Positions 1 through 51,782 of a stretch of DNA of 51,782 nucleotides are shown piece after piece. A program made the translations under genes and the position numbers. This DNA is from Prevotella sp. (lineage in GTDB: Bacteria; Bacteroidota; Bacteroidia; Bacteroidales; Bacteroidaceae): positions 1 through 51,782 of the forward strand of contig JAFPVW010000092.1 of the NCBI GenBank assembly GCA_017395215.1, in the 5' to 3' direction. Position 1 is the stretch's first letter; every line of letters begins with the position of its first letter. The notes under the pieces are model-generated. The model was not told the DNA's origin and searched no databases. It worked only from the letters and a program-made list of their open reading frames with translations.

Positions 1-58
1 CGTTTCTCTTTTTGTTCTTAGAAAAAACTGTGCCATATCATATACGTTTAACTGGGTG

Positions 59-66
59 CAAAGATA
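59..66 (-). promoter_or_regulatory. Minus-strand -7 box for a gene left of the window
   Basis: TATCTTTG on the minus strand matches the Bacteroidetes -7 consensus TAnnTTTG. It overlaps GGGTGCAA, the inverted partner of the two TTGCACCC copies 23 and 34 nt away. A site over the -7 box suggests repression, but the regulated gene is not visible. Confidence 0.4.
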
Positions 67-387
67 CACATTTCTTTTGAAAGTTGCACCCAATTTGCAC
101 CCAATTTTTGAGATTTAGCGAAATTTTAACTTTTGAGAACTTTTTATACGACAAACGTAACTACCTGTATTTTAGTTTCTTATAATTTCTAAAGATTTCT
201 ATTGGTTTCATCTTCTTGAATCCATGCCCATCCTGAAGCGCCTTAGAAATCAAGGAGTTACGAGAAATCGCAGCTCCTTTTTCTTTTCTATCTGAACAAA
301 TTTTGGTTATATATCAGCGTATTTTAGCATATCAGCTCCTCTACTATCATGCTCTCCTAAGGTATCGCAGCGTTCGTCTCACTGGGT

Positions 388-410
388 ATCACAGACTTTC
401 ATTCTGTGAT
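388..410 (-). terminator. Hairpin downstream of the hybrid regulator
   Basis: ATCACAGA (388-395) and TCTGTGAT (403-410) form a perfect 8-bp stem with a 7-nt loop, about 30 nt past the stop codon of the minus-strand regulator. No T-run follows on the minus strand, so a terminator function is only suggested. Confidence 0.3.
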
Positions 411-438
411 GAAAATGGAAAGGAAAATAGTGTATTTA

Positions 439-3400
439 TTAAGAATAAGGTGGGATATGGGTCCCTTGCTGATACTTCTTGGGAGATATGCCGAATACTT
501 GCTTAAAAACCTTGGCAAAATAGTGGGGATCACTGATGCCCACCTTATAGCAAACCTCAGCTACGGTAATGGTTTCTTCGCGCAGAAACTCGGCAGCACG
601 ATTCATACGCAGCGTCTTGATATAGTCAGCTGGTGTCTGCCCGGTCAGTGCCTTTACTTTTTTGAAGAAGACAGAACGGCGATAGCCCATGGCCTCGGCC
701 ATGTTGTCGACGGAAAGCATAGGGTCGCTAATGTGATTGTAGAGCCATGCATTCATGGCATCGAGCAGTTTGCGGTCACGTTCCTCGACGATGATCTCGG
801 GAGGTGCAGTTGCCGGCTGTGTGTCTTGGCTTTCGGCAGCCTGACGGCGCACCAGGTCACGCTGCTCTATCAGTTGGCGACAGGTGCTAATGAGCAGTTG
901 CGTGTCGAAAGGCTTGGTCAGATAGGCATCAGCCCCTGCCTGGGTTCCTTTCAAGCGCTTGTCATCGGCAGTGAGAGCTGTGAGCAGGATGATGGGGATG
1001 GTCTGCAAGCTGGCTTGGCTGCGCAGGCGCCGAGTCAGTTCATAGCCGTTCATCACGGGCATCATTACGTCGCTGACGATGAGGTCGGGCTTGTTGTCCT
1101 TAAGCCATTCAAGTGCTGCTGCACCGTCCATGGCCACGCGGACATGGAAATAGCGACCAAGGGTCTGCTTCAGCAGGTCGGCCACGTCGGCATCGTCTTC
1201 CACGACAAGCACCTGACGGTCGTTCATAGGCTGGCCCGTCACCTCTTGATAAACGGGTTCGTGCTTTTGCTTCACTGCCTCTAACTGCGACTGCTGAAGG
1301 AAGTCTTCGGGCTGGTAAGCATCGCGCGCGGCAGGCAGCTGCACGATGAAGCGCGAACCTTGGGGCTGGTTCTCCTCAAAACGTATTGTTCCGTGGTGTA
1401 CCTCAACCAGCGCCTTTGTCAGGTGCAGGCCTATGCCGATGCTGTCGGCTGAGAACGTGCTTTGCATGAAGCGCTGAAACAGTTCAGCCTGTTTCTCCTT
1501 CGGAATGCCAACGCCTGTGTCTTCAACAATAATGGTCAAAAGTCCGTCCTCTATGCGCAGACGGACTTCCACGCTTCCCCGTGAGGGCGTGTACTTAAAG
1601 GCATTCGACAGCAGGTTGTAAACTACTTTGTCTACGTTTTGGCGGTCGAGCGGTATCTCGCAACTTTTGACATTTGTGCTGAAGTGATAGCCGATTTGTT
1701 TGCCCTCGGCCAAGTCGTTGAAACTTTGGCAGATCTCCCTGACAAAGGCAATGGCGTCTGTATCTTCAAGACCCAGTTGCAGCTTGCCGGCCTGCATCTT
1801 CCGGAACTCTAACAGCTGATTGATGAGCCGCAGCAAGCGATCGGTGCTGCGACGCATGTTGCTGACGGGCTGCCTCAGGTCGGCAGGCAACTCCCTGATG
1901 TTGCGTATATGGTCCATTGCAGCACGAATGATGGTAAGCGGCGTACGGAATTCGTGTGAGATGTTGGTGAAGAACACCAGTTTATACTCGGTCAGTTCCT
2001 GTTCGATGCTGATACGTCGGCGCAGATCGTAGACCGTTCGCAGTTGGCGGTAGACTGCATAGATCAGTGCGATGGCTACGACTGAATATATAAGGTAAGC
2101 CCACCAAGTCTGCCACCACGGATGGCGGATGATGATGGTGAGCGCCTGCTCGGAGTTGGAAGCCTGGTTACTGTCGTATGCTTTTACATGTAGTAGATAA
2201 TGTCCGGGTGACAGGTTTTTGTATTCAGCAAAGCTGTTGGCCGACAGCTCACTCCATTGGCGGTCATAGCCTTCGAGCCAGTAGGTGAAGCGTGTGGAAT
2301 TGTTGAAATTGAAGGTAGAGAAGCGAATGTTCAGTGAGTTTTGGTTGTGGGTGAGTATGACGTGGCCTGTAGCTGGTCCGACCGACTCGCCATTGATTAG
2401 CAAGTCAGTGATGCAGAGTTTGTGAGGTGGCGCGGTGGTGAGGTTATGAGTTTGTGATGGATTAAAGATGAGAATGCCCTGATTGGTGCCGAAAGCCAAT
2501 AGTCCTCCCTGCAACCTGCTGACGCAGTCTTCTGCGTAGTAGTTCTGCTGCATATTATGCTCGTTGTAGATATACTGACATTGGCCGTCGTCGCTGTTGT
2601 AAAGTGTGATGCCATTGGTGGTGCCCACCCACATCACGCCATCATCTGAGTCAATCAGTGACTGTATGTCGTTGCTGATCAAACCGTCTCTGACGGTGAT
2701 GTGGGTGAATGCCTTTCCGCCATTGTCACTTCGGTATAGTCCGTCGCCTATCGTGCCCACCCATAGCCGGCCGTGACTGTCTTCACAGATACAACTGACG
2801 TCGCTATAGCTGATGTCGCAGCTTGTCAGTACGTGCCGATACTGGCTAGTGTCCTTCAGCAGTCTGTCGGGCAGGAAACTGTAGAGACCCGTTCGTGCTC
2901 CTACCCAAATGGTGCCTTGCCGGCTTTGCACGATGACCTTTGGTGATGTCTTTGCTGGCAGGAAGTGTCGTACGCTACTGTCGGCCACCAAGTCGAGCCT
3001 GCCTTCCTCGCAGCCCGCCCAGATGTGGCCGTCGCGGTCGCATAACAGAACATTGACATTATTGCCCGACAGTGTGTTGGCGTTACCGCTTCCATGACTC
3101 ATCCATGAGCCGTCAGGGTGGCGTAGTCCCTGTTTGCGAGAACCGATCCACAAGCGTCCCTCTTTGTCGATACAAAGACTGTGAATGTCCATTGGCTGTT
3201 CAGAATTTCGCCGCAGCAACCGCAGTCTGGCATCAGCCTCATACACATCGCCTCGCACATTGACCACCCAGAACAGCGAGTCAGTCAGTATATGCATTAA
3301 GCGCACTTGATTGCCTCTGATGGCATCATCAGTCGTATCTAACAGCCGTACCTCGCCTTGGCTTTGCTCTGTAGAGATGCAGACAACACCATGAAATTCA

Positions 3401-4173
3401 TCGGCAACCCACAAGTTGTCGTTGCGGTCAAGACAAATGTCCTGAATATTATCCGTCGAGATAAGGCCGCTCTGGCGGGTAATGTGCGTCGTCTCATGTG
3501 TGTTCCGGTTATAGACGGTGATGCCACAGCCATTCGTCGACACCCATATTAGCCCCTTTTTCACAGAGGTCAGTACTTTATATTTCGGGCTACTGACAAC
3601 AGAGAACAAGTGCTCGTCAAAAACCTTCATGCGAATGGTCTCATGCGTCTTGCGGTCAATAAACCATATTTGTCCTGTCTGGTCGAGTACAATGACATTG
3701 CCCAGATTGTCGTTGATGTAATTGCCCCCATGAGTCAGTATATTTTGATAGGGATCCAGCAATTCTTTGGGGGCTTCGCGTCGGCGCATCTGCTGGTAGA
3801 GAGTCTCCATTTGTGTGGACGGCAACTCCACAAATTGCTCTTGATCAGTGTCATATACAGAGAACAGGTTGCCCTGTTCTCTGAACAACATCCTACCATC
3901 AGGCAGGGCATAACAGATGCTGATGTGGTTGTTGTTCAGCAGACGCAGGTTACCTGACTCGGCATAGCGAAAAGTAGTGAAGAAGTAACCGTCGTATCTG
4001 TACAAGCCATTAGGACTGCCCATCCAAATGAATCCCTTGGCATCCTGAGCCAGCGAACGAATGTTGTTGCTGGGCAGTCCGTTGGTGGTGTTTAGCTGAC
4101 GCGAAAAGAACACCACGGCATCAACCGACAAGGTACAAAGTGCCAGGAGTAATAATAACAGCGACTTCTTCAT
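439..4173 (-). CDS. Hybrid two-component system regulator (HTCS)
   Basis: This 1,244-residue single-chain sensor and transcription factor fits the HTCS class that controls glycan loci in Bacteroidetes. In order it shows a signal peptide (1-19), a long beta-propeller sensor with repeated 'GxIWxGT/S' blades, a Y_Y_Y domain (about 610-680), one membrane segment (about 690-712), a HisKA domain with His740 in 'ISHEFRTPL', a HATPase ('VEDTGVGIPKE', 'GIGLHLTKALV'), a receiver with Asp1035 in 'VSDVMMPVMNG', and a C-terminal AraC-type helix-turn-helix. All key phosphorelay residues are present. It sits beside the pectin enzymes, and the periplasmic propeller would bind an oligosaccharide from them. 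The start is fixed by the signal peptide. Only 4 nt separate the ATG from a TAACTTTG box, so the mRNA may be leaderless. Confidence 0.95.
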   Translation of the reverse strand: MKKSLLLLLLALCTLSVDAVVFFSRQLNTTNGLPSNNIRSLAQDAKGFIWMGSPNGLYRYDGYFFTTFRYAESGNLRLLNNNHISICYALPDGRMLFREQGNLFSVYDTDQEQFVELPSTQMETLYQQMRRREAPKELLDPYQNILTHGGNYINDNLGNVIVLDQTGQIWFIDRKTHETIRMKVFDEHLFSVVSSPKYKVLTSVKKGLIWVSTNGCGITVYNRNTHETTHITRQSGLISTDNIQDICLDRNDNLWVADEFHGVVCISTEQSQGEVRLLDTTDDAIRGNQVRLMHILTDSLFWVVNVRGDVYEADARLRLLRRNSEQPMDIHSLCIDKEGRLWIGSRKQGLRHPDGSWMSHGSGNANTLSGNNVNVLLCDRDGHIWAGCEEGRLDLVADSSVRHFLPAKTSPKVIVQSRQGTIWVGARTGLYSFLPDRLLKDTSQYRHVLTSCDISYSDVSCICEDSHGRLWVGTIGDGLYRSDNGGKAFTHITVRDGLISNDIQSLIDSDDGVMWVGTTNGITLYNSDDGQCQYIYNEHNMQQNYYAEDCVSRLQGGLLAFGTNQGILIFNPSQTHNLTTAPPHKLCITDLLINGESVGPATGHVILTHNQNSLNIRFSTFNFNNSTRFTYWLEGYDRQWSELSANSFAEYKNLSPGHYLLHVKAYDSNQASNSEQALTIIIRHPWWQTWWAYLIYSVVAIALIYAVYRQLRTVYDLRRRISIEQELTEYKLVFFTNISHEFRTPLTIIRAAMDHIRNIRELPADLRQPVSNMRRSTDRLLRLINQLLEFRKMQAGKLQLGLEDTDAIAFVREICQSFNDLAEGKQIGYHFSTNVKSCEIPLDRQNVDKVVYNLLSNAFKYTPSRGSVEVRLRIEDGLLTIIVEDTGVGIPKEKQAELFQRFMQSTFSADSIGIGLHLTKALVEVHHGTIRFEENQPQGSRFIVQLPAARDAYQPEDFLQQSQLEAVKQKHEPVYQEVTGQPMNDRQVLVVEDDADVADLLKQTLGRYFHVRVAMDGAAALEWLKDNKPDLIVSDVMMPVMNGYELTRRLRSQASLQTIPIILLTALTADDKRLKGTQAGADAYLTKPFDTQLLISTCRQLIEQRDLVRRQAAESQDTQPATAPPEIIVEERDRKLLDAMNAWLYNHISDPMLSVDNMAEAMGYRRSVFFKKVKALTGQTPADYIKTLRMNRAAEFLREETITVAEVCYKVGISDPHYFAKVFKQVFGISPKKYQQGTHIPPYS

Positions 4174-4177
4174 GCTG

Positions 4178-4185
4178 CAAAGTTA
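4178..4185 (-). promoter_or_regulatory. HTCS promoter -7 box
   Basis: TAACTTTG on the minus strand is followed by CAGC and then the regulator ATG. No good -33 TTG lies at 19-21 nt spacing. The shared operator found at the enzyme promoters is absent here, which suggests weak constitutive expression of the sensor. Confidence 0.5.
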
Positions 4186-4380
4186 CGATTATTTTTCCAA
4201 TTGCTGCTACTTTTTTGAAAAATATTTAGGTCTTTGTAGCGCGATGCCCATCAGTTCTATCACCACATCGTTCGACATGGTGCAGATGGTGAGTTTTTTC
4301 AATGTATTCTCACTGTTGAGTGGCATGTCGAGAATGACGCTTGCTGGTTAGTCCAATCAGCACTAATGTATTCTTGGCTT

Positions 4381-6783
4381 TCATTTAGTTACAATGGTTT
4401 TATTGGTTGGTTTGAGTCCGTTGCAGGTGGCCGTTATCTTCACCTTGCCGGCTTGATGGCGGTCACTGCGTAGGATTGCCATGGCAAAGCCTTCGTAGAG
4501 TTGCTTTTCGTTGCCGTTGAAAAGTTCGTCTGAAGAGTGGTCACCATTATCCACAGCAATAATTCGGGCAGGACCTTCCACCAGAAATGTCACCTTATAA
4601 TCGTTGGTGGGCACCACCCGACCTTTCTTGTCGACGGCTCTCACCTTAACATATTGTAAGTCCATGCCATCGGCTCGCCAGTTGGCGTTCTCAGTCTCCA
4701 TGATAAGTCTGACGGGCTGGCCTGCTGTTTCCAACTGATGTTCGGCATACGGCTGGCCGTCCTTTCTGGCTACGGCGCGGATGGCACCAGGTTCGTAGGT
4801 TATTCCCTTCCACATAATAACATTGGGTTTCTTCTTGTCATTGTTCTTCTTCACGCCCTGACTCTTGCCATTGACGAAGAGTTCCACCTCGTCGCCATTG
4901 GTATAGGTATAAACGGTGTACTGCTTGCCCTGTTCACGGTTCCAATGGCTCGTCACACGCGTCTGGCCGACCACGATATCATTCCACCACAGCGTGTCCA
5001 CCTTGCCGGCAACACCTATATATACTTGAGGCTCTTCGGGCTTGAAGATGGTCTTCATAAGCCATGCCTGAGCGTTAGGTTCCAACGAGTGGCGGAAGAA
5101 CGAGTAGTCCCAGCCCTTCTTCGGCCAGATGTTCGACTCGCCCCAGTACTCGATGGCTCCCCAGTATGCCAGTCCCACCATGTGGTCGCGATCCATGCCA
5201 GCCCAGGGGGCAGTCAGCTCGTTGGTTGTCGCCTCGCTCTGATAGAGTATCATGTGTGGTGCCTGTTTCATGTACTTGTCGTAGTCCTCCCAACAGTAGT
5301 TAAAGCTGGCTACCTCAGTATGCCGCGCCAGTTCAGGGGGAACAATATTCTTCTCCATCCGGTATTCAGGACTGTGCTTCACGATACCGCCAGCACGGGC
5401 AGGATACATGGCTACGGTGGTCTTGCGGGTGGGGTCAAGGCGCTTCACCAGTGTGTTCATGATGTCGTAAGTGGTGACGCCCCAGTCGCGAGTGGGGAAT
5501 CCGCAACGCTCCTCCTGAAACTGCAACTCGTTGCCAAGACTCCACATAATCACCGATGGATGGTTGCGGTCTCGCTTTACCCATTCCATGAGGTTCTCCC
5601 ACCACATCTCCGTCCAAGGACGGCGGCCAGCCCATGCCAGCGTGTTGCTCCACTTGTCATAGAGTTCATCTACAATGAGAATACCTTTTTCATCTGCCAG
5701 ACGAAGAAATGATTCACTATAGGGATTGTGGGAGGTACGGATATGGTTGAAGCCAAACTCTTTCATTCTATCCATCATGCGGGCAATTGCTGCCTCGTAA
5801 GCAGCAGCGCCCACTGCTCCGAGGTCATGATGGTTGGCCATGCCTTGCAGGAAGACTTTCTTCCCGTTCAGTTTGAAACCGAAATCCTTGGAGAACTCTA
5901 TGGTTCTGATGCCGAAGCGTTCAGAGAGTTTGTCAATAGTCTTTCCATTCAGTATGAGCGACACCTCCGCAGTATAGAGGTCAGGCTTCTCACACCACCA
6001 CAGTTGTGGATTGTCCACCTTCACCTGCGGTAGCTGCACCTCTACGGTGGGCTGTTTGTTGTCCTTTGGTGCATCAATTTGCGTTTCACCTACAGGATGT
6101 CCGTCAGGGTCATAGATGACAGCCTTTATCACCAGGTCATATTTTTTATTCTTGATGCCTTCTACTTCCACCTGTACGTTGACGGTTGCTTGTTCCTTGC
6201 TGATGTCAGGTGTATAGATATAAATCCCGTGCCGGGCGATTGAAACAGAGTTTTTCAATACAAGGTGAACATCACGGAACAAACCTCCGCCAGTGTACCA
6301 TCTTGAATTCTGTGCCTCTCCTGTAGAGCAGTGAACAGCCAGCACATTCTTCCCGTTCCATTTCAGCAGCTTGGTGATGTCGGCTTCAAATCCCAGGTAT
6401 CCATAGTCTGTACCTCCTATTTTCTGACCGTTCAGATAGGCATCGCCATGCAGCATGATACCTTCAAAGTCGAGCATCACGCGCTTGCCTTGCCATGTAT
6501 TGTCGGCATCAAAGGTTTTACGGTACCACCCAGTAGCCATGTCCTTGAATCCCCGGCTACGGTTGGCCTTCTCGTTCCATGGCATCTCAATCTGAAAGTC
6601 GTGCGGCAGGTCGAGCCGTCGCCAGTCAGCATCATCGAATGCCGGACTTTCGGCGTTCTGCACTTCGCCTAATTTGAATTTCCAGTCGAAATTGAACAAT
6701 AAGTTTACTCTCTCCCCATCCGCCCTTGCACTCAAAGCTATGAGCAGTACCACTAAGGTCAGTACATTTTTTACCTGTTTCAT
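4381..6783 (-). CDS. GH2 family beta-galactosidase-like glycosidase
   Basis: This is an exported 800-residue glycoside hydrolase family 2 enzyme, probably a beta-galactosidase. It has a signal peptide (1-22), an N-terminal sugar-binding jelly roll (about 25-190), an Ig-like domain (about 195-295) and a TIM barrel from about 297. Two C-terminal beta domains follow (DUF4982-like, then GH2 C-terminal). The acid/base is Glu419 in 'MWSLGNE' and the likely nucleophile is Glu517 in 'ILYQSE'. I place the start at the ATG at 6783, because the frame upstream reads TTG-TGT and the signal peptide begins here. It is divergent from the GH106 gene and has its own promoter with the shared operator. Release of beta-galactose from rhamnogalacturonan side chains would fit the locus; the exact substrate is inferred. 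Confidence 0.9.
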   Translation of the reverse strand: MKQVKNVLTLVVLLIALSARADGERVNLLFNFDWKFKLGEVQNAESPAFDDADWRRLDLPHDFQIEMPWNEKANRSRGFKDMATGWYRKTFDADNTWQGKRVMLDFEGIMLHGDAYLNGQKIGGTDYGYLGFEADITKLLKWNGKNVLAVHCSTGEAQNSRWYTGGGLFRDVHLVLKNSVSIARHGIYIYTPDISKEQATVNVQVEVEGIKNKKYDLVIKAVIYDPDGHPVGETQIDAPKDNKQPTVEVQLPQVKVDNPQLWWCEKPDLYTAEVSLILNGKTIDKLSERFGIRTIEFSKDFGFKLNGKKVFLQGMANHHDLGAVGAAAYEAAIARMMDRMKEFGFNHIRTSHNPYSESFLRLADEKGILIVDELYDKWSNTLAWAGRRPWTEMWWENLMEWVKRDRNHPSVIMWSLGNELQFQEERCGFPTRDWGVTTYDIMNTLVKRLDPTRKTTVAMYPARAGGIVKHSPEYRMEKNIVPPELARHTEVASFNYCWEDYDKYMKQAPHMILYQSEATTNELTAPWAGMDRDHMVGLAYWGAIEYWGESNIWPKKGWDYSFFRHSLEPNAQAWLMKTIFKPEEPQVYIGVAGKVDTLWWNDIVVGQTRVTSHWNREQGKQYTVYTYTNGDEVELFVNGKSQGVKKNNDKKKPNVIMWKGITYEPGAIRAVARKDGQPYAEHQLETAGQPVRLIMETENANWRADGMDLQYVKVRAVDKKGRVVPTNDYKVTFLVEGPARIIAVDNGDHSSDELFNGNEKQLYEGFAMAILRSDRHQAGKVKITATCNGLKPTNKTIVTK

Positions 6784-6820
6784 ACACAATATTTTTTATG
6801 ATGTTTGTCTTTTTATGATG

Positions 6821-6869
6821 CAAATTTACGGGTTATTCCGTGGCAAAATGGGGATATTTTATACAAAAA
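6821..6869 (-). promoter_or_regulatory. GH2 promoter with shared operator
   Basis: On the minus strand TTTTTGTAT begins at 6869, CCCC-AT follows, and TAAATTTG (6828-6821) is the -7 box. TTTTTG lies 41 nt and the CCC triplet 25 nt before the -7 box, the same register as in the three plus-strand promoters of this locus. This is the weakest of the four copies. Confidence 0.6.
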
Positions 6870-6890
6870 TGGATAAAATCATCCATTTTT
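6865..6890. repeat. Perfect 10-bp inverted repeat between GH2 and GH106
   Basis: AAAAATGGAT (6865-6874) and ATCCATTTTT (6881-6890) are exact inverted copies with a 6-nt spacer. The repeat joins the TTTTTG halves of the two divergent operators, so it could coordinate GH2 and GH106 expression. Confidence 0.6.
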
Positions 6891-6934
6891 GCACATTATC
6901 ACCCCTATTATATGCCATTTGCTTTATACCTTTG
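6886..6934 (+). promoter_or_regulatory. GH106 promoter with shared operator
   Basis: TTTTTGCAC (6886-6894) is followed by ACCCC (6901-6905) and a TACCTTTG -7 box (6927-6934). Both the 41-nt distance from TTTTTG to the -7 box and the sequence match the PL11 promoter. No TTG lies at -33, as expected for an activator-dependent promoter. Confidence 0.7.
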
Positions 6935-6956
6935 CAACACAAACAACAATTCTTTT

Positions 6957-9900
6957 ATGAGACATCTTATCACATACCTCTTGCTCTGGGCATCCATCTT
7001 CCCCAGTATGTCACAGTCATCTTTAACCTATGGCTTCGACCATCCGCAGGACTCTGCCCGCACGAAGGTGTGGTGGTTCTTCGGCGAGACGGAGACCACC
7101 CGCGAGGACATCACCGCTGACCTCGAGGCTTTCAAGACAGCAGGTGTCGGCGGTGTGGTCTACTACGACCAGGTGCACGGTAGCGGCGAGGGGGCCGACA
7201 AGTTGTTCGACGAGCACTGGTGGCAGTCGCTCATCTTTGCCTCACAGGAAGCCAAACGTCTCGGGCTGAGCTTCGAGGCCAACATCGGCAACGGCTATGT
7301 GGCCGGTGGCAAGTGGATTACCCCCGACCGCAGCATGCAGCGACTGACGGTGAGCGAGACGCTGCTGAGTGGAGGCAAGCATCACCAACTGGCACTGCCC
7401 GACTGTCCGCGCGGATGGCACCACGATGTGGCTGTACTGGCCCTGCCCTACAGGGAAGAGCTGTTAGGCACTTCCCGCCTGCTGAGCATTGTGCCCACTG
7501 GACGACGCGACTCTGCGCTGGTGTTCGACTTCGGCAAGCCGTTCACCGCCCGCAGCATCAGCTACGAGGCCAAGGCGCAGGGCAAGGCACGCACCTCGTC
7601 GATGCAGGTGCCACCCTTCGCTCCCCGAACGGAGATGACGAAGGGAGAGTCCACAAAGTGGAACTTCTTTGGCTGTGGCTACCGCGAGTTGCCCAACATC
7701 GGCAGGCTGGAGGTCTCTGACGACGGCACACACTATCGCCCCGTCTGCGAACTGCGCCCCCGCTACCAGAATCTGGGCGGCGTGAAGCAGCAGACCATCG
7801 CCTTTCCCACCACCCGAGGACGCTACTACCGCATCACGCTGACCGACCGCACCGTGCCCCTCGATAATGTGGTCATCTCAGCCCGTGCCTGTGTGGATGG
7901 CTGGGAAGCAAAAGCCAGTCTTGTTTCGGATTATATTGACAGCGAGACTACACCTCATTATAATATTGAAGAGATGGTGCAGGCCGCTGACATCGTAGAC
8001 CTGACCGACCACATGGCGCCCGACGGCACGCTTGCCATGCCCGAGGACATGAAAGGCGACTGGCTGGTCATGCGCTTCGTGGCGGTGACAACAGGAGGCC
8101 ACACCAAGCACGGCCGCAAGGAAGCCTTGGGGCTGGAGTGCGACAAGCTCTCAGTGGAAGGCGCCCGCCTGCACTGGCAGAGCTACACCAAGCCCGTCAT
8201 CGACAGCATCCGTGCCCACGGCGGTGCCCTCGAGGGCATCTGCATGGACAGCCATGAGGCCGGCCCGCAGAACTGGACGCAAGACATGCCCCAGCAGTTC
8301 CGCCGTCTGCGTGGCTACGACCTCAAGCCCTTTCTGCCCACCATCGCAGGGGGAATGATTGTTAGTGTAGAGGATAATCACTCTTCACTGTTAAAGGATT
8401 TCCGCCGAACTATCAGCGACCTCATGACCACCAACTACTTCGGCGAGTTCAACCGCCTGTGCCGTGAGGAGGGGCTGACGCTCACCGCCCAGGCCGTTGG
8501 CGGGGCCCTCTGTATGGCAGGCGACAATATCGAGGTGAAACGTTTGGTCGACAAGCCGCAGGGCGAGTTCTGGGGCTATCAGACCGAGGGTAACTACGAC
8601 ATCAAGGACTGTTCGAGTGCTGCCCATGTCTATGGCAAGCAGATAGCCAGCGGCGAGGCGTTCACTGACATCACCTACAAACATTCGCTGGCCGACATAA
8701 AGAACCTGGCCGACTACGCCTTTGCCTTCGGCATCAACGAGTTGGTGGTCTGTGCTTCAGCATATCAGCCGTGGGTCCGGGAAAATGAAGAATTAAGAAT
8801 GAAGAATAAAGAATTTAAAATAAATACCGCCAACGGTCGCCAGTATGTGCTCAACCGACTGAACACGCTGTGGCCCATGAGCCGCCCCTTTTGGGACTAC
8901 CAGGCCCGCTGCTCGTGGATGCTACGCCAGGGCAAGCCAGTCAGCGACATCTGCATCTACTTGGGCGACGACGTGCCGATTCGCATACTGAGCCACCGGC
9001 TGCCCGACCTGCCGCAAGGCTACGACTTCGACGCCTTCACCACCGATGCCCTCAAGCACCGCATGACGGTGAAGGACAGGCGCATCGTGCTACCCGACGG
9101 CACCAGCTACGGCATGATGATACTGCCACCAGAGGGTCAGATACCCGAAGACATCAGACTTCTGATTGATAGTTTCCGCCAGCAGGGTGTTGCCATCTAC
9201 CACCAGCCCGCCATAACAACCCATGAGGGACAACGGGCTGGGCTGGAGCAGGCCATCAGTGAGGCAGGTCTAACACCCGACGTGGTGGCTCCGGCAGTCA
9301 AGGGACTGTATTTCTGTCACCGCCGTATAGCTACGGAGGACATCTACTTCCTCAACAACCACAGCGACCGAGACGTCGCCGACCGTTTCCGTTTCCGCAC
9401 GACCGCCACATCGGCAGCACTATGGAATCCTGTCACGGGCGAGCGGACGCCATTGGCCATGACCACAGAGGATGGCTACACGGCTATCGACCTGACACTT
9501 CGTCCGCGCGAGTCCTTTTTTATAGTGACAAACCGTACGGAATCAAAGAGTATAGAGGACAGTGCCACACATCGCCTAGCCACCCAACGTCCATCATCCA
9601 TCATCCAGCCACTCGTCGCCGACGGTCCGTGGACGGTGACTTTTGACACGGCTATGGGCGGGCCCACGGAGCCTGTCGTCTTCCCCACCCTCACCGACTG
9701 GACAGAGAGTAGCGACCCGCGCATCAAGTACTACGCTGGAACGGCAATCTATAAAAATACCTTTACATTGAAAAGAAGCCTCCTCACCAAGGGAGTCAAG
9801 GGAAGCCGCAACGAAGCAACCTACAGTCTTAACCTCCAACTAAGGAATGCCGCGGCTGAGGTCATCGTCAATGGACGTTCAGCCGGTGTCGTGTGGTGCT

Positions 9901-10112
9901 CACCGTGGAGTGTAGACATCACCCGTCTGCTGAAGCGTGGCCGGAACAAGATAGAACTCCGTGTAGCCAACACCCTGTGGAACCGCCTCGTTGGAGATGC
10001 CCGCCTGGCAGAAGCCGAACGCACGACATGGCAGACCCATCCTCTAGCGAAGCCTGACGAAAAGTTGCAGCCATCAGGGCTTACAGGCTGCAGCATTGAG
10101 ATAACACGCTAA
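6957..10112 (+). CDS. GH106 family alpha-L-rhamnosidase
   Basis: The protein of 1,051 residues resembles glycoside hydrolase family 106, which removes alpha-L-rhamnose from rhamnogalacturonan. After a signal peptide (1-20) comes the typical opening 'KVWWFFGETETTREDITADLEAFKTAG' region, written here only as WWFFGE...GVGGV, then the barrel and interspersed beta domains. Near the C-terminus a GH2-like jelly roll carries 'EVIVNGRSAGVVWC' and 'RVANTLWNRLVGD'. I chose the ATG at 6957 because it starts the signal peptide and lies 22 nt after the -7 box; the open frame runs further upstream but across the promoter. Odd: an AT-rich simple-repeat stretch (8781-8828) is read in frame as 'ENEELRMKNKEFKIN'. 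Family assignment is good, exact linkage is inferred. Confidence 0.85.
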   Translation: MRHLITYLLLWASIFPSMSQSSLTYGFDHPQDSARTKVWWFFGETETTREDITADLEAFKTAGVGGVVYYDQVHGSGEGADKLFDEHWWQSLIFASQEAKRLGLSFEANIGNGYVAGGKWITPDRSMQRLTVSETLLSGGKHHQLALPDCPRGWHHDVAVLALPYREELLGTSRLLSIVPTGRRDSALVFDFGKPFTARSISYEAKAQGKARTSSMQVPPFAPRTEMTKGESTKWNFFGCGYRELPNIGRLEVSDDGTHYRPVCELRPRYQNLGGVKQQTIAFPTTRGRYYRITLTDRTVPLDNVVISARACVDGWEAKASLVSDYIDSETTPHYNIEEMVQAADIVDLTDHMAPDGTLAMPEDMKGDWLVMRFVAVTTGGHTKHGRKEALGLECDKLSVEGARLHWQSYTKPVIDSIRAHGGALEGICMDSHEAGPQNWTQDMPQQFRRLRGYDLKPFLPTIAGGMIVSVEDNHSSLLKDFRRTISDLMTTNYFGEFNRLCREEGLTLTAQAVGGALCMAGDNIEVKRLVDKPQGEFWGYQTEGNYDIKDCSSAAHVYGKQIASGEAFTDITYKHSLADIKNLADYAFAFGINELVVCASAYQPWVRENEELRMKNKEFKINTANGRQYVLNRLNTLWPMSRPFWDYQARCSWMLRQGKPVSDICIYLGDDVPIRILSHRLPDLPQGYDFDAFTTDALKHRMTVKDRRIVLPDGTSYGMMILPPEGQIPEDIRLLIDSFRQQGVAIYHQPAITTHEGQRAGLEQAISEAGLTPDVVAPAVKGLYFCHRRIATEDIYFLNNHSDRDVADRFRFRTTATSAALWNPVTGERTPLAMTTEDGYTAIDLTLRPRESFFIVTNRTESKSIEDSATHRLATQRPSSIIQPLVADGPWTVTFDTAMGGPTEPVVFPTLTDWTESSDPRIKYYAGTAIYKNTFTLKRSLLTKGVKGSRNEATYSLNLQLRNAAAEVIVNGRSAGVVWCSPWSVDITRLLKRGRNKIELRVANTLWNRLVGDARLAEAERTTWQTHPLAKPDEKLQPSGLTGCSIEITR
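8781..8828 (+). repeat. AT-rich simple repeat inside the GH106 gene
   Basis: A run built of GAAGAAT/TAAGAAT-like heptamers sits in a GC-rich gene and adds a charged Lys/Glu/Asn-rich loop without breaking the frame. Similar AT heptamer runs are usually intergenic in this group, so it looks like an in-frame insertion. Confidence 0.6.
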
Positions 10113-10127
10113 AAAAGCCGCATACAC

Positions 10128-10189
10128 ACGATTTTACCCTATTTTGTACGTTTTTACCCTATATGGTCTGCCGCAAACATTTACTTTTG
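10128..10189 (+). promoter_or_regulatory. Promoter of the 946-residue protein with tandem operator
   Basis: Two copies of TTTTACCCTAT (10132-10142 and 10152-10162) lie exactly 20 bp apart, i.e. on the same face of the helix. The proximal copy is preceded by ATTTTGTAC and lies 30 nt before a TACTTTTG -7 box (10182-10189), as in the PL11 promoter. No TTG is present at -33; the operator occupies that position. Confidence 0.75.
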
Positions 10190-10196
10190 CGGCAGA
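10167..10196. repeat. 11-bp inverted repeat covering the -7 box
   Basis: TCTGCCGCAAA (10167-10177) and TTTGCGGCAGA (10186-10196) are exact inverted copies around an 8-nt spacer, and the -7 box lies within. It could bind a second regulator or form a cruciform. Confidence 0.6.
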
Positions 10197-10271
10197 TTTC
10201 TTTTATTAGACAGTTCATCGTTCATATTTGAAATTTTATATTTTATCATTAACTATTTAAACACTAACAGT

Positions 10272-13112
10272 ATGAGAAAGAGATTACTAATGCAATTGAT
10301 GGCTGTGATGGCTGCCATTGGCGTGTACGCTCAGGGAGAGTACTTCTATACGCACACCGCCAAATACGTCACTACTGACGTGAACAAAGTGAGCAACAGC
10401 AGTTTCGACGGCCTCGACGGTTGGCAGAACGAGCTGGGACAGGCAGTGATGAGCCAGTTTTGGTTCTTGGAGAACGGTGCTGCCCCTACTGGCGGCAATG
10501 CCTTGATTAGCACTGGCGACGATGCTGCCGACGGAGGTGCCTTGATATACAAGGTATCCAACCTGACTGAAGGCACCTACGGCGTGACGTTCTGGGTGAA
10601 GGCCGAGACGGGCTTCACTACCAGCATCACCGACGGCGCGGCCAACTACATCGACGTGTTTGTCAGCAAGACCGGTGACGTGACCAAGACAACCGACGAC
10701 AAGCAGGTAGCCCAGGTAGAAATCATTGGCTCGGAGTGGCAGCAAGTGGGCTATCGGTTCGATGCTGAGGATGGCGACGCCGTCATCATCCGCGTGGCAA
10801 AGCTGGCAGCCGGCACGATGTTTGCAGGGCTGTCGGTAAGCAGCGTGATGGAGGTGTTCGACACCCGCATCGCCGACCGTATGTTGGCATATGCCGACCG
10901 GCTGCTGGCCGACGAGAACCTGCCCAACGGCCGCGACGACTTCCGCGAGTGGATTGAGAACGACTTCAAGGCTGCTCTGGCCATTGAGGAGCTTCGCAAC
11001 AGCAAGGACGACATGCAGGGCTTCGTCGATGCATTCAACGACGAGTACCTACCTGCCTTCCTGAGTGCCAACGGTGCGAACCTAATGCCGACGTACCTTC
11101 AAGACTGGACATCATGGGGCCAATACAATTATGCCAAACTTGGTACAAAGGATAACTGGACGTTCGAAGGTGGCCGCTGGGGCTTCACAGGCAATACAAA
11201 CTACTTAGAGTTTGCCGAGGGCGACGGCTGCATTGCTTCGGCAGGTGTTCAGACGAGCATGAACCTGACAGCCAGCATGCGTACTAAGGCTGGTGCTCTT
11301 GACAACCTGCCCGCAGGTAAGTACTTCTTCTCTATCGAGGCTCAGGCTGTCGCTGCCTCGAATCGTGCCAATCCCTACGGTGCCGACCACAGCATTGTCA
11401 TTAACAATCCTGCCATCTATGTGGGAGCCGACACGACGGTAATAGCCGATACGCTGAACGGATACTACTGGAAACGCTACTATAAGATAGCCGAGATCAA
11501 GAAGGGCGACGAGAAAGTTCTGGGTTTTGTCTTCCCGGCATTTGAGAACAAAAAGGGCGGCCGCTACAGTGTGCGCAATCCGCAGGCCTATCTGCTGGGA
11601 AGAAGCACTGTCGACATGGAGTATGAGGCCCAGAAGGAAGCCTTCCTCGTGCAGCAGTATAACCTGAACCAGCGTATCACAGACTATCCTGTTGAGCTGA
11701 ATATCACTGACTATCCCTGGTCGCAGGACTCGCTGCAGCGCGCCATCGACGCAGCACTTCCTGTCTATCAGGCTTCGCTGGCCATTATCGATGCCAATGG
11801 CAACGTGCTTGACAGGTTGCAGGTAACAGAGGAGATGGTACAGTTGCTGCTTGATCAGGTGAACGCCCTGGGCCGTGCCCGCAACTACGTTATTGTTAAG
11901 AACGCGCCTATCGTGACACTGAGAGAGACGGTGGCTGCTGCCAAGGCCACTCTAGACAATCCTGCCAACGCCGGTGCCGCAGCCGACAAACGTCAGGCCC
12001 TGCAGGCTGCTGTGGATGAGGGGCAAGCCTTGCTCGACGCAATCAGCCAGACCATCCAGACCGATGAGTTCACGGCTGCCACGACGGACATTCTGACGGC
12101 TACAGAGGAGTTCAAGGCGACATCGGCCTCACGTGCCAATCCTGCTGAGATTCTGATAAAGAATGCTGACTTCAGCGATTTCAGTGTAAACTCTAACATC
12201 ACCTCATTCGACGCGCCGACGAAAGAATGGAATTGGTCTGTTGGCGCCGATGCCAACCGCTGGGAGATCCGCGACAACGTGACGCTCTCGCAGGGACATG
12301 GTGCAAGCATCTGGCGCGGCACTACCGTCGGTCTCGACGGCAAGGCTCAGCAGATGGTTGAATTGACCTACGACGGACTCTATGAGTACAGGACTGAGGC
12401 ATACATCTCTGAGGAGCGCGTAGCAGAGCTGCTAGCCGTAGCTGAGGTGCTTGAGAACGACACTGTCTTCAAGCCCAACATCCGTTTGTTCTTCGGCGAG
12501 GACGGTGTGCCCGACTCCATCGCCATCAGCAAGTGGTACAACGGTGTGAAGGATGACGGCACCTACTTTACCCGGGATGTGAACGGCACGAAGTACTCTG
12601 GCATGGTCTACGCCACCTACTCTGTCTTCTTCAAGAAGAACAACTCAGCTCCTGTTACAGCAGAGTTCGGACTGGAGGCAAGAGACAATGGTGCAACAGC
12701 CGGTGCTAACGGTTTCGGATTCGGCAACAACAGAATCTACTACGTCGGCGATGAGACAAAGTATCTTGCCGACACAAAGGCTGACCTGACCGCAGCCGTG
12801 GCTGCTGCCAAGACTGTAGTCGCTAACAATCCAAACAGCTACTGGACAGTGAAGTTGAACCGCTACATCAGTGATGCCGAAGCTGCCACCACAGCCAAAG
12901 CGATGCAGAACGCCCTGCATGGTATTAATGAGGTGTCGTCACGACTGACGGGTACGGTGACTGCCGTCAAGGGTGTGTTCAGCCAGATAAGTGCTGGCCG
13001 CCAACTGCCGTCAGGTGTTTACACGCTGACAGGTGTCAAGATAGCCGACCAGGCTTCCTTCTTGAAGCCAGGTCTCTACATTGTCAACGGCAAGAAGGTC
13101 GTCATCAAGTAA
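10272..13112 (+). CDS. Secreted multi-module protein, no recognised catalytic domain
   Basis: I do not recognise an enzyme in these 946 residues. A signal peptide (1-20) is followed by a beta-sandwich-like module resembling CBM4/9 folds ('NSSFDGLDGW', about 28-195), a helical linker, a second such module (about 265-455), a helix-rich FIVAR-like stretch (about 470-620), a third module ('NADFSDF...', about 625-830) and another helical stretch. The tail 'YTLTGVKIAD...GLYIVNGKKVVIK' (about 917-946) resembles a type IX secretion sorting signal. It has its own operator-bearing promoter and a terminator, so it is a free-standing member of the regulon. Glycan capture at the cell surface is a plausible role, inferred from the modules and the absence of SusD. 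Confidence 0.75.
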   Translation: MRKRLLMQLMAVMAAIGVYAQGEYFYTHTAKYVTTDVNKVSNSSFDGLDGWQNELGQAVMSQFWFLENGAAPTGGNALISTGDDAADGGALIYKVSNLTEGTYGVTFWVKAETGFTTSITDGAANYIDVFVSKTGDVTKTTDDKQVAQVEIIGSEWQQVGYRFDAEDGDAVIIRVAKLAAGTMFAGLSVSSVMEVFDTRIADRMLAYADRLLADENLPNGRDDFREWIENDFKAALAIEELRNSKDDMQGFVDAFNDEYLPAFLSANGANLMPTYLQDWTSWGQYNYAKLGTKDNWTFEGGRWGFTGNTNYLEFAEGDGCIASAGVQTSMNLTASMRTKAGALDNLPAGKYFFSIEAQAVAASNRANPYGADHSIVINNPAIYVGADTTVIADTLNGYYWKRYYKIAEIKKGDEKVLGFVFPAFENKKGGRYSVRNPQAYLLGRSTVDMEYEAQKEAFLVQQYNLNQRITDYPVELNITDYPWSQDSLQRAIDAALPVYQASLAIIDANGNVLDRLQVTEEMVQLLLDQVNALGRARNYVIVKNAPIVTLRETVAAAKATLDNPANAGAAADKRQALQAAVDEGQALLDAISQTIQTDEFTAATTDILTATEEFKATSASRANPAEILIKNADFSDFSVNSNITSFDAPTKEWNWSVGADANRWEIRDNVTLSQGHGASIWRGTTVGLDGKAQQMVELTYDGLYEYRTEAYISEERVAELLAVAEVLENDTVFKPNIRLFFGEDGVPDSIAISKWYNGVKDDGTYFTRDVNGTKYSGMVYATYSVFFKKNNSAPVTAEFGLEARDNGATAGANGFGFGNNRIYYVGDETKYLADTKADLTAAVAAAKTVVANNPNSYWTVKLNRYISDAEAATTAKAMQNALHGINEVSSRLTGTVTAVKGVFSQISAGRQLPSGVYTLTGVKIADQASFLKPGLYIVNGKKVVIK

Positions 13113-13133
13113 AAGAGACAACGACTCTACAGG

Positions 13134-13162
13134 AAGGCTATCCTCACGGGTAGCCTTTTTTT
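13134..13162 (+). terminator. Intrinsic terminator after the 946-residue protein gene
   Basis: AAGGCTA (13134-13140) pairs with TAGCCTT (13151-13157), with extra inner CC/GG pairing, followed by a run of T to 13162. It separates this gene from the PL11 promoter. Confidence 0.85.
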
Positions 13163-13182
13163 GCCAAACAGGCCAAAATTGT

Positions 13183-13234
13183 ACGTTTTTGCACGATTTT
13201 ACCCTATTCATCCGTGCCGCTTGGACTAATTTTG
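13183..13234 (+). promoter_or_regulatory. PL11 operon promoter with shared operator
   Basis: TTTTTGCAC (13186-13194) and TTTTACCCTAT (13197-13207) precede a TAATTTTG -7 box (13227-13234) by 41 and 30 nt, the same spacing as at the other enzyme promoters. No other promoter is evident up to 23014, so it may drive the whole downstream operon. Confidence 0.75.
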
Positions 13235-13271
13235 CAGTAGAAAACAAAAAACGAACAGAAAAGCAGAAGTC

Positions 13272-15728
13272 ATGAGAAAACAACTGACAACTCTTCTCGC
13301 CACCTTATTTATATTTAACGGCGTGGCACAGATATCCAAGACGGCCCAAATGGAGCAGTTGAGCCGCGGCGTTGTTGCTATCAAGAACGGCTCAAACACG
13401 TTCGTCAGCTGGCGCCTTCTGGCCACCGATGCTGAGGGAACTACGTTTGACGTACTGCGTGATGGGTCGGTTTTGTCTAACGGCAAAGACCTAACGGTGA
13501 CCAACCTAAGTGTCAGCGGAGGCAGCGACGACAGCCAGTATCAGGTACGCACGAAAGTGAACGGCCAGATAGTGAAGACGAGTGAGGGCGTAAGCCGCTG
13601 GGCCGACATCTGTATGAGTCTGACGCTTGATCGCCCTGCATCGCAGGCGGGCTACCACTATTTCCCCAATGACTGCTCGGTTGCCGATCTTGATGGCGAC
13701 GGCGAGTACGAGCTTATTGTGAAGTGGGACCCCTCCAACTGTCAGGACAACTCCGTCAGCGGTAAGACAGGTAACGTCTATCTATCGGCGTACAAAATGG
13801 ACGGTACAAAACTATGGACCATTGACCTCGGCCCCAATATCCGTGCCGGTGCCCACTATACACAGTTCCTGGTCTACGACTTCAATGGCGACGGACGGGC
13901 AGAACTTATATGCAAGACAGCACAGGGCAGTGTCGACGGACAGGGCGGATACGTCAACAAAGTAGCCGACGACACGAAGATAAGCTCGGCTAGCAACAGC
14001 CTGAAGTATGCCAACAGCAGTGGCCGTATTCTCAGCGGCAGCGAGTACCTCACTGTCTTCGAGGGCACGACAGGCCGCGCCCTGCACACTGTGTGGTACA
14101 ACCCCAACCGCGGTTGCACCACCGGCGAGGCGAAAGCACCCACCGGGTCGGATTTAAACTCGCTATGGGGTGACGACTACGGCAACCGTTGTGACCGCTT
14201 CTTGGCCTGCGTGGCCCACTTGGACGGTGCCGACCGTAACGCCTCGGCGGTGATGTGTCGTGGCTATTACACCCGCGCCTACCTCTGGGCCGTAGACTTC
14301 GACGGACAGAAGCTTTCGACGAAGTGGCTGCACGCCTCAGTCAGTCCTACCGTTGTCGAGGTAACGGACGGCGCAGGACAGAAGATCTCGAAAACCTATT
14401 TGACCAACACGTCGGGCATCAGCAGCGGCACCACCGATAAGCAATTCTACTGTACCGCGTACGGCCAGGGCTGCCACTCCGTGGCTGTGGGCGACGTCGA
14501 CGGCGACGGCTGCGACGAGATTATCTATGGCTCGGCAGCCATCGACAACAACGGTCAGCTGTTGCACACTACGGGCTTAGGTCACGGCGATGCGCTGCAT
14601 CTGAGCGACCTCATGCCCGACCATCCCGGACTGGAGGTCATGATGGTTCATGAAGAAGCTCCCTTCGGCTGGAGCGTGCGCGACGCCAATACGGGTGAAC
14701 TGCTCATCCACCACACCGGACGCGAAGACACTGGCCGCGGCATTGGAGCCGACATCCTGGCCGACCACCGTGGCTTTGAATACTGGCATAGCGATGACAA
14801 TGACTATAAGAACGCCTCTGGCAGCACTGTCAAAGGCAACTATAATATCTACGGCAGCGATGACGCTGTGGTGAGCCACTATACGAACAACTATCCCTTC
14901 TATAACTTCCGCATTTATTGGGATGGCGATGCACAGGACGAGTTGTTTGACAAGGGAGCCCTGAACGACGGCAATCTCTCAACCCGACTGCTTACCTGCG
15001 GTGACTATGGCAACTCTGTCACCTACGGTAGCAAGGCCAACCCGCTGCTCATTGCCGACATCCTAGGCGACTGGCGCGAGGAGATAGTCATGTTCGATCA
15101 CACAGACTCCTGTACCATCAACATTTTCTCGACCACAAAAGCTACTAAGATGGCCGTTCCCACACTGATGCACGACCACATCTACCGTATGTCGGTGGCT
15201 TGGCAGAATGTAGGCTACAACCAGCCGCCCCATTTAGGTTTCTACCTGCCCGACTTTGTTGCTACGCGCTTCGACGCTGTGAGTGAGAGTCCAAAAGAGC
15301 AAACGATAGAGTTAGGACAACCCATCAGTGATGTGACCTGCAAGTACACGAATTGTATCAGCGTCATGCTACAATATGTCTATCTCGACGGCAAACGTAT
15401 CAAGTCGTACGCTACACCTGATGGAATGACGTTCACCCGCAATGCCAACGACAACACCTTCACCCTCAGCGGAACGCCGACGGAGGCAGGCGACTACGAG
15501 TTTGTAATGAAGTCAAGCGGTGATGTGTCGGGTACTTCCACGACCGACACTCTGCGCATCCACGTTAACAACACGCTGGGTATCACTCAACGCCCAACAC
15601 CTATCACCCAACAGCCAACAACCATATACACCCTCGACGGCAAGCGTATCAGTGCAGATAGCCCATTGGAGAGAGGCGTCTACATTGTCCGCCGTGGCAG
15701 TCACGCTGAAAAGGTTATGGTCAAGTGA
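13272..15728 (+). CDS. PL11 rhamnogalacturonan lyase
   Basis: The 818-residue secreted protein resembles polysaccharide lyase family 11 (YesW/YesX type), which cleaves the rhamnogalacturonan-I backbone by beta-elimination. After a signal peptide (1-19) come an N-terminal beta domain ('GVVAIKNGSNTFVSWRLL') and an eight-bladed propeller. The propeller carries calcium-binding loops 'DLDGDGEYE' (about 139), 'DFNGDGRAE' (about 202) and 'DVDGDGCDE' (about 407), and 'GDWREE' near 603. A C-terminal Ig-like region and a sorting-like tail ending 'ERGVYIVRRGSHAEKVMVK' follow. A repetitive stretch (15590-15630) reads as a Thr/Gln/Pro-rich linker before the tail. It is the first gene of the likely operon. 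Confidence 0.93.
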   Translation: MRKQLTTLLATLFIFNGVAQISKTAQMEQLSRGVVAIKNGSNTFVSWRLLATDAEGTTFDVLRDGSVLSNGKDLTVTNLSVSGGSDDSQYQVRTKVNGQIVKTSEGVSRWADICMSLTLDRPASQAGYHYFPNDCSVADLDGDGEYELIVKWDPSNCQDNSVSGKTGNVYLSAYKMDGTKLWTIDLGPNIRAGAHYTQFLVYDFNGDGRAELICKTAQGSVDGQGGYVNKVADDTKISSASNSLKYANSSGRILSGSEYLTVFEGTTGRALHTVWYNPNRGCTTGEAKAPTGSDLNSLWGDDYGNRCDRFLACVAHLDGADRNASAVMCRGYYTRAYLWAVDFDGQKLSTKWLHASVSPTVVEVTDGAGQKISKTYLTNTSGISSGTTDKQFYCTAYGQGCHSVAVGDVDGDGCDEIIYGSAAIDNNGQLLHTTGLGHGDALHLSDLMPDHPGLEVMMVHEEAPFGWSVRDANTGELLIHHTGREDTGRGIGADILADHRGFEYWHSDDNDYKNASGSTVKGNYNIYGSDDAVVSHYTNNYPFYNFRIYWDGDAQDELFDKGALNDGNLSTRLLTCGDYGNSVTYGSKANPLLIADILGDWREEIVMFDHTDSCTINIFSTTKATKMAVPTLMHDHIYRMSVAWQNVGYNQPPHLGFYLPDFVATRFDAVSESPKEQTIELGQPISDVTCKYTNCISVMLQYVYLDGKRIKSYATPDGMTFTRNANDNTFTLSGTPTEAGDYEFVMKSSGDVSGTSTTDTLRIHVNNTLGITQRPTPITQQPTTIYTLDGKRISADSPLERGVYIVRRGSHAEKVMVK

Positions 15729-15838
15729 ATAAAGTAGTAGTTTTTATCATATTGGTTTTAATTAGTAGTATAGCCGTCTGGGCGCAGGAGTGCGCTCAGA
15801 CCTATACAAACAAAACCGCGACGAGGCAATCACATTAA
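15725..15838 (+). pseudogene. 37-residue signal-peptide remnant
   Basis: A GTG overlapping the TGA of the PL11 gene opens a 37-codon frame. It starts 'MNKVVVFIILVLISS', continues 'IAVWAQE' (a signal peptide with a peptidase site) and stops 16 residues after 'WAQ'. The start-stop overlap looks like translational coupling of a once-longer secreted protein whose body was lost. An 11-bp hairpin (15776-15786 with 15791-15801) lies within. It could instead be a tiny secreted peptide. Confidence 0.4.
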
Positions 15839-15869
15839 AAAAATAACAAATCTTTTATTCTAAAACGTT

Positions 15870-17402
15870 ATGAACAAGACATTCAAGAAACTTGCGCTCT
15901 GCGCAGTGGCTCTGCTTTTCGCCCAGACGATCTCGGCAGGCGTAAAGACAACCTACAATTTTGTGCTGGCACCCGATGCCACTCCGGTTCAACCCACCTG
16001 GGGCGATGAGGTCGTTGTACACGGTGACATCTCGCTAAATCTACTGGCATACGACGACAATACTTTCGACAACCACTTTGCTGTAGGACCTACAGAACGT
16101 AATGTTGCTGATGGGACAGGCTTCCGCTTTCGCACCTCTGGGGCCTATAAGGGTCTATGGTCTGCCGATGAAGGGCGTTATTTCTCCATCTTAGACTTGA
16201 AGGCAGGTGACAAGGTAACGTTCACGATGCACAAAGACGATTGCAATCTGAGCTTTGTTGACGGTGATGCTGTAGTCAGCGGTCGGGAGTACATAGCCGA
16301 GGCTGACGGGACGATGGACTTTGTCAGTACGGGCAAGGTATGGATAGAAAATGTCACCATTGAGACCAAAGGACTGGCCATCACCATCGGCATCATTCCC
16401 GGCGCCGACCCCACGGTGTATGATTTTGTGCAGGCAGAAGAAGGTGCACAGGCAGCTCCAACTTACGGCTCGGAAGTCACTACTGGTGGCAATACATTGC
16501 AGTTGATTTCGTATGGTGGCAATGATTTCGACAACAAGTTTGCCGTGGGACCCACCAGTCGTAACAATGGTACGAACAATGGCTTCATCTTCCGTACTGC
16601 AGGCGATTGGAAGGGTCTGTGGTCGAACTGGAACAACCGCAACTTCTCCATCCTCAACTTGAAGAAAGGTGAGACGGTTACGCTGATAATCAGCCAAAAT
16701 GCGACATCGTTGAGTTTTGTTGGTGGCGATGCCGTAGTGAGCGGTCAGAGTTACACCGTTGAGACCGATGGCAACCTTGACTTCGTTACGAATGCCAATG
16801 GCACCTACATTGAGAGTGTCAGCATCCTGCCCGCCGGAGCGGCTGGCACCTCAGCCGGTGCCACGCTGGTCACTCCCGTTGCACTCGACTTCACCAATTC
16901 TACCATCAAGGCATATATTGCCACCGAGGCCAATGCCGGTACCGTTAGCTTCAAGCAGGTCTACAAGGTACCAGCCAACACTGCACTTTTATTAAAGGCC
17001 GAAAATACCACTGTATTGAACGAAATCGTCAACGAGCTTGACGGCGATGCCGAGGACGTCAGCGAAAACCTGTTGCAGGGTAATACTACGAATGTGGTTT
17101 TAGAGTCGGACGATGATACTCGCTATTATGTCTACGGTACTCACGACAAAAAAGCAGCCTTTTATTATGCCTCAGCCATTAACTGTCAGGCAGGTTTGGC
17201 TTATCTGGCTCTGACTGCTGAACAGGCCGGTGCCGCCAGTCGCCTGAACTTTGCTTTCGGCGGGTCGGCAACGGCAGTCAAGACTACCGGTGCTGTAGTT
17301 GCTAAAACCAATGAGGTCTATACGCTCAGCGGCCAGCGTGCAGGCAAGGCTACCCAAAAGGGCATTTACGTGGTAAACGGACGTAAGGTGGTTATCAAGT
17401 GA
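15870..17402 (+). CDS. Secreted protein with two copies of an unnamed beta module
   Basis: This 510-residue protein has a signal peptide (1-23) and no catalytic domain I recognise. Two related modules (about 27-167 and 182-325) share the pattern 'DN(H/K)FAVGPT.RN', 'F.FRT.G..KGLWS', 'FSIL.LK.G..VT' and 'LSFV.GDAVVSG..Y'. A third, different domain (about 330-470, 'ALDFTNSTIKAYIAT', 'KVPANTALLLKAE') follows, and then a sorting-like tail 'KGIYVVNGRKVVIK'. The same module and domain occur once each at the C-terminus of the PL4-like lyase two genes downstream, which ties this protein to pectin. I infer a carbohydrate-binding or surface-display role. Confidence 0.7.
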   Translation: MNKTFKKLALCAVALLFAQTISAGVKTTYNFVLAPDATPVQPTWGDEVVVHGDISLNLLAYDDNTFDNHFAVGPTERNVADGTGFRFRTSGAYKGLWSADEGRYFSILDLKAGDKVTFTMHKDDCNLSFVDGDAVVSGREYIAEADGTMDFVSTGKVWIENVTIETKGLAITIGIIPGADPTVYDFVQAEEGAQAAPTYGSEVTTGGNTLQLISYGGNDFDNKFAVGPTSRNNGTNNGFIFRTAGDWKGLWSNWNNRNFSILNLKKGETVTLIISQNATSLSFVGGDAVVSGQSYTVETDGNLDFVTNANGTYIESVSILPAGAAGTSAGATLVTPVALDFTNSTIKAYIATEANAGTVSFKQVYKVPANTALLLKAENTTVLNEIVNELDGDAEDVSENLLQGNTTNVVLESDDDTRYYVYGTHDKKAAFYYASAINCQAGLAYLALTAEQAGAASRLNFAFGGSATAVKTTGAVVAKTNEVYTLSGQRAGKATQKGIYVVNGRKVVIK

Positions 17403-17442
17403 ACTTAGTAATAAAAATAGAATAAAGAAATAACATACAATT

Positions 17443-17622
17443 ATGAAAAAGACATATATAAATCCCACTATCGAATCTGTAGTTGTAGAGGCTGACGAAC
17501 AGTTGCTTTCAGGCTCAATCACGGAGACCCTTGACAATACGGATGTGTCAAGCGTTGATGATTTCATCCAGCTCAGTCGCGAAGTTGACGACATTATGGA
17601 ATTTTGTGTCGAAGACAACTAA
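17443..17622 (+). CDS. 59-residue acidic peptide, MKKTYINP / LLSGS type
   Basis: A short gene (59 codons) sits between the module protein (40 nt upstream) and the PL4-like lyase (11 nt downstream). It starts 'MKKTYINPTIESVVVEADEQ' and continues 'LLSGSITETL', then a strongly acidic tail ending 'DDIMEFCVEDN'. Short proteins with this MKKTY..P...LL(A/S)GS opening are common in Prevotella and Bacteroides and have no assigned function. A GS after a hydrophobic pair resembles a leader-peptide cleavage site, but no peptidase or modifying enzyme is next to it. Its packing in the operon supports that it is translated. Confidence 0.6.
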   Translation: MKKTYINPTIESVVVEADEQLLSGSITETLDNTDVSSVDDFIQLSREVDDIMEFCVEDN

Positions 17623-17633
17623 AAGACTGAATT

Positions 17634-20393
17634 ATGCGAAAGCAAATCATCGATATAGTGCAAATGCTGTTGGCTCTGACGCTATTCCCAGCCAATAACT
17701 TTGCCGCCATCGGCGATGTCGATGTCAGCGCCAGGCTCGACGCCTATCGGGCTGCCACGCTCGACAACGGACTGGTGCGAATTGTCATTGCATCTGATGG
17801 TCGCGTCACGTCGTGCAACTACGACGGCCAGCAGATTATCCCGTCGGGCTGCCGCTTCTACTTCAGCTGCAACCAGCCCGACTACGCCGAACTGGAAGCC
17901 GACGCAGCACAGATAGTGACCAACACGGCCGACATGGCTGAGGTGGTCTACACACAGACGTCGCCTACGGGCGGCATACGCTGGTCGCAGGGCTACATTC
18001 TTCGTCGCAACGTCAGCGGCTTCTATACCTACTTAGTTGCTGAGGGCATCGGCGACAACATGCTAGACGAGGCTCGCATGGTCTATCGTCTGAAAGACGA
18101 CCTCTTCAACTACGGCTACGTCAGCAGTGAGATGCAGGGAGCAATGCCTTCGGCTGCTGAGATGAAGCGCTCGGAGGACCGTCTGGTGCAGGATGCCACC
18201 TTCATGCTTGATGACGGCACCATCTACACCAAATACAACTGGGCCAATTATGTGTGTGATGACCACTTCCACGGACTCATCAGCGACGCCAACGGCATAG
18301 GAGCCTGGAGCATCCCCGTCAGCACAGAGTACATCAACGGTGGCCCCATACGCCAGGACCTCACCGTGCATGCCACCGACCAGTCGCCCCTCATCCTGCA
18401 GATGCTCCACGGCAACCACTTTGGCCCCAAGGCCCAGAAGTATGCCATAGGTACTAAGAAGATCTACGGCCCCTTCTTCTTCTATCTTAACAAAGGTACG
18501 CGAGAGGATATGATTGCCGACGCTGCCTCACAGGCTGCCTGGCAGGAGGCTCAGTGGCCTTTCAGCTGGTTCCATAACGACCTCTATCCCGTAGAGCGAT
18601 CCACTGTAACTGGATGCATCGTGCAGACTGGCTATGCCGACGTGCCCCTGCAAGTGGTGCTGGCTCAACCCGGCGAGGTCTACGATCAGGGCGACGGCTA
18701 TATCTTCTCGGCAGTGACCACTACCGACGGAAAATTCACTATTTCCAACGTGCGCCCAGGCGCTTACACCCTGACGGCCTATGCCCTCGGTGGCGGCAAC
18801 GCTGGCCAATTAACCAAGGATAACATCATAGTCAGTGAACCGGAAACAGACCTTGGTACCATCCGCTGGGAAGGACAGCCCTACGGTTCAGAACTGTGGC
18901 GCATCGGCGAGAGCAATCACCGGAGCGACGGCTTCAGACTATGCGACGCCCCCCGTGCCTACGAACTCTACCAGAGCACACCCGCAGACCTGACCTTCAC
19001 CGTCGGAAGCAATAAGGAAGCCACCGACTGGTACTACGCTCAGGCCAAGGTGGGCACATGGACTGTCAAGTTCAACGTCAGCGACCCCAACCATCCGTTC
19101 CGTCTGACTGCCGCTGTCGCAGGGGTAGCTAACGTGACACGAATGAATGTCTATGTGAACGGCACAGAACTAGCCAACAACACGTGGACTTACACGAGCG
19201 ACGGCTCGGTCTACCGCAGTGCCGTGCAGAGCGGACGCTACCAGCAGCACACCCTCGACCTGCCCGCAGGCACGCTGAAGACTGGTGAAAACACCATCGC
19301 CTTGGAATTGACTGAGCATAATTATGCTACAAGCGGTATTGCAGGCGTGATGTGGGACTGCATCAAACTGGAGGTGGACGAGCGTAGGGAGGCCTACGGC
19401 TTCACTAATCGTGGCACCTCTGACGGAACTGTACCGAACTGGGGCACCGCTGCCAGTTCAGCTGACCAGACTCTTCAGATGCTAGCCTTAGGCAGCGAGA
19501 CCTTTGGCAACCGCTTTGCCTGTGGACCGAAGCGTAGTGATGCAAATGTGTTCAAGTTCCGCGATTCAGGTGATTACCACGGGCTTTATTCAAAGTATGC
19601 CGACCGCTATCTCTCCATTCTCAATTTGCAGCAAGACGACCGTGTCACGATTACGATGAATGACGATCGCAAGGCACTGGCATTTTCGGGTACTTCCATC
19701 GTCTGGGGAGCCGAGAGTGGCGATGTTGTGGCAAACGGCGAGGTATATATCGTCAGCGATGACGGCAACCTGAACCTCAAGACCACGGGCGAAACCTATA
19801 TTACCAGCATCACCATCAGTCATCCACGCCGTATCATGGGCGATGCCACACTCGTCAGTTCGAAAGCTCTCGACTTCACAGGACTGCCCGTCAAGGCATA
19901 CATAGCAACTCAAGTCGAAAACGGGGAGGTAACATTCACTCGTGTAGAAAAGGTTCCTGCCAGCACGCCCGTTTTTCTGAAGACAGAAACGACAGCAATG
20001 ATAGACATTCCGGTGCTCGAAGGCGATGCCGAATCCATAGCCACCAATCTGCTGCGAGGGTCGGCAACTGAGACAACTAGTTTGCAGTCGGACAGCAACA
20101 CTAAGTATTATGTCTTTGGTACGTTGAATGGCGTGGCGGGATTCTATCCCGTCAGCACAAGCAAGACACTGACCAGTGCAGCTGGCAAGGCCTATTTGCA
20201 ACTGACTGCCGCTCAGGCAGCTACCCGCATCAACATGGTGTTCGACGAAACAGACGAGACAACCGACATTAACACAGCCGAGGTAAATACCATGAGGGTG
20301 GACAACGCTTGGTACTCCCTGCAGGGTGTTCGCGTGGCTCATCCCACCCGTGGACTCTATATCAGAAACGGCAAGAAAATAATCGTAAAATAG
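17634..20393 (+). CDS. PL4-like rhamnogalacturonan lyase with C-terminal repeat module
   Basis: Of its 919 residues the first 580 follow the family 4 polysaccharide lyase layout. They form a catalytic beta domain, a fibronectin-like domain ('VTGCIVQTGYADVPLQVVLA...', about 325-400) and a jelly roll ('YGSELWRIGESNHRSDGF', ending 'GVMWDCIKLEV'). Lys200 ('IYTKYNW') and His259/His262 ('MLHGNHFGP') match the roughly 60-residue spacing of the catalytic Lys150 and His210 known for the Aspergillus aculeatus enzyme. C-terminal additions are the ~140-residue module (about 587-730) and 'ALDFTGLPVKAYIAT' domain shared with the 510-residue protein, then a tail 'RGLYIRNGKKIIVK'. The enzyme would cut the rhamnogalacturonan backbone outside the cell. 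Confidence 0.88.
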   Translation: MRKQIIDIVQMLLALTLFPANNFAAIGDVDVSARLDAYRAATLDNGLVRIVIASDGRVTSCNYDGQQIIPSGCRFYFSCNQPDYAELEADAAQIVTNTADMAEVVYTQTSPTGGIRWSQGYILRRNVSGFYTYLVAEGIGDNMLDEARMVYRLKDDLFNYGYVSSEMQGAMPSAAEMKRSEDRLVQDATFMLDDGTIYTKYNWANYVCDDHFHGLISDANGIGAWSIPVSTEYINGGPIRQDLTVHATDQSPLILQMLHGNHFGPKAQKYAIGTKKIYGPFFFYLNKGTREDMIADAASQAAWQEAQWPFSWFHNDLYPVERSTVTGCIVQTGYADVPLQVVLAQPGEVYDQGDGYIFSAVTTTDGKFTISNVRPGAYTLTAYALGGGNAGQLTKDNIIVSEPETDLGTIRWEGQPYGSELWRIGESNHRSDGFRLCDAPRAYELYQSTPADLTFTVGSNKEATDWYYAQAKVGTWTVKFNVSDPNHPFRLTAAVAGVANVTRMNVYVNGTELANNTWTYTSDGSVYRSAVQSGRYQQHTLDLPAGTLKTGENTIALELTEHNYATSGIAGVMWDCIKLEVDERREAYGFTNRGTSDGTVPNWGTAASSADQTLQMLALGSETFGNRFACGPKRSDANVFKFRDSGDYHGLYSKYADRYLSILNLQQDDRVTITMNDDRKALAFSGTSIVWGAESGDVVANGEVYIVSDDGNLNLKTTGETYITSITISHPRRIMGDATLVSSKALDFTGLPVKAYIATQVENGEVTFTRVEKVPASTPVFLKTETTAMIDIPVLEGDAESIATNLLRGSATETTSLQSDSNTKYYVFGTLNGVAGFYPVSTSKTLTSAAGKAYLQLTAAQAATRINMVFDETDETTDINTAEVNTMRVDNAWYSLQGVRVAHPTRGLYIRNGKKIIVK

Positions 20394-20401
20394 AAAAAGA
20401 C

Positions 20402-23014
20402 ATGATAAGCAGACTCCATACCATCCTGAGTGCCATCGTCGTGTTGATGGCCTTCACGCTGGGTGCCATGGCACAGCGTTACAACAGCATACGTCCTGGC
20501 CAGCGGTGGCTCGACACCGAGGGCAAACCCATACAGGCCCACGGATTCCAGATATTTGCCACCGATGACGGCACCTACTATTGGTATGGTGAGAACAAGG
20601 AGCACACCCTCACGGGCTCGAACGTCTGGACGTGGGGTATCCGCGCCTATCGCTCGAAGGACTTCTATAACTGGGAGGACCTGGGACTGATTATCGAGCC
20701 TGACACGGTGAATGCGCTGTCGCCGCTGCACTACTCGCAGACACTCGACCGCCCGCACATATTGTATAATAATGGCACGCACAAGTGGGTGTGTTGGATT
20801 AAGTCGATGGACACGGACGGCTTCTTTATTGTCTTGCAGGCCGAACGTTTCGAGGGGCCTTACACGCTCGTAAGGCAGTTCAAGCCCGAGGGCTTCGGTG
20901 TAGGCGACTTTGACCTGTACAGTGATCCCTCGACGGGCAAGGGCTACGTCTGGTTCGAACGGCCCCACTGGGAGATGATCTGTGCCGAGTTGACCGACGA
21001 CTATCTGGGCACGACCGGCAGGTTTTCGGAGCACTTTGTGGGCCTGCGCCCGCCATACACTCGCGAAGCACCAAGCCATTTCGTCTGGCGTGGCCATCAC
21101 TATATGTTCACCAGCGGCACTACGGGCTACGTGCCCAACCCGTCGAAGGTGTGTGTCTTCGATGATCCGCACGGGGAGTACACTGACTTAGGTAACCCTT
21201 GCATTGGCGACAAGTATGAAGACACGTTCAGTTCGCAGATTACTAGTGTCATCCGCATCCCCGGCCGAAACCTCTACGTGGCCTTGGCCGACCGCTGGCT
21301 GCCCGAGATGGCCAACAGTGACATCTCCGTGCGCACCGTGAAGAGCTATGCCGAACGCTACAAAAGCCATCAGCCTTTCGACCGTGACTTCAGCACACCG
21401 CAGGTGAAGGACAAGACGGGCAGGAAGCGCGGCAAGTGGGACACCACCAATGATGCGCGCTATGTGTTCCTGCCCATCGTGTTCGACGAGAACGGGAAGC
21501 CTACGCTCGTCTGGCGCGACGAATGGCGGTTGGAGGACTACGACGTGCCTACCCGCCAGGACGTCGGACCGCAGGCCATGACCAACGAGATAGAACCAAT
21601 CAAAGCACCCTTCGCGATGCCCCAACTTGTACGCCCGGTTATAAAAGGTAAGCAGATTATTGTACGAATGGACAGGAAGGGAATGTCTACCCATGCCATC
21701 CAGGCGGCCATCGACCGCGCATCGCGGCAGGGGGGAGGGCAGGTGGTCATTCCCGCCGGTCGCTGGTTGTCGGGGCGCATCGAGTTGAAGTCGAACGTCG
21801 ACCTCCACCTCTCTGAGGGCTGCGAGCTGCACTTCAGCGGCGCAATCAAGGACTATCTGCCCGTTGTGTTCACTCGCGACGAGGGTATCGAACTTTATTC
21901 ACTCGGAGCCTTCATCTATGCCAACGGGGCAGAGAACATAGCCTTGACGGGACGGGGCCGCATCGTCGGCCCGTCGACCGATTGCGAAATATATCAGATC
22001 AATAGGGAGAAAGCTCTAAATATTGAGTTGCTCATAGATCCATCGTCACCCATCAACGAGCGCATCTTCGATGGTGTACAGCACGGCGGCGAAGTGTTCC
22101 TTCCCAAGAGCATCGCCCCAATCCGTTGTAAAAATGTATTCATTGAAGGAATCACCATCGACAATGGACTATATTGGAACGTGGTGCCGCAGTACTGCGA
22201 CAGTGTCATCATCCGAGGGGTGACAGTGAACAGCTATGGTCACGGACGTACCGACGGCATCGACATCGAGTCGAGTCGCAACGTGCTTGTGGAATACTGC
22301 CAGCTGGACTGCCAGGACGACTGCTACACCATGAAGAGCGGACGTAATGGCGACGGTCTGCGGGTGAACATTCCGACGGAGAACGTGGTGGTGCGCCGCT
22401 GCGTGGCCCTGCGCGGCGCAGGCGGCATCGTGTGCGGAACGGAACTGTCGGCTGGCGTCAGAAACATCTACTGCTGCGACTGCGTATTCGAGGGCACAGA
22501 CCAGGCCTTCCGCTTCAAGACACTGCGGGCCAGGGGCGGTGGCGTGGAGAGCATCACCGTAGAGCGTGTCAGGGCCAACGTCAAAGACTATGCCTTCTAT
22601 TGCGACATGCTGGGCAGCGTGAAGTGGGGCGGCGATTTGGCTAGACGCTATCCCGATGGCAAGAACGCACCAGTCATCAACCGCCTTACCCCCGACTTCA
22701 ACACCATTAGGATTAACAACGTAGTGATTGAGAACTGCCGCCGCTTTGTGCATGCCATCGGACTGCCTGAGCGCCCATTACGAGGTGTGCTGCTGTCGAA
22801 CGTAAAGGCCAGCTGCGACCAGTTGATGAAGATGTGCGACGTGGAGGGCTTCGTCATTCATAACGCCTGCATCGCCGCAACCGACACTACGGCCAGCATC
22901 GACGGCTGTTCGGCTGTCATGTTGATAGACACAAAGGTAAACGGACAAACACCGCAAAACATCATCCATTCCAGTATGGCATCAACACCAATAATCACAC
23001 ATAATTATCCGTGA
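20402..23014 (+). CDS. GH43-GH28 fusion, pectin side chain/backbone hydrolase
   Basis: The 870-residue protein joins two glycosidase families. Residues 1-25 are a signal peptide. Residues about 28-395 form a GH43 five-bladed propeller ('IQAHGFQIFATDDGTYYWYGE', given in full only by position 45-65; 'LDRPHILYN' near 116). Residues about 420-850 form a GH28 beta-helix with 'TDGID' (617-621), 'QDD' (638-640) and 'RFK' (704-706). The usual GHG histidine of GH28 is replaced: 'RGAGGIVCGTE' has Ala673. The start is the ATG 8 nt after the PL4-like stop, giving the signal peptide. It has no sorting-like tail, unlike its neighbours. Last gene of the operon. Galactoside/arabinoside removal by GH43 and galacturonide cleavage by GH28 are inferred. 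Confidence 0.88.
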   Translation: MISRLHTILSAIVVLMAFTLGAMAQRYNSIRPGQRWLDTEGKPIQAHGFQIFATDDGTYYWYGENKEHTLTGSNVWTWGIRAYRSKDFYNWEDLGLIIEPDTVNALSPLHYSQTLDRPHILYNNGTHKWVCWIKSMDTDGFFIVLQAERFEGPYTLVRQFKPEGFGVGDFDLYSDPSTGKGYVWFERPHWEMICAELTDDYLGTTGRFSEHFVGLRPPYTREAPSHFVWRGHHYMFTSGTTGYVPNPSKVCVFDDPHGEYTDLGNPCIGDKYEDTFSSQITSVIRIPGRNLYVALADRWLPEMANSDISVRTVKSYAERYKSHQPFDRDFSTPQVKDKTGRKRGKWDTTNDARYVFLPIVFDENGKPTLVWRDEWRLEDYDVPTRQDVGPQAMTNEIEPIKAPFAMPQLVRPVIKGKQIIVRMDRKGMSTHAIQAAIDRASRQGGGQVVIPAGRWLSGRIELKSNVDLHLSEGCELHFSGAIKDYLPVVFTRDEGIELYSLGAFIYANGAENIALTGRGRIVGPSTDCEIYQINREKALNIELLIDPSSPINERIFDGVQHGGEVFLPKSIAPIRCKNVFIEGITIDNGLYWNVVPQYCDSVIIRGVTVNSYGHGRTDGIDIESSRNVLVEYCQLDCQDDCYTMKSGRNGDGLRVNIPTENVVVRRCVALRGAGGIVCGTELSAGVRNIYCCDCVFEGTDQAFRFKTLRARGGGVESITVERVRANVKDYAFYCDMLGSVKWGGDLARRYPDGKNAPVINRLTPDFNTIRINNVVIENCRRFVHAIGLPERPLRGVLLSNVKASCDQLMKMCDVEGFVIHNACIAATDTTASIDGCSAVMLIDTKVNGQTPQNIIHSSMASTPIITHNYP

Positions 23015-23604
23015 GGGGTAAGTTGATTATATACCAAAACTTTTCCACAAAAGGCAATAGGATACAGTAGGAGAAGATATACCATCAGAATAGAGTAACG
23101 TAATCTCCGTCTGAGGCATATAATCCCGCCTAAACGCGCTATTATTTCTCGCAGAGCCAGTATTCCGAACAGCCCTTTCTCAAGTCGACTTGGTTTTATA
23201 AGCGTCACATCCGTCACAGCCCTGTAATGCGCTCATTTCCAGTGCGTATGACGGTGACGGATAATGGTGACGGGTGACGGATGAGCGGTGCCGTAAAGGC
23301 AACGGCCTCTGTTGCAGGAAAGATTCACGGCCTATGAACAAATATTCACGGACGGTGAATGTATTTGTAAGCGTAGTAGGTGGCAATGCGGCAGCTTTGT
23401 TGATTACAAGCGCGCTACTTATCCGTCACCGTCACCACTCATCCGTCATCACCCAAACGCCCTGAAAATAAGGCTGTTACAAGAAAGTGACGGATGTGAC
23501 GGAAGAAAACCTTTTGTTGAATTGTACACTTTGGGGTACACCTTATAAAACAAAAAAAGTGCCATAACTCGCTATGTTACAGCACCTTGCTATTTGTTAC
23601 CTCG
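23015..23604. other. Noncoding region with nested inverted repeats
   Basis: There is no gene in these 590 bp. The first 180 bp are AT-rich and featureless to my reading. The rest is dominated by many copies of TCCGTCAC and its complement, arranged as nested inverted repeats (listed separately). No clear terminator follows the GH43-GH28 gene. Confidence 0.6.
23203..23501. repeat. Nested inverted-repeat element with CCGTCAC units
   Basis: Outer arms CGTCACATCCGTCAC (23203-23217) and their exact complement (23487-23501) enclose inner arms GACGGTGACGGATAA (23250-23264) and their exact complement (23419-23433). Further GTGACGGATGA-like copies lie inside. The core includes repeated ATTCACGG. The symmetry suggests a mobile-element remnant or a structured site; no reading frame is convincing. 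Confidence 0.65.
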
Positions 23605-23686
23605 TACCCAGAGCCGGGGTCGAACCGGCACGGGTTGCCCCACTGGTGTTTGAGACCAGCGCGTCTACCGATTCCGCCATCTGGGC
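23605..23686 (-). tRNA. tRNA-Leu (anticodon CAA)
   Basis: The minus strand begins GCCCAGATGGCGGAATCGG, with a D-arm, the anticodon stem CTGGT/ACCAG and loop CTCAAAC (anticodon CAA). A long variable arm with GGGGCAACCCG, a GGTTCGACC T-loop and the acceptor TCTGGGT follow, then discriminator A. The long variable arm and anticodon identify leucine (UUG codons). CCA is not encoded. First base pair is G-U. Confidence 0.93.
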
Positions 23687-23822
23687 ATCAAAAGCGGGTG
23701 CAAAGGTACTAAGAAAAAATGAATAAGCAAAGAGATTCCGCTAAAAATATTAAAAATTCTTGCGTCTATCAATTAAATTGTGTATCTTCGTGCCCGAAAA
23801 TGCTAACTTTTAATCTGACGTA

Positions 23823-24914
23823 ATGGAAATATCGGAAAACCATTTTTGTGTAATCCTTGCTGGTGGAAAGGGACGCCGACTGTGGCCTTGTAGCCGTGAG
23901 CGTAAACCTAAGCAGTTTATTGATTTCTTTGGTACAGGAATGACTCAGTTGCAGCAAGCGTACTACCGTATGCTAAAAATTGTCCCTCCAAGGAACATTT
24001 ATATATGCACACAGGTAGAGTATGCTCATTTGGTGACCGAGCAGTTGCCAGAGCTGCCTGTTGATAACGTGCTCGCCGAACCTGTGTCGCGCAACACTGC
24101 GCCGAGTCTGGCTTGGGCAACGTTCCGCATCTCGCATGTCTGCCCTGATGCCAGTCTTATCATTCTGCCTTCAGATCAGGCCGTGCTGGGCGATGAGGCT
24201 TTCGAGCACGATGTGTGTAGCTGTCTTGACTTCGTCGACAAAAAAGACAGTTTGGTGTCAATGGGAGTCACCCCTACGCGTCCAGAGCCCGGGTATGGCT
24301 ATATACAGGTTGGTGATGGCGCCGGGCCGGAAAATCTCTACGTTGTGAAGTCGTTCACGGAGAAGCCCGAGCGTGACTTTGCCCGAATGTTCGTTGAAAG
24401 TGGCGAATTCTTGTGGAACACGGGCATCTTCCTTTCAAACGTCCGCAACCTTATTGTGAGTCTTCACCGCATCCTGCCTGTAGTGCTGCGTCAGATTGAC
24501 AAAGCGGGTGTAAGCGTCTCGTTAGACGAGGAGCGCGATTATGTCCAGGAGTCGTTTTCGAAGTTCCCCAACCTGTCTATTGAAACTGGTTTGCTGGAGA
24601 ATTCCGAGGATGTCTATGTGATGAAGTGCAGCTTCGGCTGGGCCGACCTTGGTACATGGCACTCCATCTATGAGGGCATGCAGAAAGGCGAGGACGATAA
24701 TGTCGTCATTGATTCTGAGGTGATACTTGAGGACTGCAGCGACAACATTATCAAGATGCCTCGTGGCCATCTGGCTGTCATCAACGGGCTTGATGGTTAT
24801 ATCGTGGCAGAGTCGGGCGACGTGCTGCTCATTTGCAAGAAAGGCGACTCGTCGGCCCTGATCCGCAAATATGTCAATGAAGTACGTCTGAAATACGGCG
24901 AGGAGTTTGTCTGA
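23823..24914 (+). CDS. manC: Mannose-1-phosphate guanylyltransferase
   Basis: This cytoplasmic enzyme (363 residues) joins mannose-1-phosphate and GTP to GDP-mannose, a precursor of surface polysaccharides and GDP-fucose. The nucleotidyltransferase signature 'LAGGKGRRLWPCSRERKPKQF' lies at residues 13-33, and 'LPSDQAV' and 'FTEKPERDFARMF' follow. 'WNTGIFL' and 'GWADLGTWHSIYE' are typical of the family. There is no C-terminal isomerase domain, so it is the single-function short form. Its last codons lie inside a 34-bp palindrome shared with the convergent HIT gene, whose stop codon abuts its own. No other sugar-nucleotide gene is nearby. Confidence 0.95.
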   Translation: MEISENHFCVILAGGKGRRLWPCSRERKPKQFIDFFGTGMTQLQQAYYRMLKIVPPRNIYICTQVEYAHLVTEQLPELPVDNVLAEPVSRNTAPSLAWATFRISHVCPDASLIILPSDQAVLGDEAFEHDVCSCLDFVDKKDSLVSMGVTPTRPEPGYGYIQVGDGAGPENLYVVKSFTEKPERDFARMFVESGEFLWNTGIFLSNVRNLIVSLHRILPVVLRQIDKAGVSVSLDEERDYVQESFSKFPNLSIETGLLENSEDVYVMKCSFGWADLGTWHSIYEGMQKGEDDNVVIDSEVILEDCSDNIIKMPRGHLAVINGLDGYIVAESGDVLLICKKGDSSALIRKYVNEVRLKYGEEFV

Positions 24915-24931
24915 TCAGACAAACTCCTCGC
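24898..24931. repeat. 34-bp perfect palindrome spanning two convergent stop codons
   Basis: The arm GCGAGGAGTTTGTCTGA (24898-24914) is followed without a loop by its exact complement (24915-24931). It encodes the C-terminal EEFV of both manC and the HIT gene, whose stops TGA and TCA(complement) abut at 24914/24915. No T-tract lies beside it, so it is not a standard intrinsic terminator, though RNA from either strand could fold into a hairpin. Confidence 0.9.
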
Positions 24932-25307
24932 GAATCTTTGCGGCAATTTCCTTGAACTCCTCTTCCGTCAGCTTTAGCTTTTCGCGGCGGAAGTCGGCAT
25001 CGGCTTCGCTCTGCATGGGGATGAGGTGGATGTGGGCGTGGGGTACTTCCAGTCCAAGCACCACCTGTGCCACCTTGCGGCACGGGAAGGCTTTCTTGAT
25101 GGCTGCGGCCACGCGCTTGGCGAACTGCTGGTAGCGAGCCAGCTCCTGGTCGTCCATGTCGAAGAAGTAGTCCACTTCGCGGCGGGGGATCACCAGTGTG
25201 TGACCTTTCACCAGCGGGTTGATGTCAAGAAATGCATAGAACTCGTCGTTCTCGGCGCACTTATAGCTGGGAATTTCACCAGCAGCAATTCTACTGAATA
25301 TATCCAT
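24915..25307 (-). CDS. HIT family nucleotide-binding hydrolase
   Basis: The 130-residue protein has the histidine-triad motif 'HAHIHLIP' (His90, His92, His94) near its C-terminus and the fold's 'AFLDINPLVKGHTLVIP' strand (25-41). It is about the usual length for a Hint-type purine nucleoside phosphoramidase, a soluble dimer. It follows greA on the same strand, 39 nt downstream, so the two are probably co-transcribed. The 39-nt gap holds TTTAC-rich simple repeats. The C-terminal EEFV is encoded by the palindrome shared with manC. Confidence 0.92.
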   Translation of the reverse strand: MDIFSRIAAGEIPSYKCAENDEFYAFLDINPLVKGHTLVIPRREVDYFFDMDDQELARYQQFAKRVAAAIKKAFPCRKVAQVVLGLEVPHAHIHLIPMQSEADADFRREKLKLTEEEFKEIAAKIREEFV

Positions 25308-25346
25308 CTTATTATTTACTATTTACGATTTACTGTTTTCTATTTA

Positions 25347-25814
25347 TTATCCGACGGTAATTTTGTCGATACGTAGTTTGATGGTACCACGGGGAATCTT
25401 GATTTCCACCTCGTCGCCCACCTTGTGGTTCAGCAGTCCTTGGGCAATGGGTGTGGTGATTGAGATTTTCCCCTCACGCAGGTTTGCCTCGCTCTCGCTG
25501 ACGATGGTGTAAGCCATCTTGGCCTTGTTGGCCAGATTGGTCATCTCCACTTTCGAGAGAATCTGGACAGCGTCAGTGCTTAGGCGCGACGTGTCCACAA
25601 TCTTCGCTTCCGAGATGGCCAGCTTCAACTGGTTGATTTTCGCCTCCAGGTGGCCCTGAGCCTCCTTGGCGGCGTCATACTCACTGTTCTCACTAAGGTC
25701 GCCCTTGTCGCGTGCTTCCGCGATGGCGGCCGATGCCTTTGGGCGTTCCACGCTCTCCAGGTGTTTCAGTTCGGCTACCAGTTTGTCGTAGCCTTCTTGT
25801 GACATGTATGGCAT
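25347..25814 (-). CDS. greA: Transcription elongation factor GreA
   Basis: GreA stimulates RNA cleavage by backtracked RNA polymerase. The protein (155 residues, typical length) shows an N-terminal coiled coil with the tip motif 'DLSENSEYDAAKEAQ' (39-53) holding acidic residues needed for cleavage. The C-terminal globular domain ends 'GTIKLRIDKITVG', with 'SPIAQGLLNHKVGDE'-like 'TPIAQGLLNHKVGDEVEIKIP'. I use the MPYMSQEGY start, as homologues begin alike. Upstream lies a strong minus-strand promoter and a leader of about 115 nt with a terminator-like hairpin, which suggests attenuation. Confidence 0.96.
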   Translation of the reverse strand: MPYMSQEGYDKLVAELKHLESVERPKASAAIAEARDKGDLSENSEYDAAKEAQGHLEAKINQLKLAISEAKIVDTSRLSTDAVQILSKVEMTNLANKAKMAYTIVSESEANLREGKISITTPIAQGLLNHKVGDEVEIKIPRGTIKLRIDKITVG

Positions 25815-25862
25815 AACTTATTTCTTTTTATATTGTTTTCAATTTACTATCATTTTAGGCAG

Positions 25863-25906
25863 ACAAAAAATAAAGAATTCCGACTTGCACTTATTTGTCG
25901 GAATCC
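25863..25906 (-). terminator. Terminator-like hairpin in the greA leader
   Basis: On the minus strand ATTCCGAC (25904-25897) pairs with GTCGGAAT (25884-25877), extended by a G-T and a G-C pair to about 10 bp. TCTTTATTTTTTG follows at once. It lies between the greA promoter (25936-25967) and the greA start, so it would cut short the greA transcript. It could also end read-through from the upstream aldolase operon. Confidence 0.75.
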
Positions 25907-25935
25907 TCTGGACTCGTATGTCTTGTTATCAGCTG

Positions 25936-25967
25936 CAAAGGTAGGGATTATTTTTCAATCGGCCAAA
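25936..25967 (-). promoter_or_regulatory. greA promoter
   Basis: On the minus strand TTTG (25967-25964), a 20-nt spacer and TACCTTTG (25943-25936) match the Bacteroidetes consensus well. The start of transcription would fall near 25929. Confidence 0.8.
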
Positions 25968-26030
25968 TTTTCTGACGAAAAAATGCTTTCCCGCCTTGTA
26001 AAGGGTGTTTTTTGCCCGATGGTGCTGCCG

Positions 26031-27068
26031 TCATTTGTCGTTGTCGAGCAGCCGGTGCAGTTCGTCGATTTCCTCTTGCGTCGTTGCCCAGCTGGTGACG
26101 AAGCGGCAGATGGTGTGGTGATGGTCGGTCTGTCCGAAGTGCGTGAACGCCACCTGCTGGCCCAACCGCTCCACCTCCTCGTTTCTGATAACGAGGAACT
26201 GCTGGTTGGTGGGTGAGTCGACATAAAACTGGTAGCCTTTCTCCTGAAACAGTTGCTTGAGTTGCATGGCCATGTCGATGGCGTGTTGTGACAGGCGGAA
26301 GTAGAGACTGTCGGTGAAAAGCGCGTCGAACTGCAGTCCGATGAGCGCGCCCTTGGCAATGACGGCGCCGTGCTGCTTCTGGATTGAGAAGAAGTGCTTG
26401 TGGGCATTCCTCCCGCTGAAGACGACGGCCTCGCCGCAGAGGGCGCCGATTTTCGTGCCGCCGATGTAGAAGACGTCGCAGTGGCGTGCCAGGTAGGGCA
26501 GCGTGACGTCGTTGCCGTCGGCCATCAGTCCGTAGCCCAGGCGTGCCCCGTCGATGTAGAGCGGCAGGTCGTAGCGCTGGCAAACCTGGTAGATGTCGCG
26601 TAGTTCGGCGGCGTTGTAGAGTGTGCCAAACTCCGTCGGGAAGGTGATGTAGACCAGTCCCGGATGTACGGCGTGATCCTTGTTGCCGTCGTGCATGAAG
26701 TCGTCGAGATAGCGGTCGAGCACGCGAGCCTCCATCTTTCCTTGTACGTCGGGCAGCGTTATGATTTTATGCTCGGTAAACTCCACGGCCCCGGCCTCGT
26801 GGACATTGATGTGTCCGGAGCCGACGCAGATGACGCCCTCATACTGGTAGAGCATGGAGTCGATGGTTGTGGCGTTGGCTTGCGTGCCTCCGGTCAGGAA
26901 GAATATCTGTGCGTCGGGCATGCCAATAGCCTCGCGTATCTTCTGTTTTGCACGCTCTGAGAACTCGTCGAAACCGTAGGGTATCGGCTTCGACGAGTTA
27001 TACTTGACGAGGTTCTCCAGGACTTTCGGATGTGCCCCGTTGTTATAGTCACACTCAAATGATATCAT
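26031..27068 (-). CDS. Low-specificity L-threonine aldolase-type PLP enzyme
   Basis: The 345-residue protein belongs to the beta-eliminating lyase / threonine aldolase group of fold-type I PLP enzymes, which split threonine or allo-threonine to glycine and acetaldehyde. Seen are 'GGTQANATT' (phosphate binding, 60-68), 'HINVHEAGAVE' (86-96), 'YIDGARLGYG' with the cofactor Asp (171-180), and 'IGGTKIGALCGEA' with the Schiff-base Lys206. It overlaps the transcarbamylase gene by 4 nt (ATGA), so translation is coupled. It is the last gene of the ptb-buk operon, and no terminator lies before the greA promoter other than the one in the greA leader. Confidence 0.85.
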   Translation of the reverse strand: MISFECDYNNGAHPKVLENLVKYNSSKPIPYGFDEFSERAKQKIREAIGMPDAQIFFLTGGTQANATTIDSMLYQYEGVICVGSGHINVHEAGAVEFTEHKIITLPDVQGKMEARVLDRYLDDFMHDGNKDHAVHPGLVYITFPTEFGTLYNAAELRDIYQVCQRYDLPLYIDGARLGYGLMADGNDVTLPYLARHCDVFYIGGTKIGALCGEAVVFSGRNAHKHFFSIQKQHGAVIAKGALIGLQFDALFTDSLYFRLSQHAIDMAMQLKQLFQEKGYQFYVDSPTNQQFLVIRNEEVERLGQQVAFTHFGQTDHHHTICRFVTSWATTQEEIDELHRLLDNDK

Positions 27069-28027
27069 AATGCTTCGAGCATGCGTTTAAGAACCACCGA
27101 GCACGAGATCTCGCGGTTGGCAGCCTCGGGGATGACGATGGAATTGGGCGACTCGATGACGTCGTCGGTCACGATGAGGCCGCGGCGCACGGGCAGGCAG
27201 TGCATGAACTTGCCGTTCCTCGTCCACGACATGTGCTCCTCGTCGACCGTCCACGACATGTCCTTAGAGGTAATCTTGCCGTAGTCGCCGGGATTGGTGA
27301 CACCGGGGTTCGACCAGTTCTTGGCGTAGATGAAGTCGGCGCCTTCGAAAGCCTTCCGCTGGTCGTACTCCACGCGGATGTCACCCACGAACTTCGGGTC
27401 GAGCTCGTAGCCCTCGGGGTGGGTGATGACAAAGTCGACATCGGCAGCCAGCATCCACTGGGCGAACGAGTTGGGCACGGCCTGCGGCAGGGCGCGGCAG
27501 TGGGGGGCCCAGGTGAGGACCACCTTCGGACGTTTCACCTCTTTATATTCCTCGATGGTGATGAGGTCGGCAAAGGCCTGCAGCGGGTGTACGGTAGCCG
27601 TCTCCATGGCGAAGACGGGGCGGCCCGAGTACTTGATGAACTGGTTGACGACGGTCTCGGCGTAGTCGTATTCACGGTCGGTCAGCCCGGCGAAGGAGCG
27701 CACGCCGATGATGTCGCAGTAGCAGCCCATCACGGGGATGGCCTCCAGCAGGTGCTCCGACTTGTCGCTGTCCATGATGACGCCGCGCTCGGTCTCCAGC
27801 TTCCATGCGCCGGCGTTGACGTCGAGCACGATGACGTTCATGCCGAGGTTCATGGCGGCTTTCTGCGTCGAGAGGCGCGTGCGCAGCGAGTTGTTGAAGA
27901 ATATCATCATCAGCGTCTTGTTCTTGCCCAAGTGCTGATACTTGTAACGGTCGTTCTTGATTTCCTGTGCTTCGGCTAAGGCCTTGTCCAGCGGGCCGAT
28001 GTCGCCGACGTTCAAAAATGTTTTCAT
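27065..28027 (-). CDS. argF': N-succinylornithine (acetylornithine-type) carbamoyltransferase
   Basis: This 320-residue transcarbamylase makes N-acyl-citrulline in the arginine pathway used by Bacteroidetes. It is close throughout to the Bacteroides fragilis succinylornithine enzyme as I recall it: 'FFNNSLRTRLST' (carbamoyl phosphate site, 43-54), 'HPLQAFADL', 'HCLPVRR' and 'IPEAANREIS'. Ser90 in 'SDKSEHLLEA' sits where B. fragilis has Pro90 and acetylornithine enzymes have Glu, which argues for succinylornithine. The start is the ATG at 28027; the open frame extends into buk. It lies 22 nt after buk and overlaps the aldolase gene. No other arginine gene is nearby. Confidence 0.9.
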   Translation of the reverse strand: MKTFLNVGDIGPLDKALAEAQEIKNDRYKYQHLGKNKTLMMIFFNNSLRTRLSTQKAAMNLGMNVIVLDVNAGAWKLETERGVIMDSDKSEHLLEAIPVMGCYCDIIGVRSFAGLTDREYDYAETVVNQFIKYSGRPVFAMETATVHPLQAFADLITIEEYKEVKRPKVVLTWAPHCRALPQAVPNSFAQWMLAADVDFVITHPEGYELDPKFVGDIRVEYDQRKAFEGADFIYAKNWSNPGVTNPGDYGKITSKDMSWTVDEEHMSWTRNGKFMHCLPVRRGLIVTDDVIESPNSIVIPEAANREISCSVVLKRMLEAL

Positions 28028-28049
28028 AATTCTTTCTTTATCGTTTGGT

Positions 28050-29120
28050 TTATTTGTAGATCTTTGCTTCACGTTTGCCACGGAGCACGTCCAGTGCATT
28101 GAGCGCCAGCGCCTCCATCTCGTCCTCGCCGGGGAAACAGTGGACAGGAGCCAGGAACCCGATGCGGCGGCGCAGACGGCTGACGATGTACTCTGAGCAG
28201 GCCAGACCGCCCGTGAGCAGGATGGCGTCGATGTTTCCGCAAAGCACGGCCGCTTCGGCGGCTATCGACTTGGCCACATGGTAGAGCATGGCGTTGAGGA
28301 TGAGCTCTGCCTGAGTGTCGCCGTAGTCCTCAATGCGCTGTATGATTTCCTTCACGTTGTTCGTGCCGAGGTGGGCGTTCAGTCCGGCCTTGCCGGCAAT
28401 GCGTTTCAGCAGCTGCTTCTCGTTGTACTTGCCACTGAAGCAGAGGCGAATGAGGTCGGCTGCGGGCAGGCTGCCGGCGCGCTCGGGCGAAAACGGACCC
28501 TCGCCGTCGAGGGCGTTGTTGGCATCGACGGCCCGTCCGTGGTCGTGAGCCGCCACGGAGATGCCGCCGCCCATGTGGCAGATGATGAGGTTCAGGTCCT
28601 CGTACTCGCGGCCTATCTCGGCAGCATAGCGGCGGGCTATGGCGCGCTGGTTCAGGGCGTGCCAGATGCAGATGCGGTTCATCAGCGGCGACCCGCTGAT
28701 GCGGGCATAGTCGTTCAACTCGTCCACCACGCCGGGGTCTGCGATAAACGAGCGGCAGCCGGAAATCGTGGCTGCTATCTCGTGGGCTATCAGGCAGCCC
28801 AAGTTGCAGGCGTGGTTATGGAGGGCAATGCCACTGAGGGTGTCCTGTATCATCAGGTCGTTGATTTCGTAGACGCCACCCTCTAAGGGTTTTACCAGAC
28901 CACCGCGCCCAATGACGGCATCGAAGTCAATGGGAATGTCAGCCTGCCGCAGTTCGTCGAGCACCAGTTGGCGGCGCAGGTCCTGCTGTTCGATGACGTC
29001 GTCGAATGGTGCCAGTTCCTCTGGCGTATGCACGATGTTGCGCAACAGCACGGGCGTGTCGTCCTCGTAGACCGCTATCTTGGTCGACGTGGAGCCAGGG
29101 TTGATGACGAGGATGTTCAT
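28050..29120 (-). CDS. buk: Butyrate kinase
   Basis: The enzyme (356 residues, usual length) converts butyryl phosphate and ADP to butyrate and ATP, or the reverse, in the cytoplasm; branched-chain acyl phosphates are possible substrates. It has the ASKHA phosphate loop 'NPGSTSTKIAVYED' (7-20), 'AVIGRGGLVKPLEGGVY' (68-84), 'HACNLGCLIAHEIA', 'HMGGGISVAAH' and 'AILLTGGLACSEYIV'. It overlaps ptb by 4 nt (ATGA), and the pair forms the classical final step. No butyryl-CoA synthesis genes are visible in the window. Confidence 0.95.
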   Translation of the reverse strand: MNILVINPGSTSTKIAVYEDDTPVLLRNIVHTPEELAPFDDVIEQQDLRRQLVLDELRQADIPIDFDAVIGRGGLVKPLEGGVYEINDLMIQDTLSGIALHNHACNLGCLIAHEIAATISGCRSFIADPGVVDELNDYARISGSPLMNRICIWHALNQRAIARRYAAEIGREYEDLNLIICHMGGGISVAAHDHGRAVDANNALDGEGPFSPERAGSLPAADLIRLCFSGKYNEKQLLKRIAGKAGLNAHLGTNNVKEIIQRIEDYGDTQAELILNAMLYHVAKSIAAEAAVLCGNIDAILLTGGLACSEYIVSRLRRRIGFLAPVHCFPGEDEMEALALNALDVLRGKREAKIYK

Positions 29121-29959
29121 ATCGCAGCCAAGGCTAAGGAGTAGTACTTCGACTCGGGGCTGTCAGCGCGCGAGGGCAGCACGCAGCAGCACCGCGTGCC
29201 CTGCAGCACACCGGCGGTCTTCGTATAGCCGAAGAGCGTCAGCGTCTTGTAGAAGACGTTGCCGGCCACGATGTCGGGGAAGATGAGGGCGTCGGCCTGT
29301 CCGTCGATGGCCGAGTGGATGCCCTTCTCGCGCAGGCTGACCGAGTCGAGCGACGTCTTCAGGTCGAGCGGTCCGTCGATGATGCAGCGGCCGAAGTAGC
29401 CGCTCTGTGCCAGAGCAATGATGTCCAGGTAGTCCTTGGTGTAGGGGAAGGTCTTCTCACTGACTTTCTCGGCACAGTGAATGAGCGCGATGCGCGGTTC
29501 CTCGATGCCGAGGGCGTGGCAGACGTAGTTGACGTAGTGTACCTGCTGGCGGCGCTGTTCCTTGGTCGGGATTGGGATGACGGCGGCATCGGTAAAGAAC
29601 AGCAGCTTCTCGTACTTCGGAATCTCGGCCATGGCGATGTGGGTCAGCACGTGGCCGGGACGCAGGATGCCCGTCTCCTTATTGAGGATGGCGCGCAGCA
29701 CGACGTCGGTATTGACGAGACCCTTCATCAGGATGTCGGCCTCGCCGCTCTTGCAGAGTGCCACGGCGCGGCGGGCACACTCGTCCTTGTCGTCGCCGTT
29801 GACGTAGATGGGTTCGATGAATCCCATCTCCTGTCCTTTTTCCACTGCGTAGCGGGTACTGGCATCGTTGGGGCAGATGACGGCCACGCGCTTGCGGTCT
29901 CCCCGCTGCTGCAGGAAGACAATCATGTCGTTCAAAGTCTTAATGGGCTGCATAGGCAC
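29117..29959 (-). CDS. ptb: Phosphate butyryltransferase
   Basis: This 280-residue protein exchanges CoA for phosphate on butyryl-CoA (or related acyl-CoA), feeding butyrate kinase. The phosphate acetyl/butyryl transferase fold is seen in 'AVICPNDASTRYAV', 'ADILMKGLVNTDVVLRAIL', 'PGHVLTHIAMAEIP', 'FFTDAAVIPIPT' and 'DALIFPDIVAGNVFYKTL'. It starts the operon ptb-buk-transcarbamylase-aldolase. The first or second Met (MPMQP) could be the start. A TTG-N20-TATTTTTG promoter lies 22 nt upstream. Confidence 0.95.
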   Translation of the reverse strand: MPMQPIKTLNDMIVFLQQRGDRKRVAVICPNDASTRYAVEKGQEMGFIEPIYVNGDDKDECARRAVALCKSGEADILMKGLVNTDVVLRAILNKETGILRPGHVLTHIAMAEIPKYEKLLFFTDAAVIPIPTKEQRRQQVHYVNYVCHALGIEEPRIALIHCAEKVSEKTFPYTKDYLDIIALAQSGYFGRCIIDGPLDLKTSLDSVSLREKGIHSAIDGQADALIFPDIVAGNVFYKTLTLFGYTKTAGVLQGTRCCCVLPSRADSPESKYYSLALAAI

Positions 29960-29981
29960 GCTTTTTTATGTTTATTTGCCG

Positions 29982-30012
29982 CAAAAATACAAAATAATTT
30001 GTATCTTTGCAA
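29982..30012 (-). promoter_or_regulatory. ptb operon promoter
   Basis: On the minus strand TTG (30012-30010), a 20-nt spacer and TATTTTTG (29989-29982) fit the consensus. It interleaves with the divergent GH95 promoter: the -33 TTG directly abuts the GH95 -7 box. Confidence 0.65.
30002..30009 (+). promoter_or_regulatory. GH95 promoter -7 box
   Basis: TATCTTTG lies 20 nt before the GH95 ATG. A TTTG is present upstream (29975-29978), but 23 nt away, slightly long. The shared pectin operator is not found here, so GH95 is probably not part of that regulon. Confidence 0.6.
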
Positions 30013-30029
30013 GCAGAAACCTAAAAAGT

Positions 30030-32342
30030 ATGAGAAAATTCCTGTTTTTTGCACTTTTGGCCGTACTTGGCAATGCCTCAGCAGCCCAGCAGCCGCCGAT
30101 GGTTCTCCATTACGACCGTCCCGCCGACCACTTCGAGGAGTCGCTGCCCATTGGCAACGGCAAGCTCGGCGCACTCGTCTATGGCGGCACCGACGACAAC
30201 ATCATCTACCTGAACGACATCACCCTGTGGACGGGCAAGCCCGTCGACCGCAACCTTGATGCCGATGCCCACCAGTGGATTCCCAAGATTCGCGAGGCAC
30301 TGTTTGCCGAGGACTACCGCAAGGCCGACTCCCTGCAGCTCCACGTGCAGGGCCCCAACTCGCAGTTCTTCCAGCCCCTCGGCACCCTTCACATCAAGGA
30401 CCTCGGCCTGGGAGCGGTCAGTCGCTACGAGCGGAGTCTCAGCCTCGACTCCTCCGTTGTCACCGACCGCTACGTGCGTGGCGGTGCTGTCGTTACGAGG
30501 GAGTACTTTGCATCCTATCCCGACCGCGTCATCGCCATCCGCTTGCGGGGCGACATCAACTGCCGCATCGCCTTGACGGCGCAGGTGCCCCACAAGGTGA
30601 GGCCAGGCTCCCTGCAGCTGACGATGACCGGCCACGCCACCGGCGACGAGCGTGAGAGCATCCACTTCTGTACGATGCTCCGTGTGCAGACCGACGGCGA
30701 GGTAGCTGCCGCCGACTCGTCGCTGACCATCAGCAGAGCCACTGAGGCCACCTTATATATAGTAAACGCCACCAGCTTCAATGGTTTCGACCGCCATCCC
30801 GTCAACGAAGGCGCCGACTACCTGGAACAGGCCACCAACGACATGTGGCATGTTCAGAACCTCAGCTACGACGAGCTGCGCGCCCGCCACATCACCGACT
30901 ACCGCCAGTTTTACGACCGCGTGAAGCTGCAGTTGTCTATGCCGTCATACTATGACGGCCCCACCGACGAACTCCTGAAGGCCTACACCCACAATGACGC
31001 CAACGACCGCTACCTCGAAACGCTCTACTTCCAGTACGGCCGCTACCTGCTCATCAGCTGTAGCCGTACCCCCAGCGTGCCCGCCAACCTGCAGGGCCTC
31101 TGGACGCCCCACCTCTGGTCGCCCTGGCGCGGCAACTATACGGTGAACATCAATCTCGAGGAGAACTACTGGCCAGCCTTCACTACCAACCTCGCCGAGA
31201 TGGCATATCCTCTCGACGGCTTTGTCCAGGCCCTGGCCGCCAACGGCCGGCACACCGCCCTCAACTACTACGGTATCAGCCGTGGCTGGTGTTCCAGCCA
31301 TAACAGCGACATCTGGGCGATGACCAACCCCGTGGGCGAGAAGCGCGAGAAACCCGAGTGGGCCAACTGGCCGTTGGGCGGTGCCTGGCTCGTCGAGACG
31401 CTCTGGGAGCGCTACCTCTTCACCCAGGACAAGAAGTATCTGCGCGAGGTGGCCTTCCCGCTGATGAAGGGAGCCGCCGACTTCTGCCTCGACTGGCTTG
31501 TCGAGCACAACGGTGAGCTCATCACCGCCCCCTCCACATCGCCCGAAAACGAATATGTCACCGACCAAGGCTACCACGGCATGACCTGCTACGGCGGCAC
31601 CGCCGATCTCGCCATCATCCGCGAGCTCCTCCAGAGCGTCATCACCGCCAGTCGGCTGTGCGGTGGCGGTGCCACCACCCCCTACGAGAAAGCCCTCGCC
31701 CGCCTCCATCCCTACACCGTCGGCAAGGAGGGCGACCTCAACGAGTGGTTCCACGACTGGCGCGACTACGACCCGTACCACCGCCACCAGAGCCACCTCA
31801 TCGGCCTCTATCCCGGCAGCCACCTCACCGACCCTGCCCTGCAGAAAGCCGCCGAGCAGACGCTCATCCAGAAGGGCGACCAGAGCACCGGCTGGTCAAC
31901 GGGCTGGCGCATCAACCTCTGGGCGCGGCTCCACCGTGCCGACCAGGCATACCATATCTACCAGAAACTGCTGACCTACATCTCGCCCAACGACGGCACC
32001 AACTACAGGGGCGGCGGCACCTACCCGAACCTGATGGATGCTCACCCGCCCTTCCAGATCGACGGCAACTTCGGCGGTACGGCGGGCGTCTGCGAGATGC
32101 TCCTGCAGAGCCAGCAGGGCATCATCGAACTGCTGCCCGCCTGCCCCGAGCAATGGGCCGACGGCAGCGTCAGCGGACTCTGTGCCCGTGGCGGCTACGA
32201 ACTCGGCTTCTCTTGGAAGAACAGGAAGGTAACAGCATACACCGTTAAGGCCAAGACGGCAGGCCGCGTCACCTTACTCGTGAATGGCGAACGGCAGACG
32301 CTGAAGCTCAAGGCCGGACAGACGAAAGAGGTAAAGCTATAG
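30030..32342 (+). CDS. GH95 alpha-L-fucosidase or alpha-L-galactosidase
   Basis: This exported enzyme (770 residues from the ATG at 30030) belongs to glycoside hydrolase family 95, whose members remove alpha-1,2-fucose or alpha-L-galactose. It has a signal peptide (1-19), an N-terminal beta domain ('EESLPIGNGKLGALVYGG'), an (alpha/alpha)6 barrel and a C-terminal beta domain. Catalytic residues known for the Bifidobacterium enzyme have clear counterparts: Asn373 and Asn375 in 'VNINLEENYWP', Glu506 in 'SPENEY' and Asp678 in 'FQIDGNFGG'. The open frame extends upstream through the promoter, so the shorter start is preferred. Fucose versus L-galactose cannot be told by eye. Confidence 0.92.
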   Translation: MRKFLFFALLAVLGNASAAQQPPMVLHYDRPADHFEESLPIGNGKLGALVYGGTDDNIIYLNDITLWTGKPVDRNLDADAHQWIPKIREALFAEDYRKADSLQLHVQGPNSQFFQPLGTLHIKDLGLGAVSRYERSLSLDSSVVTDRYVRGGAVVTREYFASYPDRVIAIRLRGDINCRIALTAQVPHKVRPGSLQLTMTGHATGDERESIHFCTMLRVQTDGEVAAADSSLTISRATEATLYIVNATSFNGFDRHPVNEGADYLEQATNDMWHVQNLSYDELRARHITDYRQFYDRVKLQLSMPSYYDGPTDELLKAYTHNDANDRYLETLYFQYGRYLLISCSRTPSVPANLQGLWTPHLWSPWRGNYTVNINLEENYWPAFTTNLAEMAYPLDGFVQALAANGRHTALNYYGISRGWCSSHNSDIWAMTNPVGEKREKPEWANWPLGGAWLVETLWERYLFTQDKKYLREVAFPLMKGAADFCLDWLVEHNGELITAPSTSPENEYVTDQGYHGMTCYGGTADLAIIRELLQSVITASRLCGGGATTPYEKALARLHPYTVGKEGDLNEWFHDWRDYDPYHRHQSHLIGLYPGSHLTDPALQKAAEQTLIQKGDQSTGWSTGWRINLWARLHRADQAYHIYQKLLTYISPNDGTNYRGGGTYPNLMDAHPPFQIDGNFGGTAGVCEMLLQSQQGIIELLPACPEQWADGSVSGLCARGGYELGFSWKNRKVTAYTVKAKTAGRVTLLVNGERQTLKLKAGQTKEVKL

Positions 32343-32990
32343 GTAGCCCTGCGAGCGCAACTCGTCGGCTACATCGCAGAGCTCCTGATACCATGCTTCG
32401 CCGAAACGGCGCGTCAGAGGTTCCTTCAGGAACCGATAGACGGGCAGGTCGAGCGCCTGCCCTTTCTTGATGGCATCCTCGCAGATTTTCCAGCGGTGGT
32501 AGTTCAGGGCTACTGTGCCGTCAGCAAACTGCTTGGCGCGGATAGGGTAGAGGGCACAGCTGATGGGCTTGCAGAATGTCGTCTTGCCTGACCGATATGC
32601 CTTCTCCAGCGCACACAGGCAATTCTCGCCATCGTAACACGTGAACACGCAGTCCTTTCCCCTGACGATGCTCGTCACGAGGTCGCCCTCCTGGTCGGTA
32701 TAAGCCACGCCCTGACGGTCGATGACGCTTTGTGCCGAGGCCGACAGGTCGCCCCATACCGTGTCGAGCGCATCCTCAATACCGGCAATCTCGTCCATCG
32801 TCACCGGTGCGCCGGCATCGCCCTCGATGCAGCACACGCCGCGGCACTTCTCGTAGTCGCAGCAGAAACGCTCGGTCAGCAAGTCGGAGGAAATCAGCAC
32901 GCCGCCGACGTCGAGAATGGGGGGGAGACCCACCCCCGGCCCCTCCCTGTGAGGGAGGGGAGTAGTTACTTTGCTCGCGTTATCTTCCAT
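32337..32990 (-). CDS. DUF3109 family cysteine-rich protein
   Basis: The 217-residue cytoplasmic-looking protein resembles DUF3109. Cysteines sit in 'FCCDYEKCRGVCCIEGDAGAP', 'CVFTCYDGENCLC' and 'TFCKPISCALYPI', arranged like metal- or iron-sulfur-binding sites; the function is unknown. The 3' end overlaps the end of GH95 on the other strand by 6 nt. Odd: codons 10-22 come from a copy of the GC-rich interspersed repeat (32925-32963), read as 'PLPHREGPGVGLPP'. So the N-terminus is probably not ancestral, and the native start may have been just before 'ILDVGGVLISSDLL'. Confidence 0.8.
   Translation of the reverse strand: MEDNASKVTTPLPHREGPGVGLPPILDVGGVLISSDLLTERFCCDYEKCRGVCCIEGDAGAPVTMDEIAGIEDALDTVWGDLSASAQSVIDRQGVAYTDQEGDLVTSIVRGKDCVFTCYDGENCLCALEKAYRSGKTTFCKPISCALYPIRAKQFADGTVALNYHRWKICEDAIKKGQALDLPVYRFLKEPLTRRFGEAWYQELCDVADELRSQGYL
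32925..32963 (-). repeat. GC-rich interspersed repeat, copy 1
   Basis: On the minus strand it reads ACTCCCCTCCCT, a short loop, AGGGAGGGG, then CCGGGGGTGGGTC. It is inverted relative to copy 2 at 33044 and lies in the DUF3109 coding sequence. Confidence 0.8.
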
Positions 32991-33043
32991 TATATATACA
33001 TTATATTTGCGTTACTATCGTCTATTATCAGTATGTGGTAATC

Positions 33044-33082
33044 ACTCCCCTCCCTCCAGGGAGGGGCTGGGGGTGGGTCTAC
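33044..33082 (+). repeat. GC-rich interspersed repeat, copy 2
   Basis: ACTCCCCTCCCT, CC, AGGGAGGGG, then CTGGGGGTGGGTCTACC. The stem-loop is the same as in copy 1. Its last bases supply the TAG stop codon of the uracil-DNA glycosylase gene (33079-33081, minus strand). Confidence 0.8.
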
Positions 33083-33744
33083 CACCTAATTGGCTCTATC
33101 CCATTCTGTCTCAGATACTCATTGCAGCGCGAGAACTGGTGCTGTCCGAACCAGCCGCCACGATTTGCCGAGAGCGGCGACGGATGGACTGACTCCAGCA
33201 CGAGGTTCCTGTCTTTCGGAATCATATACGCCTTACCGCGCGCATAGCCGCCCCAGAGCATATAGACCAGATGCTCACGCTGCGAGGCTAAGGCGTAGAT
33301 GGCCGCATCGGTGAACTTCTGCCAGCCGAGCATCGAGTGGCTGTTGGCCTGATGGGCACGCACGGTAAGCGTGGCGTTCAGCAGCAGTACGCCCTGCTCG
33401 GCCCAGCGCGTCAGGTTGCCCGTCGTTGGCACGGGCGTACCGAGGTCCTGCTCAATCTCCTTGAAAATATTCTGCAGCGACGGCGGGAACATCACGCCGT
33501 CCTGCACCGAGAAGCTCAGCCCGTGGGCCTGGCCTGGTTCGTGGTATGGGTCCTGGCCGATGATGACCACCTTCACTTTGTCAAACGGACAAAGGTTGAA
33601 AGCATTAAATATCAGTCGTCCCGGGGGGTAGCACGTCGTCTGACTGTACTCCTGCCGCACCGCCCCTGTCAGCTGTTCGAAGTAGGGCTTCTCAAACTCC
33701 GGTGCCAGCCGCTCCTTCCACGTCGGTTCTATCTGTACGTTCAT
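33079..33744 (-). CDS. ung: Uracil-DNA glycosylase, family 1
   Basis: This 221-residue repair enzyme excises uracil from DNA. It has the water-activating motif 'GQDPYHEPGQAHGLSFSV' (64-81, Asp65), 'LLLNATLTVRAHQANSH', and the leucine-loop motif 'HPSPLS' near residue 187. The start at 33744 follows the known N-terminus and lies 22 nt after a TATCTTTG box; the open frame reads further but through the promoter. The stop codon falls in a GC-rich repeat copy. DUF3109 lies downstream on the same strand. Confidence 0.96.
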   Translation of the reverse strand: MNVQIEPTWKERLAPEFEKPYFEQLTGAVRQEYSQTTCYPPGRLIFNAFNLCPFDKVKVVIIGQDPYHEPGQAHGLSFSVQDGVMFPPSLQNIFKEIEQDLGTPVPTTGNLTRWAEQGVLLLNATLTVRAHQANSHSMLGWQKFTDAAIYALASQREHLVYMLWGGYARGKAYMIPKDRNLVLESVHPSPLSANRGGWFGQHQFSRCNEYLRQNGIEPIRW

Positions 33745-33766
33745 ACTGGAAAAACTATTTCTGCTA

Positions 33767-33774
33767 CAAAGATA
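33767..33774 (-). promoter_or_regulatory. ung promoter -7 box
   Basis: TATCTTTG on the minus strand lies 22 nt before the ung ATG. I could not confirm a -33 element. Confidence 0.55.
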
Positions 33775-33930
33775 CGACTTTTTCGGGAATTGGAATACGA
33801 GGGAAGCAGTTTTTTCTCTTTCTAACATCAATAAACGGATATTATGCGACAAATATGACAACTTTCCCCAAATATGTCGCAAAAAACGAATGTGTGTCGC
33901 AACAACCCGAAGCAAAAAACAAGAAAAAAG

Positions 33931-33961
33931 TTGGAACGAGCTGAAAACCGCCGTAACTTTG
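33931..33961 (+). promoter_or_regulatory. Promoter of the PepSY-like gene
   Basis: TTG (33931-33933), a 20-nt spacer and TAACTTTG (33954-33961) form a full consensus promoter 47 nt before the start codon. Confidence 0.75.
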
Positions 33962-34008
33962 CATCACAATTAAGAAACAAAAGTATAAACAATTAAAAAA
34001 TTACAATT

Positions 34009-34437
34009 ATGAAAAAGATGTTAGTTCTGTTAGCTTTAGTGCTGACAATGTTTGCCCCCGTAATGGCCGATAGCGACCGAGTAATAACCTTCGAGCAGCT
34101 GCCCGCACAGGTACGGACACTGCTGAAGAAGAATTTCGCCCACAAGGTGCCCCTCGTTGTCACCGTAGACAGGGACGACTACACAGTGAGGTTCCAGAGT
34201 GGTGAGAAGGCAGAGTTTGACAAACGAGGGAACTGGAGAGAGTTCGACTGTAAGATGTCGGCTGTACCCACTGCCCTTATCCCTGAGCAGATCAAGGCCG
34301 GCGTAGAGAAGACCTTCCCTGGAGCCGTTATCGTCAAGATTGACCGTGACCGTCGAGGCACTTACGATGTGAAGTTGAATAACGGCATGGAAATAGAGTT
34401 CAATAGTTATTTCCAGGTTATCGATATTGACGATTAA
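34009..34437 (+). CDS. PepSY-like periplasmic protein (DUF2874)
   Basis: The protein of 142 residues has a signal peptide (1-20) and two related halves. Each begins with a helix and continues into a beta hairpin: 'FEQLPAQVRTLLKKNFAHKVP...VTVDRDDYTVRF' and 'IPEQIKAGVEKTFPGAVIVKIDRD...YDVKLNNGMEIEF'. This is the PepSY-like fold common in Bacteroidetes, of unknown function and often near two-component systems; here a histidine kinase operon lies convergent 22 nt away. It has its own promoter. Confidence 0.85.
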   Translation: MKKMLVLLALVLTMFAPVMADSDRVITFEQLPAQVRTLLKKNFAHKVPLVVTVDRDDYTVRFQSGEKAEFDKRGNWREFDCKMSAVPTALIPEQIKAGVEKTFPGAVIVKIDRDRRGTYDVKLNNGMEIEFNSYFQVIDIDD

Positions 34438-34459
34438 GAACAGAATCCTGGAAGTCACG

Positions 34460-35233
34460 TCAGCCGTTTTTCTCAGTCATGTATTTCCAGTAGCGGCGGG
34501 GCATATCGCTGAGCTGCTTGCGAGGATTCATACGTTCCTTGATGCAAATGGCCTTGAAATAAGTGCGCCAGAGATTCTGTAGCAGTTGGTCGTCGCTACT
34601 AAGAACATCATCCTTAAGTTTGCCGTTCCCTAAGTCGAAGGGAACGGCTTTTTCGTCTTCGAAGGTTATGTGTATGACGGTTTTACCATCATAATAGTAC
34701 CCATAGTGCCGCTTGGCATCGTAGATGAGCCAGGACTGATCGTTGAAGCGGTCGTGGAAGTGGTCGATGATGAGGGGCAGCACGTTGTGGTCGGGCGAGA
34801 CGACGGCGAGATAGGTGCCGTCCTTGGCTTTCTGGAAGCGGATGAACTGTTTCATCCTCAGCTGCTCGTGCAGCACCCGTCGGGCGATGTTGGTCACAGC
34901 CAGCACGTCGGGGTCGGCAAAGTTGCGGGCGATGTCGCCCTGACGGAATACCTTGCATATATATTGGAACAGCGGCTGGTTCAGCTCCCTCAGTTCCGAC
35001 AGCCAGCTGACGGAGATCAGCCGCATCGCCTCGCGCGACAGCCGTTTCTCCAGTCCGGCCCACACGCGCCGCGCCTTCTCCTCGTCAGTATGTACCTTAT
35101 AGATACGGTCGCAGAATAGGGGCAGCGCGTCACCCTCCCTGAGCAGCTCCACAGCCTGCTCCTTCAGCGCGAAGGTGTCGAACACCGCCGTCAGCAGGCC
35201 GTCCATCGTGTTGTCGAATGTATATACCGTCAT
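34460..35233 (-). CDS. TIGR03915 / DUF4130 family protein
   Basis: These 257 residues match the DUF4130 type annotated elsewhere as a probable DNA metabolism protein. Seen are 'YTFDNTMDGLLTAVFDTF' at the start, 'RMKQFIRFQKAKDGTYLAVVSPDHNVLPLIIDHFHDRF' in the middle (cited by position about 125-162) and 'ERMNPRKQLSDMPRRYWKYMTE' at the end. It is normally paired with a radical SAM protein (TIGR03916) that is absent here. Its start overlaps the histidine kinase stop by 4 nt, so it is translated with the two-component pair, an unusual partnership. ung is only 0.7 kb away. Confidence 0.8.
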   Translation of the reverse strand: MTVYTFDNTMDGLLTAVFDTFALKEQAVELLREGDALPLFCDRIYKVHTDEEKARRVWAGLEKRLSREAMRLISVSWLSELRELNQPLFQYICKVFRQGDIARNFADPDVLAVTNIARRVLHEQLRMKQFIRFQKAKDGTYLAVVSPDHNVLPLIIDHFHDRFNDQSWLIYDAKRHYGYYYDGKTVIHITFEDEKAVPFDLGNGKLKDDVLSSDDQLLQNLWRTYFKAICIKERMNPRKQLSDMPRRYWKYMTEKNG

Positions 35234-36078
35234 CTGCTGAATTCGAGTGAGAAGGTGGTGCAGTAGCCGCCAGCGGGCTGGTCTTCAAGACTGAGCGTAC
35301 CGCCCTGTAGCATCATCAGCCGACGGGAGAAGGAGAGTCCGATGCCGCTGCCCGTGCGCTTGGTGGTGAAGAAGGGCACGAAGATGCTCTGGCGGGCCTC
35401 TGCGGGGATGGGCTGTCCGTTGTTGCTGACGAGCAGGACTTTGCCTGACTTCTGAATGGCAATACGGCTGGCTCCTGCCTCAATGGCGTTCTTGACGAGG
35501 TTGATGAGTATCTGGCGCAGCATGCTGAGGTCGGCACGGACGACGGCATCGTCAGGCACAGCGATGTCCCAAGCGACGTTAGGATAGAGCTGCTGAATAT
35601 CAGTCAGAAGGGCCGGCAACTGGACATCCTCGACGACGGGCTGCTGTAGTTGCGAGAGCTTACGGTAGGAGTTGACGAAGGCGTTCATGTGCTGCGAGGT
35701 GGTGAAGATGGCGTGAATGCCCTCTTCGAGCGGAGTACCCTTCACGTCAGGGCGACTCAGCAGCGACTGACTGATACTTGTGATGGGGGCTGTGGCGTTC
35801 ATCATCTCGTGGGTCAGCACGCGTGTGAGCCGTTCCCACGACTCCACCTCGCTCTGGTTCACCTGCTGACGGATAATCCCGCCCAGCTGGTTCAGCGTCT
35901 CCTGCATGGCCCGCTCACCAAAGAACATGCCGTCAGTAGGCATTCGGAAGGTGAAATCACGGTTGCGGATAGCCTCCTGCATCAGGTGGGCACGCAGGCG
36001 CAGCTTCCGCTGATGGCGTACGAACCACACCATGAAAGCCACAATGGCTACACCTATTATTATATATAGCCACATCAT
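35230..36078 (-). CDS. Membrane histidine kinase
   Basis: The kinase is short (282 residues): one N-terminal membrane helix (3-21) with almost no periplasmic part, a linker, a HisKA domain with His90 in 'RVLTHEMMNATAPI', and a HATPase with the N-box 'NLVKNAIEAG' (about 193) and 'GSGIGLSFSRRL'. This arrangement resembles NtrY-type cytoplasmic sensing, and the signal is unknown. It overlaps the response regulator stop by 4 nt and the DUF4130 start by 4 nt, forming one operon. The likely target is the divergent export locus. Confidence 0.9.
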   Translation of the reverse strand: MMWLYIIIGVAIVAFMVWFVRHQRKLRLRAHLMQEAIRNRDFTFRMPTDGMFFGERAMQETLNQLGGIIRQQVNQSEVESWERLTRVLTHEMMNATAPITSISQSLLSRPDVKGTPLEEGIHAIFTTSQHMNAFVNSYRKLSQLQQPVVEDVQLPALLTDIQQLYPNVAWDIAVPDDAVVRADLSMLRQILINLVKNAIEAGASRIAIQKSGKVLLVSNNGQPIPAEARQSIFVPFFTTKRTGSGIGLSFSRRLMMLQGGTLSLEDQPAGGYCTTFSLEFSR

Positions 36079-36599
36079 AGGCGTTTCATTTTGTTGTAGA
36101 GCGTCTGGCGGGTGATGCCTAACAGTTCGGCAGCCTGCGTGAGGTTGCCGTGACAGTGGTCGATGGTGCGGCGTATGTGCTCGCGCTCCATCTCGTCGAG
36201 GCTGACGATTTCGCTCTGCATGTCGAGCACATCCTTCAGCTTATGCACCAGCTCGTCGTTATCCCAGGGCTTAGTGATGAAGTCGGCGGCACCGTTCTTC
36301 AGTCCCTTTACGGCCAGGTTCACATCGGCGTATGCCGTCAGCAGCACCACTGGTGTCTGCGGGTGCTGCTTGCGGATGGCGCGAAGCCAGAAGAGTCCCT
36401 CGTTGCCGTTGTTCACGCCGAGGGTGAAGTTCATGTCGAGCAGCACGATGTCGATGGGCTGCTGCGCCATCAGTTTCAGTATGTCGTCAGGCTGGGTTGT
36501 GGTCAGCACCTGCTCGAAAGTGCCATCGAGCAAATAGCGCATCGCCGTGAGAATCGATGCGTTGTCGTCTACTATCAGAATCGTTCCGTACTTGTTCAT
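36075..36599 (-). CDS. Response regulator, receiver plus Fis-type HTH, no AAA+ domain
   Basis: The 174-residue regulator has a receiver with phospho-acceptor Asp55 ('VLLDMNF'), Thr88 and Lys110 ('ITKPWD'), followed directly by a Fis-type helix-turn-helix ('HGNLTQAAELLGITRQTLYNKMKRL', about 150-174). The sigma-54-activating AAA+ domain found between these in NtrC proteins is missing, as in RegA/ActR types. It probably activates at sigma-70-type promoters by binding GTCTAA-N3-TTAGAC. The ATG at 36599 is chosen because the receiver starts there; it lies 4 nt after a TACCTTTG box, so the mRNA may be leaderless. One palindrome lies upstream, allowing autoregulation. Confidence 0.9.
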   Translation of the reverse strand: MNKYGTILIVDDNASILTAMRYLLDGTFEQVLTTTQPDDILKLMAQQPIDIVLLDMNFTLGVNNGNEGLFWLRAIRKQHPQTPVVLLTAYADVNLAVKGLKNGAADFITKPWDNDELVHKLKDVLDMQSEIVSLDEMEREHIRRTIDHCHGNLTQAAELLGITRQTLYNKMKRL

Positions 36600-36603
36600 G
36601 CTG

Positions 36604-36611
36604 CAAAGGTA
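36604..36611 (-). promoter_or_regulatory. Response regulator operon -7 box
   Basis: TACCTTTG on the minus strand is followed by CAGC-ATG, the same arrangement as at the hybrid regulator gene. The shared palindrome centre (36652) lies 41 nt upstream. Confidence 0.55.
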
Positions 36612-36621
36612 ATCATTTTCC

Positions 36622-36717
36622 GTCAAGAAATCATACAGTGAGGTGTCTAATTTTTAGACGTTCTGCACTCCGACGGCCCGAAAAGCTTGCATAGAGAGGA
36701 AGAAACCCTTAACTTTG
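36622..36717 (+). promoter_or_regulatory. tolC operon promoter with GTCTAA-N3-TTAGAC operator
   Basis: GTCAAGAAATCATAC (36622-36636), the palindrome GTCTAATTTTTAGAC (36645-36659), TTG (36687-36689), a 20-nt spacer and TAACTTTG (36710-36717) follow in order. The palindrome centre is 58 bp before the -7 box, exactly as at 46200 and 46882. Confidence 0.8.
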
Positions 36718-36741
36718 CATCAACAAAACAGGGGAAAGCGT

Positions 36742-38031
36742 ATGAAACAAGCATTGATTATCCTTCTTGCCCTTGCCGCAAGGCAGACCACCGCCCAAAA
36801 CGCGTGGACCGTGCAGCAATGTATGCAGTATGCCGTAGAGCACAACCACGAGGTGAAGCAGGCCGAACTGCAGCTCGACAACTATAAGGTACAGAAGACG
36901 AAAGCCGTAGGCAGTTTCCTGCCTTATGTGGATGCCGGCATAGGCGCACAGTATAACTTCGGCCGGGCCATCGACCCCGAGACCAACGGCTATACCGACG
37001 TGAGCACCTTTTATAACGGCTACCAGCTGCAGGCGTCGCTGCCCGTGTTCGACGGATTCAGTCGTCTGCATGCCCTGAAGGCCGCCAAGGCCGGCGAACT
37101 GATGGGGCGGGCCAGCCTCCGCCAGCAGCAGGACCTGACGGCGCTCGACGTGCTGCAGGCCTATACCAACGTGGCCTATTACGAAGGGCTGGTCAGCATG
37201 GCTGGTGAGAAGGTACAGGAGACGACGCTGCTGCTCAAGCAGACGCGCCTGCTTGAGGAGGTGGGGCGCAAGAGCGCTGCCGACGTGGCTCAGGTGGAGT
37301 CGCAGCAGGCTGAGGCCGACTATGAGCTGACGCGCCAGCAGAATCTCCATGCTTCGGCCTTGCTCGAGTTGAAGAAGGCGATGGGGTTTCCGATAGGCGA
37401 CAGTCTTGCCACCACAAGCTTCACTTCCGCCTCCTCTCCCGAAAAGAAGGGCGTTGGCTGTATTGCTGAGGCTGTCGCCCGCTATCAGATGGAAGCTGCA
37501 AAACACGAGTGGCGCCAGGCTCGTGCTTCACTTTTCCCCACTCTCTCGTTGAGTGCGGGCCTGAGCACCACTTATTTCCGGACCTTACATTCTGAGACGG
37601 CGGCATCGTTCAACAACCAGTTCAAGAACAACATGGGTGAGTACATCGGGGCCACGTTGAGCATCCCGCTCTTCAACCGCCTTCAGACCGTCACCAATAT
37701 CCGCAAGGCCAAGAACAACTATAAGATTGCCCACGAGGCATACCAGCAGAAGCTGCTCGAACTGGAAAAGCTGAGCCGCGAGGCTTGGCAGGACTGGCAG
37801 GGTTACCTGAAGCAGACCGCCCAGATGGAGAAGAAGGTAGAGGCCGACTCGCTGGCTTACCAGCTGACGCGGCGCCAGTTTGAGGAGGGACTCTCGACGG
37901 CCATCGACCTGCACACCACCGGCTCGCAACTGCTGAAGTCGAAGGCCACGCTGCTGCAATGCCGGCTGATGGCAATGGTAAAGGAACAACTTGTGAGATA
38001 CTATAACGGAGAACAGATATGGACAGAGTAA
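36742..38031 (+). CDS. TolC family outer membrane efflux protein
   Basis: The 429-residue precursor has a signal peptide (1-20, 'LIILLALAARQTTAQNA') and two outer-membrane-efflux repeats with long coiled-coil helices ('VQQCMQYAVEHNHEVKQAEL' and 'AVARYQMEAAKHEWRQARASL'). It would form the outer membrane channel of a tripartite exporter. The ATG at 36742 starts the signal peptide; it lies 24 nt after the -7 box. The gene overlaps the adaptor gene by 13 nt. It is the first gene of the locus driven by the response-regulator operator. Confidence 0.93.
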   Translation: MKQALIILLALAARQTTAQNAWTVQQCMQYAVEHNHEVKQAELQLDNYKVQKTKAVGSFLPYVDAGIGAQYNFGRAIDPETNGYTDVSTFYNGYQLQASLPVFDGFSRLHALKAAKAGELMGRASLRQQQDLTALDVLQAYTNVAYYEGLVSMAGEKVQETTLLLKQTRLLEEVGRKSAADVAQVESQQAEADYELTRQQNLHASALLELKKAMGFPIGDSLATTSFTSASSPEKKGVGCIAEAVARYQMEAAKHEWRQARASLFPTLSLSAGLSTTYFRTLHSETAASFNNQFKNNMGEYIGATLSIPLFNRLQTVTNIRKAKNNYKIAHEAYQQKLLELEKLSREAWQDWQGYLKQTAQMEKKVEADSLAYQLTRRQFEEGLSTAIDLHTTGSQLLKSKATLLQCRLMAMVKEQLVRYYNGEQIWTE

Positions 38032-39272
38032 TCGAAAAGACAAGGACACAGCGGCTGATGAAGTATTGGCCGTATATGGCTGGAGGCATCGGACTATTGG
38101 TTGTTGTGGGTTGGCTGATATTCGGCAACCACGCCTCGACGCTCAAAGTCAGCCGCGACGAACTGACCATCAGCGACGTGCAGCGCGCTGAGTTTAAGGA
38201 CTATGTGCGCACCAACGGGCAGGTGCTGCCCATCCAGGTGGTGCAGATCTCGCCCGAGGAGGGCGGCATCGTGATGGAGAAGGTGGTCGAGGAGGGCACA
38301 ATGGTGAAGAAGGGCGATGTCATCGTCCGTCTGTCGAACAGCAACCTCGACCTCCAGATTCTGAATGCTGAGGCTGAACTGGCCGAGAAGCAGAACCTGC
38401 TGCGCAACACGCAGGTGGCCATGCAGCAGGACCGCCTGAACAACCAGACGGAGCAGGCCCAGCTGGATATGGACACCCAGCGCCGACAGCGCACCTTCGA
38501 GCAGAACAAGCGGCTCTACGGCGAAAAGCTCATCAGCCGTGAGGACTACCTGCAGTCGCAGGAGGATTACCAGCTCGCAGCCAAGAAACGCTCGCTGATT
38601 ACGAAGCGCCTGAAGCAGGACTCGCTCTATCGCACCGTTCAGATGGACCAGATGGAGGACAACCTGCAGGCGATGCGCCGCAACGTCGTCTTGGTGCGCC
38701 AGCGTAAGGACAAGCTCGAAGTGCGCTCGGCCATCGACGGCGAGCTGGGCCTGCTCGACGTGGAACTGGGCCAGAGCATTCAGCCGGGACAGAAGATTGG
38801 TCAGCTGAACGACCTCTCGGACTATAAGGTTCAGGCACAGATCGACGAGCACTACATCGACCGCGTGCGCCAGGGGCTGACCGCCACCTTTACACGTGGC
38901 GACAAGCAGTATCAGCTTCAGGTTCGCAAGGTCTATCCCGAGGTGCGCGAGGGCAAGTTCCGCTGCGACTTCATCTTCAGAGGCGAGCGCCCTGAGAACA
39001 TCCGCACGGGCCAGACTTATTACATCGACTTGGAGTTAGGCCAGCCTGAGCAGGCCATCATCATCCCTCGCGGCACGTTCTTCCAGACCACGGGCGGCCA
39101 GTGGATTTTCGTGCTCTCCGCCGATGGCAGCAAAGCCTATCGCCGCCCCATCCGCGTGGGCCGCCAGAACCCTCAGCACTACGAAGTGCTTGAAGGCCTT
39201 GAGCCGGGCGAGCGTGTCGTGACCAGCGGCTACGAAGCATTTAAGGACAACGAGGTATTAGTAATGAAGTAG
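38019..39272 (+). CDS. HlyD/MacA-type periplasmic adaptor
   Basis: The protein (417 residues) bridges inner membrane transporter and TolC. It has a membrane anchor (about 18-36), a lipoyl half ('GQVLPIQVVQISPEEGGIVMEKVVEEGTMVKKGDVIVRL', cited by position about 67-105), a long coiled coil (about 110-230), the second lipoyl half ('VRSAIDGELGLLDVELGQSIQPGQ') and beta-barrel and proximal domains. The start overlaps tolC and its stop is 4 nt from the first permease gene, so the three are co-translated. Confidence 0.93.
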   Translation: MDRVIEKTRTQRLMKYWPYMAGGIGLLVVVGWLIFGNHASTLKVSRDELTISDVQRAEFKDYVRTNGQVLPIQVVQISPEEGGIVMEKVVEEGTMVKKGDVIVRLSNSNLDLQILNAEAELAEKQNLLRNTQVAMQQDRLNNQTEQAQLDMDTQRRQRTFEQNKRLYGEKLISREDYLQSQEDYQLAAKKRSLITKRLKQDSLYRTVQMDQMEDNLQAMRRNVVLVRQRKDKLEVRSAIDGELGLLDVELGQSIQPGQKIGQLNDLSDYKVQAQIDEHYIDRVRQGLTATFTRGDKQYQLQVRKVYPEVREGKFRCDFIFRGERPENIRTGQTYYIDLELGQPEQAIIIPRGTFFQTTGGQWIFVLSADGSKAYRRPIRVGRQNPQHYEVLEGLEPGERVVTSGYEAFKDNEVLVMK

Positions 39273-39276
39273 GACT

Positions 39277-41664
39277 ATGAAGACAATTATCAGAAACTTT
39301 ACATCGATATTCCGTAAGTTTGTTACAGCGAACCTGCTGAACCTGCTGGGGCTGAGCCTGGCTTTTGCCTCGTTCTTTGTCATCATGACGCAAGTCAACT
39401 ACGACCTGGGCTACAACAAGAGTTTTACGGAGCACGAAAAGCTGTTCCGCCTGACCATGAAGTTAGGCCCTGGCATGGAGGACTATGGCGTGACGCTGCC
39501 CCGCCCACTGGTGGAGCAGTTGGCGGCAGCGTCGCCGCATATCAAGGGCTATGGCATCGAGCAGGGCTGGGTCTTATTCGACCAATTTATGGTGGACGAC
39601 CAGGAGTATTCGCTGAATCTGGTATATGGCATCAACGACTTTATGAGCGTTTTCAAGCCAACCGTCATTTGCGGTGACTTGAAGGGATTGAACCAGTTGC
39701 CCAATATCGTGCTGCCGCGTTCAGAAGCGATGCGCATCTTCGGCACTGCCAATGCGGTGGGCAAAACCTTGAAATACAAATGGGTGGATGACTGGATTTT
39801 CAATGTGTGTGCCGTGATAGAAGACTATCCGGAAAACAACTTCCTGCACGGTATCAGCTTCAGGGGTATCAATGACAATGAAGGTAATTACCGCAACTGG
39901 AACTATCAGGCTTATATCCGTGTGGACGATGAAGCCAACCTGCCGAACGTGATTAGCGCTATGCGCCAGAAGGCCGTTGAGCTGTTCAAAGATGAGCTCA
40001 ACATGACAACTCCGCAAGAGGAGGAAGCCCTGCAAGTGGTGTTGACGCCTATTGCCGACACCCATTTCGCGAAAGACCTCAGCAAGGATTCGCCCAACAT
40101 CAAGTCGGTCAGCAGGAGTTCCGTCTATCTGCTCATCTGCTTCTCGCTGCTCATCGTCGTGATAGCCGCTGTCAACTTCATGAACTTCACCCTGGCCGAG
40201 ACACCGCTGCGCATCCGCAGCATTAACACGCAGAAAGTATTGGGCGCATCGACGACCAGTCTGCGCGGCAGTCTGCTGGCCGAGGCCGTCATCATCAGTC
40301 TGCTGGCATTCGCGGGGGCGATGGTGATGGTGTATGTGGCTCACGACTTAGGCTTGCAGGAGCTGGTTCAGGGCAGCATCCTGTTGCAGGATAACCTGTG
40401 GTTGGCAGGCGTCACCTTGCTCATCAGCATCGTGGTGGGATTGTTGGCCGGGGCCTATCCGTCGTACTACGTCACGTCCTTCCCGCCGGCGTTGGTGCTG
40501 AAAGGCTCGTTCGGCCTGTCGCCCAAGGGTCGCGTTCTGCGCACCTCGCTGATCTGCCTGCAGTTCGTCGTGTCGTTCATGCTGGTCATTGGCGTGGGTA
40601 TCATGTATCTGCAGAGCTACCTCATCTTCCACACCGACTATGGCTTCGACAAGGACGAAGTGATGGTGGTGCCGACAGCGCCCGACACGCGCAATCATGC
40701 CGATGCCATCGATGCCGACCTACGCAAGATTCCCGGCATTGAGGGGGCCTGTCTGGCCCAGAGCATCTTGGGCAGCAGCGACCGCTATCAGACGTGGGGC
40801 AGGGGCGAAGGCGACAAGCACATGACGTTTACCTGCATCTTCGTCGACTGGCGATTCCTCAGCGTGATGGGCATCGACATCGTGGAGGGCCGCAATTTCC
40901 GTCAGACCGATGGCGACGTGTACATCTTCAGCGAGTCGGCCAAGAAGAAATATCCCTGGCTCGCCGTCGATAAGCCTATCAACGACGAAGACATGCCCGT
41001 CGTCGGCTTCTGCGAGGACATCAAGTATGCCACCCTGCGCGTGGACGACAGCCAGCAGCCCATCGCCTTCTTGGTGCCCAGTCGTGACGGCTACTACTCG
41101 AAGGAAGGTTTCTGGCGCAACCATCTCTTAGTGCGCGTGGCGAAGGGCATGGATAAGCGCGAGGCCAAAGAGAAAGTGCTGGACGTGGTGCTGAAATACG
41201 AGCACGACAACGAGCTTGAAGTCAGTGACCTGCGCTATATGGACGATGTGCTGGAAGAATCGTACCGTCAGGAAAGGCTCTTCACCCAGCAGATTCTGCT
41301 GTTCTCGCTGCTGGCCATCCTCATCAGCATCATCGGCGTGTTTGGCCTGACGATGTTCGAGAGCGAGTATCGCCGCAAGGAGATTGGCATCCGCAAGGTG
41401 TTCGGCAGTTCTACGAAGGAAATCCTGATGATGTTCTGGCGCCGATACCTCTACATCCTGCTGGGCTGCTTCGTGGTGGCGGCTCCCATTGGCTACCTGG
41501 TGGGCCAGCACTGGCTCGAGGGCTTCGCCGTCCGCACCGCCATATCGCCCTTACTGTTCGTAGTGTCTTTCCTGCTCATCACCCTGATCACTATGCTGAC
41601 GGTGACTTACCAGAGCTGGAAGAATGCCACGGAGAATCCCGTGAACAGCATCAAGAATGAGTAG
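39277..41664 (+). CDS. FtsX/MacB-type ABC permease 1
   Basis: The 795-residue membrane protein has an N-terminal helix (about 18-38), a large periplasmic MacB-type domain, three membrane helices (about 280-425), one helix at about 430, a second periplasmic domain, and three C-terminal FtsX helices. Motifs are 'ESEYRRKEIGIRKVFGSS' before the last bundle and 'ATENPVNSIKNE' at the end. It has no Walker motif, so it needs a separate ATPase, which is not in the window. Substrates are unknown. Confidence 0.9.
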   Translation: MKTIIRNFTSIFRKFVTANLLNLLGLSLAFASFFVIMTQVNYDLGYNKSFTEHEKLFRLTMKLGPGMEDYGVTLPRPLVEQLAAASPHIKGYGIEQGWVLFDQFMVDDQEYSLNLVYGINDFMSVFKPTVICGDLKGLNQLPNIVLPRSEAMRIFGTANAVGKTLKYKWVDDWIFNVCAVIEDYPENNFLHGISFRGINDNEGNYRNWNYQAYIRVDDEANLPNVISAMRQKAVELFKDELNMTTPQEEEALQVVLTPIADTHFAKDLSKDSPNIKSVSRSSVYLLICFSLLIVVIAAVNFMNFTLAETPLRIRSINTQKVLGASTTSLRGSLLAEAVIISLLAFAGAMVMVYVAHDLGLQELVQGSILLQDNLWLAGVTLLISIVVGLLAGAYPSYYVTSFPPALVLKGSFGLSPKGRVLRTSLICLQFVVSFMLVIGVGIMYLQSYLIFHTDYGFDKDEVMVVPTAPDTRNHADAIDADLRKIPGIEGACLAQSILGSSDRYQTWGRGEGDKHMTFTCIFVDWRFLSVMGIDIVEGRNFRQTDGDVYIFSESAKKKYPWLAVDKPINDEDMPVVGFCEDIKYATLRVDDSQQPIAFLVPSRDGYYSKEGFWRNHLLVRVAKGMDKREAKEKVLDVVLKYEHDNELEVSDLRYMDDVLEESYRQERLFTQQILLFSLLAILISIIGVFGLTMFESEYRRKEIGIRKVFGSSTKEILMMFWRRYLYILLGCFVVAAPIGYLVGQHWLEGFAVRTAISPLLFVVSFLLITLITMLTVTYQSWKNATENPVNSIKNE

Positions 41665-41691
41665 GTAAATGCAAACAACAAAGAGAGAGAA

Positions 41692-44091
41692 ATGAACAGT
41701 TATCTGAAATTCCTGAGCCGGCATAGGCTGTTTACCGTTATCAATATCGTAGGGCTTTGCCTCTCGATGGCCTTCCTGCTGCTGTTGGGCGACCTCATCT
41801 ACCGCCAGACAACGGTAGAGAACTACCAGACGCGTGCTGACAGGACTTTCGTCGTTGGCAATGAAATGTGCATGATGTCGAACTTCCGTGTAGGCGAGCG
41901 ACTGAAAGACCGCTTTCCCGAGGTGGAAGACTGGTGCTCTATGGCTGGCTACGGCATGACGTTCAGCATCGGCGGGCAGAAGGCCGACGCCAAAGTGCTG
42001 GTCACGGGCCAGAACTTCTTTACGTTCTTCGACTACCGCCTGCTGACGGGCGACCGTCGGAAGGTGCTCAGTGCGCCCAACCAGATTGTGGTGAGCAAGT
42101 CGTTCGCACAGCGCTATTGGCCTAACGAGAGTCCAATAGGCAAGGAGATGGTGCTGGGCGATGACGAAATGGAGTTAGGCGATGCGAACGACGGGAAAGG
42201 TCATATCACTTACACCGTCAGCGGCATCATGGACGACTTCGACCGAAGCATCGTTCCCGACGGCTATGACTGCGTGTTCAACGTAGAGAACCTTCGCCAC
42301 TTCCACTATTCGGCCTGGAACGAGCAGATGAACAATGCGTCGTGCTGCGTCCTCTTCCTGATGCAACGCGAGGGTAGCAATCTGCGAAGCAAAACTGGCG
42401 ATATGATCGACTATCTTAAGACGTTTTTTTGGATTTATCAGATGGAGGCGGCAAAGGAACTGACGCTCACGCCGTTCAGCACGCTCTACTATGACGCGAT
42501 GGAGTGTTCGTTAGGGCAGGAAGACATCAATCACGGTAGTCGGGAGATGGCACACCTCTATGTAGTTGTTGCCCTGCTGGTGCTGGTGTTCGCCATCTTC
42601 AACTACGTGAACCTGAGCGTGTCGCTTACCACCGAGCGGTCGAAGGAGATGGCCACCCGGCGGTTGTTGGGGCTGTCGCGCCTGGAGGTCTTTGGCAAAC
42701 TGATGGGTGAGAGCATTCTCTTTACTGCCATTGCCTTCGTCGTTGGCTATGTGATAGCACTCGCCCTGCAGGACAAGGCGATGGAGATGGCCAACTGTCC
42801 GCTGGATTTGCTGAAGGATACGAGCTTTGGCACTATCGTTGCCTTCCTTGTCGGGATCATCCTCGTTGCCTCATTGGCAGGCTTCGTGCCTGCCACGATA
42901 CTCAGCGGCTACCAGCCTATTGACATCGTGCGCGGCACCTTCCGCCGTCGTGTCCGTCAGCGGTGGAGCCACGCGCTGATGGTCATTCAGGCGGTCTTTG
43001 CTATTGTCATGCTGACCATCACGCTATTGCTGGGCAGCAGCATCCGTGAACTCATGAACCGGCCGCTGGGCTATGACATCGAGAATATCCTCAAGACCTG
43101 GGATGTTGCCGGCTTCAGCGAGAGCCAGCGGCAGACGTTCCGCAGCAAACTGCTGGCACTGCCAGAGGTGGAAGCTGTAGGGTTCGGCTATGGCACACCA
43201 TTAGAGGGACTGGAGAACCAGACGGTTTCTGCCGATGACGGAACGGTGGTGAGCATGCGGCTATTGATGGGCGACAGTTGTTTCTTCAATATCCTGAACA
43301 TCCACCCTGACAGAATCTACACTGACAATGGCTTCGGGGCGAATCACCAACTGCTGCGACAGTTCGGCAAGAAGGACGACGAAAGGAAAATTGTGACTGC
43401 CGATGGAAAGGTGAATTTTGAAATTGCTGCCGTCTATCCGGATATGGTCTATCAGAACGTGATGCGCGAGAAGGAGCATCCCACACCTTTTATTATCATA
43501 CGCGAAAACGAATTCCGCGACAGCACTGACAACTACGCGAGCAAAAGGTACGGCAAGCCCCGTCTGGCATTGGTTAAATATCACGGTGAGCGCCAGAAAG
43601 TGGAGGATGCCATCAAGCGACAAATCAGAGCGATGACAGGCCAAGAGGCGGGCGACGTCCACTCACTTGCTCAGAGTCACGAGGATTGGTACAAGGACTA
43701 CAAGCGGTTCCTCAGCGTCCTGATGGTCTTTACGGCCGTTGCCCTGCTGATTGCCGTGCTCGGCCTGATGGCAATGAACAGCTATTTCATCAGTCAGCGC
43801 CGGCGCGAGATTGCCATCCGCCGCGTCTTTGGGGCAGAGATTAGCAGCATCACCCTGCACCTGCTCCTCACGGTTGTCATCCAGTCGGTCGTCGCTATGC
43901 TCATCGCCATCCCCCTCTCCTATTGGCTGGCTCCGAAGGTGGGCAGCATCTCCGGCCTCAGCATCCGGATGCAACTCCTGCCGTTGCTCCTCTCCCTCCT
44001 CATCGTCCTCGCTGTCAACGTCCTCACTGCCGCCTTCCAAGGCTGGCGCGCCGCCACCGAGAATCCCGTGAACAGCATCAAGAATGAGTAG
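41692..44091 (+). CDS. FtsX/MacB-type ABC permease 2
   Basis: A paralogue of permease 1 (799 residues) with the same double layout: N-terminal helix, periplasmic domain, central helices with 'ERSKEMATRRLLGLSR', a second periplasmic domain and 'QRRREIAIRRVFGAE' before the last three helices. The last 28 nt of the gene and its stop match permease 1 nearly exactly, a trace of duplication. No ATPase motif is present. It starts 27 nt after permease 1. Confidence 0.9.
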   Translation: MNSYLKFLSRHRLFTVINIVGLCLSMAFLLLLGDLIYRQTTVENYQTRADRTFVVGNEMCMMSNFRVGERLKDRFPEVEDWCSMAGYGMTFSIGGQKADAKVLVTGQNFFTFFDYRLLTGDRRKVLSAPNQIVVSKSFAQRYWPNESPIGKEMVLGDDEMELGDANDGKGHITYTVSGIMDDFDRSIVPDGYDCVFNVENLRHFHYSAWNEQMNNASCCVLFLMQREGSNLRSKTGDMIDYLKTFFWIYQMEAAKELTLTPFSTLYYDAMECSLGQEDINHGSREMAHLYVVVALLVLVFAIFNYVNLSVSLTTERSKEMATRRLLGLSRLEVFGKLMGESILFTAIAFVVGYVIALALQDKAMEMANCPLDLLKDTSFGTIVAFLVGIILVASLAGFVPATILSGYQPIDIVRGTFRRRVRQRWSHALMVIQAVFAIVMLTITLLLGSSIRELMNRPLGYDIENILKTWDVAGFSESQRQTFRSKLLALPEVEAVGFGYGTPLEGLENQTVSADDGTVVSMRLLMGDSCFFNILNIHPDRIYTDNGFGANHQLLRQFGKKDDERKIVTADGKVNFEIAAVYPDMVYQNVMREKEHPTPFIIIRENEFRDSTDNYASKRYGKPRLALVKYHGERQKVEDAIKRQIRAMTGQEAGDVHSLAQSHEDWYKDYKRFLSVLMVFTAVALLIAVLGLMAMNSYFISQRRREIAIRRVFGAEISSITLHLLLTVVIQSVVAMLIAIPLSYWLAPKVGSISGLSIRMQLLPLLLSLLIVLAVNVLTAAFQGWRAATENPVNSIKNE

Positions 44092-44169
44092 GCAGAGATG
44101 ACTATCCAGCCTGTTCTGACAATAAAAGAGGGGAGTATCGCGTTTCTCAATAAAGTAAGAAGATATTGT

Positions 44170-45219
44170 ATGGACCAAGAAACCTACGAGAAACAGAAAG
44201 CCTTTGCCGGCGAGAAGGTCCCTTCGATGCATCGCCGTATGGTGGGGCACGACTATCAGGAACGGCAGATGTATATGATTACGATGGTGACCGAGGACCG
44301 CCGCCCTTTGTTAGGGCAGGTCGTAGGCAGGAGCGACGGGCAGCCAGGCACGCCCGACGCGCCGCGCACCGAGCCCTCAGAGCTGGGGCGGTGCGTGGAG
44401 CGGTGCTGGCATGAAATAGCCCTACGCTACCCGCAAATAGAGGTGCTGGCCTTTCAGCTGATGCCCGACCATTTCCACGGCATCCTCTTTGTGAAGGAGC
44501 GCATCGACAAGCCGCTGGGCAAGGTGCTGCTCGGCTTCAAGCAGGGCTGTAACAAGGCTTTCCGCGCCCTCGTTCCCTCTGTTCCGTCTGTTGCTGTATT
44601 ACAGCAACAAACAGGAAAGAAGAAAGAAGACCGCAAGCACGGCCTGCTCTTTGAGCCGAGCTACAACGACAAGCTCCTGCTGCAGAAAGGCCAGCTGAAG
44701 CGCTGGAACGACTACCTGCGTAATAACCCGCGCCGGCTGCTGATGAAGCGGGAGCACCCCGACCTCTTCCGCGTACAGAGGGACTTGACCGTTGGAAACA
44801 TGTCGTTCTCTGCCATCGGCAACCGGTTCCTCCTGCAGCGGCCGGTCTTGTTGCAGGTGCAATGCTCCCGCCGACTGACGGAGGCTGAGATACATGAGCG
44901 CGTGACTTTCTTTACGAAAGCCGCTGCAAGGGGCGCTGTGCTGGTATCGCCCTCCATCTCGCCGGGCGAGAAGGCCGTGATGCGTGCCGCCTTTGAGCAG
45001 GGCTTCCCCCTTGTCTATCTGCAGGAGAACGGCTTCACCGACCTGGCCAAACCGGGCGGGCAGCGCATGGAGGCCTGTGCCCGAGGGCAGCTGCTCATCC
45101 TCGCGCCGTGGGAGCACCACAACGAGCGCACAACCATCAGCCGCAGCCAATGCCTCTCCCTGAACGACATGGCCCGCACTCTCTGTTCCGTATGTTGCTG
45201 TAGTACAGCAACAGACTAA
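44170..45219 (+). CDS. REP-associated transposase-like protein (Y1/HUH family) with extra C-terminal domain
   Basis: This 349-residue protein resembles REP-associated (RAYT) tyrosine transposases. 'LMPDHFHGILFV' carries the HUH histidines (HFH) and 'DYLRNNPRRLLMK' is the usual downstream motif. The last ~110 residues ('GAVLVSPSISPGEKAVMRAA', 'YLQENGFTDLAKPGGQRMEACARGQLL') are not part of the transposase and resemble a Rossmann-like domain of unknown role. An ATG at 44098, 6 nt after the permease stop, could also be the start. Two REP-like palindromes lie within its own coding sequence. It has inserted between permease 2 and the DUF4840 gene. Confidence 0.75.
   Translation: MDQETYEKQKAFAGEKVPSMHRRMVGHDYQERQMYMITMVTEDRRPLLGQVVGRSDGQPGTPDAPRTEPSELGRCVERCWHEIALRYPQIEVLAFQLMPDHFHGILFVKERIDKPLGKVLLGFKQGCNKAFRALVPSVPSVAVLQQQTGKKKEDRKHGLLFEPSYNDKLLLQKGQLKRWNDYLRNNPRRLLMKREHPDLFRVQRDLTVGNMSFSAIGNRFLLQRPVLLQVQCSRRLTEAEIHERVTFFTKAAARGAVLVSPSISPGEKAVMRAAFEQGFPLVYLQENGFTDLAKPGGQRMEACARGQLLILAPWEHHNERTTISRSQCLSLNDMARTLCSVCCCSTATD
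44589..44609. repeat. REP-like palindrome, copy 1
   Basis: TGTTGCTGTA, T, TACAGCAACA is a perfect palindrome with one central base, inside the transposase-like gene. With flanks CTCTGTTCCGT it matches copy 2. Confidence 0.85.
45193..45213. repeat. REP-like palindrome, copy 2
   Basis: TGTTGCTGTA, G, TACAGCAACA at the very end of the transposase-like gene, 4 nt before its stop. It is read in a different frame from copy 1 (CCC-S versus VAVLQQQ). Confidence 0.85.
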
Positions 45220-45243
45220 AACAGCAACGAAAGGGAAAGGAGC

Positions 45244-45286
45244 CCGCCAAACAGGGAGCAAACCTCCGCCAAACAGGGAGTAAACC
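45244..45286. repeat. Tandem 21-bp repeat after the transposase-like gene
   Basis: CCGCCAAACAGGGAG(C/T)AAACC occurs at 45244-45264 and 45266-45286. The following 45300-45380 is unusually GC-rich, with two GGGCGGCC copies and GCGACC/GGTCGC inverted pairs. No gene is seen from 45220 to 45492. Confidence 0.7.
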
Positions 45287-45492
45287 GCCCTCTTGCCAGA
45301 TTCGGACGGGCGGCCACACATCTTCGGGCGGCCGCCTTTATCAATGCGACCGAGCGGCCTTATACGTGGGGGCGGTCGCCAAAATCCACTTTTCTATCCT
45401 TCGATGTTTCCCCTCGGAGGTAGTAGACGGAAAGAGACCATGCACACAATAAAACAATGTTGCAATGCGTTTAACACATAGTAGTTAATCAA

Positions 45493-46152
45493 ATGAGAAA
45501 GACTGTGATGAGAAAACTCTTCTTTGCGCTGCTGGCTGCCCTGACCTTCGCAGCCTGTAGCAGCGACCCTGTGTTTCACGGCATGACAACGAAGCAGAAG
45601 GAGGACTACGCCAAGGCCATAGCAGGCGAATACAAGGGAACCTATGTCATCATCTATAACGGTGGCGGCAGCGACACCAAGGCCGTTAAGAAGGAGGGCG
45701 TGCAGATGACGGTCACTGACCTGACCATGCACTCCGTCTGTTTCCACGACTATCCTGTGAGCCTGCTCTCGAACGTGGTGGAAGACCGGACTTTGGCTGA
45801 GGCTCTGGCCGGCGCTCCCAATGTGGACTTTCTGGTCGACTATAGCTTCTACAATCTGCAGGACAACGGCGACGTCAACTGGGGCTTCGAGTCAACGGCC
45901 ATTCCGCTCACGCTCCATTACGGCGGCACAGACCACCACCTGATGCTGAAACTGAGCTCCCAGACCTATTTCCTTCTGACGAAAGCCAGTCTGGATGCGG
46001 GTAAGCCGTTTGCCAGTCAGGGCGTCTTCCAGTTTACGGTTGATGGCATCTACGAAGGCGACACGCTGCTTCAGAGTTTCGACGGCATCTGGCAGGATAA
46101 CGGGACGGAGTATCTGACCTACTTCCAGGTCGGCGAGGACAAGGCACACTGA
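45493..46152 (+). CDS. Lipoprotein, DUF4840-like
   Basis: The 219-residue protein has a lipoprotein signal ('ALTFAACSS', lipidated Cys near residue 22). The mature part ('GEYKGTYVIIYNGG', 'VQMTVTDLTMHSVCFHDYPVSLLS', cited in parts) resembles DUF4840 of Bacteroidetes, a beta-rich lipoprotein of unknown function. The second ATG at 45508 gives an equally good signal peptide. I see no TAnnTTTG promoter in front, so it may be read from the tolC operon. The signalling and export neighbours suggest an envelope role. Confidence 0.7.
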   Translation: MRKTVMRKLFFALLAALTFAACSSDPVFHGMTTKQKEDYAKAIAGEYKGTYVIIYNGGGSDTKAVKKEGVQMTVTDLTMHSVCFHDYPVSLLSNVVEDRTLAEALAGAPNVDFLVDYSFYNLQDNGDVNWGFESTAIPLTLHYGGTDHHLMLKLSSQTYFLLTKASLDAGKPFASQGVFQFTVDGIYEGDTLLQSFDGIWQDNGTEYLTYFQVGEDKAH

Positions 46153-46169
46153 GGGGCTTAGGATAGGGC

Positions 46170-46265
46170 GTCAAAGAATCATACGCCGAACTGTCTAATT
46201 ATTAGACAATCTGCTTCCGCCAGGGTGGAAAGCCTTGGAGGCATCGAGGGGAAATGCTAACTTTG
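46170..46265 (+). promoter_or_regulatory. DUF3836 gene promoter with GTCTAA-N3-TTAGAC operator
   Basis: GTCAAAGAATCATAC (46170-46184), palindrome GTCTAATTATTAGAC (46193-46207), TTG (46235-46237), 20 nt, TAACTTTG (46258-46265). Palindrome centre to -7 box is 58 bp. Bases 46170-46241 form one copy of a 72-bp repeat with the promoter at 46852. Confidence 0.85.
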
Positions 46266-46302
46266 CAGTGGATAATTAATTCTTTAACTTAACTGTACGA
46301 TT

Positions 46303-46848
46303 ATGAAAAAGTTAGTATTTGCAACCCTTATGTGCTTAGCAGCCATGAGTGCCAAGGCACAAGTACTCACCTCGAAGACCGTAAGCAACGTCTATGAGCA
46401 AGTATCGAGCCAGACTGAAAGCGATTACGCCTTCAATGCCGAGAGGACGGCGGGCGACATCACCACGATGTATGTCTATCAGAAGACCCTTAACCGCAAG
46501 GGCGAAGTGAGCCTGCATCCCCATCTGAAGTATGCGTATGAGTATGCTGCCGACGGCACACTGGCCAGTCGCGTAACCTACCGTTGGAGCAACAGCTTGC
46601 GCGACTGGTTGTGCGCCTCCCGCTACGACTATACTCTGGAGCATGACAGCTACCGTGCTGAATACAGCCGCTATAATCATCAGACAGACAGCTTCGACCA
46701 ACCCGTAGAAAGAATGGTCTATACGCTATTCAATGGCGACATGGTAAACTGCGTCAGCTGTTACCATCGCGAACGCCCGACGAGTCCCTTCCAGTTGGAC
46801 TGTCAAGTAGCTGTTAGCGGGCTGCCACAGCTCTTTGCCGGGAAATGA
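46303..46848 (+). CDS. Secreted DUF3836-like protein
   Basis: The 181-residue protein has a signal peptide (1-19, ending 'SAKAQ') and a beta-hairpin-rich body. Repeated 'Y.YQKTLNRKGEVSLHPHLKYAYEYAADGTLASRV' type strands (cited by position about 63-100) resemble DUF3836 of Bacteroidetes; its function is unknown. It has its own promoter carrying the response-regulator palindrome, so it is a direct member of that regulon. It lies alone between two copies of the 72-bp promoter repeat. Confidence 0.75.
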   Translation: MKKLVFATLMCLAAMSAKAQVLTSKTVSNVYEQVSSQTESDYAFNAERTAGDITTMYVYQKTLNRKGEVSLHPHLKYAYEYAADGTLASRVTYRWSNSLRDWLCASRYDYTLEHDSYRAEYSRYNHQTDSFDQPVERMVYTLFNGDMVNCVSCYHRERPTSPFQLDCQVAVSGLPQLFAGK

Positions 46849-46851
46849 GGT

Positions 46852-46947
46852 GTCAAAGAATCATACGCCGAACTGTCTAATTATTAGACAATCTGCTTCC
46901 GCCAGGGTGGAAAACCTTGGCGGATTCGTTTTTATAGGGTAACTTTG
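46852..46947 (+). promoter_or_regulatory. Promoter of permeases 3 and 4 with GTCTAA-N3-TTAGAC operator
   Basis: The same array as at 46170, offset by exactly 682 bp: palindrome 46875-46889, TTG 46917-46919, 20 nt, TAACTTTG 46940-46947. Only two mismatches separate 46852-46923 from 46170-46241. Confidence 0.85.
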
Positions 46948-46969
46948 CATCACAAAACAAATAAAACGT

Positions 46970-49339
46970 ATGAAGAGCTATTTCAGATTCCTGTCGCGCA
47001 ACAAGCTATATACCTTAATAAATATAGCAGGGCTGGTGGTGTCGCTGATGTTCATCATCCTGATGGGCGATTATACCTGGCGCCAAAGCGCTATCGACTC
47101 GTGGCACAAGAACGCCAGCCGTATCTACCTGATGGGCAATGAGAAAATGTTCTTCATGTGGCCGCAGGCAGCAGAAGAGATTAAGAAGCAATGCCCTGAG
47201 GTGGAAAAGACCTGTTGCGTGTTGAGTGCTGATGGTAGAATCAAGTATGGACAGCAGGAAGTGAAATCAAAAGATGCTGAGGAAGGCATCATCATGCTGG
47301 CTGACTCGACGTTCTTCCAGTTCTTCGACTTTGAATTGGTAAAGGGAGACCGTCAGACGGCCTTAGATGCACCAGACAAATGCGTCATCACTGAGCAGTT
47401 GGCCAAGAGTCTTTTTGGTAGTAAAGATCCCATCGGAGAATCATTACAGATAGTAGGCAATCGCCATGTGTATATCAATAATGCAGCAGATCCTTACGAT
47501 AGTACTTTGGTGTATATCGTCAGCGCAGTTGCCAAGGACCTTGACCATACTGTCTTGCCTAACGAGACGCAGGTGATTGCGAGCATGGAGCGTTATCCGC
47601 AGGTGGCAGGCTATAAACTTGGAAACAATATGTTTGCTCACGCATCCACAGGTGCCATCAAGACCTTTCTCATGCAGAAGCCTGGCACGAACCTTGAGGG
47701 AAAGAAAGGGCAAATAGAAGATTACCTGCGAAAGAACTATGCCAATGCGTGGGGCAATTATGAACTGAGTCTTACACCGCTTACAGATGTCATATTTGCA
47801 CCACAGAACGATGGTGTGGGTATGATAAAGGGCGACAAGACGAGACTCCAGATACTGCTTGCAGCCGTGTTGGCTATTCTCTTCTTCGCCGTGAGCAATT
47901 ATATCAACCTGACGGTGGCCAATACTGGCTTCCGTGCCAAGGAAATGGCCACACGCAAACTCTTTGGCAGCAGCCAGCATGAGGTTTCGCTGAAGCTGAT
48001 TGCCGAATCGACGCTGATGGTGGCCGTTTGCTTTGTCGTGGGCTTTGGCTTGGCCTGTTGTTTTCAGGACGATGCAACGGTACTGTTCAAAGGGCGGATT
48101 GCGCTGATAGACGATATTCGCTTAGAGACGATAGGCGTGAGCGCAGGCTTTGTCTTGTTGACAGGCATCATTTCGGGTATTATGCCCTCGTGGCAGATTT
48201 CGCGTTTTGAACCTATCGACATCGTGAAAGGCAGCTTCCGTTTCCGTTCCAAGATGGTGCTGGGCAAGATGTTTGTCATTCTACAGAATGTCATCACCAT
48301 CACGATGCTGACTTCTGCCCTCGTCATCTGGTTGCAGTTGAACCATCTCATTCATGCGCCTTTGGGCTACAACACCAAGAACCTCTACTATGTCTATGCC
48401 CCCCAAGGGAAATTCCAGGTAGCAAGGAATTTGCTGGAGAAGATGCCGTTTGTCGAGGAGATCGGCGTTTTCCAAAAGACGACATTCTCGAAAATGAGTT
48501 GGAACTCGCAAACCATCAATCGTGACGACAAGAAGGTGCAAATGCTCTTGACCGATATGGACAGCACAGCCTTTAAACTCTATGGCCTGGAGATTCTGAA
48601 GGAATACGGTCTGACGAATGGTGGCTATTATCTGAATGAGGAGGCCATGCGCCAGTTGGGCTACACAGATGCTGACCGCGAGATAGACTGGGGTGGTGGA
48701 GATAAAAATCCAATCGCAGGCATTCTTCGTGACTTCAATCGTGTTAATGTGTTGCATGATGTGGAGCCTTTCGCTATTCGTCTGCAGGACAATATGGAGT
48801 ATCCTGGCTTCTTGGTGAAGACATCTGGTGACAAGAAGGCAAAGGCGGCTTTTACAGAGATGGTCAAGGCGTTGGGCTGTCCTGAGACTGAGGCAAAATG
48901 GTTTGTCAGTGGTTTGGAGGAGGGCATCGCCGAGACCTTCGAGGACCAGCAGAACACGCTGAAGATCATTACACTCTTCACCCTTGTGGCCATCGTCATC
49001 TCCGTGCTGGGCTATCTTGGCATGTCGCTCTTCTTCATCCGTCAGCGGCAGAAGGAGATTGCCATCCGCAAGGTGATGGGTTCCTCATCGTGGGAGGTGT
49101 TGTTGCTGATGCTCCGCACGTTCTCAATCCCTATGCTGATTTCGTTTGTCATCGCTGTGCCTATCTCATGGTACATCATGCGCGACTGGCTCAGCAACTT
49201 CAGTTACCGCATCGCGCTCAGCCCTTGGATATTCGCTGCTGCCGGGTTTACCTGCTTCATCATTTCCCTGCTCACCGTTATCATCCAGAGCTGGCGCGCT
49301 GCTTCTGAGAATCCGATTAACAATATTAAGACAGAATAA
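46970..49339 (+). CDS. FtsX/MacB-type ABC permease 3
   Basis: The third paralogue (789 residues) starts 'MKSYFRFLSRNKLYTLINIAGLVVS', like permease 2. Central helices follow 'FRAKEMATRKLFGSSQHEVSLK' and C-terminal FtsX helices follow 'RQRQKEIAIRKVMGSSS'; the end is 'AASENPINNIKTE'. It lacks ATP-binding motifs. The -7 box lies 22 nt upstream of the ATG. Its codon use is a little more AT-rich than that of permeases 1 and 2. Confidence 0.9.
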   Translation: MKSYFRFLSRNKLYTLINIAGLVVSLMFIILMGDYTWRQSAIDSWHKNASRIYLMGNEKMFFMWPQAAEEIKKQCPEVEKTCCVLSADGRIKYGQQEVKSKDAEEGIIMLADSTFFQFFDFELVKGDRQTALDAPDKCVITEQLAKSLFGSKDPIGESLQIVGNRHVYINNAADPYDSTLVYIVSAVAKDLDHTVLPNETQVIASMERYPQVAGYKLGNNMFAHASTGAIKTFLMQKPGTNLEGKKGQIEDYLRKNYANAWGNYELSLTPLTDVIFAPQNDGVGMIKGDKTRLQILLAAVLAILFFAVSNYINLTVANTGFRAKEMATRKLFGSSQHEVSLKLIAESTLMVAVCFVVGFGLACCFQDDATVLFKGRIALIDDIRLETIGVSAGFVLLTGIISGIMPSWQISRFEPIDIVKGSFRFRSKMVLGKMFVILQNVITITMLTSALVIWLQLNHLIHAPLGYNTKNLYYVYAPQGKFQVARNLLEKMPFVEEIGVFQKTTFSKMSWNSQTINRDDKKVQMLLTDMDSTAFKLYGLEILKEYGLTNGGYYLNEEAMRQLGYTDADREIDWGGGDKNPIAGILRDFNRVNVLHDVEPFAIRLQDNMEYPGFLVKTSGDKKAKAAFTEMVKALGCPETEAKWFVSGLEEGIAETFEDQQNTLKIITLFTLVAIVISVLGYLGMSLFFIRQRQKEIAIRKVMGSSSWEVLLLMLRTFSIPMLISFVIAVPISWYIMRDWLSNFSYRIALSPWIFAAAGFTCFIISLLTVIIQSWRAASENPINNIKTE

Positions 49340-49343
49340 GTAT

Positions 49344-51710
49344 ATGAATGTATTGAAATCACTCCATCAGCGCGGTCAGCACAACTGGATTAAGATTCTC
49401 TGCCTGGCCATAGGACTGGCTACGGGCATTGTGCTGATAGGCAAGGCTGGGTTCGAACAGTCGTGGGACAACTTCTTTCCAACGAGCGACCGCATCTATG
49501 TGGTCTATGAGGATGTCATCCGTAATGGCGAATATATACACTACTCGCAGACGCCTGGAGCTGTGGCGCCTGGGCTGAAGCGCTACTGTCCGCAGGTTGA
49601 GGCTGCCACACGCTATACAGGCTTTGCTTGGGACATGCCCTTGGTAACCGACGACGACAAGCGGGTGCGCACCAACTTTAGCCTCGTGGACAGTTGTTTC
49701 TTCGATGTGTTCCCCTTCCGTGTGCTGGCGGGTAATGCGAAGAAGGTGCTCAGTCAGGTAGAGTGCTGCATGATTCCCCTTTCGCTGGCCGAGAAACTGG
49801 CGGGGGCTGCCAACCCCCTCGAACTTGTAGGCAAGAAAGTGTTCTATAACAAGCGAGGCGGTTGGGCGCTGACCATAGGCGGCATTTATGAAGACGTGCC
49901 CCTGAATTCACGACTGCATGGCCTGGAGGTGATGGTGTCGATGCCTACTATTACAGAAGTGATATACGACGGTCGTGACAACTGGGTGGGTAACGACCGC
50001 TATATGGCCTACGTCCGTCTGGCTGAGGGCATGACGCCCGATGACCTGAAGCCTCAGATAGAGAAGATGCTGCGCGATAACATGCCTGAGGACCAGCTGA
50101 AGAAGGCTGGTGTAGACCTCGGCTTCTCCGTGCGTCCGCTGCGCGATTACCATAAGAACGACGAGGGCACACGCCGCATGACGTGGATTCTCTCGCTGCT
50201 GGCCACCGTGCTCATTGGCTGTGCCGTACTCAATTATCTCCTGCTCGTCATTGGCGGCATCAGCCGCAGGGCGCGCGAGATGGCTGTTCACATGTGCTAC
50301 GGTGCTGAGGCGCGCCATATATATCATAAGGTGATAGCCGAGAGCACAGTCCATCTGCTGCTGTCGCTGGCTCTGGCAGCCCTGTTGCTGCTCCTGGCCA
50401 AGGACACGGTAGAGGAACTGGTGGGCGCTCCCTTGGCGGTGCTGTTGACCACGGGCAGCAACGTGTGGGTGATTGTCACGACGTGCATCGTCGTGCTGCT
50501 TGTCACGGGTCTGGTGCCGGGCTATATCTATACCCATGTGCCCGTGGCGGCTGCATTCAAGCACTACAGACAGAGCTACCGCCTGTGGAAACTGCTGTTG
50601 CTCGGCCTGCAGTTTGCTTCGGCTACGTTCCTCATCGTGCTACTGATAGTGGTGGGCCGGCAGTACAGGATGATGGTCAACGACAATCCCGGCTACGACT
50701 ACGCCACGCTTGGCTCGGTGCTGAAGGACGGCGTAAGCAGCGAGCAATGCCAGTTGGCGATGGAGGAGTTGCGGAAGTTGTCGTGCGTAAAGGGTGTCAC
50801 GATGGCGTATGCTAACCTGACGGAGCACCAAAGCGGCGACAACATCTATCTGCCTGGCAGCGAGCGAGAGAATATGAACATCGCAGACCTCTACTACGTT
50901 GGTGACGGCTATTTCGACGTGATGGGCATCCCCATCGTCTCGGGCCGTACGTTTACAGAACAGGCCGACACGCTGCGCGAGGTGATGGTGAGCCGGCAGT
51001 TTGAAGAGCGCATGAAGCAGATTGCCGGTTGGGACCGCGCCGTGGGCAAGCAGATTATCTGCACCTCGTTCGAAGGCCCTTACACCATCGTCGGCGTGTA
51101 TGAGGACACCCGCATTGGCAGCATCACCAGTCCAGATACCCGTCCCAGCTTATGCTACTACAGCCGCAAGCCTGACCAGATGCATTATATCTTGATTCGC
51201 TTCCAGTCGATGGAAGGTCTGGAGGCTGCCAATAAGCTGGTGAAGGAACTGATGACCGACAATCCCGACATCGCCATCACACCCTATAACCAGATGGTGA
51301 CAGAGCTCTATACCGACGCCCACCGCTTCCGTACGACGGTGATGATAGGCGGACTGGTAGCCCTGCTGATAGCCCTCATCGGACTGGTCGGCTATCTGGC
51401 TGGCGAGATAGGGCGCCGACAGAAGGAGATTGCCATCCGCAAGGTGAACGGCGCAACGATAACCGATGTGCTCAGGCTGTTCCAGACCGACATCCTGCGC
51501 GTGGCTTTGCCTGCCGTCGTGATTGGCGCTGTGGGAGCTTGGTATGTTGCCCGCCTGTGGCTGGAGCAGTTCAGCGAGAAGACCGCGCTGTCGCCCCTCA
51601 TCTTTATTGGCGGTGCAGCGGTGGTGACAGCCGTCATCCTCAGTGTGGTATGCTTGGGCTGCTATCGCGTGGCCAGCAGTAATCCTGTCGATTATCTCAA
51701 GAACGAATAG
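49344..51710 (+). CDS. FtsX/MacB-type ABC permease 4
   Basis: The fourth paralogue (788 residues) begins at the ATG 4 nt after permease 3; the longer open frame overlaps that gene and is not used. It has the same double bundle: 'ISRRAREMAVHMCYGAEARHI' centrally and 'GRRQKEIAIRKVNGATI' before the last helices, ending 'VASSNPVDYLKNE'. It would pair with permease 3 as a heterodimer. No ATPase gene follows within the remaining 72 bp. Confidence 0.9.
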   Translation: MNVLKSLHQRGQHNWIKILCLAIGLATGIVLIGKAGFEQSWDNFFPTSDRIYVVYEDVIRNGEYIHYSQTPGAVAPGLKRYCPQVEAATRYTGFAWDMPLVTDDDKRVRTNFSLVDSCFFDVFPFRVLAGNAKKVLSQVECCMIPLSLAEKLAGAANPLELVGKKVFYNKRGGWALTIGGIYEDVPLNSRLHGLEVMVSMPTITEVIYDGRDNWVGNDRYMAYVRLAEGMTPDDLKPQIEKMLRDNMPEDQLKKAGVDLGFSVRPLRDYHKNDEGTRRMTWILSLLATVLIGCAVLNYLLLVIGGISRRAREMAVHMCYGAEARHIYHKVIAESTVHLLLSLALAALLLLLAKDTVEELVGAPLAVLLTTGSNVWVIVTTCIVVLLVTGLVPGYIYTHVPVAAAFKHYRQSYRLWKLLLLGLQFASATFLIVLLIVVGRQYRMMVNDNPGYDYATLGSVLKDGVSSEQCQLAMEELRKLSCVKGVTMAYANLTEHQSGDNIYLPGSERENMNIADLYYVGDGYFDVMGIPIVSGRTFTEQADTLREVMVSRQFEERMKQIAGWDRAVGKQIICTSFEGPYTIVGVYEDTRIGSITSPDTRPSLCYYSRKPDQMHYILIRFQSMEGLEAANKLVKELMTDNPDIAITPYNQMVTELYTDAHRFRTTVMIGGLVALLIALIGLVGYLAGEIGRRQKEIAIRKVNGATITDVLRLFQTDILRVALPAVVIGAVGAWYVARLWLEQFSEKTALSPLIFIGGAAVVTAVILSVVCLGCYRVASSNPVDYLKNE

Positions 51711-51711
51711 A

Positions 51712-51749
51712 AGACCCTCCCCCCAGCCCCTCCCTAAAGGGCGGGGAGT
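51712..51749 (-). repeat. GC-rich interspersed repeat, copy 3
   Basis: On the minus strand ACTCCCCGCCCTTTAGGGAGGGG and CTGGGGGGAGGGTCT (given in parts) match copies 1 and 2. Its stem-loop lies just after the permease 4 stop and could act as a terminator or mRNA stabiliser. Confidence 0.75.
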
Positions 51750-51782
51750 ATTTACTTGCTTAACAGATAAGTAAGTGAACAA

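Follow-up and report, generated by a model that had tools for sequence, protein, structure and literature searches.

The window, a stretch of 51,782 nt from a Prevotella sp. contig, carries on its minus strand a response regulator of 174 aa (36075..36599, −; Pfam Response_reg 6.5e-23, HTH_8 (Fis) 3.2e-16) and a sensor histidine kinase of 282 aa (35230..36078, −; HATPase_c 1.1e-17), the genes of which overlap by 4 bases. The regulator contains both a REC receiver and a Fis-type HTH domain, the latter as recognized in an earlier sequence-only reading of this DNA. An AAA+ domain (Sigma54_activat) was not found in a profile search of the 174 aa protein, nor was a PAS domain in the kinase at E 0.01. 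The DUF4130 gene downstream of the kinase was rejected as a member of the system, because it occurred in only one of the 75 sufficiently long loci among the named loci described below.

On the plus strand lie the genes for a TolC-like outer membrane efflux protein (36742..38031; OEP 5.7e-50, scored on the frame 36715-38031, in which the ATG at 36742 was chosen as the start), an HlyD-type membrane fusion protein (38019..39272; HlyD_3 5.9e-13), permease 1 (39277..41664), permease 2 (41692..44091), a DUF3836 protein (46303..46848; PF12930 6e-13) and permease 3 (46970..49339), each of these three permeases with Pfam matches to MacB_PCD and FtsX. A gene set of the MacAB-TolC type (OEP, HlyD and MacB_PCD/FtsX) is thus present. 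In MacAB-TolC pumps the MacB-like protein also carries an ABC ATPase domain, but no ATPase family matched any of the four permeases at E 0.001.

Tandem palindromes at three promoters

The palindrome GTCTAA-N3-TTAGAC had been reported 58 bp ahead of three promoters, and this was confirmed: the centres are at 36652, 46200 and 46882, and in all three cases TAACTTTG starts 58 bp past the centre and is preceded by TTG-N20. Array 1, in front of the TolC operon, comprises a weak (distal) palindrome, GTCAAGAAATCATAC, at 36622..36636, in a layout that recurs in the named loci, an exact, strong (proximal) palindrome at 36645..36659, and a promoter at 36687..36717 (+) that was read as TTG at 36687, N20, and TAACTTTG at 36710-36717. 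Array 2 (46170..46265, +) precedes the DUF3836 gene, with the weak site at 46170-46184, the strong site at 46193-46207, TTG at 46235 and TAACTTTG at 46258-46265; array 3 (46852..46947, +) precedes permease 3, with the corresponding elements at 46852-46866, 46875-46889, 46917 and 46940-46947. The weak palindromes, which start at 36622, 46170 and 46852, are centred 23 bp upstream of the strong ones. The element GTCAA..AATCATAC, previously listed as a separate component, does exist, but it is a degenerate version of the GTCTAA-N3-TTAGAC palindrome itself, so that the unit is a tandem pair and not the single palindrome. Similarly, all three occurrences are exact, but 46852-46920 copies 46170-46238 with 68 of 69 bases identical, whereas copy 1 matches copies 2 and 3 at 46 and 47 of 69 bases, respectively. 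Copies 2 and 3 are therefore one duplicated cassette, which reduces the number of independent cases in the window from three to two.

The exact palindrome occurs three times in the 3.6 Mb genome, always inside the window and within 10.3 kb beside the regulator gene; the control with reversed letters gave one match. The sequence-only reading had proposed a genome-wide search for the palindrome with its spacing. When palindrome, N50 and TAnnTTTG were sought together with up to 3 mismatches, only the three arrays matched at 0 mismatches, and the single 3-mismatch match was copy 1 in the orientation facing the regulator (the control with reversed letters gave 2). The palindrome searched by itself with 3 mismatches was discarded as evidence: the window contains 15 such matches against 11.8 expected, no excess over chance, so that only the exact copies stand out. 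No TGGCAC was found at the three arrays of the window, which have TAACTTTG at 58 instead. These arrays show a TAnnTTTG −7 box and a TTG near −33, the features given as the sigma-ABfr consensus (PMC7366714).

The regulator gene has a −7 box of its own, TACCTTTG (36604..36611, −), which ends 4 bases before the ATG, and its mRNA is predicted to be nearly leaderless. The distance of 41 bp claimed between this box and the strong site of copy 1 is correct; the centre of the weak site, however, is a mere 18 bp away from the box, over the −33 region of the regulator gene. This position makes it no less probable that the regulator represses its own gene than that it activates it, which modifies the proposed autoregulation.

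Conservation in two-domain loci and in AAA+ relatives

Of 570 relatives, the best 80 were kept. Among the 80 named orthologous loci, 79 have tandem sites followed by a −7 box at 57–59 bp, as do 16 of 17 further two-domain loci; TGGCAY at 62–64 is present in one of the 80 and none of the 17. Between the regulator and the divergent gene, the 58 bp spacing (59 bp in three) was found in 75 of the 80 named loci, where L050 and L110 enter the count through their proximal site and L067, L083, L086, L095 and L113 are the misses. For the promoter letters, 79 of the 80 loci were used, of which 61 were left once near copies had been removed; TTG is at the same place in 44 of them and each −7 letter is present in at least 56. 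The arrays of the named loci also share a conserved TCTGC at +10 to +14.

Arrays accompany a REC-HTH_8 regulator in the 80 named loci and in many further genomes. The comparison supports the association with the neighbouring regulator that had been postulated earlier; the protein, presumably phosphorylated, would bind the sites and activate the promoters. The postulated class I position also held: across loci, the −33 element follows the site at a constant spacing, as such activation would require. Arrays in genomes lacking the regulator had been named as a counter-indication, and one such genome, G065 (81% complete), has an array and no detected regulator; in another, G059, one lone palindrome has its −7 box at 68. 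The arrays are probably docking sites of the two-domain response regulator encoded beside them.

Other genera of the family have a related regulator that is a complete NtrC-type protein (REC, AAA+, Fis). Sigma54_activat scored E 1e-65 to 1e-68 in the three AAA+ forms scanned; the Walker A motif is ITGENGTGK or ITGENGIGK, and the loops are GAFTDA/GSFTDA-like, with one GAFTGA. The recognition stretch TRQTLYNKMKR is identical in the window protein and in several AAA+ forms. The AAA+ loci have the same palindromes, mostly spaced 21–22 bp. A sigma-54 −24 box (TGGCAY) lies 62–64 bp downstream in 23 of 40 such loci and is missing there in 17, and the tandem pair is missing in 14, some of these loci not being orthologues (L209-L211, L151/L181/L185); a −7 box at 57–59 was found in one of the 40 (L194, read toward the regulator). 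Exact palindromes with neither promoter type occur at L136, L174, L161 (both sites) and L160 (one site). The two-domain regulators, by comparison, go with a palindrome spacing of 23 bp and a TAnnTTTG promoter at 58.

This pairing recurred across 201 genomes. Exact arrays with gap 23 and TAnnTTTG at 58 occurred 17 times in 14 genomes, each with a two-domain match, and exact arrays with gap 22 and TGGCAY at 63 numbered 10, spread over 9 other genomes that all have an NtrC-length match; one of these ten (G120) has TGTAAAG half-sites of another NtrC-type regulator. Not all matches are palindromic: 10 of the 42 to gap 23 with TAnnTTTG are not (repeats in G107, G177 and others; reversed control 3), nor are several of the 17 one-mismatch matches to gap 22 with TGGCAY (G007, G035, G021, G102, G183, G036; reversed control 1). 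Gap 23 with TGGCAY had 0 exact matches and gap 22 with TAnnTTTG had one, overlapping a TGGCAC box; no unambiguous hybrid array type was found among the 201 genomes. Eleven one-mismatch matches to gap 23 with TGGCAY were rejected as hybrids, since eight lie on tandem sites with gap 23 and TAnnTTTG. For the readable four of the eight (L241, L243, L251, L252), a single base separates the −7 box and its CA tail from TGGCAY, and these matches are thus spill-over.

Origin of the circuit and rival explanations

We consider it likely that the array is the operator of the regulator and serves class I activation, and that the circuit derives from an NtrC-type one by loss of the AAA+ domain and a change of promoter class. 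Each palindrome of the tandem pair, with its spacing of 23 bp, would be bound by one regulator dimer. The dimer on the proximal site, about 65–70 bp before the transcription start, may help RNA polymerase with sigma-ABfr, the main sigma factor, at TTG-N20-TAnnTTTG of the targets, which are permease 3, the DUF3836 gene and the TolC operon. Through the weak site of array 1, the regulator would exert negative feedback on its own gene. The ancestral circuit would have comprised a full-length AAA+ regulator, palindromes 21–22 bp apart and sigma-54 promoters at the same kind of pump operon. The class association suggests that the regulator lost its sigma-54 motor domain, perhaps once in the two-domain clade and with the operator kept, while the target promoters changed from the −24/−12 to the −33/−7 type.

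When AAA+ outgroups were included in a tree, the two-domain forms made up a clade (support 96/83) nested among AAA+ forms on an unresolved backbone, and 4 of the 12 outgroup rows fall inside the ingroup. The root is thus uncertain, which makes loss rather than gain a probable reading, and the direction and order of change given here are inferred. Rows were dropped for L179 (incomplete sequence), L227 and L229 (motif not found) and L240 (no receiver), and L239 gave none. A second two-domain clade (10 rows) may go back to the same loss or to a separate one (AU p 0.558). As the regulator classes are clades, the loci are not independent and represent one or two events.

Loss of sigma-54 was rejected as the driver of the change: rpoN (PF04552) is present in 197 of the 201 genomes, including that of the window. 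The latter encodes one sigma-54 activator at E 1e-40 or better and one partial one, and other genomes with the two-domain regulator up to four (G044, G160), or none (G129); a smaller activator set fits only loosely as a companion of the change.

Tentatively, and with less confidence than for the derivation itself, the whole circuit may have swapped its polymerase partner in place, the −24 and −7 boxes being in one register on the conserved operator. TTTGGCA of the sigma-54 loci and TTTGCA of the two-domain loci, one base apart, both end at +67, so that loss of the AAA+ domain could precede the point changes that convert the promoter. If so, L165 and L245, with overlapping TATATTTGGCAT or TATTTTTGGCAC boxes, would be a present-day dual state, and the distant second two-domain clade, with a single site and the −7 box at 68–69, farther away by one helical turn, would have reached its solution in parallel.

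The resemblance to NtrC could also be secondary, the regulator being an ordinary RegA/PrrA-like two-domain protein with its own class I operator, and Fis domains and pump genes having been recruited separately. The unresolved backbone with its scattered outgroup leaves room for this, as do the between-class regulator identities of about 45–68%, which refer to single domains, and the fact that pump genes are common, with TolC-like matches in only 22 of the 40 AAA+ loci. However, L147-L149 keep the same divergent gene order, with identities of 43–44% for TolC and 68–71% for the membrane fusion protein, and the shared palindromes and recognition helix, together with the nesting of the clade, make a separate recruitment unlikely. 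Still less probable is a repressor, or a dual regulator, at the arrays. The weak site over the regulator's own −33 region would suit repression, but at each of the three targets the two palindromes keep a strict distance upstream of −33, a place from which polymerase would not be blocked directly, and the related AAA+ arrays stand at sigma-54 promoters, which need an activator. That another protein binds the arrays, next to which the regulator lies through gene order only, would accommodate G065 and G059; we regard this as very improbable, given the clustering of all three genomic copies beside the regulator and the covariation of protein and site: TGTC occurs in 362 of 556 half-sites of the 90 loci with N in the recognition helix, but in none of 24 half-sites of the 4 loci with A or K at this position, a sample that is small and partly related.

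Comparison with known systems

Among the listings of literature searches restricted to open-licence papers, no earlier description of such a switch was found. If true, the derivation from an NtrC-type circuit would be a clear natural case in which loss of the motor made an ordinary activator out of one for sigma-54, and living relatives would still show the operators, the targets and the two promoter types. This makes the change in the sigma class of promoters directly testable and provides a predicted regulon, with its sites, for an efflux system of rumen and gut Prevotella-like bacteria.

RegA/PrrA/ActR two-domain regulators likewise combine REC with a Fis HTH in the absence of AAA+; judged by description only, their operators differ from the window arrays. 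The full-length relatives of the NtrC family share with the window regulator REC and the Fis HTH, the recognition helix and the palindromes and, in several loci, the divergent TolC, membrane fusion protein and permease genes. In contrast to them, the window regulator lacks AAA+, the promoters of its targets are TAnnTTTG and not −24/−12, and its palindromes are spaced 23 and not 21–22 bp. COG0577 FtsX-like permeases are enriched for predicted sigma-54 promoters in Bacteroidia (PMC12316311), which fits the AAA+ loci; the available portion of that study mentions neither an operator nor a regulator class, nor any change in the type of promoter. NtrC of Rhodobacter capsulatus and of Caulobacter and VspR of Vibrio cholerae are reported as NtrC relatives that act at housekeeping-sigma promoters and lack the GAFTGA loop (PMC10274813). 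As described there, these proteins keep the AAA+ domain, whereas the window regulator is without the entire domain.

Arrays and genes in the window

The window carries three arrays (36622 to 46947), each with a weak distal and a strong proximal palindrome before a promoter, upstream of the TolC operon, the DUF3836 gene and permease 3 (copies 1 to 3). The sequence-only reading had described three exact GTCTAA-N3-TTAGAC palindromes, a 58 bp distance from their centres to TAACTTTG, and TTG-N20 spacing; all were borne out when the window was re-read, and a genome-wide search found these three exact copies only, all in the window, in 3,595,740 bases (reversed control, 1). Palindrome plus promoter with up to three mismatches gave the same three matches, plus copy 1 read toward the regulator. 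The array element GTCAA..AATCATAC is present and is itself a degenerate version of the palindrome, with its centre 23 bp further upstream. Likewise, the three arrays exist but are not three separate cases: copies 2 and 3 are one duplicated cassette that flanks the DUF3836 gene as a 69 bp direct repeat (46170-46238 and 46852-46920, 68 bases identical), after which only 16 of the next 27 bases match. The flanking repeat looks as though the gene was inserted or duplicated along with a promoter cassette. Copy 1 matches copies 2 and 3 at 46/69 and 47/69 bases. Array 3 contains, between operator and −7 box, a terminator-like hairpin (46898-46924; 11 pairs, then TTCGTTTTTA) with the −33 TTG in its 3' arm; the folding z-score is −3.3, and 1 terminator-like site was found versus 0.9 expected in shuffles.

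The adjacent regulator is Fis-type, as claimed: domain search gave REC and HTH_8 in 174 aa. The kinase gene overlaps the regulator gene by 4 bases and is itself overlapped by a DUF4130 gene, which lies downstream of the kinase with a uracil-DNA glycosylase-like gene (33079-35233); of 75 comparable loci, only 1 has DUF4130. In the divergent operon are genes for a TolC-like protein, an HlyD-type protein and permeases of the MacB_PCD/FtsX type. Domain search reported an ATPase domain in none of the four permeases. Elsewhere in the window lies a pectin/rhamnogalacturonan degradation cluster (439-20393) with hybrid two-component regulator, GH2, GH106, RGL11 and PL4-like genes.

Conservation of the arrays and their probable link to the regulator

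The named loci are the best 80 of 570 relatives (83-99% regulator identity), recorded as Prevotella, Xylanibacter, Prevotellaceae, Bacteroidaceae or Bacteroidales, a few only as 'bacterium'. In 73 of the 80, TAnnTTTG stands 58 bp (59 bp in three) from the strong site within the interval between the regulator and the divergent gene; in two more the weak site is listed at 81, equivalent to 58 from the strong one. Site and box at 58-59 are missing from this interval in L067, L083, L086, L095 and L113; in L083, L086 and L095, TAACTTCG was seen by eye near the expected −7 place. Over whole loci, a tandem pair was found at the search threshold in 80/80, one with a −7 box at 57-59 in 79/80. Both palindromes, the −7 box and TTG at +35 (44/61) stand out in 61 non-redundant loci, as does TCTGC at +10 to +14, whose role is unexplained. 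In 17 further two-domain loci, 23 bp spacing and a −7 box at 57-59 occur in 16, and TGGCAY at 62-64 in none.

On the other side, most of the 80 have the regulator's own −7 box at 40-41 bp from the strong site; some loci have longer spacers, and others no −7 box by the pattern used. A related insert of about 70 bp (GCCAAAT..TTTGAGCTTTTTCGA) separates this box from the operator in, e.g., L063, L064, L068, L069 and L112, with which L054, L061 and similar loci were grouped; the distance is then 112-114 bp. Four bases separate the end of the regulator's −7 box from its ATG (36597-36611), with a similar arrangement in many of the 80 loci, and the mRNA would therefore be leaderless or nearly so. PMC7366714, which gives the TAnnTTTG consensus, describes short leaders as rare in B. 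thetaiotaomicron.

The arrays are likely to be the operator of the adjacent two-domain regulator. The recognition stretch TRQTLYNKMKR is found both in the window protein and in several AAA+ forms (REC, AAA+, HTH_8). In the 4 loci whose regulators have A or K at the position of its N, half-sites are TGTATGA-like; TGTC half-sites number 0/24 with A or K versus 362/556 with N (90 loci), in a sample that is small and partly related. Counter-results were also obtained. One genome (G065, 81% complete) has an array and no regulator match; another (G059) has a palindrome with the −7 box at 68 and no regulator match, and exact palindromes in L136, L174 and L161, and one in L160, have neither promoter type.

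Promoter class in two-domain and AAA+ loci

Within the same family, many relatives of the regulator combine REC, AAA+ and HTH_8 in about 445-475 aa. In three such loci (L147-L149) the divergent genes include TolC and MFP, at 43-44% and 68-71% identity. A tandem pair, mostly spaced 22 or 21, occurs in 26 of 40 AAA+ loci and TGGCAY, the sigma-54 −24 box, 62-64 bp from the proximal site in 23 of 40; many of these boxes run on into a plausible −12 element, e.g. TTTGGCACGTTTTCTGCA in L155. Kinases are about 379-463 aa in most AAA+ loci (290-293 in L209-L211, 632 in L192) and mostly about 265-309 aa in two-domain loci, apart from lengths of 353, 695 and, truncated, 175; PAS was found in 2/3 scanned kinases of the former and 0/2 of the latter.

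Gap (22 or 23) and box (TAnnTTTG or TGGCAY) were combined in a 2 x 2 test over 201 whole genomes, with at most one mismatch. Gap 23 with TAnnTTTG at 58 gave 42 matches (reversed control, 3), the 17 exact ones in 14 genomes, each with a two-domain match (55-81% identity). For gap 22 and TGGCAY at 63 the count was 27 (control, 1), the 10 exact ones in 9 other genomes, all of which have an NtrC-length match. Combining gap 23 and TGGCAY gave 11 matches in the 201 genomes, none exact (control, 3), and gap 22 with TAnnTTTG 17 (control, 1), one exact, in a genome (G073) where both kinds of array occur and differ in their half-sites; this match reads TATTTTTGGCACGC and therefore overlaps a −24 box.

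The usual sequence is TTTGGCA in AAA+ loci and TTTGCA in two-domain loci, in both cases ending at +67 counted from the proximal centre; the two boxes therefore coincide in position, one base different. In L165, TAnnTTTG is at 57 and TGGCAT at 63. This shared register, together with L165, is at most suggestive. The wider reading is a probable switch of promoter class, together with AAA+ domain loss. A single palindrome with the −7 box at 68 or 69, one helical turn from 58, occurs in L135, L137, L158 (two sites), L159, L201, L212 and L213; L137, L159, L201, L212 and L213 encode distant two-domain regulators (38-50% identity). This palindrome and a 68/69 box did not occur together in L196, L202, L204, L206 and L208, of the distant two-domain clade.

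Regulator tree and known systems

In a REC+HTH tree (99 rows, AAA+ outgroups), the window's two-domain clade comprises 38 rows (support 96/83) and the distant one 10 (100/100). Architecture requires 2 changes, but a constraint that joins both two-domain clades was not rejected (p 0.558). Resolution of the backbone is poor, and 4/12 outgroup rows fall inside the ingroup. Loss of AAA+ is the simplest reading of this tree, short of proof.

No description of this case was found among the listed titles and abstract starts of open-licence papers. PMC12316311 reports predicted sigma-54 promoters at FtsX-like permeases in Bacteroidia. According to PMC10274813, NtrC proteins without the GAFTGA loop act at sigma-70 promoters; those proteins, however, have kept AAA+.
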